Positions 1 through 64,000 of a DNA stretch of 64,000 bases are shown in pieces; positions within the stretch are counted from its first letter, which is position 1, and every line of letters starts with the position of its first letter. The stretch spans positions 1 to 64,000 of the forward strand of contig NZ_KZ984459.1 of assembly GCF_003569915.1 (NCBI RefSeq), read 5' to 3'. A model generated the notes under the pieces. It did no database searches, had not been told where the DNA came from, and was given only the letters and a program-made list of their open reading frames with translations. Made by a program: the position numbers and the translations under genes. This DNA is from Comamonas testosteroni (lineage in GTDB: Bacteria; Pseudomonadota; Gammaproteobacteria; Burkholderiales; Burkholderiaceae_C).

Positions 1-58
1 AATCAGCCAGCAGTTTCGCCAGCAGTTCTTCAGGGACTTCGTGTTTCTTGGTTGTCAT
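1..58 (-). CDS. IS256-family transposase, N-terminal fragment cut by window edge
   Basis: Reading the minus strand from an ATG at 58 gives 19 residues, MTTKKHEVPEELLAKLLAD, that run off the left edge. An opening of this type (VPxELLxxLL, continued in complete members by a YKxPEDL segment) is typical of IS256-family mutator-type DDE transposases, which excise and integrate their own element. Only the extreme N-terminus is visible, so catalytic residues and intactness cannot be judged. The outward-lying sequence ends in a family-like terminal repeat at about 101-127, which supports the call. Family assignment from so few residues is recognition, not proof. Confidence 0.7.
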   Translation of the reverse strand, partial: MTTKKHEVPEELLAKLLAD

Positions 59-127
59 TGTGCTTACGGACATGCAGACTTGCGCCTGCGGTGGATTGTC
101 CGTTTACACAAAATTCTGCACACCCTC
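1..127 (-). mobile_element. Right end of an IS256-like insertion sequence
   Basis: The transposase start at 58 is followed by about 40 bp and then an AT-rich stretch at 101-127. On the minus strand this reads GAGGGTGTGCAGAATTTTGT and onward, which resembles terminal inverted repeats of IS256-family elements. The outer boundary near 127 is inferred; the matching left repeat and the target duplication lie outside the window. The element abuts the upstream region of the porin gene at 263. Confidence 0.6.
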
Positions 128-262
128 AAACTCGGCGGGGGTCAGTTGGCTATTACAGATTTATTGGTTTTGTCACATTTTGAGATTTCAATCGATCTGT
201 CCCGATAGTGGGCAGGCCGGTTCTTCGACCGGCTGTTCTTCCTAACTTTCTCCCTGAACAGC

Positions 263-1324
263 ATGCAAAAGACAATCCTCGCCATCGCAGCCCTGATGGC
301 TTCTGCCAGTGCCATGGCGCAATCGACTTCTTCCGTCTCTCTCTTCGGTATCGTGGATGCATCGGTCGCCTACCTCAAGAGCGACACCAATAGCGTAACT
401 GGGCTGACCAGTGGCAGTCTCAACAGCAGCCGTCTGGGTTTTCGTGGCGTTGAAGACCTGGGTGGCGGCCTGAAGGCCAGCTTTTGGCTGGAAGGCGGCA
501 TGGCTGTGGATACCGGCGCGGCCAGCGGTTTCAAGTTCGACCGTCGCTCCACCGTGGGCCTGCTGGGCGGCTTTGGTGAGGTTCGTCTGGGCCGTGACAA
601 GACACCTTCGTACATGAATATCGAGACCTTCGATCCGTTTGGCGATCTGGGCGTGGGCGCTGTCAATGGCTCCAACCTGATTGGTGGCACCAGCGTCGCC
701 GTGGGTACGCCCGAAGGCAGTGGTCACAAGCGTGTGAGCAACAGCATCACCTATCTGACGCCCAAGATGGGCGGCTTCTTCGGTCAGCTGCAATATGGTT
801 TTGGCGAGCAGCCCAGCAGCATTGCCAACGACCGTCTGGGTAGCTCGGCCGCATTGCGTGTGGGCTATGAGTCTGGTCCGCTGAGCGTGGCCGCTGCTTA
901 TGGTGTGACGCGCGGCGGCACCGATGCCACGGGTGTGAACTACAAGGTGGGCAATATGGGGGTGTCGTACAACTTTGGCATGGTCAAGCCCATGGCGCTG
1001 TTTGCGACCGAGCGCGGCAACAATCTGCGTGTGGATCTGTTCTTGGTGGGCGCGACCATGCCGTTGGGCGCGGGTGAGTTGCGCGCGGCTTACTCGCAGA
1101 CCAATACCAAGAACGCCAGCAACGCCGATACGCAGAAGTTCTCGCTGGGGTATGGCTACAACCTGTCCAAGCGTACCCGGTTGTACGGGGCCATCTCGCA
1201 CATCAAGAACGATGACAACGCCAAGCGCGGCTTTGGCCTGTCCTCTTCCTCGCTGGCTGGCCCGACCATCAGCAAGGGTGACAGCGCGACTGGCGTTGAG
1301 TTCGGCATGCGCCACTCGTTCTGA
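263..1324 (+). CDS. Gram-negative porin (Comamonadaceae type)
   Basis: A general outer-membrane diffusion channel of the trimeric 16-strand porin superfamily, 353 residues, the usual length. The N-terminus MQKTILAIAALMASASAMAQ is a clear Sec signal peptide with cleavage after AMA-Q. The mature protein opens SSVSLFGIVDASV and has the family motifs SRLGFRGVEDLGGG and FDRRSTVGLLGGFGEVRLGRD near the constriction loop. It ends GMRHSF; the terminal Phe is the BAM recognition signal. There is no gene partner: the left neighbour is an IS end and the right one is convergent. The promoter must lie in the roughly 135 bp between the IS end and the ATG, so the insertion may have changed its expression (inference). 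Confidence 0.93.
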   Translation: MQKTILAIAALMASASAMAQSTSSVSLFGIVDASVAYLKSDTNSVTGLTSGSLNSSRLGFRGVEDLGGGLKASFWLEGGMAVDTGAASGFKFDRRSTVGLLGGFGEVRLGRDKTPSYMNIETFDPFGDLGVGAVNGSNLIGGTSVAVGTPEGSGHKRVSNSITYLTPKMGGFFGQLQYGFGEQPSSIANDRLGSSAALRVGYESGPLSVAAAYGVTRGGTDATGVNYKVGNMGVSYNFGMVKPMALFATERGNNLRVDLFLVGATMPLGAGELRAAYSQTNTKNASNADTQKFSLGYGYNLSKRTRLYGAISHIKNDDNAKRGFGLSSSSLAGPTISKGDSATGVEFGMRHSF

Positions 1325-1419
1325 TAGCGCGGCTTAAAAAGCAAGACTCTTCGGCTTGTCCGTCCTGGTGGGGAAGGAGCAGGCTGGGGAGTCTGATTTT
1401 TACATCACGCTTTTTTGCA

Positions 1420-1899
1420 TCACGTTTCGCGCCAAATGTCTTCGCTTTGAATCAGCGCATTGAGCATGGCGTCATAGCGTTCAAAATTGGCTTCGTCATC
1501 CGGAAACCAGAGGTTGAATCCCTCAGGTGCACCGGACAACACTGCAGAGCAATGCAGGCAGCGCAAGGCAGTGTGGTATTTGAAATGACCTGAACAGGCG
1601 CAAGGCCGCAGCCGTGCTTCAACTTCAGGCATGACCAGCTCCAGATAGCGGCTGTCCATTTCTTCGGGGCCGTGCCGGGCTTTGAGCCGCGCTTCTATCT
1701 CTTGAAAGACACTGTCATACACGCTCACGTCAACCCGGCGGGCGCAGTTGTCGCACTGCAGGTAGTAGCCATTCTGAAACGGCGAAGGCTCCATCAGCAG
1801 CAATTCGCTTTTGCAACTGCTGCAGTGGATGGAATGCTGCTCCAGCCAGTTGTCATCGCTGTCGCTGTCATTGCCGTTCTCGTTCTCGTTCTCGTTCAT
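1420..1899 (-). CDS. Zinc-ribbon (CpXC-like) protein of unknown function
   Basis: A 159-residue protein that I do not recognise by name. The ATG at 1899 is preferred over an upstream in-frame start because GGAGG lies 5 bases before it. The N-terminus is an acidic low-complexity run (MNENENENGNDSDSDD). Four cysteine clusters follow: HCSSC, QCDNC, CACSGH and CLHC. This is the pattern of a two-knuckle zinc ribbon as in CpXC-type proteins. It begins 22 bp downstream of the gntR stop, so it is probably co-transcribed with that regulator. The asparagine/glutamate repeat is encoded by near-identical GAA-AAC codons and could vary in length by slippage. Confidence 0.7.
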   Translation of the reverse strand: MNENENENGNDSDSDDNWLEQHSIHCSSCKSELLLMEPSPFQNGYYLQCDNCARRVDVSVYDSVFQEIEARLKARHGPEEMDSRYLELVMPEVEARLRPCACSGHFKYHTALRCLHCSAVLSGAPEGFNLWFPDDEANFERYDAMLNALIQSEDIWRET

Positions 1900-1921
1900 G
1901 CCAGCCTCCGCGCGCTCGAAA

Positions 1922-2599
1922 TCAGGAAACCTTGATCCCTGCCTCGGCCAGTCTGCGGGCATAGGCGGCCAGAATGATTCGCTCCGAATGCACCAGATAG
2001 GCGTTCAGCTCCTGGGCCGCTTCGGCAGCTTTGCCTTCTTCAAAGATCTGCAGAATTTTCTGGTTCATGTCCACATAGGGAGCATGCAAGAAATGCGGAT
2101 CACGCAGCAGACCAAAAGCCAGACGCAACTCGGCCAGCAGATGCGAGAACATTTCATTGAGCCGCTCGCTGTCTGCCAGCGCCACGATGGCTTTGTGAAA
2201 CGCCATATTGGCTGTCCCTACCTCTGACCAGTTCTCGGCACTGGCGTGGCTTTTGGCCTGTGCAACGGCGTCGTGCATCAGGGTGCGGGCCGGGTGCATG
2301 GGGTAGGCCTGAGCCAGAGCCTGGCACTCAATCATGCGCCGCACACGGTAGATATCAATGATGGACGCCATGCTGGGCACGGCCACCGAAACGCCCTTGT
2401 TGGGCTCATGCACCAGCAGACCTTCCTTGGTCAGCATGCGGAACACCTCGCGCAAGGTGTTGCGCGATATATCCAGCGCTTCGCTCAGGGCGGCCTCGGA
2501 CAGGCGCTGGCCGGGCGCAAATTCACCATGCACCAGCTTGTCGCGTATTTCATCGGCGATGCGCTCGGTCAGATTCTGAGTGTCTGTCGCGGCTTTCAT
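1922..2599 (-). CDS. GntR-family (FadR/FCD) transcriptional regulator
   Basis: Predicted metabolite-responsive repressor, 225 residues. The N-terminal winged helix contains LSEAALSEALDISRNTLREV with FRMLTKEGLL after it, followed by an all-helical FCD ligand domain (IIDIYRVRRMIECQAL, then the metal-binding-type histidine region FHKAIVALADSERL). GGAG lies 6 bases before the ATG at 2599. The gene is divergent from the 5-oxoproline operon starting at 2892. Palindromes in the 292-bp gap (2738-2758) are candidate operators, so it most likely controls that operon in response to 5-oxoproline or a related compound (inference). Confidence 0.88.
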   Translation of the reverse strand: MKAATDTQNLTERIADEIRDKLVHGEFAPGQRLSEAALSEALDISRNTLREVFRMLTKEGLLVHEPNKGVSVAVPSMASIIDIYRVRRMIECQALAQAYPMHPARTLMHDAVAQAKSHASAENWSEVGTANMAFHKAIVALADSERLNEMFSHLLAELRLAFGLLRDPHFLHAPYVDMNQKILQIFEEGKAAEAAQELNAYLVHSERIILAAYARRLAEAGIKVS

Positions 2600-2737
2600 A
2601 GGTCTCCATCAATCTCTGGCTCTGAGTGTAACGACAGGCTGTTGAGCAGAAGATCTGCAAAAAATCTCGAAAACCAAGGGTTTGTTCTATTAAATACTTC
2701 TAATTGTTCATTGAAAAATAATTATTGTGCATTCATC

Positions 2738-2758
2738 ATCATATGATTGTTCAACAAT
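2738..2758. promoter_or_regulatory. Candidate GntR operator (overlapping palindromes)
   Basis: ATCATATGAT at 2738-2747 is a perfect 10-base palindrome. It overlaps ATTGTTCAACAAT at 2746-2758, a perfect 13-base palindrome around a central C. The half-site ATTGTTCA recurs at 2703-2710, 43 bases away. Both lie in the AT-rich gap between the divergent gntR and the 5-oxoproline operon, the expected position for an autoregulated FadR-type operator. Binding is inferred. Confidence 0.5.
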
Positions 2759-2891
2759 TTTGGTAATGAGCCAGAGCCGCCACAGGGTCTCAGCGCTTGT
2801 TCAACCGAAAGAAGGTGGCCAGGGCCCATGCCCTGTCTTTGGTAGCTCTCGCCCTTGCTAGCGCGGGAGCGTGTTTCTGGCGGAGGGCAAC

Positions 2892-3611
2892 ATGCCTGCT
2901 GACATCAACTTGTGGCCGCTGATTGGCGTGCTCATCATCATTGCCGGCTTTGCGCTGCGCTTTAACCCCATGCTGGTCGTGATCGTCACGGCCATTGGTA
3001 CGGCGCTGGCGGCGGGTTTCCCCATCGACAAGGTGCTGGCCACCATCGGCACGGGCTTTATCAAGACGCGCAATCTGCCGCTGATCATTCTGCTGCCGCT
3101 GGCCGTGATCGGCCTGCTGGAGCGCCACGGTTTGCGCCAGCATGCGCAGAACTGGATCAGCTCCATCAAGTCCGCCACTGCAGGCCGTCTGCTGATCGTC
3201 TATCTGGCTGCGCGCCAGTTGACGGCCGCCATTGGCCTGACCAGTCTGGGCGGTCACCCGCAAATGGTGCGCCCGCTGCTGGCACCCATGGCCGAAGGCG
3301 CGACCGAATCGCGCTACGGCAAGCTGTCCAGCAAGGTGCGTGAAAAGCTGCGTGCTTTCTCCGCAGCCACGGACAACGTGGGCCTGTTCTTTGGTGAAGA
3401 CATCTTTGTGGCCTTTGGTGCCATCGTGCTGATGACCACCTTCCTGAAGGAAGCAGGCATCGAGGTCGAGCCGATTCATGTGGCGCTGTGGGGTATTCCC
3501 ACGGCCGTCTGCGCCTTTGTGATCCACGCCTTCCGCCTGCACCGTCTGGACAAAACCCTGGCGCGTGAGATTGCCGAAGAAAACAAGAGCAACAAGGGAG
3601 AGCAAGCATGA
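2892..3611 (+). CDS. 5-oxoproline transporter subunit, DUF969 family
   Basis: Polytopic inner-membrane protein of 239 residues. The ATG at 2892 follows GGAGGG with 5 bases spacing; upstream in-frame codons lack such a site. Hydrophobic segments include LWPLIGVLIIIAGFAL, MLVVIVTAIGTALAAGF, LPLIILLPLAVIGLLE and the C-terminal VALWGIPTAVCAFVIHA. The DUF969/DUF979 pair is known to travel with 5-oxoprolinase genes and is annotated on that basis as a two-subunit 5-oxoproline transporter. Here it opens exactly such an operon and overlaps the DUF979 gene by 4 bases (ATGA), indicating translational coupling. Confidence 0.85.
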   Translation: MPADINLWPLIGVLIIIAGFALRFNPMLVVIVTAIGTALAAGFPIDKVLATIGTGFIKTRNLPLIILLPLAVIGLLERHGLRQHAQNWISSIKSATAGRLLIVYLAARQLTAAIGLTSLGGHPQMVRPLLAPMAEGATESRYGKLSSKVREKLRAFSAATDNVGLFFGEDIFVAFGAIVLMTTFLKEAGIEVEPIHVALWGIPTAVCAFVIHAFRLHRLDKTLAREIAEENKSNKGEQA

Positions 3612-4561
3612 TCATCCCCATTCAGTATCTGTACTACCTCGTCGGCATCATCCTGGCCATCACGGCGGTGATGACGCTGCGCGATGCCAGCAACCCGCGC
3701 CGCTACTCTGCAGGCATCTTCTGGGCGCTGTATGCCGTGGTGTTTCTGATTGGTGAACAGCTGCCGCCCGTGTGGGTAGGCGCTGTGGCCGTGGCCATGG
3801 CCCTGATTGCCGGCTTTGGCGGCGTGCTGGGCGGCAAGCACCAGCCGCGCACCGATGCGCAGTACATGGAAAGCGCCAAGCGCCTGGGCAACAAGCTCTT
3901 TATTCCTGCGCTGGCCATTCCGCTGATCACCATGGTGGGCACGCTGTCTGCCAAGCATCTGGTCTTTGGCGGCACATCGCTGCTGGACCCCAAGAACACC
4001 ACGCTGGTGAGTCTGGGCATTGGCTGCGTTGTGGCGCTGGGGCTGGCCTGCAAGCTGACGCGCGAGACGCCCATGCAAGGCCTGCGTGAATCACACCGCC
4101 TGATCGACGCACTGGGCTGGGCGCTGGTGCTGCCGCAGATGCTGGGCATGCTGGGTCTGGTCTTCTCCGATGCAGGCGTGGGCAAGGCCGTGGCCTATGT
4201 CACCACCACCTATATCAATATGGACGTGCGCTTTGTTGCGGTGGCCGTGTATGTGATTGGCATGGCGCTGTTCACCATCATCATGGGCAATGGCTTTGCG
4301 GCCTTCCCGGTCATGACCGGTGGCGTGGGCGTGCCCGTGCTGGTGGGCGTGTACCACGGCGATCCGGCTGTGATGGCGGCGGTCGGCATGTTGTCTGGCT
4401 ACTGCGGCACCTTGCTTACGCCCATGGCGGCCAACTTCAACCTGGTGCCCGCAGCGCTGCTGGAAATTGACAAGAATGCGGTGATCCGCGCGCAGGTGCC
4501 GACGGCAATTACCTTGCTGATCGTCAATGTGTTCCTGCTCAACTTCCTGATGTTCCGCTGA
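3608..4561 (+). CDS. 5-oxoproline transporter subunit, DUF979 family
   Basis: Partner membrane subunit, 317 residues, roughly 9-10 hydrophobic segments. It opens MIIPIQYLYYLVGIILAITA, and later has MALFTIIMGNGFAAFPVMTGGVGVPVLVG and a C-terminal AITLLIVNVFLLNFLMFR. The conserved GNGFAAFPVMTGG patch is typical of DUF979. The start overlaps the upstream stop (ATGA at 3608) and AGGGAGAG lies just before it. Together with the DUF969 product it should import 5-oxoproline or pyroglutamyl peptides for the enzymes encoded downstream. The transport role comes from gene context in the family; direct biochemistry is not something I can cite. Confidence 0.86.
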   Translation: MIIPIQYLYYLVGIILAITAVMTLRDASNPRRYSAGIFWALYAVVFLIGEQLPPVWVGAVAVAMALIAGFGGVLGGKHQPRTDAQYMESAKRLGNKLFIPALAIPLITMVGTLSAKHLVFGGTSLLDPKNTTLVSLGIGCVVALGLACKLTRETPMQGLRESHRLIDALGWALVLPQMLGMLGLVFSDAGVGKAVAYVTTTYINMDVRFVAVAVYVIGMALFTIIMGNGFAAFPVMTGGVGVPVLVGVYHGDPAVMAAVGMLSGYCGTLLTPMAANFNLVPAALLEIDKNAVIRAQVPTAITLLIVNVFLLNFLMFR

Positions 4562-4571
4562 AAGACTGGTG

Positions 4572-5228
4572 ATGACTGCACACGCTACTTCCCGCATCTT
4601 GTTGACCGGCTTTGAGCCGTTTGAACAAAATCCGATCAACCCCTCGTGGGAGGTAGCGCGTGCGCTGGGTGGTGAAGTGATTGCCGGCGGCACCGTGCAT
4701 GCCGTGCAACTGCCTTGTGTGTTTGGTGATGCGATCAAGGTCCTGGATGAAGCCTTAGCCGCGTTGCAACCCGCGCTGGTCATCAGCCTGGGCTATGCGG
4801 GAGGACGATCGGAAATCACGCCCGAGCGTGTTGCCATCAATATCGACGACGCCCGCATTCCTGACAACGCAGGCAAGCAGCCGGTAGACGAAGCCGTGGT
4901 GGCCAATGCGCCCGCCGCGTATTTCTCCACCTTGCCCATCAAGGCCATGGTGCGCAATATGCGTGAGCTGGGCGTTGCGGCCTCGGTTTCCAACACCGCT
5001 GGCACCTTTGTCTGCAACCATGTTTTTTATGCGCTGATGCACCGCCTGCATCGTCGTGGCGCACCGGGCATGCGCGGTGGCTTTATCCACACTCCCGTGC
5101 TGCCGGGGCAAGTTGCTGGGCAGCCGGGTATGGACCTGGAAACACAGATCAAAGGCATGCGTGAAGCCATTCGCACGGCAATGACTGTGGACGAAGACCT
5201 GCGTGAGACCGCAGGCCAGCTGTACTGA
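4572..5228 (+). CDS. pcp: Pyroglutamyl-peptidase I (pyrrolidone carboxyl peptidase)
   Basis: Cytosolic cysteine peptidase (family C15) that removes N-terminal pyroglutamate from peptides, 218 residues, normal length. The catalytic triad is visible: Glu in ITPERVAIN (about residue 84), Cys in TFVCNHVFY (about 147) and His in FIHTPVLP (about 171). The N-terminal [20 protein letters not shown] is the family signature. ATG 4572 is chosen, but an in-frame GTG directly before it (4569) is possible. The gene sits 10 bp after the transporter. It would release 5-oxoproline from imported peptides and hand it to PxpABC. Confidence 0.95.
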
Positions 5229-5247
5229 TTGCAGCGAGGAGAGAGTT

Positions 5248-6006
5248 ATGAAAATGGATTTGAACAGCGACCTGGGTGAGAGCTTTGGTGCCTGGAGCAT
5301 GGGCGACGACGCTGCCATGCTCGATATCGTCAGCAGCGCCAATGTGGCTTGCGGTTTTCATGCGGGTGATGCCGCCGGCATTTTTGCGACCTTGAAAGCC
5401 GCCAAAGCGCGCAATGTAGTGATTGGCGCGCATGTGGCCTACCGTGATTTGGCAGGCTTTGGCCGCCGCAATATGGATGTGGCCAGCAGCGATCTGGTGG
5501 CCGATGTGATCTACCAGATTGGCGCTCTGCAAGGCCTGGCACGCGCTGCAGGTACTACGGTGAAGTATGTGAAGCCGCACGGGGCGCTCTACAACACCAT
5601 TGCCCAGGACAAGCGGCAGGCCACCGATGTGATCAACGCCATCAAGGCCATTGACTCTTCGCTGGTGCTGATGGCGCTGGCCGGTGCACCGCTGATTGGC
5701 TGGGCACGCGATGCAGGCCTGACCGTGGTGGCCGAAGCCTTTGCAGACCGTGGCTATACGCCCCAGGGCGCTTTGGTCTCGCGTCGCGAACCCGGCGCGG
5801 TGCTGCACGATGAAAACCTGATTGCCCAGCGCATGCTGACTCTGGTGCGTGATGGTGTGATTGAGGCGGTGGACGGCTCCATGGTGCGCGTGGAAGCCGA
5901 CTCCATCTGCGTGCATGGCGACAGCCCCGGTGCCGTGGCCATTGCCCGCGCTCTGCGCAAGCAGTTTGAGCAAGAGGGCGTGCAGATCACGTCCTTTGTC
6001 GGGTGA
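5248..6006 (+). CDS. pxpA: 5-oxoprolinase subunit PxpA (LamB/YcsF family)
   Basis: 252-residue subunit of the ATP-dependent bacterial 5-oxoprolinase PxpABC, which opens 5-oxoproline to L-glutamate. Family signatures are present: [14 protein letters not shown] at the N-terminus, [15 protein letters not shown] [29 protein letters not shown] and the C-terminal VHGDSPGAV. The ATG at 5248 follows GAGGAGAG. The gene is 19 bp downstream of pcp and its stop precedes the pxpBC start by 5 bp, so the genes form one operon. Confidence 0.95.
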
Positions 6007-6011
6007 GTCAT

Positions 6012-7619
6012 ATGCGATTTTTGCCCGTCAACCGCCAGTCCATCATGGTGGAGCTGGCCGATCTGCAGCAGACACTGGTGCTGCTGGCATCGTTGCAAGC
6101 CAGTCCCATCGCTGGTGTGCAAGAGCTGGTGCCCGCTGCACGAACCATTCTGGTGCAGTTTGCGCCGCACCTCATCACGGCCGCTGAACTGGTGCGCGAG
6201 ATTGCAGGTCGTGACCTGCAAGGCTCGGTACAGCGCTCGGATGTGCTGGTCGAAATACCTGTGCGCTATGACGGCGAAGACCTGGCAGAAGTAGCGCAGA
6301 TTCTGAATATCAGCGCTGAAGAAGTCGTGCGCCGCCACACCCAGAGCGAATGGTCGGTAGCCTTTACGGGCTTTGCGCCGGGCTTTGCCTATCTCACAGG
6401 CGGCGACCCCATCTTCAACGTGCCGCGCCGCGCCACGCCGCGTACCAAGGTGCCTGCGGGCGCAGTGGCATTGGCGGGCACGTTCAGTGCGGTTTATCCA
6501 CAGGCCAGTCCTGGTGGCTGGCAAATCATTGGCGTGACTGATACCGCCATGTGGGACCTGTCGCGTGATCTGCCTGCGCTGCTGCAACCCGGCTATCGCG
6601 TGCGGTTTGTAGATATAGCGTCTGCAGATGCAAATATTGAGTCAAATCAGCCTCATGTCCATGAATTAAATACGCAGATTGCTATCGAAAATATAGTAAA
6701 TGGAACTGTTCTCAAGGTTCGCTCCACGGGCCTGATGACGGTATTTCAGGACCTGGGTCGTCATGGTCAGGCCGGGCAGGGCGTATCCGCCTCCGGTGCC
6801 ATGGATCAGGCCGCGCTCAAGACCGCGAATCGTCTGGTGGGCAATGCCAGCAATCTGCCTGCACTTGAGACAGTGGGCGGTGGCCTGACTTTGCAAAGCA
6901 TGGGCGATAACGTGGTGGCAGTCACTGGCGCGGAGGCCGCCATCACCATCACTGCATCAAACGGTCAGCGCTGGAATGCGCCACGCTACAGCGCGATTGC
7001 GCTGGCCGATGGTGACACGCTGAGCATTGGCCAGCCCAGCGCCGGTGCGCGCTGCTATGTGGCGGTGCGTGGCGGCTATCAGGTGGCTCCGGTGCTGGGC
7101 AGCGCATCTACAGACACACTGGCCAACGTAGGCCCGCAGGCCTTGCAGGTAGGGCAGCTTTTGCCGGTGCACGCGGCGCTGCATGCCGTGGTCAGTGATG
7201 CTGCCTTGCCGCCTGCGGCCTTGCCGGCTGCAGAGGGTGAGGTTGTGTTGGACGTGGAGCTGGGCCCGCGCACCGACTGGTTCACACCCGAGGCCGTGGC
7301 CTTGCTGGCCAGCCAGCGCTGGCAAGTTACTCCGCAGTCCAACCGCGTGGGCTTGCGTCTGGCAGGCGAGGTGGCTTTGAGCCGTGCCATTACCAGCGAG
7401 CTGCCCAGCGAAGGCACACCGCTGGGTGCAATTCAGGTTCCTGCCAGTGGCCAGCCTGTGCTGTTTCTGGCCGACCACCCATTGACCGGCGGCTACCCCG
7501 TGATTGGCTGTGTCGCGCCGCACCATCTGGATCTGGCTGGCCAGATTCCCGTCGGTGCATGGATTCGTTTTAACCCTGTTCGTGAATTTGCAGAGTTGAA
7601 TCCTGCAGCGGCGAGTTGA
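6012..7619 (+). CDS. pxpBC: 5-oxoprolinase PxpB-PxpC fusion (KipI-KipA type)
   Basis: A 535-residue fusion of the other two 5-oxoprolinase subunits, separate in many bacteria. Residues 1 to about 205 are the PxpB/KipI domain ([11 protein letters not shown] near the start; [29 protein letters not shown]). The PxpC/KipA domain starts near residue 234 ([20 protein letters not shown]; then [25 protein letters not shown] and the C-terminal [13 protein letters not shown]). The linker, about residues 200-235, is encoded by strikingly AT-rich DNA (6605-6716) unlike both domains. ATG 6012 is preferred; an in-frame GTG at 6003 overlaps the pxpA stop. These domains are homologous to the carboxyltransferase part of urea carboxylase, relevant to the biotin carboxylase encoded next. 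Confidence 0.93.
6605..6716. repeat. AT-rich repeat-like insertion inside pxpBC linker
   Basis: About 110 bp of low GC (for example AAATATTGAGTCAAATCAGC and GATTGCTATCGAAAATATAG) interrupts otherwise GC-rich coding DNA exactly at the PxpB/PxpC domain junction and keeps the frame. GATTGCTATC resembles the GCTATCAA core of the dispersed repeats elsewhere in the window. Insertion is inferred. Confidence 0.5.
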
Positions 7620-7630
7620 GGAGATTTTTG

Positions 7631-9358
7631 ATGAAAAAAGTATTGATTGCGAATCGCGGCGAGATCGCCGTCCGCATCGCCCGCGCCTGCGTCGACTACG
7701 GCGTGAAGTCCGTCGCCGTCTATGCCAATGCCGATATCGATGCGCTGCACGCCCGCATGGCTGATGAAGCCTATGGTCTGGATGGCGACAAGCCTGCAGA
7801 CAGCTATCTGCATATTGAAAAGCTGATTGCAATTGCCAAAAAGTCCGGTGCCGATGCCGTGCACCCCGGCTATGGCTTTCTGTCTGAAAGCGAAGCGTTT
7901 GCACGTGCTGTGCTGGATGCGGGCCTGATCTGGATTGGCCCCAAGCCCGACACCATTGCCAAGCTGGGCGACAAGGTGGAAGCGCGCAAGATTGCGCTCA
8001 AGGTCGGTGCGCCGCTGGTGGCGGGTACGCCCGATCCGGTCAAGAACGCCGACGAAGTGCTGGCCTTTGCGCAGCAGCATGGCCTGCCCATCATCATCAA
8101 GGCCGCATTTGGCGGCGGCGGGCGCGGTATGAAGATCGCGTGGCGTATGGATGAGGTGGCCGAGTTGTATGAGTCTGCAGTGCGCGAAGCGGTGACTGCC
8201 TTTGGCCGTGGCGAATGCTTTGTCGAGCAGTTCCTTGACAAGCCCCGCCATATCGAAGCCCAGGTGCTGGCCGATACGCATGGCAATGTGGTGGTGATGG
8301 GAACGCGTGACTGCTCGCTGCAGCGCCGCAACCAGAAGCTGGTGGAAGAAGCGCCTGCGCCTTTCATTACCGAAGATCAGCGAGAAAAAATTCATAGCGC
8401 TGCACGCAATATCTGTGCTGAGGCTGGCTATATCAGTGCCGGAACCGTGGAGTTTTTGCTGAGCCAGAGCGGCGCCATCTCCTTTCTCGAAGTCAATACT
8501 CGCTTGCAGGTCGAACACACGGTGACCGAGGAAACCACAGGCGTCGATCTGGTGATCGAGCAATTGCGCGTGGCCGATGGCCTGCCGCTGTCCATCAGCG
8601 CAACGCCTGCACCGCGTGCGCACTCCATCGAGTTCCGCATCAACGCCGAAGATGTGGGGCGCGGCTTTTTGCCCACGCCCGGCCCGGTGCGCAAGTTTGC
8701 GCCGCCCTCCGGCCCCGGCGTGCGGCTGGATTCGGGTGTGGAGTCCGGCTCGGTCATCCCCGGCAATTTTGACTCCATGATGGCCAAACTCATCGTGACG
8801 GGTGCCACGCGTGAACAGGCGCTGGCCCGTGCGCGCCGTGCGCTGCGCGAGTTCCAGATCGAAGGTGTGGCCTCGGTACTGCCTTTCCACAAGGCCGTGA
8901 TTGAGCACCCGGACTTTGTGGGCAAGGATGGCTTCAAGGTGCACACACGCTGGATTGAATCGGACTTTGCGGAGCCTCTGGCTGCTGCCGTGCGTGCAGA
9001 ACCTTTGGCCGATACCAGCTTGCTGCGCACAGCCATCGAGATTGATGGCCGCCGCGTGCAACTAGGCTTGCCAGCGGTGCTGCTGCAAGGCTTGGCAGCA
9101 GGCTCTGGCGGCGTCGCAGCGGCTGCACCTGCTCAAGAGACTGTGGATGCTTCCGCCGTTTTGTCGCCCATTGCCGGCAATCTGCATGCCTGGAAGGTGG
9201 CGGAAGGTGATGAAGTCAAAGAAGGCGATGTGATTGCCGTGATGGAAGCCATGAAGATGGAGATGCAGGTAGCGGCGCATCAAAGCGGGCGCATCACACT
9301 AGCTGCGCAGGCTGGCACGGCCCAGACCCTGGGGGCGGTGATTGCGAATATTCGCTAA
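7631..9358 (+). CDS. Biotin carboxylase with C-terminal biotin carrier domain
   Basis: 575-residue ATP-grasp biotin carboxylase fused to a biotinyl domain. It opens [23 protein letters not shown]-grasp motifs include [33 protein letters not shown] and [20 protein letters not shown]; the biotinylation site is Lys in EAMKMEM, about residue 540. GAGGAG precedes the ATG at 7631; the gene follows pxpBC by 11 bp. No carboxyltransferase gene follows: the operon ends here with a terminator. Such a carboxylase beside pxpABC recalls urea carboxylase, where biotin carboxylase, KipA/KipI-like domains and a biotin domain form one protein. Its substrate here is unknown. It could also serve a carboxyltransferase encoded elsewhere. 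Confidence 0.9.
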
Positions 9359-9377
9359 TCTGGCCCCTGTTCTCTGA

Positions 9378-10055
9378 TCAAAGCGCGGCCTCAAGGCCGC
9401 GTTTTTGGTGTTGCACACAGCTCATGGCCATGCCCACCAGTGCATCCAGAAATTGCGGGGACTGTGCATGTTCTGGAACGTCCTGCACGGCGTTATGAAT
9501 CACTTCGCGCAGACCTTTGCCCAGCAGGTAGGCGGCAAGCTGCGGATGATCGGTCAGCACCTCGGATGCATGGATTTGCAGCAGCGGCAGCCAGGTGTTG
9601 TTGATGAAGTCCTGCGTGCTGGTTTGCGGTGCATGCCACAGGCCCAGATGCAGGGCCGAGCGATAGCGTGCATGAAAGCCCGGGCTGAGCTTGTGCAGGC
9701 GCAGCTCCACCCGAATCATATTGGCGAACACCTGGCGCAGTACCGGCTCCAGCGTCAGTCCATGCAGCTGCTCGCGCATCTGATGAAGCTGCTCGGACTC
9801 CTGATCGAGGATGCGCTCATACACGGCCGCAATCATGGATTCCTTGTTCGGGAAGTACTGGTAGATGGAGCCCACGGTAGCGCCAGACACTTCGGCGATA
9901 CGGTTCACCGTCAGCGCATCTTCTCCCTCGTTACCAAGGATGCGTAGGCATGACTCCGCAATCGCATCCACCAGCGCTTTGGAGCGCGCCTGCACCGGCA
10001 GCTTGCGCGGCTGGGGTAGCTGGTCCTTGGGGCGTTGCGGGGCGGGCGATTCCAT
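9378..10055 (-). CDS. TetR/AcrR-family transcriptional regulator
   Basis: 225 residues from the ATG at 10055 (MESPAPQRPKD); an in-frame start 69 bases upstream would add a 23-residue extension and cannot be excluded. The HTH is SKALVDAIAESCLRIL with LTVNRIAEVSGATVGSIYQYFPNKESM, a classic TetR recognition helix. The C-terminal region is helical ligand/dimer domain without a recognisable subfamily. It is divergent from the dioxygenase gene at 10279, so control of that cluster and of itself is likely (inference). Its last 10 codons double as the terminator of the convergent operon. Confidence 0.85.
   Translation of the reverse strand: MESPAPQRPKDQLPQPRKLPVQARSKALVDAIAESCLRILGNEGEDALTVNRIAEVSGATVGSIYQYFPNKESMIAAVYERILDQESEQLHQMREQLHGLTLEPVLRQVFANMIRVELRLHKLSPGFHARYRSALHLGLWHAPQTSTQDFINNTWLPLLQIHASEVLTDHPQLAAYLLGKGLREVIHNAVQDVPEHAQSPQFLDALVGMAMSCVQHQKRGLEAAL
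9384..9407 (+). terminator. Intrinsic terminator of the 5-oxoproline operon
   Basis: CGCGGCC (9384-9390), loop TCAA, GGCCGCG (9395-9401), then TTTTT. It lies entirely within the last codons of the convergent tetR gene (residues KRGLEAAL). Confidence 0.75.
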
Positions 10056-10278
10056 GAAATGCAAGTCCTGTATTTGGCGGGGCGCTGGGCGCATATTTTT
10101 TCTATTCACATCAACAGCTTGCAAGCCGTTTTGACGCGCAGCAATGCGAGTGGAAAAAGCGTTTTTGTCTCTCTAGACTTTGTCTGCAGGTGGTCAATCC
10201 TAGCCGTAACTGGCCGCCGCAAGATGCTCTGAGCCTGGCTCAGCTGCAAGCAGCAAGACAAAACATCGAGGAGACAAA

Positions 10279-11160
10279 GTGTCCGTCCCATTCACCGTCA
10301 AACCACTGGGCCCGCGCATAGGGGCCGAAGCCATCCAACTCGATCTGGCAGGCAAGCTGTCTGCGCAGACGCTCAAGGATCTGGAAGCCGCCCTCGTCAA
10401 GCATGAAGCGCTGGTGCTGCACGTGCCGGAGATGACGCCAGAGCAGCATCTGGCCATTGCCTTGCATTTTGGCGAGCCCGAAGTTCATACCTTCTACCCT
10501 AATCTGGGTGCGGGTCATGAGCAGATCACGGTGATCGACTCCAAGCTGGGCGACCGCGCCGATATGTGGCACCACGACGAGAGCTTTTTGCCCAGCCCGC
10601 CCATCGTCACCATGACCCATGCGCAGATTTTGCCGCCCACGGGGGGCGACACCTGCTGGATCAGCATGACCAGTGCCTACGATGCGCTGTCCCCGCGCAT
10701 GAAGCAATATCTGGACGGTCTGCAGGCATGGCATGACATGAATGCGCCCATGACGGCGGCGCTGCAGCATGGCATCGTCACCCACGAGCGCTATGTGGAA
10801 GTGGTGGCGCAGAACCGTCGCCATCTGCACCCCATGGTGCGTGTGCATCCGCTCACAGGTCGCAAGGCGCTGTACATCAGCCCCACCTATGTCACGCATA
10901 TCGATAGCATTCCACCCGCAGAAAGCCGCGCCATTCTGGCCTATCTGCATGCGCACTGCATGCAGGTGGAGTTCATGTTCAAGCACCGCTGGTCTCTGGG
11001 TGACATGGTGATCTGGGACAACCGCAGCGTGGTGCACAACGCCATCATGGATTACGCCCCGCACCAGCGCCGCATGCACCGTGCATCGGTGTTTGCGCGC
11101 CATCCTGTTTCGTCATCCAACACAGAACAAAAGGAGGCCGCATGCGCTACGACGGCTTGA
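10279..11160 (+). CDS. TauD/TfdA-family Fe(II)/2-oxoglutarate dioxygenase
   Basis: 293 residues, starting at GTG 10279 with GAGGAG 6 bases upstream; no better ATG exists. The facial-triad HxD is in MWHHDESF (about residues 97-100) and the distal His in SVVHNAIMDY (about 252). The 2-oxoglutarate-binding Arg is in HRRMHRAS-type RRMHRASVF near 263. GLXISPT-type ALYISPTYVTHI is also present. The family hydroxylates and so cleaves taurine, alkylsulfates, 2,4-D-type aryl ethers and similar compounds. Substrate is not deducible. It overlaps the aldolase gene by 19 bases and heads a three-gene catabolic cluster. Confidence 0.9.
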   Translation: MSVPFTVKPLGPRIGAEAIQLDLAGKLSAQTLKDLEAALVKHEALVLHVPEMTPEQHLAIALHFGEPEVHTFYPNLGAGHEQITVIDSKLGDRADMWHHDESFLPSPPIVTMTHAQILPPTGGDTCWISMTSAYDALSPRMKQYLDGLQAWHDMNAPMTAALQHGIVTHERYVEVVAQNRRHLHPMVRVHPLTGRKALYISPTYVTHIDSIPPAESRAILAYLHAHCMQVEFMFKHRWSLGDMVIWDNRSVVHNAIMDYAPHQRRMHRASVFARHPVSSSNTEQKEAACATTA

Positions 11161-11912
11161 ACAACGAACTGCTGGCCCGCTATGCGCCGCGCCCCGGTCG
11201 CAAGCCCTTGTTGCCCGCACTCAATGAACGCCAGCAAGTGGCGCTGCTGTGCCGTGTGCTCTCGCGCGAAGGCTATAACGACCATATTGCAGGGCATATC
11301 ACGCTGCGACTCGATGACGGGACTTATCTCGCCAACCCCTGGGAGCTGACCTGGGGCGAGCTGACGGCGTCGGACATTCTGCGACTCGACGCCAAGGGCA
11401 ATGTGCTTGAAGGTGACTGGAACATCACGCCCGCCATTCAGCTGCATATGGACATCCACGATAAGCGCCACGATGTGCGCGTGGTTGTGCACAACCATCC
11501 CGAGTGGAGTTCGGTCTGGTCGGCCACAGGTCGCGTGCCACCGGTGTATGACCAGACATCGGCGCTGGTGGATACCGATCCCGTGGTCTATGACGAATAT
11601 CGCGGCACGGTGGAGCAGCGCGAACTGGGCAATGCTGTTGCCAATGCGCTGGGTCAGAACAAATGGGCGTTGCTGGCCAACCATGGCGCAGTCGTAGTGG
11701 GTGAGAGTATTCGCCAGTTGCATCTGCGCGCCATCACGCTGGAATGGCGCTGCCGCCTGGCCTGGCGTGTGGAGGCGCTGGGCGGTGGTCATCCACTGTC
11801 TGCCGCCGTCGTGCAGGCCACAGGTGCGCGCACAGACCAGAACGGCTTCCCATTCCTCTGGGAAGCCATGTGCCGCGAAGAAATTCGCCGCGATCCATCG
11901 GTGCTGGAGTAA
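11142..11912 (+). CDS. Class II aldolase/adducin-family protein
   Basis: 256 residues; ATG at 11142 with AAGGAGG 5 bases before, inside the end of the dioxygenase gene. Zinc-ligand histidines appear as VVVHNHPEWSS (HxH) and the third in LLANHGAVVVGE; the catalytic acidic residue may lie in the DPVVYDEYRG region. The fold carries out retro-aldol cleavage or decarboxylation of hydroxy acids and sugar phosphates. Close coupling to a dioxygenase and a 2-hydroxyacid dehydrogenase suggests it acts on the same compound (inference). The exact reaction is unknown. Confidence 0.88.
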   Translation: MRYDGLNNELLARYAPRPGRKPLLPALNERQQVALLCRVLSREGYNDHIAGHITLRLDDGTYLANPWELTWGELTASDILRLDAKGNVLEGDWNITPAIQLHMDIHDKRHDVRVVVHNHPEWSSVWSATGRVPPVYDQTSALVDTDPVVYDEYRGTVEQRELGNAVANALGQNKWALLANHGAVVVGESIRQLHLRAITLEWRCRLAWRVEALGGGHPLSAAVVQATGARTDQNGFPFLWEAMCREEIRRDPSVLE

Positions 11913-11923
11913 GCACTCCCCGG

Positions 11924-11961
11924 GCCTCTTTGCCGCGTTTGTGGGCAAAGAGGCTCATTCA
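11924..11961 (+). terminator. Stem-loop after the aldolase gene
   Basis: GCCTCTTTGCC (11924-11934) pairs perfectly with GGCAAAGAGGC (11944-11954), followed by TCATTCATTT. The T-tract is imperfect, so this may be an attenuating hairpin that only partly insulates the dehydrogenase gene 24 bp downstream. Confidence 0.5.
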
Positions 11962-11977
11962 TTTCAGATTCCTCGCC

Positions 11978-12916
11978 ATGATTTTTCTACGCTCACGTCC
12001 TGATCTCCTGCTGCTGACTCCGGTTCCGCCTTCCATGCGTGAAGCTTTGAATCCGCACTTTGAACTGCATGATGATGCCGCGCTGGATGCGTCGTCGCGC
12101 ATAGCGCTTGCTAGCAAGGTCAGGGCCATGATGTGCAACGCGCAGTCAGTGGTCACTGGTGCGCAGATGCAGAAGTGGCCAGCGCTGGAGATGATTGCGG
12201 TGATTGGTGTGGGCATGGACGGCATTGATCTGCAGGCAGCCGCAGAGCTGGGCATTCGGGTGTGCAACACGCCTGAGGTTTCAACTGAAGACATTGCCGA
12301 TCACACGTGGGCGCTGTTGCTGGCAGCCACGCGGCAGATTGTGCATGCGCATCAGTTTGTGCAGCAGGGCCATTGGCTCAAAGGCCGCCATGCGCCAACG
12401 TTGCGTTTCTCGGGTCGGCGTCTGGGCATTGTTGGACTGGGGCGCATAGGCAGTGCAGTGGCGCGACGGGCGCAGGCTTTTGATATGTCGATTGCCTATA
12501 CGGGTCGCTCGCCCAAGCCAGAGGTTTCCTATCGCTGGCATGACACCGTGCAGGAACTTGCGGCCAATGTGGATTTTCTGGTGGTCTGCGCCAGTGGTGG
12601 CCCGCAGACGCGCGGCTTGATTGATGAAGCGGTGCTTCAGGCGCTTGGGCCACAAGGCGTGCTGGTGAATATCGGCAGGGGCTCCATCGTTGATGAAGCT
12701 GCGCTGATCAAGGCTCTGCAGACAAAAGTGATTGCGGCTGCCGCGCTGGATGTCTTTGCCGATGAGCCGCATGTGCCACAGGCTTTGATGGATCTACCCA
12801 ATGTGGTGCTGACACCGCATATGGCCAGTTCTACGCAGCAGGGTTTGCTGGCCATGCTGGAGCAGACGCAAAAGCATTTGATTGAATATTTTGCGCAGGC
12901 TGAACTGCCAGCATAA
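11978..12916 (+). CDS. D-isomer-specific 2-hydroxyacid dehydrogenase
   Basis: 312 residues from ATG 11978; a longer in-frame reading runs back through the aldolase gene and is not credible. Rossmann motif LGIVGLGRIGSAV near residue 150. The substrate Arg is in QTRGLIDE (about 211), with NIGRGSIVDE, the acidic residue in DVFADEP, and the catalytic His in TPHMASST (about 278). TGRSPK after the second strand suggests NADP(H) preference. It resembles glyoxylate/hydroxypyruvate and gluconate 2-reductases. It is probably the last gene of the dioxygenase-aldolase cluster, although a hairpin at 11924 lies between. Confidence 0.9.
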   Translation: MIFLRSRPDLLLLTPVPPSMREALNPHFELHDDAALDASSRIALASKVRAMMCNAQSVVTGAQMQKWPALEMIAVIGVGMDGIDLQAAAELGIRVCNTPEVSTEDIADHTWALLLAATRQIVHAHQFVQQGHWLKGRHAPTLRFSGRRLGIVGLGRIGSAVARRAQAFDMSIAYTGRSPKPEVSYRWHDTVQELAANVDFLVVCASGGPQTRGLIDEAVLQALGPQGVLVNIGRGSIVDEAALIKALQTKVIAAAALDVFADEPHVPQALMDLPNVVLTPHMASSTQQGLLAMLEQTQKHLIEYFAQAELPA

Positions 12917-12946
12917 CCGCCCGGTGGGGATGGGCGCGCCAATGGC

Positions 12947-12977
12947 TTGACTTTGACATCATGTCAATCTCTACATT
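12947..12977 (+). promoter_or_regulatory. MerR/CueR-type promoter-operator of copA
   Basis: TTGACT at 12947-12952 and TACATT at 12972-12977 are separated by 19 bp, the over-long spacer typical of MerR-family activated promoters. Inside it is TTGACATCATGTCAA (12953-12967), a 15-base perfect dyad. The copA ATG is at 13004. This architecture implies activation by a copper- or other metal-sensing MerR homologue, which is not encoded nearby. Confidence 0.75.
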
Positions 12978-13003
12978 CATACTCAACAGTCTTGGAGAGT
13001 GTG

Positions 13004-15493
13004 ATGAATGCCATGAACAAACCGCTTGCTCAATTCGATTTCACCGTGGAGGGGATGACATGCGCCTCCTGCGTGGGTCGGGTGGAGCGTGCGCTCAAAA
13101 AAGTGCCTGGTGTGCAGGAAGCGGTGGTCAATCTCGCCACCGAAAAAGCCAGTCTGCAGATTGATGACCCGGCGCAGGCCGGCACCATCTTGCCTTTGGC
13201 AGTGGCGGCCATCGAGAAAGCCGGCTACGCCGTGCCGCAGCAGACTGTGGATTTGCAGGTCGATGGAATGACTTGCGCTTCCTGCGTGGGGCGGGTGGAA
13301 CGTGCTCTGAAAAAAGTACCCGGTGTGCAAAGCGCCAATGTCAACCTGGCTACCGAGCGTGCCACCGTGCAGATCAATGGAGCGACCAGCACCGAGGCTT
13401 TGATTGCTGCAATTGGCAAGGCCGGTTATGAGGCGGCACCCGTGCTGCAATCCGGTGCAGGAAAGGCCGTGGAAGATGCAACGGCCCAACGCCAGGCTGC
13501 GGAGCGCAATGCGCTCAAACGCTCGTTGATTTTTGCTATGGTGTTTGCGCTGCCCGTGTTTCTGCTGGAAATGGGCGGCCATATGGTGCCCGCTTTCCAC
13601 CACTGGATTGCAGGCACGATTGGCACGCAAAACAGCTGGTATATCCAGTTTGTGCTGACGGCTGTTGTGCTGTTTGGCCCCGGTCGTCGTTTCTTTGAAA
13701 AAGGCATACCGGCCTTGCTGCGCGGCGCACCCGATATGAACTCACTGGTAGCAGTAGGCACTTCGGCTGCGTTTGCATATTCGGTGGTCGCGACCTTTGT
13801 GCCGCAACTGTTGCCTGCTGGAACGGTCAATGTGTACTTCGAGGCGGCAGCCGTCATCGTGGCCTTGATTTTGCTGGGCCGTTTTATGGAAGCGCGTGCC
13901 AAGGGCAATACCTCGGAAGCGATTCGCCGTCTGGTGCAGTTGCAGGCCAAGACCGCCCGCGTGCGCCGCGATGGTGCGGTGCTGGAACTGGATATTGCAC
14001 AAGTTCGCGGCGGTGATGTGATTGAGGTGCGCCCTGGCGAGCGCATTCCCGTCGATGGCGAAGTCATCGAAGGGCAGAGCTTTGTTGATGAATCCATGAT
14101 CAGCGGTGAGCCGGTGCCGGTGGAAAAAACGGCGGGCGCAGAAGTGGTGGGCGGTACCGTCAACCAGAACGGCGCTTTGGTCTTCAAGGCCACCAAGGTC
14201 GGTGCCGACACCTTGCTGGCCCAGATCATCCGCATGGTGGAGCAGGCCCAGGGCAGCAAGCTGCCGATCCAGGCGTTGGTCGACAAGATCACCATGTGGT
14301 TTGTGCCCGCGGTGATGACGGCCGCGCTGATCACTTTTGCGGTCTGGCTGATCTGGGGCCCAGACCCCGCGCTGAGCTTTGCGCTGGTCAATGCCGTGGC
14401 CGTGCTCATCATTGCCTGCCCTTGTGCCATGGGGTTGGCCACGCCGACGTCCATCATGGTCGGCACCGGTCGCGCTGCGCAAATGGGCGTGCTGCTGCGC
14501 AAGGGCGAAGCACTGCAGCAGCTCAAAGACGCCAAGGTGGTGGCGGTGGACAAGACCGGCACCCTGACAAAGGGTCGCCCCGAACTGACTGATTTGGTGC
14601 TGGCCGATGGCTTGGAACGTAGCACCGTGCTGGCGCAGGTGGCAGCCGTAGAAGACCGCAGCGAGCACCCGATTGCCCGCGCCATTGTCGATGCAGCTAA
14701 AGCTGAAGGTCTGCAGATTCCCGCCATCAGCGCGTTTGAATCGGTGACCGGCTTTGGCGTGCGCGCTGTGGTCGATGGCAGCCAAGTCGAGATTGGTGCC
14801 GACCGCTTTATGCGTGAGCTGGGCTTGAGTGTGGACAGTTTTGCGGCTGAGGCCCAGCGCCTGGGCAGCGAAGGCAAGACGCCGCTGTATGCGGCGATCA
14901 ACGGCCAGCTGGCGGCGATGATTGCCGTGGCCGACCCCATCAAACCCACGACCAAGCCTGCAATCGACGCGCTGCATGCGTTGGGCCTGAAAGTGGCCAT
15001 GATTACCGGCGACAACCGCCACACAGCAGAAGCGATTGCCAAGCAGCTGGGCATTGATGAGGTGGTGGCCGAGGTGTTGCCCGGCGGCAAGGTTGATACC
15101 GTGCAGCGCCTCAAGGCCGAGCATGGCACGCTGGCCTATGTGGGTGACGGGATCAACGACGCACCCGCGCTGGCCGAGGCCGATGTGGGCATTGCGATTG
15201 GCACGGGCACCGATATTGCGATCGAGGCTGCAGACGTGGTGCTGATGTCGGGCGACCTCTCGGGCGTTCCCAATGCGATTGCGCTGTCCAAGGCCACGAT
15301 GAAGAACATTGGCGAAAACCTGTTCTGGGCGTTTGCGTACAACGTGGCGCTGATTCCGGTGGCCGCTGGTCTGCTGTACCCGTTCAACGGCACACTGCTC
15401 TCACCCGTGTTTGCGGCGGGGGCCATGGCGCTGTCCAGCGTGTTTGTGCTGAGCAACGCGCTGCGGCTCAAGCGCTTCAAGGCTCCGCTGTAA
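13004..15493 (+). CDS. copA: Copper-translocating P1B-type ATPase
   Basis: 829-residue inner-membrane heavy-metal exporter. Two N-terminal HMA domains each have GMTCASC (about residues 17 and 88). The membrane metal site is [13 protein letters not shown] (CPC near 470), typical of Cu(I) pumps. Catalytic motifs: [10 protein letters not shown] (actuator), DKTGTLTKG with the phosphorylated Asp near 515, SEHPIARAI and [15 protein letters not shown] near 713. The ATG at 13004 follows GGAGAG. It uses ATP to move Cu(I) to the periplasm. Transcription alone from a MerR-type promoter fits copper induction. No chaperone or regulator gene is adjacent. Confidence 0.96.
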
Positions 15494-15553
15494 ATCCTGC
15501 AGCCAGTCCTCGGGCGGGGCTTTGCTCTAGGGCGGCTGCCATGGGGGCTTGTG

Positions 15554-15588
15554 TATCAAAGGCATCCGTAGCGCGGATGCCTTTGATA
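15554..15588. repeat. 15-bp perfect inverted repeat downstream of copA
   Basis: TATCAAAGGCATCCG (15554-15568) and its exact complement CGGATGCCTTTGATA (15574-15588) flank the 5-base loop TAGCG. No T-run follows. It lies 60 bp after the copA stop. It may be an mRNA 3'-end stabilising hairpin or terminator-like element. Confidence 0.7.
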
Positions 15589-15600
15589 GAGCGGCGAAGA

Positions 15601-15674
15601 AGTTGTTAGTTTTAATTTGCTATTAATTCAATAGCTACCAGTGAATGAATTGTAAGGACTTCAAGCTAGTTTGA
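15601..15674. repeat. AT-rich dispersed repeat (intergenic)
   Basis: A low-GC stretch with TTGCTATTAATTCAATAGCTACC and CAAGCTAGTTTGATG-type sequence between copA and the terminator. It matches the TAGCT/AGCTA-rich style of other intergenic elements in this window. Confidence 0.45.
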
Positions 15675-15677
15675 TGC

Positions 15678-15704
15678 AAAAACGCCTCTTCGGAGGCGTT
15701 TTTC
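15678..15704. terminator. Bidirectional intrinsic terminator between copA and ribE
   Basis: AAAAACGCCTC TTCG GAGGCGTTTTT: an 11-base palindromic stem around a TTCG tetraloop, with A and T tracts on both sides, between convergent genes. Confidence 0.9.
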
Positions 15705-15708
15705 ATGG

Positions 15709-16413
15709 TCAGGACTTCAGCTTGGGCACGTCGACAAAGTCATCCAGGCTCAGGCCTTTTTCGGCCAGCAGCGCTTCCAGCATGGGCTTCAGGCGACCGA
15801 GGCTCGCTTCCACGGTTTCGCGCACCGTATCGACCACGACCTGCGTGCTGCGCTCGATCTCGATATTGACCTGATCGCCCACCTTCTTGTTGCCAAACAC
15901 GGTCATGCGCAGCGTCTCGGGAATCAGCCAGACCTCGAACCAGCCTTCCTTGCGATTGACTTCGGCCACTGTGAGGCTTGCGCCATTCACGGCGATATAG
16001 CCCTTGGCAAACACATAGGGGCGGAAAGCTTCAGGAATGGCAAAGCGGATCTTGTGATTGGTCTCCGTCTGTAGCACTTCCTGCAGCGTGGCCGTGAAGT
16101 CCACGTGGCCGGACAGCGGGTGGCCGCCAATCTCGGCCCCATCCTTGGCGGCGCGCTCCACATTCAGCACATCGCCTACCTGGTACTGGCCCAGCGTGGT
16201 GATGTTCAGGCTTTGCAACATCACGTCAAAAGTGGCGCTGGTGGGCGTGAGGTTTTCCGTCACTGTCAGGCACACGCCGTCGTGCGAGACACTGGCGCCA
16301 ATGGCCAGGTCCTGGCAAAAACCTTCGGGGAATTCCATGGTGAAGGTGCGCAGACCGTCTTGGTCGCGCAGCGCGGCAATCTTTGCCACGGCCTGAATGA
16401 TGCCGGTAAACAC
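15709..16413 (-). CDS. ribE: Riboflavin synthase alpha chain
   Basis: 234 residues; dismutates two 6,7-dimethyl-8-ribityllumazine to riboflavin. The start is taken as the GTG at 16413 because the family begins (M)FTGIIQ; a longer reading to 16449 would add 12 unconserved residues. The two internally repeated lumazine-binding barrels are visible: first with GASVSHDGVCLTV and the HPLSGHVDFT pocket, second with AVNGASLTVAEV and the C-terminal VNIEIE segment. No other rib genes lie nearby and no FMN riboswitch is apparent upstream. Confidence 0.93.
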   Translation of the reverse strand: MFTGIIQAVAKIAALRDQDGLRTFTMEFPEGFCQDLAIGASVSHDGVCLTVTENLTPTSATFDVMLQSLNITTLGQYQVGDVLNVERAAKDGAEIGGHPLSGHVDFTATLQEVLQTETNHKIRFAIPEAFRPYVFAKGYIAVNGASLTVAEVNRKEGWFEVWLIPETLRMTVFGNKKVGDQVNIEIERSTQVVVDTVRETVEASLGRLKPMLEALLAEKGLSLDDFVDVPKLKS

Positions 16414-16508
16414 GGGGGGAGTCTCTCTTATCAACAGGCTGGCGCACAAGGCGCTGGCCGCAGGTCAAAAAAGCTATTTTGCCTGCTCCCGTGATCACCG
16501 GATATCGT

Positions 16509-17384
16509 TCAGGCGAATGAGGGCTGGCTTTCCCAAAAGCCACTGATCAATGCTTCAGGCTTTTTGAGCGCCCGCACCCAGGCGCAATCAGGCCAGGCAT
16601 CCATCTGCACATTCATGCCCGCAAACACGCCATAGCCGGGGCCGGCGGCAATTTCGGCGTCTGACTGCAAAGTCTCGCCCGCACGAATGCTGCAGGCTGC
16701 GCGGATACTGCCCAGCGCCTTGATGCCCCAGCCTGCCTGAATATGGTTGCCACAGACAATTTCGTCATTCGATGCAATGCCATGGCCCACTTCCAGCAAG
16801 CCCTGCACGCCAATGCGGCCACCGGCGCGCAGGCCCTTGCCGCAGCGCAGAGTGCCTTGCACATCGACTTCCTGGCCGATCTGTGCGCCGCCCTTGAGGT
16901 CCACATCACCGCCGCAGCGCAGCTCCCAGCCGGTGCGCAGGTCTTCGGCTGCAATCTTGCCTTGCACTTCCACGCTCCATGCGGCCTTGATATTGCCGCC
17001 GGCTTGCAGCAGCTCGTCGGCAAAGATTGCGCCCTCGCAATGCACATCCTCACCGGCTTCGAGCTTGCCTGCGCGAATGCCGCCGCCCACTTGCAGGCTG
17101 CGCCCCACCAGCAACTGGCCGGGCACGCGCACATCGCCGTGCACGATCACGGTGCCCGCAAACACCAGGTTGTCGGCTTCCAGGTGCTCCACTTCCAGCA
17201 CCGTGTTGGTGGCGCCAAAGTTCTGCAGCAGCCAGCGCGCGTCTTCCACGCGGCCTGCGGCGACCTGGGTATCCATGGCGGTCTGATAGTCGCCACCGGC
17301 CAGGTTGTTGCGCACAAACCAGCGGTAACCCATGGCGCAAGGGTTTTTGCCGCGCAAAAAATTCTGAGTCAGTTCCATGTCCAT
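16509..17384 (-). CDS. Beta-helix-like repeat protein, bactofilin-like, function unknown
   Basis: 291 residues, starting at ATG 17384 with GGAGG upstream. About 60 N-terminal residues (FLRGKNPCAMGYRWFVRNNLAG, AARWLLQNFG-like) precede a long run of short Gly-rich strand repeats: VLEVEHLEADNL, VIVHGDVRVPG, LLVGRSLQVGGGI, VEVQGKIAAEDL, VDVQGTLRCGKGL, and so on. The periodic pattern of V/I-x-V-x-G every 6 or so residues is that of a right-handed or polymer-forming beta-solenoid. I do not recognise a named family; bactofilins (DUF583) share the style but are shorter. There is no signal peptide, so it is probably cytosolic. Confidence 0.75.
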   Translation of the reverse strand: MDMELTQNFLRGKNPCAMGYRWFVRNNLAGGDYQTAMDTQVAAGRVEDARWLLQNFGATNTVLEVEHLEADNLVFAGTVIVHGDVRVPGQLLVGRSLQVGGGIRAGKLEAGEDVHCEGAIFADELLQAGGNIKAAWSVEVQGKIAAEDLRTGWELRCGGDVDLKGGAQIGQEVDVQGTLRCGKGLRAGGRIGVQGLLEVGHGIASNDEIVCGNHIQAGWGIKALGSIRAACSIRAGETLQSDAEIAAGPGYGVFAGMNVQMDAWPDCAWVRALKKPEALISGFWESQPSFA

Positions 17385-17944
17385 GGCGGGCCTCCGTTTG
17401 TCCGTCGAGCAAGAAGCGGCGCGTGGCAGTACGTGACCTTGCGGTCCTGGACGTAGCTGTGCCCATGCACCAGGGGTGTGCTTTGCTTGTGGGCCGTGCG
17501 GAGGATGTGAGGGGTGTTGCCCTAGGCCATCCGCACGGCGGCGGAAAGCATGGCCGTGACACCGCTGAGACTGACGAAAGCGGTCGGCACACCATGGCGG
17601 TGCGTATGCAGCGCACGCAGCACGCGGGCGCACGCGGGCAGCTCTGCAGTCAATGCAAAGCGGCGCAGACGGGCGGCGGTGGACAGGTGCGTGCAGGCCA
17701 TGGAAGAAGGGGAGGATTGAGCCTCAATTATGCCTTTGAAGGCTTTTTGCAGTGGCGCGCTGCGGTATGCACAGCCGCACCGTTGATTCCTTGCAGTGCA
17801 CAAGGCATCAGGCTTTGGGTAACATCGGCACCCTTGCGGGCGCGCGTGTGAAGGTGCTGAACACCGGTTTTTGCGCTGCTCCCTGCCCTGAAATTGCTGC
17901 AGCAGACGTGGCCTGTGCCCAGCGCTGCTGCCTTGAGACAAGTC
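17385..17944. other. 560-bp gap without a confident gene
   Basis: GC-rich sequence between two divergently read genes. It must contain promoters for the beta-helix gene and the DUF2760-Hsp70 operon, but no clear -35/-10 pair, operator or terminator is seen. The only coding-like stretch is the small minus-strand frame 17522-17701, listed separately. Confidence 0.5.
17522..17701 (-). CDS. Possible 59-residue small protein
   Basis: An ATG at 17701 opens a frame MACTHLSTAARLRRFALTAEL that ends at 17522. Its codon choice (mostly CTG, GCC, CGC, GTG) matches genuine genes of this window, whereas the same frame upstream of 17701 does not. No Shine-Dalgarno sequence precedes it and I know no homologue. 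It contains a hydrophobic C-terminal stretch, FVSLSGVTAMLSAAV. It could equally be a chance frame. Confidence 0.25.
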   Translation of the reverse strand: MACTHLSTAARLRRFALTAELPACARVLRALHTHRHGVPTAFVSLSGVTAMLSAAVRMA

Positions 17945-18610
17945 ATGACTCAGAACACTCCCCCCTCATTTTTCAGCCGCATCGCCATTGCGATCGGCAG
18001 CTTTTTTGCCATTTTGGGCAACGGACGTCTGGCCGCCGATGTGAGCCGCGTGCGCGCTGGTGAATCCTTTGCTGCCGACGTGGCGCCCAAGGAAGTGCGC
18101 GTTGAAGTGCCGGTCGAGAAGATCGTGGAAGTTCGCGTGGAAGTGCCCGTGGAGAAGATTGTCGAAAAGACGGTCGAGAAACGCGTAGAGGTGCCAGTCG
18201 AAAAACTGGTCGAAAAAACCATTGAAGTGCCAACCGACACCGCCGCCCTGCAACTGCTGGGCCTGATGCAGCGTGAAGCCCGCTTTGTGGACTTTATTCA
18301 GGAAGACGTCGCCCCCTATACCGATGCCGAAATTGGCGCTGCCGCCCGCGTGGTGCACGAAGGCTGCCGCAAGGTTCTGCGCGAGCATTTCACGATTGCG
18401 CCCGTGCGTACCGAAGCCGAAGGCTCTCGCATCACGCTGCAAGCTGGTTTTGATGCCACTACGGTGCGCCTGACCGGCAATGTGGTGGGCCAGGCCCCAT
18501 TCACGGGCACGCTGGGTCATCGCGGCTGGCAAGTGACTGAAGTCAAGCTGCCCCAGCTGACTGACACACAGGCCGCCAAGGTGATTGCACAGGCCGAGGT
18601 GGAGCTGTGA
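17945..18610 (+). CDS. DUF2760-domain protein with EVPVEK repeats
   Basis: 221 residues. After a hydrophobic N-terminal helix (SRIAIAIGSFFAILG, likely an anchor) comes a repetitive segment with five or six copies of a V-E-V-P-V-E-K-I/L-V-E-K unit (about residues 50-100). The C-terminal DUF2760 domain has RFVDFIQEDVAPYTDAEIG, VHEGCRKVL and GHRGWQVTEVKLPQL. The stop overlaps the Hsp70 start (TGATG at 18608). DUF2760 genes are known to accompany Hsp70-like genes; the function is unknown. The repeat likely forms an extended spacer between membrane and domain. Confidence 0.82.
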   Translation: MTQNTPPSFFSRIAIAIGSFFAILGNGRLAADVSRVRAGESFAADVAPKEVRVEVPVEKIVEVRVEVPVEKIVEKTVEKRVEVPVEKLVEKTIEVPTDTAALQLLGLMQREARFVDFIQEDVAPYTDAEIGAAARVVHEGCRKVLREHFTIAPVRTEAEGSRITLQAGFDATTVRLTGNVVGQAPFTGTLGHRGWQVTEVKLPQLTDTQAAKVIAQAEVEL

Positions 18611-20511
18611 TGAATACCTTGAATACTCCTGATTCTGTAGCTGCAAGCCTGAATGAGTCTAAGGCTACAGCCCGTTTCAGCATTGGTATCGACCTGGGCA
18701 CCACGCACTGCGCGCTGTCGTTTGTGGACAAGCAGGCCAGCGATGGCGACAAGGTTGTGCAGCAGGTGCTGGAGATTCCCCAGCTCACCGGCCCGGCCAG
18801 CGTGGAGGCCAAGCCGCTGCTGCCGTCGTTCCTTTATCTGCCGCACGAAAGCGAGCTGAGCGCCGCTGAAATGGCACTGCCCTGGGGCGCAAGCCAGGAC
18901 TTTGTGGTCGGCGAGTTTGCGCGTTCGCGCGGCGCAGCCACGCCGATTCGTCTGGTCAGCAGCGCCAAAAGCTGGCTGTGCCACCCTGGTGTGGATAGAC
19001 GCTCGCCCTTGCTGCCAGCCGATGCACCCGAAGAAGTGCACCGTGTCTCGCCGCTGACGGCGTCGATTCGTTATCTCTCGCATCTGCGCTGGGCCTGGGA
19101 AAAGTCTCACCCCGAAGCACCGTTTGATGCGCAGGACATCACCGTCACCATCCCCGCCTCGTTTGACCCCGCCGCGCGCGAGCTGACGGCCGAGGCTTGC
19201 AAGGCCGCAGGTTTTCAAAACCTCACGCTGCTGGAGGAGCCTCAGGCGGCGCTGTACAGCTGGATTCAGGCCAGCGGCGGCGACTGGCGTAAGCAGGTCA
19301 AGAACGGCGATGTGATTTTGGTGGTGGACGTGGGTGGTGGTACCACCGACCTATCGCTGATCGCCGTGCTGGAGCGCGATGGCAATCTGGAGCTGCAACG
19401 CGTGGCCGTGGGCGAGCATATCTTGCTTGGTGGCGACAATATGGACCTGGCTCTGGCCTATGGCGTGGCCCGCAAGCTCGCGCAAGAAGGCAAGCAGTTG
19501 GACGCCTGGCAGACCCGCGCGCTGGCCCATGGTTGCCGTGCAGCCAAGGAGCAATTGCTGGCTGATGAAAGCCTGCAATCCGTGCCCGTGGTTGTGCCCA
19601 GCCGTGGCAGCAAACTGATCGGCGGCAGCATCCGCACCGAAGTGACACGCGCCGAAGTGCTGGCCATGCTGGTCGAAGGCTTCTTCCCCAAGGTCGCCGT
19701 CAGCGACAAACCCATCACCCGCGCACGCGGCGCGCTCACGCAGCTGGGTCTGCCTTATGCGCAGGATGCTGCGGTCACACGCCATCTGGCAGCGTTCCTG
19801 AGCCGCCAGGCCGGTGTAGCCGAGCAGATCGAAGGCCTGCAAGGCACGCAGCCAGAGGGTGCTTCGTTCCTGCACCCCACGGCCATTCTGTTCAACGGCG
19901 GTGTGCTCAAGGCCTCGCAGATCGAGCAGCGCATTGTTGAAGTCATCAACGGTTGGCTGACTGCTGAAGGCGCGCAGGCTGCGCGTCTGCTCGATGGTGC
20001 CAATCTCGATCTGGCCGTGGCACGCGGCGCGGCTTATTACGGCCATGTGCGCCAGGGCCGTGGCGTGCGCATTCGTGGCGGCACGGCGCAGTCGTACTAC
20101 GTGGGTGTGGAATCGAATATGCCCGCCATCCCCGGCATGGAGCCGCCCATGTCCGCGCTGTGCCTGGCACCGTTTGGCATGGAAGAAGGCACCGAAGTGG
20201 CGCTCGACGCGCAGGAGTTCGGCCTGGTCGTGGGCGAGCCCGTGCGCCTGCGCTTCTTTGGCTCATCCGTGCGCCGCGCTGATGCGGTGGGCACCCTGCT
20301 GGACTTCTGGGGCCCGGACGAGCTGGTCGAGTTGCAAGAGATTGAGCTGAATCTGCCCGCTTCCGGTCGCGCCGCTGGCGAGGTCGTACCTGTGACTTTG
20401 CAAGCCCGCGTGACCGATATCGGTACGCTGGAACTCAATGCCGTACCTGTCGGTGGCAGCGAGCGCTGGAAGGTGGAGTTTGATGTGCGTGCTGAAACGG
20501 TGACCGAATAA
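18610..20511 (+). CDS. Hsp70-family (DnaK/HscC-like) ATPase
   Basis: 633 residues. The actin-like nucleotide-binding domain carries phosphate 1 FSIGIDLGTTHCALS (about residues 24-38), EEPQAALYSW, phosphate 2 VVDVGGGTTDLS (about 238) and an adenosine motif-like FNGGVLKAS. The C-terminal part is a short beta-rich substrate-like domain and lacks the DnaK lid and EEVD-like tail. It is not canonical DnaK, which is longer and clusters with grpE/dnaJ. It is translationally coupled to the DUF2760 protein, so the pair probably act together. The client and role are unknown. Confidence 0.88.
   Translation: MNTLNTPDSVAASLNESKATARFSIGIDLGTTHCALSFVDKQASDGDKVVQQVLEIPQLTGPASVEAKPLLPSFLYLPHESELSAAEMALPWGASQDFVVGEFARSRGAATPIRLVSSAKSWLCHPGVDRRSPLLPADAPEEVHRVSPLTASIRYLSHLRWAWEKSHPEAPFDAQDITVTIPASFDPAARELTAEACKAAGFQNLTLLEEPQAALYSWIQASGGDWRKQVKNGDVILVVDVGGGTTDLSLIAVLERDGNLELQRVAVGEHILLGGDNMDLALAYGVARKLAQEGKQLDAWQTRALAHGCRAAKEQLLADESLQSVPVVVPSRGSKLIGGSIRTEVTRAEVLAMLVEGFFPKVAVSDKPITRARGALTQLGLPYAQDAAVTRHLAAFLSRQAGVAEQIEGLQGTQPEGASFLHPTAILFNGGVLKASQIEQRIVEVINGWLTAEGAQAARLLDGANLDLAVARGAAYYGHVRQGRGVRIRGGTAQSYYVGVESNMPAIPGMEPPMSALCLAPFGMEEGTEVALDAQEFGLVVGEPVRLRFFGSSVRRADAVGTLLDFWGPDELVELQEIELNLPASGRAAGEVVPVTLQARVTDIGTLELNAVPVGGSERWKVEFDVRAETVTE
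18633..18674. repeat. Possible repeat fragment at the 5' end of the smaller hsp70 gene
   Basis: GATTCTGTAGCTGCAAGCCT and GTCTAAGGCTACAGCC form a short inverted, AT-richer patch with GTAGCTG/GGCTAC cores, encoding the unconserved N-terminal 20 residues. Resemblance to the dispersed family is weak. Confidence 0.25.
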
Positions 20512-20530
20512 GCTGCAACGAACTGATTGC

Positions 20531-20568
20531 AAACGGCCTGAGGGTTCGCTCTCAGGCCGTTTTCTTTA
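20531..20568. terminator. Bidirectional terminator between hsp70 and porin
   Basis: ACGGCCTGAG (20533-20542) pairs with CTCAGGCCGT (20551-20560), followed by TTTTCTTT and preceded by AAA. It ends the plus-strand operon and the convergent porin gene. Confidence 0.85.
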
Positions 20569-20581
20569 GAGCATCAGTCCA

Positions 20582-21613
20582 TCAGAACGCATGGCGCAGG
20601 CCCAGCACAAAGGTGCTGGCATCCTGCCCATAGCCCACGCCGTTCTTGAAGCCATAGCCATAGCGCACATTGTCCTGATTGCTGATCTTGGTGTATGCCG
20701 CATACAGCTTGGTGCGCAGGCTCAGGTTGTAGTTGTAGCCCACGGTGAACTGGCGCGCGCTGCTGCTGGCCACATCGCTCCATTTGCCGGCCCAGCCAAA
20801 ACCGGCGGTGAACTCGGACGGCCCCATGGTGTACATGGCCGTCACGCGCGCGGCGTTGCGTGTGCCGCAGCCTTTGCCTGCGTTGTTGCACATGGAGCCC
20901 GAGCCATTGTCCGAGCGCTGGTAGTACGCACCAATCTGGAATGGGCCGCTGCTGTAATGGGCGCGCACGCCAGCCTGCTCGTTGAACCCGGTCTTGGTAT
21001 AGGCCGCGCCCAGCGAGATGGGGCCGCGCCCCCAGTTGGCCGAGACGTCATAGCTGTTCTTGTTATTGGTGCCGGCTTCTTTTTCGTGCATGGACATCGA
21101 GGTCACCACCGTCAGCCCGTTGATGTTGGGCGAGGTGTAGGTGATGGCATTGGTGGCGCGAATCAGAAAGTCGTAGATGGGGTCGGAGATGCTGCCCGTG
21201 TCGTGGTTGGGCTGGTCCAGCACGCCGTAGTCGGCCACAAAATCGTAGGAGCTGCCGCCCGCGCGGCCCATGGTCACCTTGCCGTATTTGCCGGAAAGAT
21301 AGACTTGGGCCTTACGCCCAAAGGACAGCCCTCCATCGGCCAGCATGCCTGCGCCTGTGTCGGATTGGAAACCCGCTTCCAGTGCAAAACCAGCGCGCAG
21401 ACCTCCTCCCAGGTCCTCGCTGCCGATAAAGCCAAAACGCGAGTTGTTGTTGAACAGGCCGGTGACGCTGGTGCCGCCCACCTTTTGGTGTTCAACGGAG
21501 GTGTTCAGACGACCATAGATCTGGACGCTGCTCTGCGCAAAAGCGGCGGAACCAGTGAGAGTCATCAATGCAACGGCGATCAAACGGGACAGTGTTAGTT
21601 TTTCTGCTGACAT
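20582..21613 (-). CDS. Gram-negative porin, second copy
   Basis: 343 residues from ATG 21613 (MSAEKLTLSRLIAVALMTLTG, signal peptide cleaved after AFA-Q). A longer in-frame start would bury the signal peptide and is rejected. Mature start SSVQIYGRLNTSVEH; family motifs SRFGFIGSEDLGGGL and FGRKAQVYLSGKYGKVTMGR; C-terminus LGLRHAF ends in Phe as BAM substrates do. It is only distantly like the porin at 263-1324, so not a recent duplicate. It lies on the opposite strand between the two hsp70-like genes. Confidence 0.93.
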   Translation of the reverse strand: MSAEKLTLSRLIAVALMTLTGSAAFAQSSVQIYGRLNTSVEHQKVGGTSVTGLFNNNSRFGFIGSEDLGGGLRAGFALEAGFQSDTGAGMLADGGLSFGRKAQVYLSGKYGKVTMGRAGGSSYDFVADYGVLDQPNHDTGSISDPIYDFLIRATNAITYTSPNINGLTVVTSMSMHEKEAGTNNKNSYDVSANWGRGPISLGAAYTKTGFNEQAGVRAHYSSGPFQIGAYYQRSDNGSGSMCNNAGKGCGTRNAARVTAMYTMGPSEFTAGFGWAGKWSDVASSSARQFTVGYNYNLSLRTKLYAAYTKISNQDNVRYGYGFKNGVGYGQDASTFVLGLRHAF

Positions 21614-21762
21614 GGAAGCGATTTGCCTTCGATCTTTGCGGTGAAACAAGCACGCGAAACTGCGTGCATGCTTCACTAGGCAATTAACATGCCAGCGCCT
21701 GTGCACTCATTTGGGTTGCTACGATCGGCATTACGGACTTCAGCGCTTTCTCTTTTCGTCTC

Positions 21763-24600
21763 ATGTATTCCTCCCGCACTACCTACGCCATTGGCATTGA
21801 TCTGGGGACTAGCCACACGGTTGTAGCCAGCGTATTACTTGCGGGTTCTGCTACGAATATTGAGCTTCTTGCCATTCCCCAGCGCAGCACCGCTGGTGAG
21901 GTTCTGGCCCAGCCGCTGCTGCCTTCGGTGCGCTATCAGGCTGCGGTGGGAGAGTTGGGCGATGCATGGCAGCAGCCCTGGCCGCCGCAAAACGCAAGCG
22001 AAGATGCCCCCGCCGTGATTGGCCGCTGGGCGCGTGATTTGGGCACGGCCGTACCCGGGCGTCTGGTGGCCAGCGCCAAAAGCTGGCTCTCGCATACCGG
22101 CGTGGATCGCACCGCGCCGATCCTGCCCTGGGGCGCGGGTGATGATGTGGCCAAGGTCTCGCCACTGGCCGCGTCGGCTTCCTATCTGGCCCATGTCAAA
22201 GCGGCCTGGGACAAGGCGCATCCCGATGCTCCGCTCGATCAGCAAAGCGTGGTGCTCACAGTCCCCGCATCGTTTGACGAAGGCGCACGCGCCTTGACGT
22301 TGGAGGCCGCGCAGCTTGCAGGCCTGCCCGGCGTGCAATTGCTGGAAGAGCCCAAGGCCGCGTTTCACGACTGGCTGGTGCTGCAAGGCCATGCGCTGGC
22401 CGCGCAACTGGCCGACAGCCGACTGGTGCTGGTGGTGGACGTGGGCGGCGGCACCACCGACCTGACCTTGATTCGTGTGCAGGCCGGCAAGGCGGGCGAG
22501 CTGCCCACGCTGACGCGCACAGCCGTGGGCGAGCATCTGATGCTGGGCGGCGACAACATGGATCTGGCGCTAGCGCACCAGCTTGAATCACAGTTTGCTG
22601 GTGATGGACAGAAGCTGCCCGCTGCGCGTTTCGCGCAACTGGTGCAGCGCTGCCGCATTGCCAAGGAGCAACTGCTGGCAGCCGATGCACCAGAGCAAGT
22701 CAGCATCACCTTGCTGGGTGGTGGCAGCAAGCTGCTGGCCAAAACGCAAAGCGCGCAGCTGACGCGCGAGCAGGTGCGCCAGTCGGTGGTGGATGGATTC
22801 TTGCCAGCAGCGCAGATCAACGACAAGCCCGCAAAGCGCCAGGGCGCGTTGCGCGGCTTTGGTTTGCCCTACCCGGCAGACGCGGCCATCACGCGGCATC
22901 TGGCGCAGTTTCTGACCCAGCATGCAGGCGATGAGCTGCCCGATACCGTGCTGCTCAACGGCGGCGTATTCCATGCACATGCGATTGTCGAGCGGCTCAC
23001 GCAGCAGCTTGGCGCATGGCGCGGCAGTGCGGTGCGTGTGCTGCACAACCCGCACCCGGACTGGGCCGTGGCACGCGGCGCTGCGGCCCATGGTCTGGCG
23101 CGTTGGCAGCAGGAGTTTGAACGAAACAAGCCTGATGTCCAGATGCAACATAGGCAATCAGCTATCAAAGTTGATAAGGCTCATGCGCCGCTGCCCATGA
23201 TTGGCGGCGGCTCCGCACGCAGCTACTGGCTGGTACTGCCGGGCAAAAAAGGCGCACCGCCGCAAGGTCTGTGCCTGCTGCCGCGTGGCACGCAAGAGGG
23301 CGTGCGCATGGTGCTCTCGGGGCGGCGTTTTGCGCTCAAGCTGGGGCAGGCCGTGCGCTTTAGTCTGGTCGCGCAAAGCGGCAATCAACCCGCACAGGCC
23401 GGGCAGTTGCAGCCACTGCAGGGCGATGGCTGGGTAGAACTGCCACCTATCGCTACGGTGCTGCCAGCACCCGAAGGCAAGAGCGCGACGCAGATCGAGG
23501 TGCAGTTGCAAGCCAGCATGAGCGAAGTCGGCACGCTGGAAGTACGCTGCGTGGCGGTTGATGATGCCAGCCAGTCCTGGCTGCTGCCTTTCTCGTTGCG
23601 TGGCGCTGCTTCTGAAAACATAGCAGATGGCGTAGATGATTCCAGGACTGATGGCCCAAATGATTCAAAACTGGCTGATGCACTGGCGCTGATCGAGCGC
23701 ATCTTTGGCAATCAGGCGCAGGAAGTCTCGGCCAAGGAAGTGCGCCAGCTGCGCCAGTCGCTGGAGAAAATTCTGGGACCGCGCGACGACTGGGATGTGG
23801 CGCAACTACGCGCCTTGTTCGATGCGCTGCTGGCCCGTGCCAAGCGCCGCCGCCGCACTGCAGACCATGAGCGCGTATGGCTCAATCTTGCAGGCTGGTG
23901 CCTGCGCCCCGGTGTGGGCGCGCAGCTTGACGGCTGGCGCATCGAGCAGGTCTGGGCCCTGTATGCGCAGGGCCTGGGCCATGCCAAGGAGGCAGCCAAC
24001 TGGACCGAATGGTGGGTCTTCTGGCGCCGCGTGGCGGCAGGCCTGAACGAGGCGCAGCAGATGGAACTGCTCGAAGACGTGGCAGGTCACATGCAGAAGG
24101 CCGTGCAGCAAAGCACACGTGGCAAAAGCAGCCATGGCAGTTACGACGATATGCTGCGCCTGTTTGCCGCCATGGAGGCCGTGCCCTGGCAGTACCGGCA
24201 GGAGATGGGGCAGTGGATGCTGCAGCGCCTCAAGCGCCCTGACGAAACCGTGCAGACCTGGTGGGCCATCGGGCGTCTGGCTTCGCGCCAGTCGCTGGCC
24301 GCCAATGCACATCTGGTCATGCCGCCCGATGCTGCGCAGGAGTTTTTGAATGCCACCTTGGCCCAAGACTGGCGCAAGAACGAAACCGCCATGTTTGCCG
24401 CCGTGCAAATGGCGCGCATGACGGGTGACAGAGCCCGTGACCTGCCCGACGATGTGCGTGCGCAGGTGCTCGAAAAAATGCGCGCCAGCGCCGCGCCCGA
24501 GCGTTGGTTGACGATGGTCGAACAGGTCGTGGAGATGCAGGCCGAAGACCAGAAGCGCAGTCTGGGTGACAGCTTGCCGCCGGGGCTGGTGCTGTTATGA
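21763..24600 (+). CDS. Large Hsp70-family protein with C-terminal DUF3731-type region
   Basis: 945 residues. N-terminal actin-like ATPase domain: YAIGIDLGTSHTVVAS (phosphate 1, about residue 8), EEPKAAFHDW, VVDVGGGTTDLT (phosphate 2, about 225) and LLNGGVFHAH. After residue about 640 the protein gains a 300-residue helical extension with LRQSLEKILGPRDDWDV and HERVWLNLAGWCLRPG, as in Hsp70-like proteins with DUF3731. It aligns with the smaller Hsp70-like protein at 18610. However, about 25 residues encoded by an AT-rich repeat (23128-23188) are added before GGGSARSYWLVL, and another low-GC patch occurs at 23612-23680. Its stop overlaps the DUF2809 gene. Confidence 0.88.
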   Translation: MYSSRTTYAIGIDLGTSHTVVASVLLAGSATNIELLAIPQRSTAGEVLAQPLLPSVRYQAAVGELGDAWQQPWPPQNASEDAPAVIGRWARDLGTAVPGRLVASAKSWLSHTGVDRTAPILPWGAGDDVAKVSPLAASASYLAHVKAAWDKAHPDAPLDQQSVVLTVPASFDEGARALTLEAAQLAGLPGVQLLEEPKAAFHDWLVLQGHALAAQLADSRLVLVVDVGGGTTDLTLIRVQAGKAGELPTLTRTAVGEHLMLGGDNMDLALAHQLESQFAGDGQKLPAARFAQLVQRCRIAKEQLLAADAPEQVSITLLGGGSKLLAKTQSAQLTREQVRQSVVDGFLPAAQINDKPAKRQGALRGFGLPYPADAAITRHLAQFLTQHAGDELPDTVLLNGGVFHAHAIVERLTQQLGAWRGSAVRVLHNPHPDWAVARGAAAHGLARWQQEFERNKPDVQMQHRQSAIKVDKAHAPLPMIGGGSARSYWLVLPGKKGAPPQGLCLLPRGTQEGVRMVLSGRRFALKLGQAVRFSLVAQSGNQPAQAGQLQPLQGDGWVELPPIATVLPAPEGKSATQIEVQLQASMSEVGTLEVRCVAVDDASQSWLLPFSLRGAASENIADGVDDSRTDGPNDSKLADALALIERIFGNQAQEVSAKEVRQLRQSLEKILGPRDDWDVAQLRALFDALLARAKRRRRTADHERVWLNLAGWCLRPGVGAQLDGWRIEQVWALYAQGLGHAKEAANWTEWWVFWRRVAAGLNEAQQMELLEDVAGHMQKAVQQSTRGKSSHGSYDDMLRLFAAMEAVPWQYRQEMGQWMLQRLKRPDETVQTWWAIGRLASRQSLAANAHLVMPPDAAQEFLNATLAQDWRKNETAMFAAVQMARMTGDRARDLPDDVRAQVLEKMRASAAPERWLTMVEQVVEMQAEDQKRSLGDSLPPGLVLL
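23128..23188. repeat. AT-rich dispersed repeat in frame inside hsp70
   Basis: TAGGCAATCAGCTATCAAA at 23151-23169 is identical over 19 bases to the complement of the intergenic 58348-58366. The frame is open and encodes VQMQHRQSAIK. The smaller Hsp70 paralogue lacks this segment, which supports insertion. Confidence 0.75.
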
Positions 24601-25007
24601 GCGTGGGCACCCCATTTCAACGTTCGCGCATCGCGCTGAGCCTGCTCATCGCGCTCATCATTGCCGTGGGGTTGGCGTCGCGTCACGGGTATGCGCTGTT
24701 TCCTGTCGGGGTGGGCAACTACCCTGGCGATGCGCTTTGGGCCTGGGTGGTGCTGCTGTGCGTGGCCTGGGTGCAGCCGACGATCACGCGCACCCGGCTG
24801 GTGGTGAGTTCGCTGGTGATTGCCTTTGCCATTGAGTTTCTGCAGCTCTATCAGGCGCTGTGGATTCAGACGGTGAGAGCCAACAAGCTGGCCTATCTGA
24901 TCCTGGGCAATGGCTTCGACCCGCTGGATTTGTTGGCCTATGCGGTGGGCATTGGATTGGGTGCGGCGCTGGATTGGTGCTGGCAACATTGGCTCACAAA
25001 GCATTGA
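24597..25007 (+). CDS. DUF2809-domain membrane protein
   Basis: 136 residues, start overlapping the hsp70 stop (ATGA). Four hydrophobic segments: IALSLLIALIIAVGLAS, ALWAWVVLLCVAWVQ, LVVSSLVIAFAIEFLQLYQ and LDLLAYAVGIGLGAALDW. The family motif is FAIEFLQLYQ followed by NGFDPLDLLAYAVG. DUF2809 proteins are small integral membrane proteins of unknown function. Coupling to the Hsp70-like gene may be incidental. Confidence 0.83.
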   Translation: MSVGTPFQRSRIALSLLIALIIAVGLASRHGYALFPVGVGNYPGDALWAWVVLLCVAWVQPTITRTRLVVSSLVIAFAIEFLQLYQALWIQTVRANKLAYLILGNGFDPLDLLAYAVGIGLGAALDWCWQHWLTKH

Positions 25008-25064
25008 GCGGGGTTGGCATGCCTCTGGCTTACCATGGCTTCCTGCCATTCGCCAAAGGCCAGC

Positions 25065-25385
25065 ATGTTTGATCTCACCTCAGTCCCCGCTTTTCTTGCG
25101 CGCCAGACCGGTGTGCCGAGAGATGATGGTTTGATGATCTATGCGCCCGAAGAGGTGGCAGAGCGCAACCAGACCTATGAGGTGGCGGAGTATCTGCCGG
25201 GGCATCTGATGGTTGGTGGCGATAGCGGCGGGCGAGGCATCTTGATTGATGACAGTGGTGTGGTCTGGATTTGTGGGTTAGGCGCGCTGTTTCTGGATGT
25301 CCGGGAACTGTTGTCGCCGCATCTTGCGCAATGGGTAGAGCAGGACTGCCTCCTGCCATCATGGGATGACGAAGACGATGAGTGA
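25065..25385 (+). CDS. SMI1/KNR4 (SUKH)-like protein
   Basis: 106 residues from ATG 25065 (MFDLTSVPAFLARQTGVPRD). The family-like core is LMIYAPEEVAERNQTYEVAEYLPGHL, then GGDSGGRGILIDDSG and the turn VWICGLGALF. SUKH proteins often act as immunity proteins to polymorphic toxins, but housekeeping members exist. It overlaps the next gene by 8 bases, so they are co-expressed. No toxin gene is nearby. The acidic C-terminus SWDDEDDE is notable. Confidence 0.72.
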   Translation: MFDLTSVPAFLARQTGVPRDDGLMIYAPEEVAERNQTYEVAEYLPGHLMVGGDSGGRGILIDDSGVVWICGLGALFLDVRELLSPHLAQWVEQDCLLPSWDDEDDE

Positions 25386-25887
25386 CGCTGTGCGCTTTGA
25401 GGCTGGGTTTATAGAGTCTCTGCACCAGATAGCCTGGTTTTCACGCTGTGGGCAAGAGCTGCCAGAGGGTTTGCCTTTTGACGCCACGCGCGTCGCCACG
25501 CTCAAAAAAGCAGCGCGCCAGTGGGGCTCAAACCAGTGGGAAGACGCCACGCTGGAAGCGCGCAATCTGCTGACCAGTTTTCTGTTTGACCATGCCCGTG
25601 ATGACTACCGAAAATGGAATGAAATCACGCGGCAGGCCAAGGCTGAAATTGCCCAGCCGCTGGCAGAAAAATACTGGCTGCCATTCATGCAGCAGCAGGG
25701 GCTGGAGGTGGATTTTCTGCATTGCGTGCAGTGGGACATTCTGGCGCTGTGCATGGAGCACGCCTACCGCCAGCAGCGCGGTCTGCCGCAGTTTTTTCAT
25801 GAGTTGCTCAAGGTCTATGCAGCAGGCCAAATGCCTTGCGGATGGGACGGCGGCAAATATCCCAAAGGGCGGTTGCTGGCCTGGTGA
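25378..25887 (+). CDS. Unknown protein paired with the SMI1/KNR4-like gene
   Basis: 169 residues from ATG 25378, overlapping the previous stop; an in-frame ATG at 25366 would add four residues. The protein is soluble, rich in Trp and Gln, and mostly helical by appearance. It contains WGSNQWEDATLEARNLLTSFL, a central RQAKAEIAQPLAEKYW and CMEHAYRQQRGLPQFF. I do not recognise a family. Tight coupling to the SUKH-like gene suggests a joint role, perhaps a second immunity-type protein (inference). Confidence 0.65.
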   Translation: MSDAVRFEAGFIESLHQIAWFSRCGQELPEGLPFDATRVATLKKAARQWGSNQWEDATLEARNLLTSFLFDHARDDYRKWNEITRQAKAEIAQPLAEKYWLPFMQQQGLEVDFLHCVQWDILALCMEHAYRQQRGLPQFFHELLKVYAAGQMPCGWDGGKYPKGRLLAW

Positions 25888-26135
25888 CTTCCGATTGACT
25901 CGCTATTACCCCTGATTCGGCCCACCGGGGTGGCATGAATCCTGCTGTTGGTGGAGATTGCCTGCATCCACGATCTTTGCCGATGGACGCTCCACTGAAC
26001 GATTTGCGCTCTGTCTGGCACCGATCTTGCGTGATGGGCATCCAAGCAAGACCTTTGGCTGCATGCCGCTGTCCAGCAGCGGGGGCCTAGCCTTGCAGCA
26101 CCGGTTGCGATTCCTTCCACAGAGAAAGGGCTGCC

Positions 26136-26720
26136 ATGAGAATTCCGGAGACACCCATGCCAACGTCTGGCTGCTGCTACCTGGTCGGAGCAGTGCCCGG
26201 TTCCCCGAGTCTGCTGACCACCAAGGCGCTGAGGCTGATTCAGGCAGCCACGCTGCTGCTGGTGGATGATCTGGTCTCACCCGAGATTGTGGCCCTGGCC
26301 AGCCCCAGGGCGCGGGTCATCCATGTGGGCAAGCGCGGCGGGCGCGAGCGCGGCTCGCAGGCGTTTATCGAAAAGCTGATGATCATGGCAGCCCGTCAGG
26401 GCGAGCTGGTGGTGCGCCTCAAAGGCGGCGAGCCTTTTGTCCTTGGCCGTGGTGGCGAAGAGGCGCAAAGCCTGCGCGCGGCGGGCGTGCCCGTGCAGGT
26501 AGTCAATGGCATCACGTCCGGCCTGACTGGTTCCACCGGCCCTGGCTTTCCGCTGATCCACAGGGCGCAGGTGCGCGGCGCGAGCTTCACCCACGGCCAT
26601 CTCAGGCGGGCCGGGGCCGCGCAGGACTGGAAGATGCTGGGCCAGGTGGCCCATCCGTTGGGGCTGATGCTGCTGCTCTACATGGGCGTGAGCAGCGCGG
26701 CAGGCATTTGCCTGATTTAG
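26136..26720 (+). CDS. Truncated uroporphyrinogen-III C-methyltransferase-like protein
   Basis: 194 residues, against about 250-280 for complete SUMT/CobA enzymes, which methylate uroporphyrinogen III towards siroheme and cobalamin. Recognisable blocks: CCYLVGAVPGSPSLLTTKALRLI, LVDDLVSPEI, VGKRGGRERG, VVRLKGGEPFVLGRGGEEA and LLYMGVSSAAG. The frame stops right after the YMGV block, so the C-terminal 60-80 residues, including part of the SAM site, are missing. Normally strict residues are altered (GAVPGSP for GAGPGDP; STGPGFPLIHR for APAYAGIPLTHR). A good AGAAAGGG-like site precedes ATG 26136. It is probably decaying or has a changed function. Confidence 0.75.
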   Translation: MRIPETPMPTSGCCYLVGAVPGSPSLLTTKALRLIQAATLLLVDDLVSPEIVALASPRARVIHVGKRGGRERGSQAFIEKLMIMAARQGELVVRLKGGEPFVLGRGGEEAQSLRAAGVPVQVVNGITSGLTGSTGPGFPLIHRAQVRGASFTHGHLRRAGAAQDWKMLGQVAHPLGLMLLLYMGVSSAAGICLI

Positions 26721-26888
26721 CTGACGGTATGGGCCAGCGTGTCACGCAATGGTCTCGGGGGCATGCAAAGCATGACTAGAATTTCCGGGAGCTTGCTGGC
26801 TGCGCCTGCAGGTTTCCCCTTGGTCATTCAACATGCCGGACCTTGCACATCACAAGGGGGATGAGGCCCGGCACATCCGAGAGCCGTG

Positions 26889-28331
26889 ATGAGCACTGCA
26901 TACCCAGATACCCAGCTTTTGATTGATGGTCAATGGCAGGACGCTGCCAGTGGCAAGCAGATTGATGTGCGCAACCCCGCGACGGGCGAGGTGATTGGTC
27001 GTGTGGCCCATGCCGATATTCCTGATCTGGACCGCGCACTGGCGGCTGCCGACAAGGGCTTCCAGGTCTGGCGCAAGATGTCGGCCCATGACCGCGGCGC
27101 CATCATGCGCAAGGCGGCCAGCCTGCTCAAGGAGCGTGCCGATGAAATCGCCGCCCTGCTGACGCAGGAGCAGGGCAAGCCGCTGATCGAGGCCAAGGTC
27201 GAAGTCGTGGCCGGTGCCGGCATCATCGAATGGTTTGCCGACGAAGCCCTGCGTGTCTATGGCCGCATCGTGCCATCGCGCAAGCCCGAGCAGCAGCAAC
27301 TGGTCATCAAGGAGCCAGTAGGCCCTGTGGCCGCTTTCACGCCGTGGAACTTCCCCGTCAACCAGATCGTGCGCAAGATTGGCGCGGCGCTGGCTTCGGG
27401 CTGCTCCTTTCTGTGCAAGGCCCCAGAAGAAACTCCCGCGTCGCCCGCCGCTCTGCTCAAGTGCTTTGTCGATGCTGGCATTCCCGCCGGTGTCGTGGGT
27501 CTGGTCTATGGCAACCCGGCGCAGATTTCCGAGTATCTGATTCCCCACCCGGTGATCCGCAAGGTCACCTTCACCGGCTCTACCGCTGTGGGCAAGCAGC
27601 TCGCTGCGCTGGCCGGTCTGCACATGAAGCGATCCACCATGGAACTCGGCGGCCATGCTCCTGTAATCGTAGCTGAAGACGCAGATGTTGCGTTGGCAGT
27701 GAAGGCGGCGGGTGCTGCAAAGTTCCGCAACGCCGGTCAGGTCTGCATCTCGCCCACGCGCTTTCTGGTGCACAACAGCGTGCGCGAGGAATTCACGCGG
27801 GCCATGGTGGCCCATGTGGAAGGTCTGAAGGTGGGCAATGGTCTGGAAAAAGGCGTGCAGATGGGCCCGCTGGCCAACCCGCGCCGCGTGACAGCGCTGA
27901 CGCAGCTGATCCAGAACGCCGAGCAAAGCGGTGCCAAGCTGCTGGCCGGTGGTAGCGCTTTTGGCGATGCAGGCAACTTCTTCGCGCCCACGGTGCTGGC
28001 CGATGTGCCTTTGACCGCCGATATCTTCAACCAGGAACCTTTTGGCCCCGTGGCTGCGATTCGCGGCTTTGACCGGATTGAGGATGCGATCACCGAAGCC
28101 AACCGCTTGTCTTATGGCTTGGCGGCCTATGCCTTCACACGCTCGCTCAAGACCACGCACCAGCTGTCGCAGGATGTGGAAGCGGGCATGCTGTGGATCA
28201 ACCAGCCTGCGCTGCCATCGGCCGAGCTGCCGTTTGGCGGTATCAAGGATTCGGGCTATGGCTCCGAAGGCGGCCCTGAAGCGCTGGAAGCCTACCTTGT
28301 GTCCAAGGCCGTGGCGATTACTTGCGTGTAA
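26889..28331 (+). CDS. NAD(P)-dependent aldehyde dehydrogenase (succinate-semialdehyde type)
   Basis: 480 residues, cytosolic ALDH superfamily. Motifs: [19 protein letters not shown] (cofactor), [10 protein letters not shown], general base Glu in [11 protein letters not shown] (about 251), catalytic Cys in GQVCISPTR (about 283), EPFGPVAAI, and [15 protein letters not shown] near the C-terminus. The GabD-like ending fits succinate-semialdehyde dehydrogenases, though related alpha-ketoglutaric semialdehyde dehydrogenases look similar. ATG 26889 is chosen over the GTG just before it. It is monocistronic, with a strong terminator downstream. Confidence 0.9.
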
Positions 28332-28353
28332 AGGCGCTAGCTGCGATGCAATG

Positions 28354-28382
28354 AAAAAGCCGCTGAATTCAGCGGCTTTTTT
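28354..28382. terminator. Bidirectional intrinsic terminator
   Basis: AAAAAGCCGCTGAATTCAGCGGCTTTTTT: palindromic stem with A and T tracts, between the convergent aldehyde dehydrogenase and FUSC genes. Confidence 0.9.
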
Positions 28383-28396
28383 GTGGGCGATGACTC

Positions 28397-30391
28397 TCAG
28401 GCGATGGACGCGGTGCTGGAGAAAAATACCGGGTGTGCCTTGATGTCCTGCGCGGCCAGTTGCAGCTGCAGCGCTTCTTCGGGCTGGCGTTGCTGGATGC
28501 GGCTGGCAACGCCTTGCAGCAGCGGTGCGATCTTGCTTGTGGAGCTGGGCAGGTGCTGCAATCTCTGCAGCGCGCTGCGTATGCCACGCAAGCTGCTTTC
28601 GGACAGCTGCACATCGTCCTGCAGTTGGTGCAGTATCAGAATGGACTTGCCCACACGCAGCGCGGCCAGGCCGCAGTCCGAGGCATCCTGCACCTCTGCG
28701 GCGCTGACTTTTTCCGAGGCGCGCACCAGGCGCAACAGGCGGTGGAACAGGCGGGCGCGCCACACGCGCAGGTCGCGGCCATGCAGCGGGGCGGCGGCCA
28801 TGTCCTGCAGCTCATGCACCATCATGGCTTTGAGCCCTTGCAGGCGGCCTTGCACCGTCACGGGCAGGATGAAACGGTAGGCCACCCAGCCTGCCAGCGG
28901 GCCGGTGACGATGGCCACCGCCATGGACAGCGAGTGGCCGTAGTCCAGCTGATAAGGGAAGTGCGGCGACAGAGCCAGCAGCAGCACCATATTGCAGTCA
29001 TAGCCCGAGACCATGGTGCGGCGGTGACTGAACAGCAGTGCGCCGATGATGATGAAGGGCATCATCCACAGCACCATCTGCAGCTGGCTGCTGGCAAACG
29101 GCCAGGCCAGCCACTGGCAGGCCAGCGCTACGGCTGCGCCCATGGCCTGACCGGCAATCACAAAGCGCATGGTGAAGACCGGGTTCTCGAACGATGAGAA
29201 GACCGTGATCATCACCGACAGGCCCAGCAGCATATAGGAGCCGCCATGCCAGCCGGTAATCACCCAGAACAGACCGACGAGAAAGATGGCGCTGAAGGCA
29301 CGCAGCATGGCGCGGCGCGCACCCACCCAGTCGCTGTGCAGCACCACGGGCAGCTGGCGCGCGCGGTGGTTGCTGGGCAGGGGCAGGTCAGTGCAGGCAA
29401 TCAGGTGGGCTTGCAGGGCCAGGCCGATGGTGGTCAGCTGTTCCTGCGCATGGCCCCAGCCGCTGGCGGCGTCGCGGGCGCGGGCAATGGCTTCAATGGC
29501 GGCATGCGGTGCGGGCTGGGTCTCCAGCAGGCGCGCGGCTTTTTCCAGCTCGGCGCTCATGGTCTGCGCATGCTCGGGGGTAAAGGCGGCAGTGATGGTT
29601 TTGCCGCTGCTGTCACGCAGCCACAGCAGCGAAGAGATTTGCGCATTCATCAGGCGGCGCAGCGCACGCACGGAGCGGCGCGAGCGCTGAGAACCTGCGG
29701 CATGCGGGTCCAGCCCTTCTTCGATCACGGCCAGCACGGCCAGGCGCTCGGCCAGCTCCTTGGGGGCCAGCACGCCCTGGCCTTTGCGCACGGCCTGCGG
29801 CGCAGCCGCAATATCGCGCAGCAAACGCGCGCACAGGCGGCGCACCTTGTCATTGCCCGGAATTTCAGCGCCCACAGGCGTGAACAACCAGCCCACGATC
29901 AGCGCTGCGGCCACGCCGGTCAAGGCGGTAAACAATCGGTCCCAGCCCAGTTCATAGACATGGGCGGGGTTGCCCGAATCCAGCAGCGCCACCATGGCGG
30001 CGGAATAGCCCGCCAGCATGATGCCGTAGGAGAAAAAGCCACGCTGCAGATTGCCCAGGCCCGCGCACAGACCCATCCACACAGCCAGCCCGGTGACCAG
30101 CCAGAGCAGATCGCCCTGCGCAATCAGCACCAGCGCCACACCGGCGGCGGTGCCGACGATGGTGCCGGCGGTGCGGAAAAAGCTTTTCTCCAGCAACTGG
30201 CCGCGCAGCGGCTGGGACGCGGCCCAGACCGTCATGCCCGCCCATTGCGGATGCTCCAGCCCCAGTGCCCAGGCGGCAAATACGGCGATGCAGGCCGCAA
30301 ACGCGGTGCGCAGATGCTGGCGCAGGCGGGCGCTGTCAAAACCCCAGCGCGCGGCGCGCTCCAGAAAACGGTCGTAGGCAGCCACGCTCAT
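28397..30391 (-). CDS. FUSC-family membrane transporter (aromatic acid exporter type)
   Basis: 664 residues with two blocks of five or six transmembrane segments, the FUSC/AaeB layout. The first block includes LRTAFAACIAVFAAWALGL, PQWAGMTVWAASQPLRGQ and AGTIVGTAAGVALVLIAQGD. The second starts near RAMLRAFSAIFLVGLFWVITGW and runs through GPLAGWVAYRFILP. Cytosolic helical regions follow each. AaeB and YccS relatives export aromatic carboxylates; the substrate here is unknown. The start overlaps the marR stop by 4 bases, so expression is coupled to the MarR repressor. Confidence 0.88.
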   Translation of the reverse strand: MSVAAYDRFLERAARWGFDSARLRQHLRTAFAACIAVFAAWALGLEHPQWAGMTVWAASQPLRGQLLEKSFFRTAGTIVGTAAGVALVLIAQGDLLWLVTGLAVWMGLCAGLGNLQRGFFSYGIMLAGYSAAMVALLDSGNPAHVYELGWDRLFTALTGVAAALIVGWLFTPVGAEIPGNDKVRRLCARLLRDIAAAPQAVRKGQGVLAPKELAERLAVLAVIEEGLDPHAAGSQRSRRSVRALRRLMNAQISSLLWLRDSSGKTITAAFTPEHAQTMSAELEKAARLLETQPAPHAAIEAIARARDAASGWGHAQEQLTTIGLALQAHLIACTDLPLPSNHRARQLPVVLHSDWVGARRAMLRAFSAIFLVGLFWVITGWHGGSYMLLGLSVMITVFSSFENPVFTMRFVIAGQAMGAAVALACQWLAWPFASSQLQMVLWMMPFIIIGALLFSHRRTMVSGYDCNMVLLLALSPHFPYQLDYGHSLSMAVAIVTGPLAGWVAYRFILPVTVQGRLQGLKAMMVHELQDMAAAPLHGRDLRVWRARLFHRLLRLVRASEKVSAAEVQDASDCGLAALRVGKSILILHQLQDDVQLSESSLRGIRSALQRLQHLPSSTSKIAPLLQGVASRIQQRQPEEALQLQLAAQDIKAHPVFFSSTASIA

Positions 30392-30888
30392 GGGCGCACC
30401 TCCGCGTCGGCCACGTCGGTGTGCGTTTGATTGCAGCGCTCGGCGTGCAGCAGCTCCATGCGGGCGCGAATCTTGTTGACGCCGCCCAGCATGGCTTCGA
30501 CCTCATCGTCGCTGAGGTCCTGCAGCATGGACAGCTCGGCGTGAAGCATGGTGGCGCGGATGCTGTCCACGGCGGCATGGCCTTCGGTGGTCAGAAAGAT
30601 GCGCTTGCTGCGGCGGTCGGCCGGGTCGGCGCGTCGCTCGACCAGACTTTTACCTTCCAGAATGTCCAGCAGGCGTACCAGGCTGGAGCTGTCCAGCCCC
30701 ACGCGCTCGGCCAGCTCTTTTTGCGTCACACCATCGCCCCAGGCGCGCAGGTGAATCAGCGGCGTCCAGGTGGCGTCGGTCAGGCCGCTGGCGGCCAGCT
30801 GTTCTTCGACCAAGCGGCGCCATTGGCGGGTGAGGGTGACCATGAGAAATCCCAGTCGGTCGCGGGAGGGGGCATCAGCAAAAGACAT
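30388..30888 (-). CDS. MarR-family transcriptional repressor
   Basis: 166 residues. The winged helix comprises LTDATWTPLIHLRAWGDGVTQKELAERVGLDSSSLVRLLDILEGKSLVERR in the usual order, with the wing DPADRRSKRIFLT. It is coupled to the FUSC exporter downstream, the classic arrangement of a repressor that releases on binding aromatic acids. A dyad at 30912-30940, 24 bp upstream of the start, is the likely operator. Confidence 0.9.
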   Translation of the reverse strand: MSFADAPSRDRLGFLMVTLTRQWRRLVEEQLAASGLTDATWTPLIHLRAWGDGVTQKELAERVGLDSSSLVRLLDILEGKSLVERRADPADRRSKRIFLTTEGHAAVDSIRATMLHAELSMLQDLSDDEVEAMLGGVNKIRARMELLHAERCNQTHTDVADAEVRP

Positions 30889-30911
30889 AAGCCGCCGATT
30901 TTGCTTCTACT

Positions 30912-30940
30912 TCAATTAATTTGCATTTCAAACTAATTGA
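30912..30940. promoter_or_regulatory. Candidate MarR operator
   Basis: TCAATTAATTTG (30912-30923) and CAAACTAATTGA (30929-30940) are inverted copies matching at 11 of 12 bases, spaced by CATTT. It sits directly upstream of the marR start in AT-rich DNA. Confidence 0.65.
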
Positions 30941-30990
30941 ATATGCACTCATGACTAGGGTATTCCCTTGATATGCTTGTGATGGGTAAA

Positions 30991-31018
30991 TAAAAAAGGA
31001 GAGCGACCAGCGCTCTCC
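30991..31018 (-). terminator. Intrinsic terminator of the yeiH-like gene
   Basis: On the minus strand GGAGAGCG, loop, CGCTCTCC is followed by TTTTTTA. It lies 76 bp after the stop of the minus-strand transporter gene. Confidence 0.8.
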
Positions 31019-31093
31019 AGAATTGGGTTTTCAATGATTTATGGCCTGAAAGGCATGTTCAAACCGGGCATGCGGCTTTCATAAAGATAGCGA

Positions 31094-32167
31094 TCAGAAC
31101 AGCTCAGGAATCCACAGATTCAGCGCCAGACCGGCTACCAGCAGCCAGACAAACAGAATCAACGCCAGCAGCAGCGGCTTGGTGCCTGCGGCGCGCACGG
31201 CGCCGATATGGGTGGTCAGACCCAGGGCGGCCATGGCAATGGCCAGCAGCGCGTTGTCCAGCTGAATGCCGGTGCTGACCACGGCTTCGGGCAGCACGCC
31301 CAGCGAGTTCACACCGGCCATGGCCACAAAGCCCACGGCAAACCAGGGGATGATGATCTTGTTGCCCGCCTTGCCGGAGTTCACACCCACGGCCCGCTCG
31401 CTGCGCGCCAACCACATGGACAGAATCAGCAAAAATGGGGCCAGCATCATCACGCGCACCATCTTGGAGATCACGGCCACATCGGCGGCCTGGCTGCCAA
31501 TGGCTTCACCGGCGGCCACAACCTGGGCCACCTCATGCACGGTGGAGCCGACGAACAGGCCGTACTGGTGCACATCGGCGTTGATCCAGCCGAACTCCGC
31601 ATTCCAGTGGAACAGCGCGGGGTAGAGGAAAGTGCCCACGGTGCCAAACACCACCACGGTGGCCACGGCCACGGCTACATCCTCGGCGCGGCCCTTGGCC
31701 ACGGGCTCGGTCGCCAGCACGGCAGCTGCACCGCAGATGGAACTGCCCGCGCCAATCAGCAGCGTGGTGCGCTTGTCCATGCCCAGCAGCTTCTGGCCCA
31801 CCCACTGGGCCAGCAAAAAGGTGCTGGACAGCACCAGCGCATCAATCACCACACCGGCCATGCCGACCTGGCCAATGTCCTGAAACGTCAGGCGCAGACC
31901 GTAGAGGATGATGCCCGCGCGCAGCAGTCTGGCCTTGGCAAAGCCCACGCCGCTGGCGCAGCTGCTGGCGATGGACGGGTAGACGGTGTTGCCGATGACC
32001 AGACCGATGACGATGGCCAGCGTCAGCGCGCTCAGGCCGTTGCTTTTGATGGCGGGAAACTGGGCCAGCCAGGTGGCGACGGCGGCAATGGCGCAGGCCA
32101 GCAGCAGGCCGGGCAGCATGGCAATGGGCTTGTTGTGCTTGGTGGGGGAAAGTGTTGTTGTGCTCAT
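31094..32167 (-). CDS. YeiH/UPF0324-family putative sulfate/sulfonate-type exporter
   Basis: 357 residues from ATG 32167, which has a perfect AGGAGG 4 bases before it. About 10 hydrophobic segments: [70 protein letters not shown] and others. The family signature [12 protein letters not shown] and the [14 protein letters not shown] segment are clear. The substrate is not established; the usual annotation is putative sulfate exporter. In enterobacteria yeiH adjoins the LysR gene yeiE. Here a YeiE-like regulator lies two genes away, with a VanW gene between. Confidence 0.88.
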
Positions 32168-32235
32168 GAAACCTCCTGCTGCCCGGTGCACACAGAGCGT
32201 GGCTGGCAGCGACGGGTTTCACTTTAGATTTGTTA

Positions 32236-32251
32236 GTTATATTTGTATAAC
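32236..32251. promoter_or_regulatory. Candidate LysR-type operator upstream of yeiH-like gene
   Basis: GTTATA-TTTG-TATAAC, a 16-base interrupted palindrome, 69 bp upstream of the transporter start. The size and AT-rich arms fit a LysR-type recognition site. The YeiE-like regulator at 34308 is the natural candidate. Confidence 0.45.
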
Positions 32252-32333
32252 GAATAGTTTTTCTAAGATCAATCGATAAAACAGGTAGATCAGGGAATTT
32301 CTCCCTCTGAAAGCCGCTAAGCGATTGATTTGT

Positions 32334-34196
32334 TTACGGCGCAAGCAGGGGCTGAAGCGAGCGGGCCAGCGCTTCAACATCACCTTCAGCCACCAGCGTC
32401 AGCCCTGTTTGCGGCGGCAGGCCGCAGGCGGCGGTGGAAATCACCGGCAAACCTGCCGCCAGCGCGGCGCGCAGGGCTTGGGGGTTGTGCTCCACATGGG
32501 CGGGCAGCACCATGAGTGCCGCGGCATTGGCCTGCGTCAGCCAGTCATCGCCATGGCCCATGCGCTGCAGTTGCACATGCGGCGGAAGGTGCTGAGGGCT
32601 GAACACCGTGCCCAGCACGATCAGCTGCAGCGGCTGCGTGGGCAGCCGGGCCAGTGCCGCACACAGCTCTCGCCAACCTTTGCGCGCCAGTGTGCTGGCC
32701 GGAAACACAATGGTTTTGATAGCTGCTTGCCTATATATCTTCTGGACTTGAGCCGGGTTTGGCTTGAAATTTTCCTGCCAGACTAGCTCCATCACCTGCG
32801 CGGCCAGGTTCTGCCGCGCCCACTGCGCCACGCCATGGTGGGGTGTGATGATCTGCCGCGCTGACTGCAGGGCCTGCAGCTCGGCCTGTACCAGAGCGGG
32901 TTCGGGCCTGAAGTCACGCAGACTGGGCTCATCGGGCCACAGGCCGGCGGCATGGTCCAGCTGTTCCAGAATCGCCTGCATGGGCAGGGCGGGCATCCAG
33001 ACCGTGAGTTGCCGCCCCGGCAACTGGCCGCTTTGCTGCAGCGCGGGCAGATAAGCCTGATCGGCCAGCAGTTGCGTATCGGTAGGCTGCAGCCGGGCCA
33101 TGGCATGGGCGGCCTGCCAGCGCTGGCCGTCCAGCACGCTGGCCTGGCGCTGACCTTGAGATTTCGCATTCCAGCGCAGCCATAGTGCACGGCGCAGGGC
33201 CACGGCTTTGGCTTGCAGGCCGCTGGCGCTGATCTGCCAGTCTGCATCAGCCAGCTTGCGCGCCACCTGCTGGCGCTGGCCTGCGGTCAGTGCGTGGGGC
33301 AGCGTCAGCCGCTCGCGCAGCTCGGGCATCTGCCGCAGATGGCTGGCCAGCTCGGGCGTCAGTCCGTCAAGCAGCGCATGGCTGCTGCCTTGCTGATCGG
33401 CCAGATTTGCCAGCTCGGGCTGGTGGCGAAAGCAGCTGGTTTCGTTGCAGGTCACGCAGCTGCGCACTACGGGCAGATCCGCCGCAGGGCGCGGGCGCTT
33501 GACGATATGAATGGGGAACTGCGTTGAAGAGTGTGCCGTTCCTGCCGCGCCACGCAGGCGCAGCGTGAGCTGGCTGGCGCTCATCTGCACTTCCAGCCGC
33601 AGCGGCCTGTCCGCCGCAATGCGCAGGTCGATATGCTTCCACAGCACAGTGGCGTCAATCAGGCTGGCGTCGCGCCGGGCCGCTTCGATCAGCGCGGTGT
33701 GCCCATGGCGCTCCAGCAGCGTCAGCCCCGCGCGGCTGGCGGCGGTGGCCAGCGCATTGCTGAGCTGGCAGATGCCGCCGCCAATCGTGGGCACCACACA
33801 GCCTTCGCGAATTTCGCGGCCCAGCACAAAGCCTTTGCGGGTGGTGATGCGGCCCAGTTGCTGCCAGAAGCTCAGCACCGCGCCCGCAGGCAACTCCACG
33901 CCATCAAAAGCCTGCAGAGCCAGCCGCAGGTTGTGCACCTTGCCAGCGGCCAGCGCAAATTCATCGCTGCGCCCGTCGCTCCACAGCGGGCTGCGTACTT
34001 CGGCAAGCACGGGGGCCCGTGCCAGCGCACTGTGCGCAGCGGCCACGGCAGGCCAGCGGCGGATATGGGGCGCGCGCAGGTCTTGCGCCATGCGCTGCAG
34101 CGTCAGCAGCCGGATGCGGGTCCAGAACCACAGCGCCTGCATGCGCGAGGGCAGCACAAAGCCGGGGGCGGAAGTTTCGGGTGGCAGAGCACTCAT
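32334..34196 (-). CDS. VanW domain fused to a glycosyltransferase-like domain
   Basis: 620 residues. Residues from about 55 to 225 form a VanW domain: VLSFWQQLGRITTRKGFVLGREI, PTIGGGICQLSNAL and LLERHGHTALIEAARRDASLID. A cysteine cluster CVTCNETSCFRH follows. The C-terminal half resembles a GT-B glycosyltransferase, with LTVWMPALPMQAILEQL, IVFPASTLARKGWRELCAALARL, NAAALMVLPAHVEHNPQALRAALAAGLPVISTA in order. VanW is of unclear biochemistry and linked to envelope or vancomycin contexts. Fusion to a transferase suggests an envelope glycan role (inference). No signal peptide is seen. A dispersed repeat is embedded in frame at 32703-32772. Confidence 0.78.
   Translation of the reverse strand: MSALPPETSAPGFVLPSRMQALWFWTRIRLLTLQRMAQDLRAPHIRRWPAVAAAHSALARAPVLAEVRSPLWSDGRSDEFALAAGKVHNLRLALQAFDGVELPAGAVLSFWQQLGRITTRKGFVLGREIREGCVVPTIGGGICQLSNALATAASRAGLTLLERHGHTALIEAARRDASLIDATVLWKHIDLRIAADRPLRLEVQMSASQLTLRLRGAAGTAHSSTQFPIHIVKRPRPAADLPVVRSCVTCNETSCFRHQPELANLADQQGSSHALLDGLTPELASHLRQMPELRERLTLPHALTAGQRQQVARKLADADWQISASGLQAKAVALRRALWLRWNAKSQGQRQASVLDGQRWQAAHAMARLQPTDTQLLADQAYLPALQQSGQLPGRQLTVWMPALPMQAILEQLDHAAGLWPDEPSLRDFRPEPALVQAELQALQSARQIITPHHGVAQWARQNLAAQVMELVWQENFKPNPAQVQKIYRQAAIKTIVFPASTLARKGWRELCAALARLPTQPLQLIVLGTVFSPQHLPPHVQLQRMGHGDDWLTQANAAALMVLPAHVEHNPQALRAALAAGLPVISTAACGLPPQTGLTLVAEGDVEALARSLQPLLAP
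32703..32772. repeat. AT-rich dispersed repeat in frame inside the vanW-GT gene
   Basis: The segment TTTGATAGCTGCTTGCCTA (32715-32733) matches the intergenic copy at 58348-58366 in 18 of 19 bases. On the coding strand it gives VQKIYRQAAIK, the same frame as the hsp70 copy. The similarity to the copy at 48903-48942 extends over about 40 bp. Confidence 0.75.
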
Positions 34197-34307
34197 GGAG
34201 GCCGATCTTAGGAGAGAGGCCCAGCGGAGGCTACTTGAAGTTGTTACCGCTTATATTTGCCCAAGCCTGCAAACTACCCATCATCTAGCTGCAAAGCCGG
34301 TAAAGCC

Positions 34308-35222
34308 ATGCTGCACCTCACCCTGCGTCAATTCGAGATTTTTTGCGCTGTAGCCCAGAGCGGAAATACGGTAGCTGCTGCAGAGGCGATAGCGCTATCG
34401 CAGTCTGCCACCAGTGCTGCGCTGCAGCAGCTGGAGTCCGGTCTGGGCGTGGCGCTGTTCGAGCGTGTGGGCAAGCGTCTGGTGCTCAACGATGCGGGGC
34501 GTGCGCTGCTGCCGCAGGCGCTGGCCATGCTGGAGCAGGCGCGCGGCATCGAGCAGTCGTTTTCTGCCAAGGCGGCCAATATGCCGGTGCGCCTGCGCGT
34601 GGCGGCCAGCACCACGATTGGCACTTACGCGCTGCCGCAGGTGCTGGCGCGGCTGGCAAAGTCGCATCCGCTGGTGCGGGTGGATTTGCAGATCGCCAAC
34701 ACGCAGGAGGTGGGCGACGCCGTGCTGGCCATGGAAGTCGATATGGGCCTGATCGAAGGCAGCAGCCACTGGCAAGGGCTGGAGGTGCAGCCCTGGCTGC
34801 GTGATGAGCTGGTCATCGTTGCCTCGCCCCAGGACCCGCTGGCCGCGCAGGCGCGCAGCAAGCCGCTGGGCGTGACGGCGCTGCGCAAGGCCGCGTGGCT
34901 GCTGCGCGAGGCGGGTTCGGGCACGCGCGAGATGGTGGAGCATGCGCTGCTGCCGCATTTGCACCAACTGCCCGCCGCGGCCACGCTGGGCAGCTCGGAG
35001 GCGATTGCGCGCTGCGTGGAGCAGGGCCTGGGCATCAGCTGCCTGTCGCGCGTGCTGGTGCAGTCGCAACTGCAGGCCGGGGCGCTGGAGATCTTGCCCA
35101 CCACGCTGCCGCGCATGTGGCGCAATTTCTCGCTGGTGCAGCGTGCAGGCAAGCGCAGATCGCCCGCGCTGCAGGCGTTTGTGGATGCCTGCATGGCGGC
35201 TGAGCCGTCATTGGCAGATTGA
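34308..35222 (+). CDS. LysR-family regulator (YeiE-like)
   Basis: 304 residues from ATG 34308. The N-terminal HTH is MLHLTLRQFEIFCAVAQSGN then AAEAIALSQSATSAALQQLESGLGVALFER, followed by the effector domain (LRVAASTTIGTYALPQVLARL; MGLIEGSS; WLLREAGSGTREMVE). The LTLRQLEVF-type opening and the GTREMVE motif match YeiE/CysB-side LysR proteins that control yeiH-type transporters. It is divergent from the vanW-GT gene. Autoregulation and control of the transporter at 31094 are inferred. Confidence 0.88.
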   Translation: MLHLTLRQFEIFCAVAQSGNTVAAAEAIALSQSATSAALQQLESGLGVALFERVGKRLVLNDAGRALLPQALAMLEQARGIEQSFSAKAANMPVRLRVAASTTIGTYALPQVLARLAKSHPLVRVDLQIANTQEVGDAVLAMEVDMGLIEGSSHWQGLEVQPWLRDELVIVASPQDPLAAQARSKPLGVTALRKAAWLLREAGSGTREMVEHALLPHLHQLPAAATLGSSEAIARCVEQGLGISCLSRVLVQSQLQAGALEILPTTLPRMWRNFSLVQRAGKRRSPALQAFVDACMAAEPSLAD

Positions 35223-35231
35223 GCATCAAAC

Positions 35232-35285
35232 CGGCTGCTAGTCAAGAAGATATAAGCGCAGGCAGCTATTGTTTTTATTAAGACT
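35232..35285. repeat. AT-rich dispersed repeat (intergenic)
   Basis: Contains CTAGTCAAGAAGATATAAGC and GGCAGCTATTGTTTTTATTA. The CTAGTCAAGAAG block also occurs at 48905-48916. It lies just after the LysR stop and may act as a weak terminator. Confidence 0.65.
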
Positions 35286-35378
35286 CATCTCGCTTGAGTG
35301 TGCTGGTTTTGGCTCTATATTGGATGCAGGCCCGCAACCCCATCGTGCAGCGGCGGGCGCATCCCCGGGAGGAACACC

Positions 35379-35597
35379 ATGAAAACGATTGACGAAATGC
35401 TGCACCTCGATTTGCTCACCCGCGAGCAGCACCTGCAGATCAGCGGCTGGATTGAAGCTGCCGACTCCCCCGAAGCCATCCTGAAGATGCCCGCCCCGCT
35501 ATGGCAGGCGGTAGAGCGCGCCAGTCAGGCCATGGGCGTGAATGAGGATTTGCTGCGCCCGCCGGCGCTGGATGCGGGCGGGCTGCTGTCCGTCTGA
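35379..35597 (+). CDS. Small hypothetical protein
   Basis: 72 residues from ATG 35379, preceded by GGGAGGA at good spacing. The sequence is MKTIDEMLHLDLLTREQHLQ and continues with a helix-rich region including PAPLWQAVERASQAMG. I recognise no family. It precedes another small gene by 9 bp, so they are likely co-transcribed. Soluble, with no signal peptide. Confidence 0.7.
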   Translation: MKTIDEMLHLDLLTREQHLQISGWIEAADSPEAILKMPAPLWQAVERASQAMGVNEDLLRPPALDAGGLLSV

Positions 35598-35606
35598 AGC
35601 CGCGCC

Positions 35607-35882
35607 ATGACTGCTGCTGCGCAAGAGCGCTTGCAGGCCGCACTGGGGCAGGTGAACCAAGCGCAGGCCGTGCTGGCGCTGGCGCATGTGCTCAAGGCCG
35701 AAAGCATGGGCCAAGTGGCGATGTATCGCGTGTTTCAGCAGCAACTGGAGTTGCTGGACGGCGATGACCCGGGCTGTGATGCGCTTGCAGACACCATGGA
35801 TCTGATCTGGGGCGGCGGCTGGGCCAAAGGGCGGGCGCTGTTTGAGCAGGAACTCAGCACCGAGCGTCTGGCCCGGGAATGA
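35607..35882 (+). CDS. Small hypothetical protein
   Basis: 91 residues, MTAAAQERLQAALGQVNQAQ at the start and IWGGGWAKGRALFEQELS near the end. Predominantly alpha-helical, acidic, soluble. No family recognised. It lies 9 bp downstream of the previous small gene, and the pair ends at a repeat-derived hairpin at 35900. Confidence 0.65.
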   Translation: MTAAAQERLQAALGQVNQAQAVLALAHVLKAESMGQVAMYRVFQQQLELLDGDDPGCDALADTMDLIWGGGWAKGRALFEQELSTERLARE

Positions 35883-35899
35883 CGGCTTTAAACCCCATG

Positions 35900-35947
35900 A
35901 AAAATAGCTGCCCCGCTTGCTGATCAAGCGCAGGCAGCTATCTTTTT
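35900..35947. terminator. Dispersed repeat forming a bidirectional terminator
   Basis: AAAAATAGCTGCC (from 35900) pairs with GGCAGCTAT, with inner arms CGCTTG/CAAGCG, followed by CTTTTTT. It lies between the convergent small gene and creA. The TAGCTG core marks it as a member of the AT-rich repeat family. Confidence 0.8.
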
Positions 35948-36447
35948 TACTTCACCGGAATCTGCGTGCCATGCGGCACGGCCACGGCCGTCACGCTGTT
36001 CTGGGGCGAGCCTTCAATCACGCGGTCCGAATAAGTCATATAGATCAGCGCATTGCGCTTGGCGTCCACCATGCGCACCACGCGCAGGCGCTTGAACAGC
36101 AGCGAGGTGCGCTCGGTAAACACTTCTTCCTGCTGCTTGAGCGGCCCGGGGAACTGGATATTGCCCGTGGCCTGGCAGGCAATCGAGGCTTCGGAGCGAT
36201 CCTCGGCCAGGCCCAGCCCGCCCTTGATGCCGCCCGTCTTGGCGCGCGAGACATAGCAGGTCACGCCGGGCACCTTGGGGTCGTCATAGGCATCGACCAC
36301 GATTTTGTGGTCCGGGCCAATCCACTTGAAGACGGTGTCCACGGCACCGATCTGCTCGGCATGGCTCATGCCCACATAGGCCATGGTTCCGACAGTGGCA
36401 GCTGCAACGACGAGAACGGCAGAAACAATTTTCATGATGGTGCGCAT
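35947..36447 (-). CDS. creA: CreA-family periplasmic protein
   Basis: 166 residues (or 162 from the second in-frame ATG at 36435). An N-terminal hydrophobic segment [20 protein letters not shown] looks like a signal peptide or anchor. The CreA domain follows: [45 protein letters not shown] in order, then [14 protein letters not shown] and [24 protein letters not shown]. CreA proteins are small exported proteins of unknown function found across proteobacteria. Identity is secure; the role is not. Confidence 0.9.
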
Positions 36448-36739
36448 GGATGAGTGAGTCTAGGGTTAACCCGTAAGTTATCGCAGGGCATTGTGCCCGA
36501 TGCGCATCGTAGAGCAAAGCCAGTGGCGACAATGTAGTCCTCGGTTGCCGGGCGTGGAGCACTCCACCTTTCCCTGGCACTTGCGGTGGGGCGAGTCACT
36601 CTGCTGACCTCGTGTTTGTGTCCCACCGCTTTCAACCCCTCTGTTTTCTGTCGCGGCGCCCGTTCGGGTTGTCGCTTTTCGGCTTTGTTTTCAGCAGCGC
36701 CATGCCCGGACGGGCGTGGCGGGCTTTTGTGTTGCTTCC

Positions 36740-37951
36740 ATGTCAGTTTCTTCTTCCGCTTCAGCGCCCGGTTTGAGCGCTTCTTCCCTGCTGCTGATGG
36801 CGCTGGCCTGCGGGCTGTGCGCGGGCGGCAATTACTTTAACCAGCCGCTGCTGCACTCGATTGCCGAGCATTTCAGCGTGGCCGAATCTGCCGCCGCTGC
36901 CAGCGTGACGCTGGCCCAGGTGGCCTATGCCAGCGGCTTGCTGCTGCTGGCTCCGCTGGGCGACAAGCTGCAGCGGCGCGGTCTGGCCGTGAGCTTGATG
37001 CTGCTGGCCGCTGCAGGGCAGGCGCTGTGCGGGCTGGCCACGGGGCTGAGCATGTTTCTGTGGGGCACGCTGATGGCGGGGCTGTTTTCCGTCGCCGCTC
37101 AGGTGCTGGTGCCCATGGCCGCAGCGCTGGCCCAGCCCGGGCAAAGCGGGCGCGCCGTGGGCTGGGTGATGAGCGGGCTGCTGCTGGGCATTTTGCTGGC
37201 GCGCAGCGTGGCCGGTGTGGTCTCGGACGCCTGGGGCTGGCAGGCGGCCGTGTACCAGGGCGCGGCGCTGGTGATGGCCGTGGTGGCGCTGTGGCTGTGG
37301 AAGGCACTGCCTGCATCGCGCAACCCCAGTCCCGTGAGTTATCCCCAGGTGCTGTCCAGCATGTGGCGGCTGCTGCGCACCCAGCCGGGGCTGCGTCAGC
37401 GCACGCTGGTCAGTGGTCTGGCCTTTGCTTCGGTCAGCGTGCTGTTTTCAACCATGGCGCTGCAACTGTCGGCCGGCCCGCTGGGCTTGGACGATGGGCA
37501 GATTGGCCTGATTGGTCTGGCAGGCGCTGCTGGTGCGCTGGTGGCCACGCAGGCAGGTCGTCTGGTCGATAAAGGCCTGGGCCGTGTGAGCTGCGCGATT
37601 GGTGCGCTGGCGCTGCTGCTGTCCTGGCCCATGCTGTGGTGGGGCGGCGCGCATCTGGGCTGGTTTGTGCTGGGCATGGTGGTGATTGATCTGAGCCTGC
37701 AGTGCCTGAACATCACCAATCAGGCGACCGTAGCCCAGTTGCTGCCCGCAGCGCGTGGCCGTATGAATGCCGTCTATATGACGGGCTACTTCACGGGCGC
37801 GGCAGCGGGTTCTGCACTGGGCACGCTGGCCTGGCGTATCAACGGCTGGCTGGGCGCCTGCGCTCTGGGTGTGGCGCTGGCGCTGCTGGCGGGGCTGGGC
37901 ACCTTCAGCATGCGCAAGACGCATGCTCTGGTGCCCGCCGCCATGCGTTGA
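36740..37951 (+). CDS. MFS transporter (drug/metabolite exporter type)
   Basis: 403 residues from ATG 36740 (MSVSSSASAPG); an earlier in-frame ATG at 36716 is possible. Twelve hydrophobic segments, with LLLMALACGLCAGGNYFNQPLLHSIAEHF in segment 1 and the loop motif GDKLQRRGLAVS between TM2 and TM3. A later block reads ATMVALQLSAGPLGL-like TMALQLSAGPLGLDDGQIGLIGLAG. The GNYFNQPLL opening is common in YgaY/NepI-like exporters. The substrate is unknown. It converges with the TonB receptor gene with only 3 bp between the stops. Confidence 0.88.
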   Translation: MSVSSSASAPGLSASSLLLMALACGLCAGGNYFNQPLLHSIAEHFSVAESAAAASVTLAQVAYASGLLLLAPLGDKLQRRGLAVSLMLLAAAGQALCGLATGLSMFLWGTLMAGLFSVAAQVLVPMAAALAQPGQSGRAVGWVMSGLLLGILLARSVAGVVSDAWGWQAAVYQGAALVMAVVALWLWKALPASRNPSPVSYPQVLSSMWRLLRTQPGLRQRTLVSGLAFASVSVLFSTMALQLSAGPLGLDDGQIGLIGLAGAAGALVATQAGRLVDKGLGRVSCAIGALALLLSWPMLWWGGAHLGWFVLGMVVIDLSLQCLNITNQATVAQLLPAARGRMNAVYMTGYFTGAAAGSALGTLAWRINGWLGACALGVALALLAGLGTFSMRKTHALVPAAMR

Positions 37952-37954
37952 TGG

Positions 37955-40261
37955 CTACATATCCCAACGTAACGAAGCCGTGTAGGTGCGCTGCGGATAA
38001 GGGTGGAAGTTCCAGTACTGCGCGTTGTTGGCGTTGTCGATGCCGAACGCAGCGGACAGTTGCTTGTCGATCTGGTAGCGGGCGCGCAAATCCACGGTGA
38101 AGTATTTGCTGGCTCCCATATAGGTGTCGGCATGCACATCGCTATTGTCCAGATTTGAGTACTGGCGGCCGCTGTAGCGCGCAGCCACGGTCAGCGCCCA
38201 GCGCTCGTCGGGCTTGTAGGTGGCCCAGGCCGTGGCGCGCCAGCGCGGCACGCGCGGCTGCCATTTGCCCACGCTGGCCGGGTTGGCGGCATTGGCGGTG
38301 ATGCGCGAGTTGGCCCAGGTCAGGCTGCCGCCCAGGTCGAGGCCCCGAATCCAGACCGATTGCGCCGAGTACGCCAGCTCCAGCCCCGAGGTGCGCACCT
38401 GATCCACGTTCTGCACAGCCGAGGTGGTGGTGCCGGGAATTAGCTGACTGTAGAGGGCATCGCGCGTGCGTTCATGAAACCAGGTGGCGCGCAGCAATCC
38501 GTTGCCCAAGTCTTGCTCCGCCGTCAGCTCGCCCGTCCAGGCTTTCTCGGGCTTGAGATTCGGGTCGTTGATAAAGGACAGCGCGCCGCCCGAGGTCGCT
38601 CCATAGAGCTCGCCCACGGTGGGGAAACGCACGGATCGGCCCAGCGACGCCTTGAGCATGGTGTTGCGCGCCAGCTGGTAAGCCAGCGCGGCCTTGGGCG
38701 AGAAATGCGCTTCGCTGCGTCTGGCGTAACCCAACTGGCTGGTGGCGGTGGCTGTGCGGCCCTGCTCGGCACGCCAGTCTTCCCAGCGCAGGCCCAGCAC
38801 GGCCTTCCAGTCCTTGGCGATCTGCCAGCTGTCCTGCGCCCAGAGGTAGGCGGTCTCGGTGCGGCCCCCTACCTGGCTGACCAGCGACTGCGTGTTGGCC
38901 GGGCCTGATTGCCAGTCGCCCAGCACGTTGTATTTGCTGATATTGAGCTTGTAGGCATCGCGGCCCAGACCGAAGTCCACGATATGGGCGCCCTGCAAAC
39001 CCTGGGGCCTCCAGGTGCCCTTGGCCGCCAGCGTGTTCCAGCCCGTGCCATCCTGATCCTGCAGCGTGCCAGCGCCGCCGGTCTGTGCCAGCGGCTGGGC
39101 CACGGTGGGCACGCGCTGCTGGTCCTTGCCGTAGTCGTACAGGCTGGCGCTCAGCTCCCAGTCAAAAGTCTCGCGCATATGGCTTTTGAGCGAGACGCCA
39201 TGCATGGTGTGCGTTTGGCTGTCGCGGGACAGGCCGAACGCGGTATTGGCCAGCTGGTAGCTCTTGCCATCAATATTGACCAGGCCGCTGTAGACGGGTT
39301 GGCCATTGGGGTCGCGCAGATAGCTTTGCGAGCTGCCCCTGGCGCTGTTTTGCCACCAGCCCAGCGTGTAGCTGGCGCGCAGCGTGGGCGTGAGGTCATA
39401 GGCCAGCTTGATCTTGGCGTGGTCCTGCTGTGTGCGGTACTGCGTGCCCGCGCCCAGGATGTACCAGGGCTGGTTGGTGGTGTTCAGCCCCGCCAGTGCA
39501 CCGGTTACCGGCGTGCCCGCGCTGGATGTGGTTCCGGCAGACTTCAGCACGGCCGGAAAGGTTAGCGGCTGGCTGTGGCTGTCCGTGTGGTTGAGGTTGA
39601 GCCAGAACGACCAGTCGCCGCTGCGGCTGCCGATGGAGGCACTGCTGTTCCAGCTGCCAAAGGTGCCGCTGCTTCCCAGCACCTTGCTGGGCTGGGACGA
39701 ATAGCCTGCGGCCACATGGGCTTCGAGCTTGTCGGGCATGCGCGTCACATAGTCGACCACTGCCCCGGCGGAGTTGCCGGGATAGGCGGCCGAGAATGGG
39801 CCGTACATCACATCGACGCGCTCGATTTCCTCGGGCGTGACCAGCCCCCAGCGCGGCGCGTAGTTGCTGCCATTGGCAATGCCATTGCCCAGATAGTTGG
39901 AGAGCAAAATGCCGTCCGCATACACCGCAGAGCGTGCGCTATTGCCCGTGCCCGAAGCGCGGGTGGAGAGGATGGCGTGGTTGTAATCGCCGATATAGCG
40001 CTTGCGCACCAGCAGGCTGGGCAGGTATTTGAGGGCGTCTTCGCTGTCCGTGGCGTTGATGCGCGTCTCGATCTCCTCGCGCGTCATGCCCTCGATGGTG
40101 GTGGGAATCTGCGTGGGCAAAGAGCTGGGTTGACCGCCGTTGACGGTGACGATGCCCAGCGTCTTGCTGCGCTCGGCGGACTCGGAAAGGTCTTGAGTAC
40201 TCTGCGCCAGGCACGGCCAGGCGATGCCACTGACCACGAGTGGCAAAAAAATCTGTTTCAT
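37955..40261 (-). CDS. TonB-dependent outer-membrane receptor
   Basis: 768 residues. Signal peptide MKQIFLPLVVSGIAWPCLAQ. The plug domain contains TIEGMTREEIETRINATDSEDAL, SNYLGNGIANGSNYAPRWG and EEIERVDVMYGPFSAAYPGNSAGAVV. The 22-strand barrel ends YTASLRWDM. The plug resembles siderophore and YncD-like receptors; the ligand is not deducible. No Fur box is obvious upstream. The gene follows a DUF2946 protein, a combination often seen with metal, particularly copper, acquisition (context inference). Confidence 0.92.
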   Translation of the reverse strand: MKQIFLPLVVSGIAWPCLAQSTQDLSESAERSKTLGIVTVNGGQPSSLPTQIPTTIEGMTREEIETRINATDSEDALKYLPSLLVRKRYIGDYNHAILSTRASGTGNSARSAVYADGILLSNYLGNGIANGSNYAPRWGLVTPEEIERVDVMYGPFSAAYPGNSAGAVVDYVTRMPDKLEAHVAAGYSSQPSKVLGSSGTFGSWNSSASIGSRSGDWSFWLNLNHTDSHSQPLTFPAVLKSAGTTSSAGTPVTGALAGLNTTNQPWYILGAGTQYRTQQDHAKIKLAYDLTPTLRASYTLGWWQNSARGSSQSYLRDPNGQPVYSGLVNIDGKSYQLANTAFGLSRDSQTHTMHGVSLKSHMRETFDWELSASLYDYGKDQQRVPTVAQPLAQTGGAGTLQDQDGTGWNTLAAKGTWRPQGLQGAHIVDFGLGRDAYKLNISKYNVLGDWQSGPANTQSLVSQVGGRTETAYLWAQDSWQIAKDWKAVLGLRWEDWRAEQGRTATATSQLGYARRSEAHFSPKAALAYQLARNTMLKASLGRSVRFPTVGELYGATSGGALSFINDPNLKPEKAWTGELTAEQDLGNGLLRATWFHERTRDALYSQLIPGTTTSAVQNVDQVRTSGLELAYSAQSVWIRGLDLGGSLTWANSRITANAANPASVGKWQPRVPRWRATAWATYKPDERWALTVAARYSGRQYSNLDNSDVHADTYMGASKYFTVDLRARYQIDKQLSAAFGIDNANNAQYWNFHPYPQRTYTASLRWDM

Positions 40262-40355
40262 GAATGCTTACCCCGGGGCGCACGAAGTCGGTGCAGCCCC
40301 TATGAATCTGATAGCGGCCAGCCTAAGTAGTACCTAGACTGGGGCCTGAAATCGT

Positions 40356-40742
40356 TCAAAAGTAAGCGGAAGGAGGCCCGCGCGCGGGCAGTGGCGCAGC
40401 GGTGATCGATGCAATGCGCGCCTGCTCCACAGGCTGCAGTGCATGCCACAGCGGCGACTGGGTGGGGGGCGGCAGCTGCAGCGCGGAGGGGGGCGGTGCG
40501 GCATGGGGCAGGCACATGGGGCAGTCCAGATGGCCCGCGCCCAGCGTCTGGCTGCCATCGTCGCCCTTGACGATCATCTTCACCGCGCCGGTGCTGGTGC
40601 AGATCAGCTCAAAACCCTGAGGCTGAACCAGCGGCGAGGCCACGGCAGCGCCGATGGACAGTGCAAACCATGCCAGCACCCACCGGCCCAGCAGGCAGGT
40701 GGCAACGCGGCGAAACGTCTGCAAAGTCATGACATGCATCAT
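40356..40742 (-). CDS. DUF2946-family membrane-anchored protein
   Basis: 128 residues from ATG 40742 (or 124 from 40730). A hydrophobic segment LGRWVLAWFALSIGAAVASPL is followed by FELICTSTGAVKMIV and the conserved GHLDCPMCLPHAAPP, the cysteine pair of DUF2946. The C-terminal third is proline-rich. DUF2946 proteins often sit beside TonB receptors or copper genes, and the CxxC pair may bind metal (inference). It is upstream of the TonB receptor by 94 bp on the same strand, so probably one operon. Confidence 0.8.
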   Translation of the reverse strand: MMHVMTLQTFRRVATCLLGRWVLAWFALSIGAAVASPLVQPQGFELICTSTGAVKMIVKGDDGSQTLGAGHLDCPMCLPHAAPPPSALQLPPPTQSPLWHALQPVEQARIASITAAPLPARGPPSAYF

Positions 40743-40820
40743 AAAACGACTTGATGCACCTGCCTATGAAAACGCCTGTGAGTCCGGGTAGTGATTGTGC
40801 AAACTGCTATGTTTTTAATA

Positions 40821-40844
40821 ACAAAACCCGGCCGGAGCCGGGTT
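40821..40844 (-). terminator. Intrinsic terminator of the cphA genes
   Basis: AACCCGGC (40825-40832), loop CGGA, GCCGGGTT (40837-40844). On the minus strand the stem is followed by TTGTTATTAAAAAC-type AT-rich sequence with a TTTTG start. Confidence 0.6.
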
Positions 40845-40893
40845 GAGTTCAAGAGAGCAGAAAGCCTTAAAAAACGGCGCGCCCCAAGCAAGA

Positions 40894-40967
40894 GACAGCC
40901 AGCAAGCGCCGCCGCGCAGCGAGGCTGTCGTCCCCCTCAGGGGGAAGCCGCGAAGCGGCTCAGGGGG
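40894..40967. repeat. GC-rich multi-hairpin repeat overlapping the cphA stop codon
   Basis: Three inverted repeats in tandem: GACAGCC/GGCTGTC (40894-40900, 40923-40929), CCCCCTCAGGGGG (40932-40944) and AGCCGC-GAA-GCGGCT (40946-40960). The cphA stop (40960-40962) lies in the last arm. From memory such sequences recur in Comamonadaceae genomes. Confidence 0.65.
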
Positions 40968-43527
40968 CTACATGTTTACGCAGGTGCTCCAGAGCCTCTT
41001 CCACCTGATCCACCAGCACCAGGCACAGATCGCCGGGTTGCAGGCGTTCCAGCGCGTGGTCAATGGCCAGGAATTCGCCGTGGATTTCCGTGCTGTAGCT
41101 GGTGCGTGGCGCACCTTCCAGACCCTTTTTCAGCAGGGCCAGCACTTCGCCGTCTTCGCGGCCGCGCTGGCAGGCGTCCTGGTACAGCACCACATCGTCA
41201 AACACCTTGCCCAGAATCTGCGTCTGCTCGACGATGTCCTGGTCGCGGCGGTCGCCCGCACCCGAGATCACCACGCTGCGGCGCTTGGCAGGCATGGCTT
41301 CCACGGCCTGGCTCAGCGCGCGAATGGCGTCGGGGTTGTGGCCGTAGTCGGCAATGATGGTGGCACCCTTGTAATCCATCACATTGAAGCGGGCCGGGGC
41401 GTTGTCGCTGTCGCTCAGGAACCCTGCCAGACCGCGGCGGATGGTCTGCCAGGGCAGGCCGGAAGCCCAGGCCGCGCCGATGGAGGCCATGACGTTTTCC
41501 ACCTGGAAGGTGATGGTGCCGTTGCGGGTCAGCGGAATATCGCGCAGCGCAATGGTTTCGCGCCACGAGCCTTCGGCGGCCACGATGGAGTCGCCATCGA
41601 CATAGATCACGCGGCTGCCCTGGGCGCGGTGCGTGGCCATCACGGGGTGGTGGCGGTCGGCAGCAAAGAAGATGATCTTGCCGGGGCAGACATGGGCCAT
41701 GGCGGCCACCAGCGGGTCGGCGGCGTTGAGCACGGCATAGCCGTCGGTGGCCACGTTCTGCACGATGACGCGCTTCAAGACGCCCACGTCTTCCTTGGTG
41801 GTGATGAAGTTCAGACCCAGGTGATCGCCTTCGCCCACGTTGGTGACCACGGCCACCTGGCAGCGGTCAAAGCCCAGGCCTTCACGCAGAATGCCGCCGC
41901 GTGCGCATTCGAGCACGGCTGCATCGGTTTCGGGGTGGGCCAGCGCATTGCGGGCACTCTTGGGGCCGGAGCAGTCACCGCTGTCGATCTGACGGCCGTT
42001 GACGTACACGCCATCGGTATTGGTCATGGCGGTGCGCCAGCCGTGCGAGGTGAACAGATGGGCAATCACGCGCGTGGTCGTGGTCTTGCCGTTGGTGCCG
42101 GTGACGGCGACCAGCGGCACGCGGCCATCGTCGCCAGGGGCGAACAGCTCGTCCACCATGGGAACGCCCACATTGCGGGGGCGGCCAAACGAGGGGGCCA
42201 GGTGCATGCGCAGGCCGGGGGCAGCGTTCACTTCCACAATGCCGCCGCTTTGCTCTTCCAGCGGCTTGAGCATGGTCTCGCAGACCACGTCCACGCCGCA
42301 GATATGCAGGCCAATGGTTTGCGCGGCTTCAATCGCGCGGGCGGCGATTTCGGGGTGCACATCGTCGGTCACATCGGTGGCGCTGCCGCCGGTGGACAGG
42401 TTGGCGTTGTTGCGCAGCACCACGCGCTGGCCCTGTGCGGGCACGGATTCGGGGGTCAGGCCTTCGCTGGCAATGCGGTCGATGGCGATTTCGTCCAGAC
42501 GCACCTTGGTCAGCGCCGTGCCGTGGCCGGAGCCGCGGCGCGGGTCCTGGTTGACGATTTCGACCAGCTCACGAATCGTGTGCGTGCCGTCACCCAGCAC
42601 TTGCGGTGGCTCGCGGCGGGCAGCGGCGACCAACTGGCCGCCGACAACCAGCAGGCGGAAGTCGTGACCGGGCAGGAAGCGCTCGACCATGATTTCGTCG
42701 CCAAACTCGCTGGCCACCTTGTAGGCTGCTTCCAGGCCTTCGCGGGTGGTGATGTTCACCACCACGCCCTTGCCCTGGTTGCCGTCCTGGGGCTTGACCA
42801 CCACGGGCAGGCCCACTTCCTGAGCCACGGCCCAGGCGTCGTCCACGTCGGTCACGGGGCGGCCCATGGGCACGGGCACGCCAGCGGCATGCAGCAAACG
42901 CTTGGTCAGGTCCTTGTCCTGGGCAATCGATTCAGCCACGGCGCTGGTGGAGTCCAGCTCGGCAGCCTGAAAGCGGCGGGCCTTGGAGCCCCAGCCCAGT
43001 TGCACCAGCGAGCCGGTGGTCAGGCGGCGAAACGGGATGCCTCGGGCCACGGCGGCGTCCACAATCGCGCCGGTCGATGGGCCGATGCGGTCGTCTTCGT
43101 CCAGCTCGCGCAGTTCGGCGATGGTGGCGTCGGCGTCAAATGGCGTGTCGTTGAGTGCAGCCTGAATCAGCGCTTCGGCGCGCTCCATGGCCAGCTTGCC
43201 CACGGCTTCTTCGGTGTACTCGACCACGACCTGGAAGGTGCCGTGTTCCACGGTCTCATGCGTGCGGCTGAAGGTGACGGGGCAGCCCGCCTGTGCCTGC
43301 AGCGACAGGGCGGCGACTTCCAGCACATGGGCCAGCGACAGTTGCTGGTCCGCACCATGAGGCTGCAGCGTGCCGATCGTGGGGAAGCGCGCACGCAGCT
43401 TGTCCTCAAAGCCGGGCATGGCGGTGTACAGCAGTTCGCTGTCATCGCAGTGCACGATGGCTTCGATAGCGGTGCTACGGGTCCAGAGGTTGGGGCCACG
43501 CAGGGCACGGGTGCGATTGATCTGCAT
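40960..43527 (-). CDS. cphA: Cyanophycin synthetase (full-length, active-type)
   Basis: 855 residues; ATP-dependent ligase building cyanophycin, a poly-aspartate backbone with arginine side groups, a nitrogen storage polymer. N-terminal domain, then an ATP-grasp region (VVVKPQDGNQGKGVVV, MVERFLPGHDFRLLVVGG, GIVEVNAAPGLRMHL) and a C-terminal Mur-ligase-like domain with an intact P-loop VTGTNGKTTTTR (about residue 475). Further motifs: ECARGGILREGLGFD and DYGHNPDAIRALSQ. It lies 96 bp downstream of the second synthetase on the same strand, with a dispersed repeat between. Its last codons run into the GC-rich repeat. Confidence 0.94.
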   Translation of the reverse strand: MQINRTRALRGPNLWTRSTAIEAIVHCDDSELLYTAMPGFEDKLRARFPTIGTLQPHGADQQLSLAHVLEVAALSLQAQAGCPVTFSRTHETVEHGTFQVVVEYTEEAVGKLAMERAEALIQAALNDTPFDADATIAELRELDEDDRIGPSTGAIVDAAVARGIPFRRLTTGSLVQLGWGSKARRFQAAELDSTSAVAESIAQDKDLTKRLLHAAGVPVPMGRPVTDVDDAWAVAQEVGLPVVVKPQDGNQGKGVVVNITTREGLEAAYKVASEFGDEIMVERFLPGHDFRLLVVGGQLVAAARREPPQVLGDGTHTIRELVEIVNQDPRRGSGHGTALTKVRLDEIAIDRIASEGLTPESVPAQGQRVVLRNNANLSTGGSATDVTDDVHPEIAARAIEAAQTIGLHICGVDVVCETMLKPLEEQSGGIVEVNAAPGLRMHLAPSFGRPRNVGVPMVDELFAPGDDGRVPLVAVTGTNGKTTTTRVIAHLFTSHGWRTAMTNTDGVYVNGRQIDSGDCSGPKSARNALAHPETDAAVLECARGGILREGLGFDRCQVAVVTNVGEGDHLGLNFITTKEDVGVLKRVIVQNVATDGYAVLNAADPLVAAMAHVCPGKIIFFAADRHHPVMATHRAQGSRVIYVDGDSIVAAEGSWRETIALRDIPLTRNGTITFQVENVMASIGAAWASGLPWQTIRRGLAGFLSDSDNAPARFNVMDYKGATIIADYGHNPDAIRALSQAVEAMPAKRRSVVISGAGDRRDQDIVEQTQILGKVFDDVVLYQDACQRGREDGEVLALLKKGLEGAPRTSYSTEIHGEFLAIDHALERLQPGDLCLVLVDQVEEALEHLRKHVAP

Positions 43528-43540
43528 ATTGTTCTTTCAG

Positions 43541-43606
43541 CTGAATATCAAGCGTTTTCTTGATGTGGTGCTTATGAATCAAGCACTGCTAGCTATATTT
43601 ATTGGA
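43541..43606. repeat. AT-rich dispersed repeat between the cyanophycin synthetases
   Basis: ATCAAGCGTTTTCTTGATG then GAATCAAGCACTGCTAGCTATATTTATTGG: TAGCTA core and AAGCG arms like other copies. Confidence 0.55.
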
Positions 43607-43623
43607 GCAACTCGGTAAGGACC

Positions 43624-45804
43624 TCAGGCCTGGTACTCAAAGGTCTTGATGCCTGCGCCAATCAGCTCGGGCGTGATGTCCAGCGCCCAGGCGGTGGCAA
43701 TCGCAGCCAGCAGGGCAGGCGTATCAGGCTTCTTGCCGCCGGACAGGCTCAGTGCATCGAGCGTGCCCAGCACGCGTTCCTGCGTACCGGTGGCCAGCAC
43801 CACATTGCCAGCCTTGACGAACACGGCGCGGCCACCTTCGTGGCGAGCCTCGGTGTTGGCGCGGTGGGCAGTCACGAACTCGTTGGCCGCGTCGGTGGAG
43901 TACAGCACCACTTCGCCGTCACACAGCTCGGCCAGATCAGCCACTTCGGGCAGGTCGGCGTTGAGCACGCCAGCGCCTTCGTCCAGCACCACGTCGATTT
44001 GCGTGCGCATCACGCGGCGCATCTGGCCGGGCTCCAGCACATCGTGGTCCGCCAGTTGCTCGTAGCCATCCATATCGGTGACCACGCCCACCAGGCAGCG
44101 GTCATAGGCCAGGCCTTCTTCCAGGATGGAGCGGGCCGTGGTCTGAATCACAGCGGCCTCGGCCAGACGGTTGGTCAGCAGGCGGTGGGCACCGGCCCAG
44201 TTGGCGGTATTGGTCTTCTGGGTCTGGCGGTTGGCCAGGAACATGCCTTCGCCGCTGGCCACGCCCGTCAGCTTGCCCGACAGCTGCAGCAGCCAGCCCA
44301 CCAGACGCGAGATGAAGGCGTTGTTGCGCGTGCCGACAATGCCGACGACGGGGATGCGGCCAGCGCCGGGGCCGTCTTCACGCGGGAAGAGATGGTCGGC
44401 AATCGCCATGCCCACAGGGCGGGGGGCGCCGCTGGTGGGTTTCAGGTGCATCAGCAGACCGGGGCCGGCGTTGACTTCCAGAATCGCACCCTGGTCCTGC
44501 ATGGGCTTGGAGACGTCCTTCAGGATCATGTCCATGCCAGCGATATCGAGGCCCACAATCTTGGCAGCCAGCACGGCGTAGTAGGCCACGTCGGGGTGCA
44601 CATCATCCAGGCAGTCGATCGCCATATTGCCGTTGCGCTGCAGCAGCACGCCCTGGCCCTGGGGGATCACGCTGTCGGGCGTCACATGCTGGCGGTTCAG
44701 CTCCAGCTTGACGGCACCGGCGTCCAGGTTGATCCAGTCCAGCGGGTATTCCTGCTCGGGGCCGCGGCGGGGGTCCTGGTTCAGCACTTCCACCAGTTCG
44801 CGCAGCGTGGCCTTGCCATTGCCATAGACGGAAACGGTTTCGCCCTTGGTGGCTGCAACGACTTTGCCGCCCACCACGAGCAAGCGGTGTTCCACGCCGT
44901 CGATGAACTTTTCAACGATCACGTCCGAGCCTTCGGGCTCGGCCAGCGCAAAAGCGGCCTTGATGTCGGCTTCCTTGGACAGCTCCAGCGTCACGCCGCG
45001 GGCGTGGTTGCCGTCGGAGGGCTTGACGGTGACGGGAAAGCCGATTTCCTGCGCCACTTCCCAGGCTTCTTCGGGCGAGGCCACGATCTGCCCTTCGGGC
45101 ACCGGCACGCCGCAGGCCGTCAGCAGGCGCTTGGTGAAGTCCTTGTCCTGGGCAATGCCTTCGGCAATGGCGCTGGTCTGGTCGGACTCGGCCGTCCAGA
45201 TGCGGCGCTGTGCAGCGCCATAGCCCAGCTGCACCAGGTTGCCGTCGTTCAGACGGATATGGGGGATGCGGCGCTCGCCTGCAGCATCGACGATGCAGCC
45301 GGTCGAGGGGCCGAGGTAGCGGTCATTGATCGCGGTCTTGATCGCGTGGATGGCGGGTTTGAGCTCGAACGACTCGTCGTTGATGGCCGCCATCAGCAGC
45401 TTGTGGCCTTGCTCCAGCGCCACGCGGGCCACGGCCTCTTCGGGGCAGCGGAACACCATGCGGTAGACGCCGCGCTTGGAGATTTCGCGCGTCTGGCCAA
45501 ATTCAGCGGGCATGCCGGCCAGGTTCAGCAGCTCGATGATCACGTGCTCCAGCACATGGCCCATCCAGGTGCCGCCTTCCAGGCGCTGGATAAAGCCGCC
45601 ACGCTCGCCCACGCCGCAGGTGTGCTCCACCAGATCGGGCAGCCATGTGGTCAGGCGTTCGTTGAGGCCAGGAATTTTGTTGGAGGGATAGTCTTCCAGC
45701 TCTCCCAGATCCAGCCAGACCTCCAGTACCGGGCGGTAGGTCCAGACACTAGGGCCACGCAGGAAAGTTGTGCGCAAGAGTTGGATGTCGTTGAATTTCG
45801 CCAT
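43624..45804 (-). CDS. Second cyanophycin synthetase with degenerate Mur-ligase P-loop
   Basis: 726 residues from ATG 45804 (MAKFNDIQLLRTTFLRGPSVW). It is homologous to the neighbouring CphA through the N-terminal and ATP-grasp regions (VTVKPSDGNHARGVTLEL, IVEKFIDGVEHRLLVVGGKV, ILEVNAGPGLLMHLKPT). In the C-terminal domain the nucleotide loop reads GIVGTRNNAFISR (about residue 490) where active CphA has GTNGKTTTTR: the Lys and Thr that bind phosphate are lost. The domain is also shorter. Paired cphA genes with one shortened copy are known in betaproteobacteria. This copy may be a partner, a regulator, or add only one amino acid. Confidence 0.9.
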   Translation of the reverse strand: MAKFNDIQLLRTTFLRGPSVWTYRPVLEVWLDLGELEDYPSNKIPGLNERLTTWLPDLVEHTCGVGERGGFIQRLEGGTWMGHVLEHVIIELLNLAGMPAEFGQTREISKRGVYRMVFRCPEEAVARVALEQGHKLLMAAINDESFELKPAIHAIKTAINDRYLGPSTGCIVDAAGERRIPHIRLNDGNLVQLGYGAAQRRIWTAESDQTSAIAEGIAQDKDFTKRLLTACGVPVPEGQIVASPEEAWEVAQEIGFPVTVKPSDGNHARGVTLELSKEADIKAAFALAEPEGSDVIVEKFIDGVEHRLLVVGGKVVAATKGETVSVYGNGKATLRELVEVLNQDPRRGPEQEYPLDWINLDAGAVKLELNRQHVTPDSVIPQGQGVLLQRNGNMAIDCLDDVHPDVAYYAVLAAKIVGLDIAGMDMILKDVSKPMQDQGAILEVNAGPGLLMHLKPTSGAPRPVGMAIADHLFPREDGPGAGRIPVVGIVGTRNNAFISRLVGWLLQLSGKLTGVASGEGMFLANRQTQKTNTANWAGAHRLLTNRLAEAAVIQTTARSILEEGLAYDRCLVGVVTDMDGYEQLADHDVLEPGQMRRVMRTQIDVVLDEGAGVLNADLPEVADLAELCDGEVVLYSTDAANEFVTAHRANTEARHEGGRAVFVKAGNVVLATGTQERVLGTLDALSLSGGKKPDTPALLAAIATAWALDITPELIGAGIKTFEYQA

Positions 45805-46029
45805 GTGAGTCAGCGGATAAAAATGGGGAGAACAGGATTTTTTAGAATCCTGCCCAAGATGGATTGGCATTGTGCGCTCAGAATTCGCATTGCGTCGCTT
45901 GTCAGCCTAAATGCAGGTTCGCGCGTTAACCAGGGTGTATGGGGCGTCAGGCACAGCCACGTTCACCATGCCGATGCGGTTGCCCGCATGACTCTTGGAG
46001 CCGCCATCGGCGGAGAAAAATAACTCAAC

Positions 46030-48324
46030 ATGCAACATCACCATTCTGTGGACGCCTCGGCTGTCTTTGCCGGTCCCCTGGGGGACGAATTGCGGGGAAA
46101 GCTCGCTACCCATGAAAACGTATTAGCCATCGTCCCGGTTGACCTGAGTGCCGATTTGCAGTTTGGTAATGGTTTGTTAGCCCTGACGCAGGAGCGCCTG
46201 CTGGCCTGCGACCCCGGCTCGCACCAGTGGCGCGAATGGCCGCTGCAGGTGGGCCAGAGCCTGCGCCTGCAGGACCATGGCGGGGTGGGTAACCTGGAAC
46301 TGCATGGCCATGATTCCCGGTTGGCGCAGTGGTTTATCACCCTGACCCATCAGGCCGCCATGCTGCTGCTGATGCAGCAGTTCGATCGCCAGCGCGAGCG
46401 TATCGCCAAGCAGGAAAGCTATAGCGCTGTATCGGATGAAGAGACTGCGCACTGCCCTGTCTGTCATTCGGCATTGCCACCCGATACCGAAGAATGCCCA
46501 GCCTGCGCGCGCCAGCAAGGGCCGCAGACGTCGACCTGGGTACTGCTGCGCCTGTGGCGCTTTGCCAAGCCCTATCAGGGCCAGTTGCTGCTGGGTTTCT
46601 TGCTGACGCTGGCCACCACGGCGGCCCAGTTGGTGGCGCCGTATCTGACGATTCCGCTGATGGACAAGATCCTGATCCCGTTCCAGAACGGTGAAAAGAT
46701 CGACTCCAGTCTGGTGACCTTCTATCTGGGCATGCTGCTTTTGTCGGCGCTGCTGGCCTGGGCGCTGGGCTGGGCACGCACGTTCGTGCTGGCCAAGGTG
46801 TCCGAGCGCATTGGCTCCAATCTGCGCACCACCACTTACAACCACTTGCTCAACCTGTCGGTGGACTATTACGGCAGCAAGCGCACGGGCGACCTGATGG
46901 CACGTATCGGTGCTGAAACCGACCGCATCAACCTTTTTCTGTCGCTAAATGCGCTCGATTTTGCGACCGACGTGCTGATGATCGTGATGACCTCGGTCAT
47001 CCTGTTCTCGATCAACCCCTGGCTGGCGCTGGTCACCTTGGTGCCGCTGCCCTTCATCGCCTGGATGATCCACACCGTGCGTGACCGCCTGCGCACCGGC
47101 TTCGAGAAGATCGACCGCGTCTGGTCCGAAGTGACCAATGTGCTGGCCGACACCATTCCCGGTATCCGCGTGGTGAAGGCCTTTGCCCAGGAAAAGCGCG
47201 AAGCCGACCGCTTCAGCGATGCCAACCGCGTCAACCTCGAAGCCAATGACCGTGTGAACAAGACCTGGTCGCTGTTCACGCCTACGGTGACGCTGCTGAC
47301 CGAAATCGGCATTCTGATCGTCTGGGGCTTCGGCATCTATCTGGTGGCTGGCGGCTCCATCACCGTTGGTGTGCTGACGGCCTTTATCGCCTATATCGGG
47401 CGCTTCTATACGCGACTCGATTCCATGAGCCGCATTGTCTCGGTCACGCAAAAAGCCGCTGCCGGTGCCAAGCGCATTTTTGACATCCTCGACCATGTGA
47501 GCAACGTGCCCGAGCCTGCCAGCCCCGTGAAGCTGCCCGGCAAGGCCAAGGGTGCCATCACCATGGAAGACGTGAGCTTCCGCTACGGTAGCCGCGCCGT
47601 CATCAAGCATCTGGATCTGCAGATCAAGCCCGGTGAAATGATTGGTCTGGTGGGCCACAGCGGCTCGGGCAAGAGCACGCTGGTCAATCTGATCTGCCGC
47701 TTCTATGACGTGAGCGACGGCTCGATTCAGCTCGACGGTGTGGATGTGCGCCGCATGTCCGTGTCCGACTACCGCAGCAATATCGGTCTGGTGCTGCAGG
47801 AGCCCTTCCTGTTCTTTGGCACGATTGCCGAGAACATCGCCTATGGCAAGCCCGATGCGACGCGCGAGGAAATCGTGGCCGCCGCCCGCGCCGCCCATGC
47901 GCACGAATTCATCCTGCGCCTGCCCCACGGCTACGACTCGCTGGTGGGCGAGCGCGGCCAGGGTCTCTCGGGTGGCGAGCGTCAGCGCATCTCGATTGCC
48001 CGTGCGCTGCTGATCGACCCGCGCATTCTGATTCTGGACGAAGCCACGTCCGCCGTGGATACCGAGACCGAAAAGGAAATCCAGAAGGCGCTGGACAACC
48101 TGGTACAAGGTCGCACCACGATTGCGATTGCCCACCGCCTGTCCACGCTGCGCAAGGCCGACCGCCTGGTCGTCATGGACCGTGGCGAGATTGTGGAAGT
48201 CGGCCCGCACGACGAGCTGATGGCGCTCAAGGGCCATTACTTCCGCCTGTACGACGCCCAGGCCCGCCGCGCCGAGGAAGACGCTCAGGCCGCCGGCCTG
48301 AAGCTGCAGACCTCTGAGCAATGA
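46030..48324 (+). CDS. Cyanophycin-associated ABC transporter (fused membrane-ATPase)
   Basis: 764 residues. Residues 1-140 are an unusual soluble domain with no known fold to me. A zinc ribbon CPVCHSALPPDTEECPAC (about 141-158) follows, then an MsbA-like exporter core with six TM helices. The ATPase has Walker A GHSGSGKST (about 541), signature LSGGERQRIS (about 646), Walker B ILILDEATSAVD and AHRLSTL. Betaproteobacterial genomes carry this transporter and a DUF1854 gene beside cphA, and it is annotated as cyanophycin metabolism-associated. The substrate is unknown; an amino acid or dipeptide is plausible. Divergent from the synthetase genes. Confidence 0.9.
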   Translation: MQHHHSVDASAVFAGPLGDELRGKLATHENVLAIVPVDLSADLQFGNGLLALTQERLLACDPGSHQWREWPLQVGQSLRLQDHGGVGNLELHGHDSRLAQWFITLTHQAAMLLLMQQFDRQRERIAKQESYSAVSDEETAHCPVCHSALPPDTEECPACARQQGPQTSTWVLLRLWRFAKPYQGQLLLGFLLTLATTAAQLVAPYLTIPLMDKILIPFQNGEKIDSSLVTFYLGMLLLSALLAWALGWARTFVLAKVSERIGSNLRTTTYNHLLNLSVDYYGSKRTGDLMARIGAETDRINLFLSLNALDFATDVLMIVMTSVILFSINPWLALVTLVPLPFIAWMIHTVRDRLRTGFEKIDRVWSEVTNVLADTIPGIRVVKAFAQEKREADRFSDANRVNLEANDRVNKTWSLFTPTVTLLTEIGILIVWGFGIYLVAGGSITVGVLTAFIAYIGRFYTRLDSMSRIVSVTQKAAAGAKRIFDILDHVSNVPEPASPVKLPGKAKGAITMEDVSFRYGSRAVIKHLDLQIKPGEMIGLVGHSGSGKSTLVNLICRFYDVSDGSIQLDGVDVRRMSVSDYRSNIGLVLQEPFLFFGTIAENIAYGKPDATREEIVAAARAAHAHEFILRLPHGYDSLVGERGQGLSGGERQRISIARALLIDPRILILDEATSAVDTETEKEIQKALDNLVQGRTTIAIAHRLSTLRKADRLVVMDRGEIVEVGPHDELMALKGHYFRLYDAQARRAEEDAQAAGLKLQTSEQ

Positions 48325-48346
48325 GCTGCCGCAAAGGAATCCAACA

Positions 48347-48838
48347 ATGATCAATGCCCCCCATTCCGACCTCAGCGACATGCAACTGGTGCGCAACCCC
48401 CATGGCCGTCTGGTGCTGACGCTGGGTGACGGCACGGTGTTCGAAGCCGTGGTGCCCGTGCGCGCCTTTCCCATTGCTGCGCCCACCGAAGGCCTGTCCC
48501 TGATCGCTGCCGATGGCAAGGAAGCCCTGTGGGTCCCCCGCATGGCCGACCTGCAACCCGAGCATCGTCAACTGATCGAGCAAGACCTGGCCGTGCGCGA
48601 GTTCGTGCCCACGATCGAGCGCATCCTCAAGGTATCGAGCTTCTCCACCCCCAGCACCTGGGACTTGCAGACCGACCGTGGCAACACGCAGATGGTGCTC
48701 AAGGCGGAGGAAGACATCCGCAAACTGGCGGGCCGTACCAAGTTGCTGATTGCAGGGCAGGACGGCGTGCAGTACCGCATTCCGGACACCAACCAGCTGG
48801 ATAAGGCGTCGCGCAAGCTGTTGGAGCGCTTTCTGTAA
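48347..48838 (+). CDS. Cyanophycin-associated DUF1854 protein
   Basis: 163 residues, ATG 48347 with AAAGGA upstream, 22 bp after the ABC transporter. Motifs: MQLVRNPHGRLVLTLGDG, VVPVRAFPIAAPTEGLSLIAADGKE, FVPTIERILKVSSFSTPSTWDL and TDRGNTQMVLKAEEDIR. This family is found beside the transporter above and cphA. It is soluble and its function is undefined. Co-occurrence suggests a regulatory or accessory subunit of the transporter (inference). Confidence 0.9.
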   Translation: MINAPHSDLSDMQLVRNPHGRLVLTLGDGTVFEAVVPVRAFPIAAPTEGLSLIAADGKEALWVPRMADLQPEHRQLIEQDLAVREFVPTIERILKVSSFSTPSTWDLQTDRGNTQMVLKAEEDIRKLAGRTKLLIAGQDGVQYRIPDTNQLDKASRKLLERFL

Positions 48839-48852
48839 AGACTGCGCATTTC

Positions 48853-48890
48853 AAAAAAGGCCTCGCGGGCGACCGCCGAGGCCTTTTTTA
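48853..48890 (+). terminator. Intrinsic terminator after the DUF1854 gene
   Basis: AAAAAAGGCCTCG (48853-48865) and CGAGGCCTTTTTT (48877-48889) form a 13-bp stem ending in a T-run. Confidence 0.9.
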
Positions 48891-48892
48891 TA

Positions 48893-48950
48893 TCTTTTAG
48901 AGCTCTAGTCAAGAAGGAATATAGGCAGTCAGCTATCAAAACAGGAATGA
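48893..48950. repeat. AT-rich dispersed repeat (intergenic)
   Basis: CTCTAGTCAAGAAGGAATATAGGCAGTCAGCTATCAAAAC-type block (48903-48942 approximately). Its core at 48922-48940 matches the hsp70 copy in 18 of 19 bases and it matches the vanW-GT copy over about 40 bp. Confidence 0.75.
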
Positions 48951-49043
48951 AAAAAATCCTCAAGTTTCTTCAAGCATGGCCGATAAGAGGGCGAGAGAGG
49001 TGTTTTTTCGCCTGAACCTGTTTAACTGCGGAGGGCCGATGCC

Positions 49044-49481
49044 ATGCAAATTCAACCTGTAGACCGGACACAGACGCCCTGGCGTACCCAGGGCTCTGAT
49101 TTGTATTCCACTGGCGCTTCCGGTGCGGTGCCGGTGCGACCCGTCAACGCGGTGAACGCGACCGAATCCGTGGACAAACTCGGCGAGGGCCGCACCGTGC
49201 GCGAGCCAGAAAAACCCTCTGTGGCCGATTCGGAGAACCGCGACTGGACGCTGGCCGAGGAAGTCAAGCAAAAGGAAGAGGTCGAGGAGCCGCCCAAGGA
49301 GCCGATTTCCAAGCAGCTCATCGACTTCATCCAGTCCATGTGGCGGGCCAGCGCGCAGGCGGTGGATCAGGCGCAGGAAGTGAGCAAGTCCGAAGACCTG
49401 CTGCGCAACAAGCAGACGGCGCGCAGCGAGCCGCTGACCTATACCGAACCCAAGGTCAAGCGCACGGGCTCAGCCAAATAG
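49044..49481 (+). CDS. Hypothetical protein, hydrophilic
   Basis: 145 residues, starting at ATG 49044 behind GGAGGG. Low-complexity N-terminal half rich in V, P and E (MQIQPVDRTQTPWRTQGS at the start); charged middle (EEVKQKEEVEEPPKEPISKQ), then a helix LIDFIQSMWRASAQAVDQAQ. No signal peptide or known domain. Probably largely unstructured. I recognise no family. Confidence 0.75.
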   Translation: MQIQPVDRTQTPWRTQGSDLYSTGASGAVPVRPVNAVNATESVDKLGEGRTVREPEKPSVADSENRDWTLAEEVKQKEEVEEPPKEPISKQLIDFIQSMWRASAQAVDQAQEVSKSEDLLRNKQTARSEPLTYTEPKVKRTGSAK

Positions 49482-49560
49482 GGCTGGCGTTGTTCAAGAC
49501 TGCTTCTTTTTCAGGAGCTATCAGTCCTGAATTCTGAAGTAATTGGAGGTTTGAGAGCGC

Positions 49561-50037
49561 TTATTTGCTTTCAGGATCAGCACTGGCTGCTTCGGAAGAT
49601 GTAGCGTGCTCGGCAGGAGCCTGCACCTGCGGCGCGGGCGTTGCAGCGGCAGCGGCGTCATGCTTCTTGTCCAGCCCACGCTCTGCGCGGTACTTGACGG
49701 CATAGGCGCGCACTTCCTCGTACGTGACATAGCCGTCCTTGTTGGTGTCGGTCTCGTCAAAAGCGGCGGCCAGCTTGGGAATGATGGCCACTTCCTTGCG
49801 GCTCAATTTGCCATCCTGGTTGAAGTCCAGCATCTTGAACTGGCGTTGAGCCTTGATTTCGCCCTTGGACAGCTGAGGCTCATTTTTCTCACCCGCTGCA
49901 TCTTCTGCCCGCACGGTGGGCAGCAACAGGACAGCGCTGGTCAGCAGTACACCCATGGCGGTCTTCATGACCGAGGTGCTGCGGGCAGATAGAGTGGTTT
50001 TTTGGGCTAGACGCATATCTTTGAAGATGGAGGTCAT
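49561..50037 (-). CDS. EF-hand calcium-binding exported protein
   Basis: 158 residues as read; ATGs at 50016 and 49968 are alternative starts. The hydrophobic core TAMGVLLTSAVLLLPTVRA with cleavage before EDA is a signal peptide, and the ATG at 49968 (MKTAMGV) would give the most typical one. Two EF-hand loops: DFNQDGKLSRKE and DTNKDGYVTYEE, each with Asp/Asn at positions 1, 3 and 5 and Glu at 12. The C-terminal tail is Ala/Pro-rich. Likely periplasmic calcium sensor or buffer; no partner is evident. Confidence 0.82.
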   Translation of the reverse strand: MTSIFKDMRLAQKTTLSARSTSVMKTAMGVLLTSAVLLLPTVRAEDAAGEKNEPQLSKGEIKAQRQFKMLDFNQDGKLSRKEVAIIPKLAAAFDETDTNKDGYVTYEEVRAYAVKYRAERGLDKKHDAAAAATPAPQVQAPAEHATSSEAASADPESK

Positions 50038-50109
50038 GGCCGCATTTTCAACCGATGCTGCGCTGCAGTGTCAGCCTTTTGCAATCGCTTTCCAGGCTTT
50101 GCCGGGGCT

Positions 50110-51018
50110 TTACGATTGTTTTTCATGCGCAATGCCGCTGCGCACATGCCCAGCGGGCACATGGCTGGCCGCGTTGCGGACATGGCCGGTCTGGTCGTCA
50201 AAGAAGAAGTCAGGCTCGAACTCGCGCAGAAACTCGCCCTTGGCCAGACCGCCAAGGAACATGGCCTCGTCCACCGAGATATTCCAGTCCATCAGCGTCT
50301 TGATGGCGCGCTCATGCGCGGGGGCGCTGCGCGCCGTCACCAGTGCCGTGCGAATGCGCATGCCGGGCAGGTTCATCTGCTGCAAGCGGTGCAGGGCCAC
50401 CAGCAGCGGCTTGAACGGGCCTTCGGGCAGGGGCAGGGCGGCTTTTTCCAGCTCATGCCTTTGAAAAGCTTCCAGCCCCTGGGCTTGATAGATACGCTCG
50501 GCCTCGTCGGAGAACAGCACGGCGTCACCGTCAAAGGCGATGCGCACTTCCTGCGGGTGGCTGCCGCTGGCGCGCATGGAGTCGGTGTAGACATGGGCGG
50601 CGGGGTAGCCCAGTTGCAGCGCCTGTGTCACATCTTCGGCATTGGCCGAGAGAAACAGCTGCGCACCCAGCGGCCGCAGATAGCCAAAAGGGTCTCGCCC
50701 CTGCGTGAACACGCCGCGCTGGATGCTGGACAGGCCATGGGCCTTGGCGCTGCGAAACACGCGCATGCCGCTGACCGGGTCATTGCGCGACAGCAGCACT
50801 ACCTCCACGCGCTGCTGTCCCTCGGTGTTGAAGGCCAGCAGCTTTTTGACCAGCGACATGGCCACGCCCGGTGCGGCGGGCACGTCGAGCCGCTCGCGCT
50901 GCAGGCGTAGGTAGGTGGCGGGGTCGCTGTCCTCGAACAGACGGTTTTCTTCCTCGAAATCGAACAGCGCACGCGAGGAAATGGCGACCACCAATTGGTC
51001 TTGCAGAGACACGGGCAT
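50110..51018 (-). CDS. 5'-nucleotidase (NT5C-like, PF06189 type)
   Basis: 302 residues from ATG 51018 (MPVSLQDQLVVAISSRALFDFEEEN); an upstream in-frame ATG at 51087 would lie inside a palindromic operator-like sequence. Family landmarks: FDFEEENRLFE, VVLLSRNDPVSGMRVF, RIAFDGDAVLFSDEAER (HAD-like Asp motif), ALVTARSAPAHERAIKTL and MFLGGLAKGEFLREFEPDFFFDDQ. It should dephosphorylate nucleoside monophosphates in the cytosol. Confidence 0.88.
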   Translation of the reverse strand: MPVSLQDQLVVAISSRALFDFEEENRLFEDSDPATYLRLQRERLDVPAAPGVAMSLVKKLLAFNTEGQQRVEVVLLSRNDPVSGMRVFRSAKAHGLSSIQRGVFTQGRDPFGYLRPLGAQLFLSANAEDVTQALQLGYPAAHVYTDSMRASGSHPQEVRIAFDGDAVLFSDEAERIYQAQGLEAFQRHELEKAALPLPEGPFKPLLVALHRLQQMNLPGMRIRTALVTARSAPAHERAIKTLMDWNISVDEAMFLGGLAKGEFLREFEPDFFFDDQTGHVRNAASHVPAGHVRSGIAHEKQS

Positions 51019-51086
51019 GAAGTCATCCGGCAAAAGGCGATGTGACAAGCATAGCGGCTCATGCAGCGTCTGAATAACACGATTCA

Positions 51087-51107
51087 CTATTTCAAATTTT
51101 GAAATAG
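51087..51107. promoter_or_regulatory. 21-base perfect palindrome in a divergent promoter region
   Basis: CTATTTCAAA-T-TTTGAAATAG: ten-base arms around one base. It lies between the divergent 5'-nucleotidase and DUF4148 genes. It is a strong operator candidate; the cognate regulator is unknown. Confidence 0.65.
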
Positions 51108-51234
51108 TTCATTGTGAAATCAAGGGTTTCTACCGAGTTCGCATCGTCCTAAAGTTCAGGCCATGGGTTCGCTGCAACCGATCAATTTCAGAAGCAGTCA
51201 GCGAATTCCTGAAAAACAGGTTTGGAGAATAATC

Positions 51235-51537
51235 ATGAAGAACACTCTGCGTTTTGCTGCCGTTGCCGCTCTGGCCGTGTCCGCTGTTGCCGCTCAGGCA
51301 GCACCCCTGGACGTCACTGAAGGTCACTATCCCGTGCAAGTGCAATCGCAAAGCAATCTGACTCGTGCAGAGGTGGTAGCTCAGGTCAAGGACGCCATGG
51401 CACATCACGCCATGCTGGTGCAAGGCGATGAGCTGGTGACACCCGCAGCGGACAAGGCATCGAGCCTGAGCCGTGCTCAGGTCATGAAAGAAACGGCTGC
51501 TGCCGAAGCCGCTGGCGAGCTAAGCTACGGTGAATAA
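51235..51537 (+). CDS. DUF4148-family small exported protein
   Basis: 100 residues from ATG 51235 with GGAGA upstream. Signal peptide MKNTLRFAAVAALAVSAVAA cleaved at AQA-APL. The mature part has SNLTRAEVVAQVKDAMAHH and SSLSRAQVMKETAAAEAAGEL, the duplicated LTRAEV-type helices of DUF4148. This family is abundant in Burkholderiales and of unknown function. Monocistronic, with a terminator 40 bp downstream. Confidence 0.88.
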   Translation: MKNTLRFAAVAALAVSAVAAQAAPLDVTEGHYPVQVQSQSNLTRAEVVAQVKDAMAHHAMLVQGDELVTPAADKASSLSRAQVMKETAAAEAAGELSYGE

Positions 51538-51576
51538 GCCGCAGCCGGCAAGGCCGGTTGATGAAAGTGAAAGATC

Positions 51577-51607
51577 AGGCCCGGAGCTTTGCCCGGGCCT
51601 TTTTTAT
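51577..51607 (+). terminator. Intrinsic terminator after the DUF4148 gene
   Basis: AGGCCCGG (51577-51584), loop, CCGGGCCT (51593-51600), then TTTTTTATT. Confidence 0.88.
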
Positions 51608-51625
51608 TGCGTTATTTGTGCAGTA

Positions 51626-52828
51626 TCACCAGTTGGCTTCGCGCTCTGGTGTGGCGCTGATGCGGTGGATGGACAGGTCGGCACCGTCGAACTCCTGCTC
51701 TTGGCTCAGGCGCAAGCCCAGCGTTTTCTTGAGCACGCCGTAGACCACAAAACCGCCCGCCGTGGCCCAGGCCACGCCCATGACCGTGCCGACGAACTGC
51801 GCGCCCAGGTGCACGCCACCCAGCCCACCCATCATCTTGCTGCCAAAAATGCCTGCGGCAATACCGCCCCAGGCGCCGCACAGTCCGTGCAGCGGCCACA
51901 CGCCCAGCACATCGTCAATCTTCCATTTGTTCTGGGTCAGCGTGAACATATACACAAACAGGGCGCCGGCCACGCCGCCCACCACCAGCGCGCCCAGCGG
52001 GTGCATCAGGTCTGAGCCTGCGCACACAGCCACCAGCCCGGCCAGCGGGCCGTTGTGCACAAAGCCGGGGTCGTTCTTGCCCATGACCAGCGCCGTCAGC
52101 GTGCCGCCCACCATGGCCATTAGAGAGTTCACGGCCACCAGGCCGCTGATCTTGTCCAGAGTCTGGGCGCTCATCACATTGAAGCCAAACCAGCCCACCG
52201 TGAGAATCCAGGCGCCCAGCGCCAGGAAAGGAATGCTCGAAGGCGGCGTGGCGGCAATTCCGCCATCGCGGCGGTAGCGATTGTTGCGCGGGCCCAGCAG
52301 CAGCACGGCGCCCAGTGCTATCCAGCCGCCCACGGCGTGGACGACCACGCTGCCCGCAAAGTCGTGAAACTCCACACCGGCCCAGGACTTGATCCAGGCC
52401 TGCACGCCAAAGTGGCCGTTCCAGGCAATGCCTTCAAAGAAAGGGTAGATCAGGCCCACGATGACGGCGGTGGCAATCAGCTGCGGGCAGAACTTGGCGC
52501 GCTCGGCAATGCCGCCCGAGATGATGGCGGGAATGGCGGCCGCAAAAGTCAGCAAAAAGAAGAACTTGACCAGCGCATAGCCGTTGTTGGCGGCCAGTTG
52601 TTCGGCGCCGATGAAGAAGCCCGTGCCATAGGCCACGGCATAGCCAACCGCAAAATACACCACGGTGGAGACCGAGAAGTCCACCAGAATCTTGACCAGG
52701 GCATTGACCTGGTTCTTGCGCCGGACGGTGCCCAGCTCCAGAAACGCGAAACCTGCATGCATGGCCAGAACCATGACTGCGCCCATCAAAATGAACAGAA
52801 CATCTGCGCCCTGTTTTAGTGCTTCCAT
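51626..52828 (-). CDS. amtB: Ammonium transporter (Amt/Mep/Rh family)
   Basis: 400 residues from ATG 52828, with GGAG upstream. Eleven hydrophobic segments. It opens MEALKQGADVLFILMGAVMV, and typical motifs follow: FAFLELGTVRRKNQVNAL, ISGGIAERAKF, DFAGSVVVHAVGG and GGIAAGIFGSK. The pore His in VVVHAVGG is visible; the second pore His is likely in WPLHGLCGAWG. No signal peptide or glnK gene is nearby. A sigma-54 promoter at 52901-52916 indicates induction under nitrogen limitation. Confidence 0.94.
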   Translation of the reverse strand: MEALKQGADVLFILMGAVMVLAMHAGFAFLELGTVRRKNQVNALVKILVDFSVSTVVYFAVGYAVAYGTGFFIGAEQLAANNGYALVKFFFLLTFAAAIPAIISGGIAERAKFCPQLIATAVIVGLIYPFFEGIAWNGHFGVQAWIKSWAGVEFHDFAGSVVVHAVGGWIALGAVLLLGPRNNRYRRDGGIAATPPSSIPFLALGAWILTVGWFGFNVMSAQTLDKISGLVAVNSLMAMVGGTLTALVMGKNDPGFVHNGPLAGLVAVCAGSDLMHPLGALVVGGVAGALFVYMFTLTQNKWKIDDVLGVWPLHGLCGAWGGIAAGIFGSKMMGGLGGVHLGAQFVGTVMGVAWATAGGFVVYGVLKKTLGLRLSQEQEFDGADLSIHRISATPEREANW

Positions 52829-52900
52829 GAAACGCTCCAGCTGAAATTTGCTATTTATTGGTGCGAAATTGCTTGCCTGACAATTGGTGCACTGAAAGTA

Positions 52901-52916
52901 AGCAAAAACTGCGCCA
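52901..52916 (-). promoter_or_regulatory. Sigma-54 promoter of the ammonium transporter
   Basis: The minus strand reads TGGCGCAGTTTTTGCT: the GG-N10-GC layout of the -24/-12 sigma-54 consensus (TGGCAC-N5-TTGCW) with one deviation. It lies about 73 bp from the start codon. An NtrC-like half-site TGCACC lies at 52886-52891. Confidence 0.8.
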
Positions 52917-53024
52917 AGCTGGCTGGCAGGCTTATTCGTGCCCTGTGATGGGGCGGTTTCATGTGTTTTTACCCAAAAATCGGGCTTGAGTCGCGTGAAA
53001 TGACGCTGAGTGGCCGCGAAGGCC

Positions 53025-53612
53025 TCAATCGTCTTCTGCGGCAGGCGGGTCCCATGAAAAATACAAATGCTCAGACCAGCCGCCCAGTCCCAGCTCGCGC
53101 AGCGGCTCTTGCAAGGACTCTTTGCTGGGCTTGAAGATGCGCTGCCAGAAGCTCGCGGGCTGGGGTTGCAGCGCTGCCAGGGCTTGGCGGCACTCTGCAT
53201 CAATCTGGGGCATGCCGCCCAGCAGTTGCTGAACCTGTGTCTCCAGTGCCGTGTCGTCCATGGACAGGACTTCGGCGGCTTCCAGAATCAGCCAGTCACC
53301 GGGCTGGATGTGCTGGCGCAAAAAAGCGTCAGCCTCGGCACGGAACCCTGCAATCTCCGGGTGCTGTATCTGCTGCAGAAACTGAAGTGCTCGCTCCATG
53401 CCCGCCTGTGCCCGGCCAGCAATGGCCAGAGGGTGTTCATGCTTCCAGATGGCCGAGGAAATAGCCCGGCTGTCGACCGAGACCAGCAGCCGGTAAAGCA
53501 AAGGCACAGCGTAGGCATGCTCAGAAATGCCGCGCAGGCGCGAGCGTGAGGCGGCATCCCAATCCGGATTGGGCAATGCATTGCTGACAAAGAGATAGCT
53601 GCGATTGGCCAT
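53025..53612 (-). CDS. Hypothetical cytosolic protein
   Basis: 195 residues from ATG 53612 with AAGGAG before it. It starts MANRSYLFVSNALPNPDWDA and contains ISEHAYAVPLLYRLLVSVDS, a helical middle, QQLLGGMPQIDAECRQAL and the aromatic end GGWSEHLYFSWDPPAAEDD. I do not recognise a named domain. Soluble. No clear partner gene; it is 67 bp from gspF and on the same strand, but a functional link is not indicated. Confidence 0.72.
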   Translation of the reverse strand: MANRSYLFVSNALPNPDWDAASRSRLRGISEHAYAVPLLYRLLVSVDSRAISSAIWKHEHPLAIAGRAQAGMERALQFLQQIQHPEIAGFRAEADAFLRQHIQPGDWLILEAAEVLSMDDTALETQVQQLLGGMPQIDAECRQALAALQPQPASFWQRIFKPSKESLQEPLRELGLGGWSEHLYFSWDPPAAEDD

Positions 53613-53679
53613 GGCACTCCTTGAGAACCAGCTCAGCATAGCAGTGAGTGAACGCCACCAAGGCGGCGAGGCCCAAGGC

Positions 53680-54903
53680 CTATTTCACAAACTGATTAAG
53701 CTGAATAATGGGCATGAGCACGGCCAGCACAATGAGCATGACGATCAGGCCCATGGCGACGATGAGCAGCGGCTCCAAAATTGTGGCCAGATGCATGGCG
53801 CGGCGCTGCACTTCAGTCGATAACTGGGTGGCGGCACGCTGCAGCATCAGCGGCAACTGGCCGGTCTGCTCGCCCAGGCGGGCAAACATGGCGACCAGAC
53901 CCGGAAAGCGCTTTTTCTGCGCCAGGGCGGACGCCAGCGGCGCACCTTCGCGCACCAGCACCAGCGCATCCATGGCATCGGCGCGCATGGCGCGGTTGTT
54001 CAGCGTCTCGGCAGCGGCCTGCAGGGCTTTGAGAATGGGCACACCGGCCCCCGCCAGCATGGCCAGCGTGCCCGCAAAACGGGCGGCGTTATAGCTGCGC
54101 GAGAGGCGACCAATCAGTGGCAGATGCAGCCACTGGGCATCAAAATTCTCACGAAACGATTCATTCTTGAGTGCCACGCGAAAGCCAATGCCGCCCAGCA
54201 CCAGCACGGCCAGCATCAGCCAGCCGTAGCTGCGCACAAAGTCGCTGACGGCCAGCATGATCACGGTGAGTATGGGCAGGCTGCGCTTGGTGCCCGCAAA
54301 CACGCTGGCCACCTGCGGCACCACGTAGCTGACCAGAAAGATGACGATGACGATGGCCACCAGCGTGACGATGGCCGGGTACAGCGACGCTCCGATCAGC
54401 TTGGACTGCAGGGCCTGGCGTGACTCCAGATCGTCGGCCAGATTGTCCAGCACCGCGCCCAGGCTGCCGCTGGACTCGCCCGCGCCAATCACGGCGCAGA
54501 AGATGTCGGAAAACTCGCGCGGATGCTGCTCCAGCGCGCGGGCAAAGCTGGAGCCTGCATTGACCTCGGCGCGCAGCGCGGCCAGCAACTGGTGCTGGCG
54601 CGGGTCGTCCGCTTCCTCGGCCAGGGCGGCCAGCGCGCGTTCGATCGGCAGGCCGGAATTGACCAGACCCGAGAGCTGGCGCGTCCACACGGCCAGCGCC
54701 GTGGAGTTGAAAACCGGGCGTGTGAACCAGCTGGACGCACTGCCGCCGCCCTGGCTCTGCCCAGCGGCCACCGGCTCGACCTGCAGCGGCACCAGCGCCT
54801 GATTGCGCAACTGGCTGCGCGCGGCGCGGGCGTTGTCGGCTTCCAGAGTGCCCTTGCGGGTCTGGCCCTGGGCATCCAGGGCTTCAAAGGTAAAAGCAGG
54901 CAT
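53680..54903 (-). CDS. gspF: Type II secretion system inner-membrane platform protein GspF
   Basis: 407 residues, normal length. It opens MPAFTFEALDAQGQTRKGTLEAD, the conserved GspF start. Two homologous cytoplasmic helical repeats are present (FTRQLSGLV-type VWTRQLSGLVNSGLPIERAL; later FAGTLAMLAGAGVPILKAL). Three TM helices follow the usual order, with LVAIVIVIFLVSYVVPQVAS and the final LIVMLIVLAVLMPIIQL. It anchors the GspE ATPase and pseudopilin assembly. In most T2SS operons gspF follows gspE at once; here about 7 kb of other genes separate them. Confidence 0.93.
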   Translation of the reverse strand: MPAFTFEALDAQGQTRKGTLEADNARAARSQLRNQALVPLQVEPVAAGQSQGGGSASSWFTRPVFNSTALAVWTRQLSGLVNSGLPIERALAALAEEADDPRQHQLLAALRAEVNAGSSFARALEQHPREFSDIFCAVIGAGESSGSLGAVLDNLADDLESRQALQSKLIGASLYPAIVTLVAIVIVIFLVSYVVPQVASVFAGTKRSLPILTVIMLAVSDFVRSYGWLMLAVLVLGGIGFRVALKNESFRENFDAQWLHLPLIGRLSRSYNAARFAGTLAMLAGAGVPILKALQAAAETLNNRAMRADAMDALVLVREGAPLASALAQKKRFPGLVAMFARLGEQTGQLPLMLQRAATQLSTEVQRRAMHLATILEPLLIVAMGLIVMLIVLAVLMPIIQLNQFVK

Positions 54904-55053
54904 GCACGAATAAATGGGTCAAAGATGAGTTGCCGCAAATGGTAGCGGTTTAGTGGCACTTCATGATGACGCAAGCCGTGCTTTCGCTATGAGAGTTGGA
55001 GGACTGGGCGGCACAATGGTCTGAGTGGTTTGCTCAGTGAAAGAGGTAAAGAC

Positions 55054-55803
55054 ATGCTCAAAGGCAAAGTGGCATTGGTGACAGGAGCCGCATCCGGCAT
55101 TGGCCGCGCAATCGCGCTGGTCTGGGCGCGCGAAGGTGCGCGCGTGGTGCTCAGCGATCTGGACGAAGATCAGGGACAGGAAACGGCGGCCCTGGTGCGG
55201 GAGCTGGGTGCCGAGGCGCTGTTTCTGCGCGCCGATGCTGGCAGTGCCAAGGACTATGAAGAGCTGGTGGCGCTGACGCTGCGCAACTTTGGCCGACTGG
55301 ACGCAGCCTGCAATAACGCAGGTATTGGCGGCGCCAGTGCGCCCTTGGCCGATTACCCGCTGGAGGCCTGGAATGCCGTGATGTCCGTCAACCTGAGTGG
55401 CGTCTTCTACGGCTGCAAATACCAGATTGCTGCCATGCTGCAGACGGGCGGCGGCTCCATCATCAATATGGCGTCGGTGCTGGGGGCTGCTGGTTTTGCC
55501 AACTCTGCGGCCTACACGGCAGCCAAGCATGGTGTGCTGGGCCTGACCAAGGCGGCGGCGCTTGAATATTCGGCCAAGGGCGTGCGCGTGAATGCCGTGG
55601 GGCCGGGCTTTATCCACACCCCCATGATCAGCGGGCTGGAGCAGGACCCCGCGACACAGGCGGCGCTGGTGGCGGCGCACCCGATTGGCCGTCTGGGCCG
55701 CCCCGAAGAAATTGCCGAGTTGGTGGCCTGGCTGGCCAGTGACCGCGCATCGTTTGTGACCGGCTCCTACTACCCGGTGGACGGCGGCTATCTGGCGCGT
55801 TGA
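55054..55803 (+). CDS. SDR-family oxidoreductase
   Basis: 249 residues from ATG 55054 with GAGGT upstream. Classic short-chain dehydrogenase: cofactor motif VTGAASGIGRA, NNAGIGG, catalytic Ser region NMASVLGAAGFANS, YTAAKHG (Tyr and Lys) and the C-terminal VTGSYYPVDGGYLAR. The Asp-rich SDLDEDQ after strand 2 suggests NAD(H) preference. The substrate is unknown. It is a lone plus-strand gene within the segment that splits gspF from gspE. Confidence 0.9.
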   Translation: MLKGKVALVTGAASGIGRAIALVWAREGARVVLSDLDEDQGQETAALVRELGAEALFLRADAGSAKDYEELVALTLRNFGRLDAACNNAGIGGASAPLADYPLEAWNAVMSVNLSGVFYGCKYQIAAMLQTGGGSIINMASVLGAAGFANSAAYTAAKHGVLGLTKAAALEYSAKGVRVNAVGPGFIHTPMISGLEQDPATQAALVAAHPIGRLGRPEEIAELVAWLASDRASFVTGSYYPVDGGYLAR

Positions 55804-55817
55804 CCCTTGCACAGTGG

Positions 55818-55868
55818 GGTTGCTATCAATTTTGATGACCAACTCCATGATTTGTTTAGGCTGCAGGC
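55818..55868. repeat. AT-rich dispersed repeat variant (intergenic)
   Basis: GTTGCTATCAATTTTGATGACCAACTCCATGATTTGTTTAGG contains the GCTATCAA core, between convergent SDR and GST genes. Confidence 0.5.
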
Positions 55869-55877
55869 CAGAAACCC

Positions 55878-56534
55878 TTAAATGATGGGGGCTGCGACAG
55901 CCGCTTCCATCGAGCCATCGATGGCATCGGCGCGCACCGATGCGGCGCGTTGCAGCAGCGGCGTGGCATAGGCTTCAAACTCCGGCAGCTTGGGCAGCGA
56001 GCCTTCCATCATGCTCCAGCCGATATAGCTGGCCAGATACAGATCGGCAGCCGTGATACCCTCGCCGCAGACATGGCGCTTGCCGCTGACGGCCTGGCGC
56101 AGCGTGCTCACCACATCTTCAAAGCGGCCAAAACCGGCGCTGACGGCCTGTTGGTGGGTTTGCACTTTGAGCCAGCCCTCGCTCTGGGCAGTGGTGGCTG
56201 CTTCCACCGGGCCTGCCACAAAGAACAGCCAGCGGTAATAGCTGCCGCGCGCCGGGTCGCTCAAGGCCGGGGCCAGCTTTTTCTCGGGGAAGAGATCGGC
56301 CAGATAGGCCAGAATCGCGGCGGTTTCGGTGATGACCACATCGCCATGCTGCAGCGCAGGCACCTTGCCCATGGGGTTGAGGGCCAGGTACTCGGGCGAC
56401 TTCATCTCGGGGCCGAATTCCAGGTTCACGGTTTCGTATTCGGCGCCGCACTCCTCCAGCATCCAGCGCACGATGCGGGCACGCGATCTGGGGTTGCTGA
56501 AAAAGCGCAGCGGGGAATGGGTGGCTTGGGACAT
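55878..56534 (-). CDS. Glutathione S-transferase-family protein
   Basis: 218 residues from ATG 56534, with GGAGAG upstream. N-terminal thioredoxin-like domain: LRFFSNPRSRARIVRWMLEE, then NPMGKVPALQHGDVVITETAAILAYLADLFP, with the cis-Pro and glutathione-binding ETAAI motif. The C-terminal helical domain has GEGITAADLYLASYIGW. It is probably a cytosolic glutathione-dependent detoxification enzyme. It is downstream of the WYL regulator on the same strand. Confidence 0.9.
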   Translation of the reverse strand: MSQATHSPLRFFSNPRSRARIVRWMLEECGAEYETVNLEFGPEMKSPEYLALNPMGKVPALQHGDVVITETAAILAYLADLFPEKKLAPALSDPARGSYYRWLFFVAGPVEAATTAQSEGWLKVQTHQQAVSAGFGRFEDVVSTLRQAVSGKRHVCGEGITAADLYLASYIGWSMMEGSLPKLPEFEAYATPLLQRAASVRADAIDGSMEAAVAAPII

Positions 56535-56632
56535 TGAGGCGGCTCTCCTTGGGGGATCTGACATGGCAAGAACGCCATGCCCTCAATGTAGAAAGCCGCG
56601 CTGACAGTTTTTGTCAGCAGTGGAGACTGCTC

Positions 56633-57319
56633 TTAGATCGAATAGCCGGTCTGCTCCAGCCATCGCTGAATCAACACCTGCCGCCGCTGCGGGTAACGCT
56701 CGCCCAGGTCTTGCAGCGTGCGCACGCGGTCAGCGCGAAAGTGGCGAAAGTCCTGGCGCAGCTCGCACCACGCGGACAGCACGCGCGCCTTTTCAAAATA
56801 CGCCATGGCAAAAGGCCAGACGGTGCGCTGCGTCAACTGGCCCTGCAGGTCTTCGTAGTGCAGCACGATCTTGTGCTCGGCACGGATGGCGCGGCGCAGC
56901 GCGGCCTGCCAGGCTTCGGCCGGAGGCGGACCCTCGTGCGAAGGCACGAGCAGGCCGCTGGTGTCGACCGCGATGCGCAAATCCAGCGGCAAGGCGCTGC
57001 GAATGCGGTCCATGGCCGCGTTGGCGGCCTGTGCCAGTTGCGGGTCGGCCTGCAAGGCGGCCCAACTGGCACCCAGCAGCAGGGCTTCCAGCTCGTCGGC
57101 ATTGAACATCAGCGGTGGCAGCAAAAAGCCGGGCCGCATCTCAAAGCCCAGGCCCGGATCACCCCAGATGTCCGCACCCTGATGGCGCAAGGTGGCAATG
57201 TCGCGGTAGATAGTGCGCAGGCTCACGCCCAGTTGCTGCGCCAGCTGCGGCCCGGTCTGCGGCTGGCGCGCGCGGCGCAGCGCATCCAGCAGTTGCAGCA
57301 GACGAGCGGAGCGGCTCAT
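56633..57319 (-). CDS. HTH/WYL-domain transcriptional regulator (YafY type)
   Basis: 228 residues. The N-terminal HTH comprises [21 protein letters not shown] and [27 protein letters not shown] central region follows, and the C-terminal WYL domain includes [46 protein letters not shown] in order, with the canonical WYL positions replaced by conservative residues. The start overlaps the luciferase-like gene's stop by 4 bases. It probably regulates the flanking oxidoreductase and GST genes (inference). Confidence 0.88.
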
Positions 57320-58320
57320 GGGGTGTTCATCGCGCCTGCGGTGATCTCCAGGCTACGCAGGCGCAGATCAGCGTCATACACATCGCTGACCATCATGAAC
57401 TCGTCGGCTTGCGTTTCATCGGCCAGCTTTTGCAGGCCCTGGCGCACGGTGTCCGGCCCGCCGATCACGCCCACGGCCAGAAAGTCGGCAATCGCTGCCT
57501 GTGCGCGGGAGTCCAGTTGCTGCCAGTAGTTGTCCACCGGTGGCAGCAATCGAGTGCGGTTGCCGGTCAGAATGCCGAGCACGCGCTGGTAGGTGCTGCT
57601 GGCCAGGAACTGTGCTTCTTCATCGGTGGGTGCGGCAATCACGGGCACGCCGACGATGGCATAGGGCTTGGCCAGCGTGGCGCTGGGCTTGAACATCTGG
57701 CGGTAGATGGCCAGCGCCTGGTGCAGCATGCGCGGCGCAAAGTGCGAGGCAAATGCGTAGGGCAGGCCCATGTGCGCAGCCAGCTGGGCCGAGAACAGGC
57801 TGGAGCCCAGCAGCCAGATGGGCACATTGGTGCCCGCGCCGGGCATGGCGATGATGCGTGCACCATCTTGCGCATCACCCAGCAGGCGCTGCAGCTCCTG
57901 CACATCGCGGGGAAAGTCTTCTTCGGTCTCCACGCGGTCGCGGCGCAGGGCGCGCATGGTGGGGCCGTCCGTGCCGGGCGCGCGGCCCAGGCCCAGGTCG
58001 ATACGGCCCGGGTACAGCTCGGCCAGCGTGCCAAAGGCTTCGGCCACAACCAGCGGTGCGTGGTTGGGCAGCATGATGCCGCCCGAGCCGACGCGAATCT
58101 TTTGCGTGGCACCGGCAATATGGCCAATCAGCACAGCGGTGGCCGAGCTGGCAATGCCGGGCATATTGTGGTGCTCGGCCAGCCAGTAGCGGGCAAAGCC
58201 CAGCTTCTCGGCCTGCTGCGCGGTGCGCACGGCAATCTGCAGCGCATCGGCCACCGTGCCGCCTTCGCGCACGGCCACCAGATCAAGCATGGACAGCTGG
58301 ATGTTCTGTAACGATTTCAT
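57316..58320 (-). CDS. LLM-class flavin-dependent oxidoreductase
   Basis: 334 residues of the bacterial luciferase-like superfamily (E. coli YhbW-like). It has [36 protein letters not shown] in order, the signature [42 protein letters not shown], and [20 protein letters not shown]. These enzymes use FMNH2 or F420H2; the substrate is unknown. It is translationally coupled to the WYL regulator. Confidence 0.92.
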
Positions 58321-58334
58321 GGGCCTCGTTCCTC

Positions 58335-58380
58335 GGTTCTCTACTGATTTGATAGCTGATTGCCTAAATACTATCTAGGC
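58335..58380. repeat. AT-rich dispersed repeat (intergenic)
   Basis: TTTGATAGCTGATTGCCTA at 58348-58366, identical in reverse complement to 23151-23169 inside hsp70, followed by AATACTATCTAGGCTTGC. Confidence 0.75.
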
Positions 58381-58658
58381 TTGCGACCAATTTCTCTGCC
58401 AAAAATGATGGCGACCAACACTCCCCAGATCAGCAGCAGGATGGCGATGGCGTAGTAGGCGGCGCCAGCCTGCATGGCAAAGACCGAGCCCAGCAGTGCC
58501 ACCAGCGCGGCAACGCGGATGACGCGGCGCAGCTGATCCACCGCCAGGCGCTTCTTGATGTGAAACAGCGCTGCAAAGCTGATGACAGCCAGTGCAATCA
58601 GCGCCAGAAAAAGGTCGCCGCCATGGGGCTGTGCGAAGGAGCGAAGGTTTTCAAGCAT
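58371..58658 (-). CDS. Small integral membrane protein
   Basis: 95 residues from ATG 58658 ([20 protein letters not shown]). Three likely transmembrane segments: [40 protein letters not shown] and [19 protein letters not shown]. The basic segment [14 protein letters not shown] lies between. No Shine-Dalgarno is obvious. Function unknown. The repeat at 58335-58380 slightly overlaps its 3' end. Confidence 0.72.
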
Positions 58659-58740
58659 GGATTCATTGTGGCAAAGCTGAAAGAGCTTTGCGCCCAAGGG
58701 CCATGCGCGACGGATATGGCTGCGCCCATGAAAAAAGCCG

Positions 58741-58772
58741 CCCGCTGGCAAGACCAGACGGGCGGCTGAAAA
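58741..58772 (-). terminator. Intrinsic terminator of the lipoprotein gene
   Basis: On the minus strand AGCCGCCCG, loop, CGGGCGGCT is followed by TTTTTTCAT. It is 9 bp past the lipoprotein stop. Confidence 0.85.
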
Positions 58773-58781
58773 GGCCTGAGC

Positions 58782-60503
58782 TTAGAGGCCCAGCGCAATC
58801 TTCATGGCGTCCCAGGCCACGCCGTTGAGTCGTTGTGTATAGCTGGGAACCTTCCCCTCCTCGTTCAAAGCCTTGTTCTGGCGATAGGTGTAGACGCCCC
58901 CGTTGTATTCCGCATAACCGCGCAAGGTAGTCACGTTGGGATTGCCGGAGCCCGCTGGCGTGGGCAGGTTGGTGATGCTCAGAACATTGACGCCGCCCAC
59001 CGCCGAGATGGCGTAGCCCGAGGTGCCGATGGCAACGCAGTCATGCGGGTTGTTGAGCGTGCCGGCGTCCGCCTCGCAGCGGTAAAGCTGGAGGGTGCTG
59101 CCGTCAATAAAGGCGCTGCGCAGCGAGCGCGTGGCTGCGCTGTCATAGGGCCCCAGGCCGCCAATGGTTCCTGCGGCGGTCGTCAGGTTCACCGCAGAAG
59201 CCGGTCTCGCCGCAATGAGGGCATTGAGAGAGGTGAAGCTGCCGATCGCGTCGGTGGTCGTGTTGTTGATGTACAGCGGGAAAGTCAGCTGCACGGACAC
59301 GCTGGTCAGCAACTGCGAGCCGCTGGGAAAGCTGGCCGAGCCTGTGGAGGACGAGGGCAGGTTGGTGCTCGGGGCGTAGGCAAGATCGTCATTCAAGGCA
59401 GCAGAGCCGGTGCTCATCGCATCGAGCACGCTGCTCATGGATTTGCCGGAAATGTCAGCAGCAGGCAGTGTGAAGCCATAGAAAAGACTGCCGCCATTGC
59501 AGGTGCTGACGCGGTTGGGGTTGCCACGGGTCAGCAGCCGCGGCACCGAGGCGTCGCAGCGGTTCCATCCCTTGTCGGTGAGCTGCATGGAGTTGGCGCT
59601 ATGCGAGGGTGTGAAGAGCTGCGCGGCGCTGATCGGTGTTCCTGCGACCTTGCCCTCGCGGGTCTCGTTCAGGGCGACCATGCCATCGGAGTTCAGAACC
59701 CCATCGCTCTGCCGTTGGAAGAACCAGTAGTCGCTGGTGCTGCTGAAATACAGCGTGGAAAGCGCGCGGCTGGGCTCTGCGGCATCGCTGCTGACCAGGG
59801 TGCGCGGATCGGCGCCCAGTTCCAGGGCATAGGCGGTGACCTTGGCCGCAGTGCGGGCGTTGTCGGGCAGGGCAGCGGCGGAGGACAGTGGCAGCGACTG
59901 GTAGTCGTAAATCTCGGCCACGCTGATGCCCAGTTGCTTGGCCACCGCTGTTTCTGCTGCGGCAAGGGCCGCGTCACTGCTTTTCATATAGCGCTGCACC
60001 AGCGTGGTGAGCGGATTGATCTGCGCGCTCTTGCCGCCAGGGGCGGAGAGCACATAGCTTTTTGCAGTGGCGGTGTCGGACGGCGAAGCAGCATCGACCG
60101 AGCTGGCGGAGATCACGGCCAGCAAGGGGGTTGCCTTGGCGGTATTGGCCGATGCCGTGTCCGAGGGCTGGTAGCTGAGCTTGAAGGCGCCGTCGGCGCC
60201 CGTGGCGGCAGAGACTGGCTCATGGCTGTCGCAGCTGCCGTTGGCGTTCAGGTCCGCGCAGACGGTCGTATTCTTGATGCTCTGGTCAATCGCCACCGTA
60301 CCGGACCATTGCATGGCTGCAGGTGGCGTGGACGGTGAGGGCGGCGGCGAGGCCGCACCATTGCTGTCGCCGCTTCCGCCCCCGCCGCAGGCGACCAATG
60401 TGGCCAGCACGGCAGCGCCAGAGAGGGCGAGTGCTGGGCGCATCAGTGGCGTGGGTGGAGTGGGGCAGCTTGGCTCGGAGATATTGCGCAGATGCTTGCT
60501 CAT
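58782..60503 (-). CDS. Large surface/periplasmic lipoprotein of unknown function
   Basis: 573 residues from ATG 60503. The N-terminus MSKHLRNISEPSCPTPPTP precedes a signal ALALSGAAVLATLVAC with lipobox LVAC; Cys would be lipidated. GGGGSGDS and a Pro/Ser linker follow. Near residue 75-95 VCADLNANGSCDSHEP resembles a Ca-binding SdrD-B-type repeat. The rest is Ser/Thr/Ala-rich with IGGLGPYDS and the C-terminus RLNGVAWDAMKIAL. No named family is recognised. It diverges from the LuxR-type regulator at 60654, which may control it. Confidence 0.8.
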   Translation of the reverse strand: MSKHLRNISEPSCPTPPTPLMRPALALSGAAVLATLVACGGGGSGDSNGAASPPPSPSTPPAAMQWSGTVAIDQSIKNTTVCADLNANGSCDSHEPVSAATGADGAFKLSYQPSDTASANTAKATPLLAVISASSVDAASPSDTATAKSYVLSAPGGKSAQINPLTTLVQRYMKSSDAALAAAETAVAKQLGISVAEIYDYQSLPLSSAAALPDNARTAAKVTAYALELGADPRTLVSSDAAEPSRALSTLYFSSTSDYWFFQRQSDGVLNSDGMVALNETREGKVAGTPISAAQLFTPSHSANSMQLTDKGWNRCDASVPRLLTRGNPNRVSTCNGGSLFYGFTLPAADISGKSMSSVLDAMSTGSAALNDDLAYAPSTNLPSSSTGSASFPSGSQLLTSVSVQLTFPLYINNTTTDAIGSFTSLNALIAARPASAVNLTTAAGTIGGLGPYDSAATRSLRSAFIDGSTLQLYRCEADAGTLNNPHDCVAIGTSGYAISAVGGVNVLSITNLPTPAGSGNPNVTTLRGYAEYNGGVYTYRQNKALNEEGKVPSYTQRLNGVAWDAMKIALGL

Positions 60504-60653
60504 GGAGGCCTTTCGAGGTGAGTTTTTGTTGCTGGCTCTAGGGTTTGTAAGTATTTGCATCCTCACCGGCATCACCAATATGGGCGAAAGGTTTTCAGCG
60601 GTTTGCCACGCTGAAAAGAGTGAGTCTGAAAAGCTCGATCAACGGAGGGAGCC

Positions 60654-61829
60654 GTGGCTGTCGCACATCTATCGCCGCCATTGCAGGCGCAGCTTCCTGC
60701 GCTGATTGGCGCGATCTACGAGGCCTCGCTGGAGCCAGCGAGATGGCAGGCGTTCATGCTGCGCTTTGGCGCGGCGCTGCGCTCGCCGGCCAGCATCATC
60801 TGGGTCAATGATTTTTCGCAGCACTCGGTGGATCTGGATGCCGGGCTGGGCAGCTTCGGTGCCAGCCATGGCTTTGCCGAGGCGGATCTGAACAGCTTTG
60901 CCCAGCACTACTGCCAGCGCAATGTGTGGCTTCAGGACGAAAGCCTGCACCAGGCGGGCAAGGTGGTGAATTCCTCCGAGCTGTTTGCCGATGCCAAGCT
61001 GCCGTCCACCGAATGGTTTGGCGACTGGCTGCGCCCGCAGGATTTGTTCTACTCCTGCGCTGCGGTGGTGGAAAAGCAGCAGGACCGCTCATTCAACGTC
61101 ACCTTGATTCGCTCCCGCGGCGAGGGCGGCTACAGCGCCGAGGAACTGGGACTGGTGCAGACCTTGATGCCGCATTTGCAGACCGCGTTTGCCATTCATC
61201 GCCGCCTGCGCCGAACCCAGGCTTTGCAAAATGCCTCGCTCTCGGTGCTGGAAGCCTTGCCCATGGGCGTGCTGCTGATCGACGAGAAGGCCGGGTTGCT
61301 GCACTGCAACCGAAAGGCCGCCGAGCTGATGGCGCGCAGCCAGTTGCTGGCCAGAACCGCAGGTGATGGCTTGCGGGCCGCCAATCCCACCGATGACCGC
61401 TGGTTGCAAAAGGCTCTGCATGACTGCACCGCCACGGGGCTGGGGCTGGCCGCGCATGCGGGCCGTGCCAGCCGCTTCAAAGGTCTGGCCGGCCAGCAAC
61501 TGCAGGTCATGGTTGCGCCCTTGCCTCGAAGTACCAGCCCTTATGGCGAGCATTGCGCAGCCATGGTGCTGATCAGCGATCCGGCTCAGGATGTGCCGTC
61601 ATTGCAAAAAGCGCTGGGCGGGCTGTATCAGTTCACGCAGGCGGAAGCCCGGCTGGCGCAGTCGCTGATTGCGGGTTTGAGCTTGCAGGAATGCGCTGAG
61701 CTGCAGGGCATTTCCATCCACACGGTGCGCTCGCAGTTCAAGTCGGCCGCAGCCAAGGTGGGAGTCGGGCGTCAGGCGGATTTTGTGCGTGTGCTGCTCA
61801 CCGGGCCTGCCATGCTGCGCATGCCGTAG
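60654..61829 (+). CDS. LuxR-family transcriptional regulator
   Basis: 391 residues, starting at GTG 60654 with a strong GGAGGGA 5 bases before. The N-terminal two-thirds is a sensory region with QNASLSVLEALPMGVLLIDEKAG, a PAS-like stretch. The C-terminal HTH is FTQAEARLAQSLIAGLSLQECAELQGISIHTVRSQFKSAAAKVGVGRQADFVR in order, a LuxR/FixJ-type motif with slight divergence. Divergent from the lipoprotein gene, which is the most likely target. The signal is unknown. Confidence 0.86.
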   Translation: MAVAHLSPPLQAQLPALIGAIYEASLEPARWQAFMLRFGAALRSPASIIWVNDFSQHSVDLDAGLGSFGASHGFAEADLNSFAQHYCQRNVWLQDESLHQAGKVVNSSELFADAKLPSTEWFGDWLRPQDLFYSCAAVVEKQQDRSFNVTLIRSRGEGGYSAEELGLVQTLMPHLQTAFAIHRRLRRTQALQNASLSVLEALPMGVLLIDEKAGLLHCNRKAAELMARSQLLARTAGDGLRAANPTDDRWLQKALHDCTATGLGLAAHAGRASRFKGLAGQQLQVMVAPLPRSTSPYGEHCAAMVLISDPAQDVPSLQKALGGLYQFTQAEARLAQSLIAGLSLQECAELQGISIHTVRSQFKSAAAKVGVGRQADFVRVLLTGPAMLRMP

Positions 61830-61865
61830 GCGTGGCCCGTTGCGCTCAATCCCCCTCAATCGCCC

Positions 61866-63227
61866 TCAATCACGTGTTACGCGCATGACTTCTTCGGCCG
61901 TGGTCACGCCTTCGCGGACCAGGCGCTCGCCGTCCTCGCGCATCAGGCTCATGCCAGCGGCCATGGCAGCGTCGCGCACCTCGGCTTCGCTGGCCTGGCG
62001 GTGAATCTGGGCGCGGATGGCATCGTCAACCACCAGTAGCTCGAAAATACCCGTTCTGCCTTTATATCCACTAGGCTCGCTGCTATCAATTTTTCTAACC
62101 AACCGCTGTGCCAGCACGCCCAGCAGCGAGGATGACAGCAGGAACGGCTCCACGCCCATGTCCGTCAGACGTGTGATGGCGCTGGGGGCGTCATTGGTGT
62201 GCAGCGTGGCCAGCACCAGGTGACCGGTGAGTGAGGCCTGAATGGCAATCTGCGCGGTCTCGAAGTCGCGGATTTCGCCGATCATGATCACGTCCGGGTC
62301 CTGGCGCAGGATGGCGCGCAGCGCCTTGGCAAAGGTCAGGTCGATCTTGCTGTTGACCTGGGTCTGGCCCACGCCGCCGAGCTCATATTCGATGGGGTCT
62401 TCCACCGTCATGATGTTGTTGTGGCTGGCGTCCATGCGCTGCAGCGCCGCATACAGCGTGGTGGTCTTGCCCGAGCCCGTGGGGCCAGTGACCAGCACAA
62501 TGCCGTGCGGCTGGGATGTGAGGTGCGTGAAGCGGCGCAGCGTCTCGCCACCCATGCCCACGGCTTCCAGGCTGAGCTTGCTCTCGCTCTTGTCCAGCAG
62601 ACGCAGCACGGCGCGCTCGCCATGGGCGCTGGGCAGGGTCGAGACACGCACGTCGATGGCGCGTGTGCCCAGGCGCAGGCTGATGCGCCCGTCCTGCGGC
62701 AAGCGCTTTTCGGCAATGTCGAGGTCGGCCATGATCTTCAGGCGCGAGATCAGGGCCGCGTGCAGCGCGCGGTTGGGTTGCACCACTTCACGCAGATCAC
62801 CATCGACGCGAAAACGCACGCTGGAGTGGCGCTCATACGGCTCGATGTGGATGTCCGATGCCCCGTCGCGCGCAGCCTGCGTGAGCAAGGCGTTGAGCAT
62901 GCGGATGATGGGGGCGTCGTCTGCCGTTTCCAGCAAGTCTTCGACGGCGGGCAGGTCCTGCATCATGCGGGCCAGATCGGCGTCGGACTCCACTTCGCTG
63001 ACCACCATGGCCGCGCTGGAATCGCTTTGCGCATAGGCCGAGCTGATGCGGTGCGCCAGCGCGCCGGTGTCCAGCAGCTGCCAGCGGTGCACCGCGTGCT
63101 TGCGCTGCACTTCGCTGAGGGCCGACCAGTCGGGTTGCGGGCTGTGCCAGAGCACGGATTCCTGGCCGTCATCCTCGATCAGCAACTGGCTGCTGCGCGC
63201 AAAGGCATAAGGCAGTGGGTAGCGCAT
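61866..63227 (-). CDS. gspE: Type II secretion ATPase GspE lacking the zinc-binding module
   Basis: 453 residues, shorter than the usual 480-570. N2-type region [24 protein letters not shown], Walker [10 protein letters not shown] (about 247), Asp box [20 protein letters not shown], Walker [15 protein letters not shown] and the His box TLHTNDA are intact. Family members have a tetracysteine zinc module of about 45 residues between QRLVR and GYRGRTGI. Here the sequence runs [21 protein letters not shown] with no Cys at all, and the replacing codons lie in an AT-rich repeat (62041-62102). It powers pseudopilus assembly with GspF and GspD. It overlaps no neighbour; gspD begins 13 bp away. Confidence 0.93.
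62041..62102. repeat. AT-rich repeat variant in frame inside gspE
   Basis: On the coding strand it contains TTGATAGCAGCGAGCCTAGTGGATATAAAGG, matching the TTGATAGC start of the dispersed repeats. It sits exactly where the zinc-binding module is missing. Confidence 0.6.
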
Positions 63228-63240
63228 GCGTGGCCTTTGC

Positions 63241-64000
63241 TTACAGGGTGCCTGCCGGTGGGTTGGCCGGCGCTGCTGGCGCAGGGTGCGTCACGGGAGG
63301 CACGTTCAGCGGCTGGCCATTCACGGTGGGATGGTTGGGACGGGTGAAGTCCACCAACTCGGGCTTGCCGCCGGGCACGATGGTGACACTGGGCTGCGTG
63401 ACGGGCGCCGGGGTATTGAACGCGGGCAGCACCGGGGCGGAGCTCACATTGCGCATCAGCAGATTCGGGTCCGGCTGAGCGTCTTGCTGTCTGCCGCGAA
63501 TGGCTTCGTAACGGTCCTGGGAGAGCTGGCTGCTGGAGGTCGCGTCACGCAGCACCGTGGGGCGCAGAAACACCATGAGGTTGGTTTTCTTGCGCGAGCG
63601 GCTGGTGTTGCGGAACAGATTGCCTACAAACGGGAGATCGCCCAGCAAGGGGACGCGTTCCTGAGACTGGCTGTACTGGTCTGCAATCAGGCCGCCGAGC
63701 ACGATGATGGAGCCATCTTCCACCAGCACATTCGATTCGATGGAGCGCTTGGTGGTGGTGGGGCCCTGGCCGCTGTTGGTAATGCCCTCTTTGACTGCAG
63801 AGCTTTCCTGATAGACGGCCATCTTGATGGTGCCGTTTTCATTGATCTGCGGACGGATTTTCAGCAAGGTGCCGACGTCCTTGCGGTCATAGGTGGTGAA
63901 CGGGTTGTTGGTGCTGGTCAGGGTCGTGGTGCCTGGAACGGGAATGTTCTCGCCGACCATGATGCTGGCTTCCTCGTTATCCAGCGTCATCAGATTAGGG
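63241..64000 (-). CDS. gspD: Type II secretion secretin GspD, C-terminal part (cut by window edge)
   Basis: The frame runs from beyond the right edge to 63241 and covers the C-terminal 250 or so residues of the outer-membrane secretin channel. [21 protein letters not shown] is the conserved N-terminus of the secretin core. [17 protein letters not shown] and [35 protein letters not shown] are the GspD signature. The tail (about 100 residues) is Pro/Ala-rich and probably disordered. It is 13 bp upstream of gspE and co-transcribed with it. Confidence 0.93.

Follow-up and report, generated by a model that had tools for sequence, protein, structure and literature searches.

Two unrelated proteins encoded in a 64-kb stretch of the Comamonas testosteroni genome (the window, contig C21 of genome G000) share a peptide pattern, and the question is how it came to be in both. 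The peptide VQMQHRQSAIK is encoded at 23137-23169 on the plus strand and VQKIYRQAAIK at 32715-32747 on the minus strand. A search for VQ-x3-RQ-x-AIK in all six frames of the window returns these two peptides and no third match. The first host is a 945-residue Hsp70-like protein with a DUF3731 domain (21763..24600, plus strand; PF00012, 2.6e-15; PF12531, 6.3e-90). The second is a 620-residue protein with a VanW-like domain and a group 1 glycosyltransferase domain, VanW-GT (32334..34196, minus strand; PF04294, 6.6e-27; PF13692, 1.1e-9). A smaller Hsp70 paralogue, placed by Pfam and alignment at 18607..20511 on the plus strand, shows a gap at the linker when aligned to the larger protein, so that the absence of the segment reported in the first-pass annotation is borne out.

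At the DNA level, the 19-mer TAGGCAATCAGCTATCAAA has four matches with three or fewer mismatches in the 64-kb window. These lie at 23151-23169 (plus strand, no mismatch), 32715-32733 (minus, one mismatch), 48922-48940 (plus, one mismatch) and 58348-58366 (minus, no mismatch). All four copies and both peptides are found exactly where the first-pass annotation had placed them. Shuffled versions of the window (n=100) contain zero matches at the same threshold, and AGCTATCAAA is observed four times against 0.05 expected. The copies belong to a larger element, whose boundaries (-46 to +19 around a conserved tag) are taken from the column profile of 81 genomic sites and are accurate to a few bases. 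Copy 1 (23113..23178, plus) lies within the Hsp70-DUF3731 gene and copy 2 (32706..32771, minus) within the VanW-glycosyltransferase gene, and each encodes the linker peptide given above. Copy 3 (48884..48949, plus) is 3' of the reading frame at 48347-48838, directly behind what appears by eye to be a terminator-like hairpin with a T-run. Copy 4 (58339..58404, minus) is located between two minus-strand reading frames; it overlaps the 3' end of 58371-58751 and precedes the start of 57316-58320.

The element is dispersed throughout the genome. The 11-mer CAGCTATCAAA has 81 exact sites in the 4.94 Mb of G000, compared with one for the reversed pattern, and this genome-wide excess agrees with the first-pass view of a dispersed repeat. 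Site counts here and below are of this exact 11-mer. With a scoring profile built from loci outside G000, 75 of the 81 sites pass as full elements of approximately 65 bp (>9 bits), and the other six, all below 7 bits, are taken as chance matches. Four copies in the 64-kb window slightly exceed the 1.05 expected (Poisson P 0.02). When the 81 sites are aligned, conservation spans about -46 to +19 relative to the tag and reads gaTTT.aAGtcAAAt.gGCCTCtAGTCCAtAaA..AtATAGGCtagCAGCTATCAAAA. The conserved unit consists of a left arm (AAA...GGCCTC), then a dyad core about 20 bp long and the right-hand tag CAGCTATCAAAA, the constancy of which is partly by construction, as the sites were located by the tag. 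Copies are mostly single, with three pairs less than 1.5 kb apart among the 81 sites. Scored by open reading frames, not by a gene caller, 57 sites have no frame of at least 150 codons running through them and 24 are traversed by one.

The half-sites of the core are conserved at constant spacing and the spacer is variable. Across seven genomes, the dyad keeps its register in all seven, and the paired fraction at the consensus level is 0.51-0.78, always above that obtained when the partner is slid by one to three positions (0.13-0.58). Covariation of paired positions across copies is clear in G000 only (0.676 paired versus 0.634 shuffled, reached by 0 of 500 shuffles). Rfam returns zero matches for the window at the gathering score and, for nine loci at E up to 0.1, one tRNA and nothing else; an RNA family was rejected for want of an Rfam match. 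A replication-strand bias was also rejected: 36 of the 57 sites in a second genome, G340, share one sense relative to the contig halves (P 0.06), on the presumption that its single contig starts at the origin.

The reading frame that yields the AIK peptide (+0) is open through the element at 44 of the 81 sites, and each of the other five frames at 0 to 32. The shared frame of the two window genes is unsurprising, because +0 is the frame most often open and the next best reaches only 32 sites. Fifteen Pfam-supported genes contain a copy above 9 bits, a count that leaves out two Pfam-supported genes at low-scoring sites (L053 and L062 +). Six carry it in frame +0 (DprA, Hsp70, VanW-GT, ABC-F, DUF5682 and a HlyD-like protein) and four in +2 (M61 peptidase, alpha/beta hydrolase, HI0933-like and PurL). 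Two carry it in +1 (an amine oxidase and a DUF3418 protein, the latter a weak copy of 11 bits), and three are antisense (a ThiL-like protein, a DsbD-like protein and the start of LolA). The first-pass proposal of a single tolerated frame is unsupported in that form, since only six of the 15 genes use the AIK frame, a share in line with how often that frame is open. Five of the 24 long-frame sites (L026, L039, L050, L080 and L082) have no Pfam match in a scan that left out L046 and L062 -. A further degenerate +0 copy in the DUF3418 protein is visible in translation only. PurL carries element-like sequence in the SYQ frame at a similar place in L049, L189, L214 and L215, and the PurL copy is kept as real because it scores 27.5 bits, has Pfam support and encodes a peptide that recurs in three other family loci. 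The peptide that Hsp70 and VanW-GT have in common is read as a by-product of the most often stop-free frame, which gives a soluble linker.

The element is a family-wide repeat of the Comamonadaceae. Among 299 genomes of the family, 151 have a match to CAGCTATCAAA and 148 have none; 55 hold at least 20 sites by hand count, with a maximum of 143, a large excess of the motif. The 53 genomes of Comamonas contain 0 to 115 sites each. The 17-mer GCAAGCAGCTATCAAAA occurs in at least 119 stretches from named genomes. Nearly all of the 80 matches listed are from Comamonadaceae or from unplaced beta- or pseudomonadotal MAGs, and the genera among them include Comamonas, Acidovorax, Polaromonas, Rhodoferax, Simplicispira, Ottowia and Diaphorobacter. 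The clear outsiders among the matches listed are Aureispira, Brenneria and Pedobacter, which look like chance matches. The same 17-mer is present in 19 IMG/VR viral stretches (L457-L475). In a Curvibacter MAG (L228), the tag is followed immediately by its own reverse complement, the arrangement that a tail-to-tail fusion of two elements would give.

Several genic copies are present at the same place in other species. For Hsp70, several of 21 other loci have a related linker segment, two with AGCTATCAAA intact, and the orthologues of low-copy species lack the segment, which supports the first-pass inference of an insertion. The DUF5682 segment is present by eye in 14 of 29 other loci, eight with AGCTATCAAA intact; all 14 are from genomes with at least 56 sites, and the 15 loci without it are from genomes with 0 to 48 sites. 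The DprA segment is present by eye in 16 of 29 other loci, seven with AGCTATCAAA intact (30 loci compared, including that of G000, out of 52 genomes with a match). Three of the DprA loci without the segment come from genomes in which 35 to 58 sites are present. In 52 other Comamonas genomes there is a single full-length VanW-GT orthologue, and it carries the element at the same position. Wherever a species possesses one of the genic sites checked, residue and frame agree. Judged from these alignments, the insertions in DprA, DUF5682, Hsp70 and VanW-GT are old and common to other species. Insertion at the same base is demonstrated for some sites only.

The first-pass annotation had inferred a mobile or duplicating palindromic element. 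A repeat that is dispersed, weakly palindromic and in frame in linkers is retained. Present mobility is unsupported, because copies in G000 are only about 50% alike to one another in the core and several genic insertions are common to many species.

A feature that the first-pass annotation did not mention is a core specific to the lineage. The G000 copies have a derived core, AGTCC...ATAGGC (or GTCCA...ATAGGC-like), at most sites, including sites common to relatives. Other species have mostly an AGCGC...AAGCGC-like core at the same genic sites. The comparison uses 75 of 81 sites from G000, the 51 of 57 sites from G340 that pass the profile, 29 of the 30 sites collected (out of 58) from G341, and the 13 sites listed for each of four other genomes with 49, 65, 70 and 56. 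Over the seven genomes, core identity is 0.511 for copies of one genome and 0.434 for copies of different genomes. This excess of 0.077 is reached by 0 of 500 permutations (maximum 0.013). The excess in the left and right arms (0.013 and 0.014) is within the permutation range, being reached by 9 and 5 of 500. By core alone, the genome of origin is recovered for 65 of 75 G000 copies, 11 of 13 G262 copies and 11 of 13 G217 copies. The remaining four genomes, which have similar AGCGC- or AAcgC-like cores, are poorly separable (5 of 13, 6 of 13, 23 of 51 and 13 of 29 self-assigned). Among the genic copies, 14 of 15 are assigned to G000 by core, those of the DsbD-like, LolA and DUF3418 genes by two to three bits only; the exception is PurL, where the copy lies in a conserved stretch. 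Of the 22 copies that come from congeneric species, three fall on the G000 side (G299 DprA, +7.4; G317, +2.9; G344, +0.6).

The split is also present at syntenic loci. Comparison of all 57 G340 sites with G000 yields ten syntenic locus pairs. Two of these are low-scoring 11-mers and are more alike, with core identities of 0.71 and 0.95. In all eight syntenic element pairs, the G000 copy scores +3.4 to +16.5 and the G340 copy -0.5 to -18.3 under core models trained without those pairs; the split of L038/L450 is weak (+3.4/-0.5). Core identity in the eight pairs is 0.38-0.57, compared with 71-87% over the aligned flanks. The left arm of L045/L421 is 95% identical and its core 52%, the tag being identical by construction. 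In six of the eight pairs, identity of the left outer flank is no higher than chance (0.17-0.31), which leaves a common insertion point unproven for those six. From these sequences, it looks like the core was changed by concerted, in-place replacement in the G000 lineage, even at shared sites.

A candidate agent is the RAYT type of Y1/HUH transposase. G000 has one such gene, which scores 66 bits against NF047646 (below the cut-off of 80) and is above the cut-off for PF01797. In five other genera, seven loci have an element that starts within the RAYT reading frame, 1-6 bp from its end, and is oriented like the gene. A flanking element is found at 11 of 48 high-copy RAYT loci (E up to 0.01), compared with 0 of 57 low-copy or no-copy loci (E up to 1; Fisher 9e-5). 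The 57 comprise 27 low-copy loci, which include IS200-like transposases as the top-scoring loci were taken, and 30 from control genomes, 24 of which have no site and none more than 4. L128, from a genome with 48 sites (G187), is counted as high-copy. A tag match of 8 or 9 of 9 positions within 110 bp behind the RAYT stop occurs at 10 of 36 high-copy loci outside Comamonas, 0 of 8 within it and 0 of 27 controls. About two adjacencies would be expected by chance in high-copy genomes, as a rough estimate, and the fixed position would not be. The adjacency may be one ancestral event kept by descent. None of the eight RAYT loci of Comamonas itself has a recognisable flanking element, so RAYT is unproven as the agent. 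RAYT presence tracks copy number only weakly (49 of 55 high-copy genomes versus 173 of 244 others), and a search for Y1_Tnp finds no match in one genus, three genomes of which have 28, 41 and 48 sites. RAYT is thus a lead for the spread of the element and only a candidate for its rewriting. Some RAYT loci show further structure by eye. Two elements around the gene in L277 share an identical stretch of about 30 bases (core and tag), inverted, and the two flanking cores in L284 are partly inverted relative to each other. Loci L279, L275, L277 and L284 have GGGGACA- or GGGGTCAG-like flanks, and the reading frame that starts just downstream in L279 is presumably GltB.

The element resembles the REP/RAYT system (REPtron) in being a high-copy short palindrome with a conserved tag on one side, and in adjoining RAYT genes in some genera. 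REPs occur inside some genes, and their flanking of RAYT genes is known (PMC3733652, PMC2817692). The element differs in having the tag CAGCTATCAAAA where REPs have a GT(A/G)G head, in being mostly single and in leaving the RAYT of its own genus unflanked. A GTAG or GTGG head beside the palindrome is absent from the column profiles of the G000 and family copies, and for lack of such a head the element is kept apart from the REPs; its mode of action may be REP-like. The TIRtron/TIRYT motif is GGGGWSAS (PMC3733652), which the GGGGACA- and GGGGTCAG-like flanks of RAYT loci here fit by eye. The dispersed repeat is not that terminal repeat; at the 3' end of RAYT genes it is located between the terminal repeat and the RAYT stop. 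BRE, a small dispersed repeat of Bordetella and Comamonadaceae that is sometimes inside genes, is similar in these respects (PMC3110155). Its description gives about 90 bp, an average of 69% G+C in Bordetella and an often tandem layout (PMC3110155; Hot et al. 2011), whereas the element here is about 65 bp, AT-rich and mostly single. BRE was rejected on size, composition and layout, and is set apart by this description rather than letter by letter.

A related sequence is found on plasmids. In NZ_MZ513635.1 (L476:499-789), the DUF1010 reading frame between dfrA12 and aadA2 contains a family-type copy in the SYQ frame, with a core hairpin that is perfect by eye. We take this frame of the integron cassette array to be gcuF. 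The 54-base consensus matches 1764 plasmid records, 714 from Escherichia and 690 from Klebsiella, of which one record was read. The cassette holds one captured copy on a plasmid and is not a dispersed family. Nine element-bearing reading frames in the DUF1010-like frame have no Pfam match, and for this reason DUF1010 as a family is not equated with the repeat. Literature searches for the CAGCTATCAAA and TTTGATAGCTG strings returned unrelated titles, and searches on Comamonadaceae REPs and Comamonas interspersed repeats found nothing on the sequence of the element.

The reading that we prefer, with modest confidence, is a REP-like Comamonadaceae repeat of about 65 bp, the copies of which are overwritten in place through RAYT or gene conversion. 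Copies would be overwritten from one another where they stand, a form of concerted evolution. One route would be single-strand cutting and strand transfer at the palindrome by a RAYT-type (HUH, Y1) enzyme, and another would be short-tract gene conversion. Higgins et al. reportedly asked in 1988 whether REP sequences undergo gene conversion. For the original spread, RAYT would be the first choice, because in several other genera the element overlaps the end of its gene. A wider proposition, on which we are evenly poised, is that the cores are rewritten in place across the whole genome, driven either by a single-strand transposase or by a DNA binder with sequence specificity. Each lineage would then have its own dialect at inherited sites, including coding linkers, where the amino acids change with it.

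The main rival, which we consider unlikely but deserving of serious attention, is that the core serves as dimer site for a DNA-binding protein (a regulator or nucleoid protein) whose specificity changed in the lineage. Selection would then alter the sites letter by letter, with no copying. Conserved half-sites at constant spacing around a variable spacer are as expected of such a site, as are the core identity of only about 50% between copies and the little pair covariation within genomes other than G000. The variable spacer, and covariation that is clear only in G000, fit a protein-bound dyad no less than a copied hairpin. A regulator's site would not be expected to have arms, to lie inside genes or at RAYT ends, or to range patchily from 0 to 143 sites per genome, and parallel change at tens of sites demands strong selection at each, also in coding linkers. 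It is improbable, to a greater degree, that a plain mobile element with turnover mimics rewriting, old copies being lost and new ones of the G000 type inserted in the same intergenic gaps. The near flanks of six of the eight syntenic pairs are too diverged to fix the insertion point, and only eight pairs link the 75 elements of G000 with the 51 of G340, so most sites are unshared. The genic sites checked, however, agree in residue and frame across the species that possess them, and L045/L421 keeps its left arm while its core differs. Common ancestry of Hsp70 and VanW-GT, a convergent peptide or a chance match have the peptide similarity in their favour and nothing further. These were rejected as hardly credible on the empty shuffles, the 81 genomic sites versus one and the orthologues of low-copy species that lack the linker segment, and because the same DNA is also intergenic and in other frames.

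The element accounts for short peptides common to unrelated Comamonadaceae proteins. It also identifies the DUF1010 reading frame flanked by two resistance genes on an E. coli plasmid as the carrier of a Comamonadaceae-type repeat. Orthologous sites, some of them fixed by their coding context, reveal cores that changed together in one lineage. If the preferred reading of in-place overwriting is true, concerted evolution of a bacterial dispersed repeat would become testable and separable from insertion.
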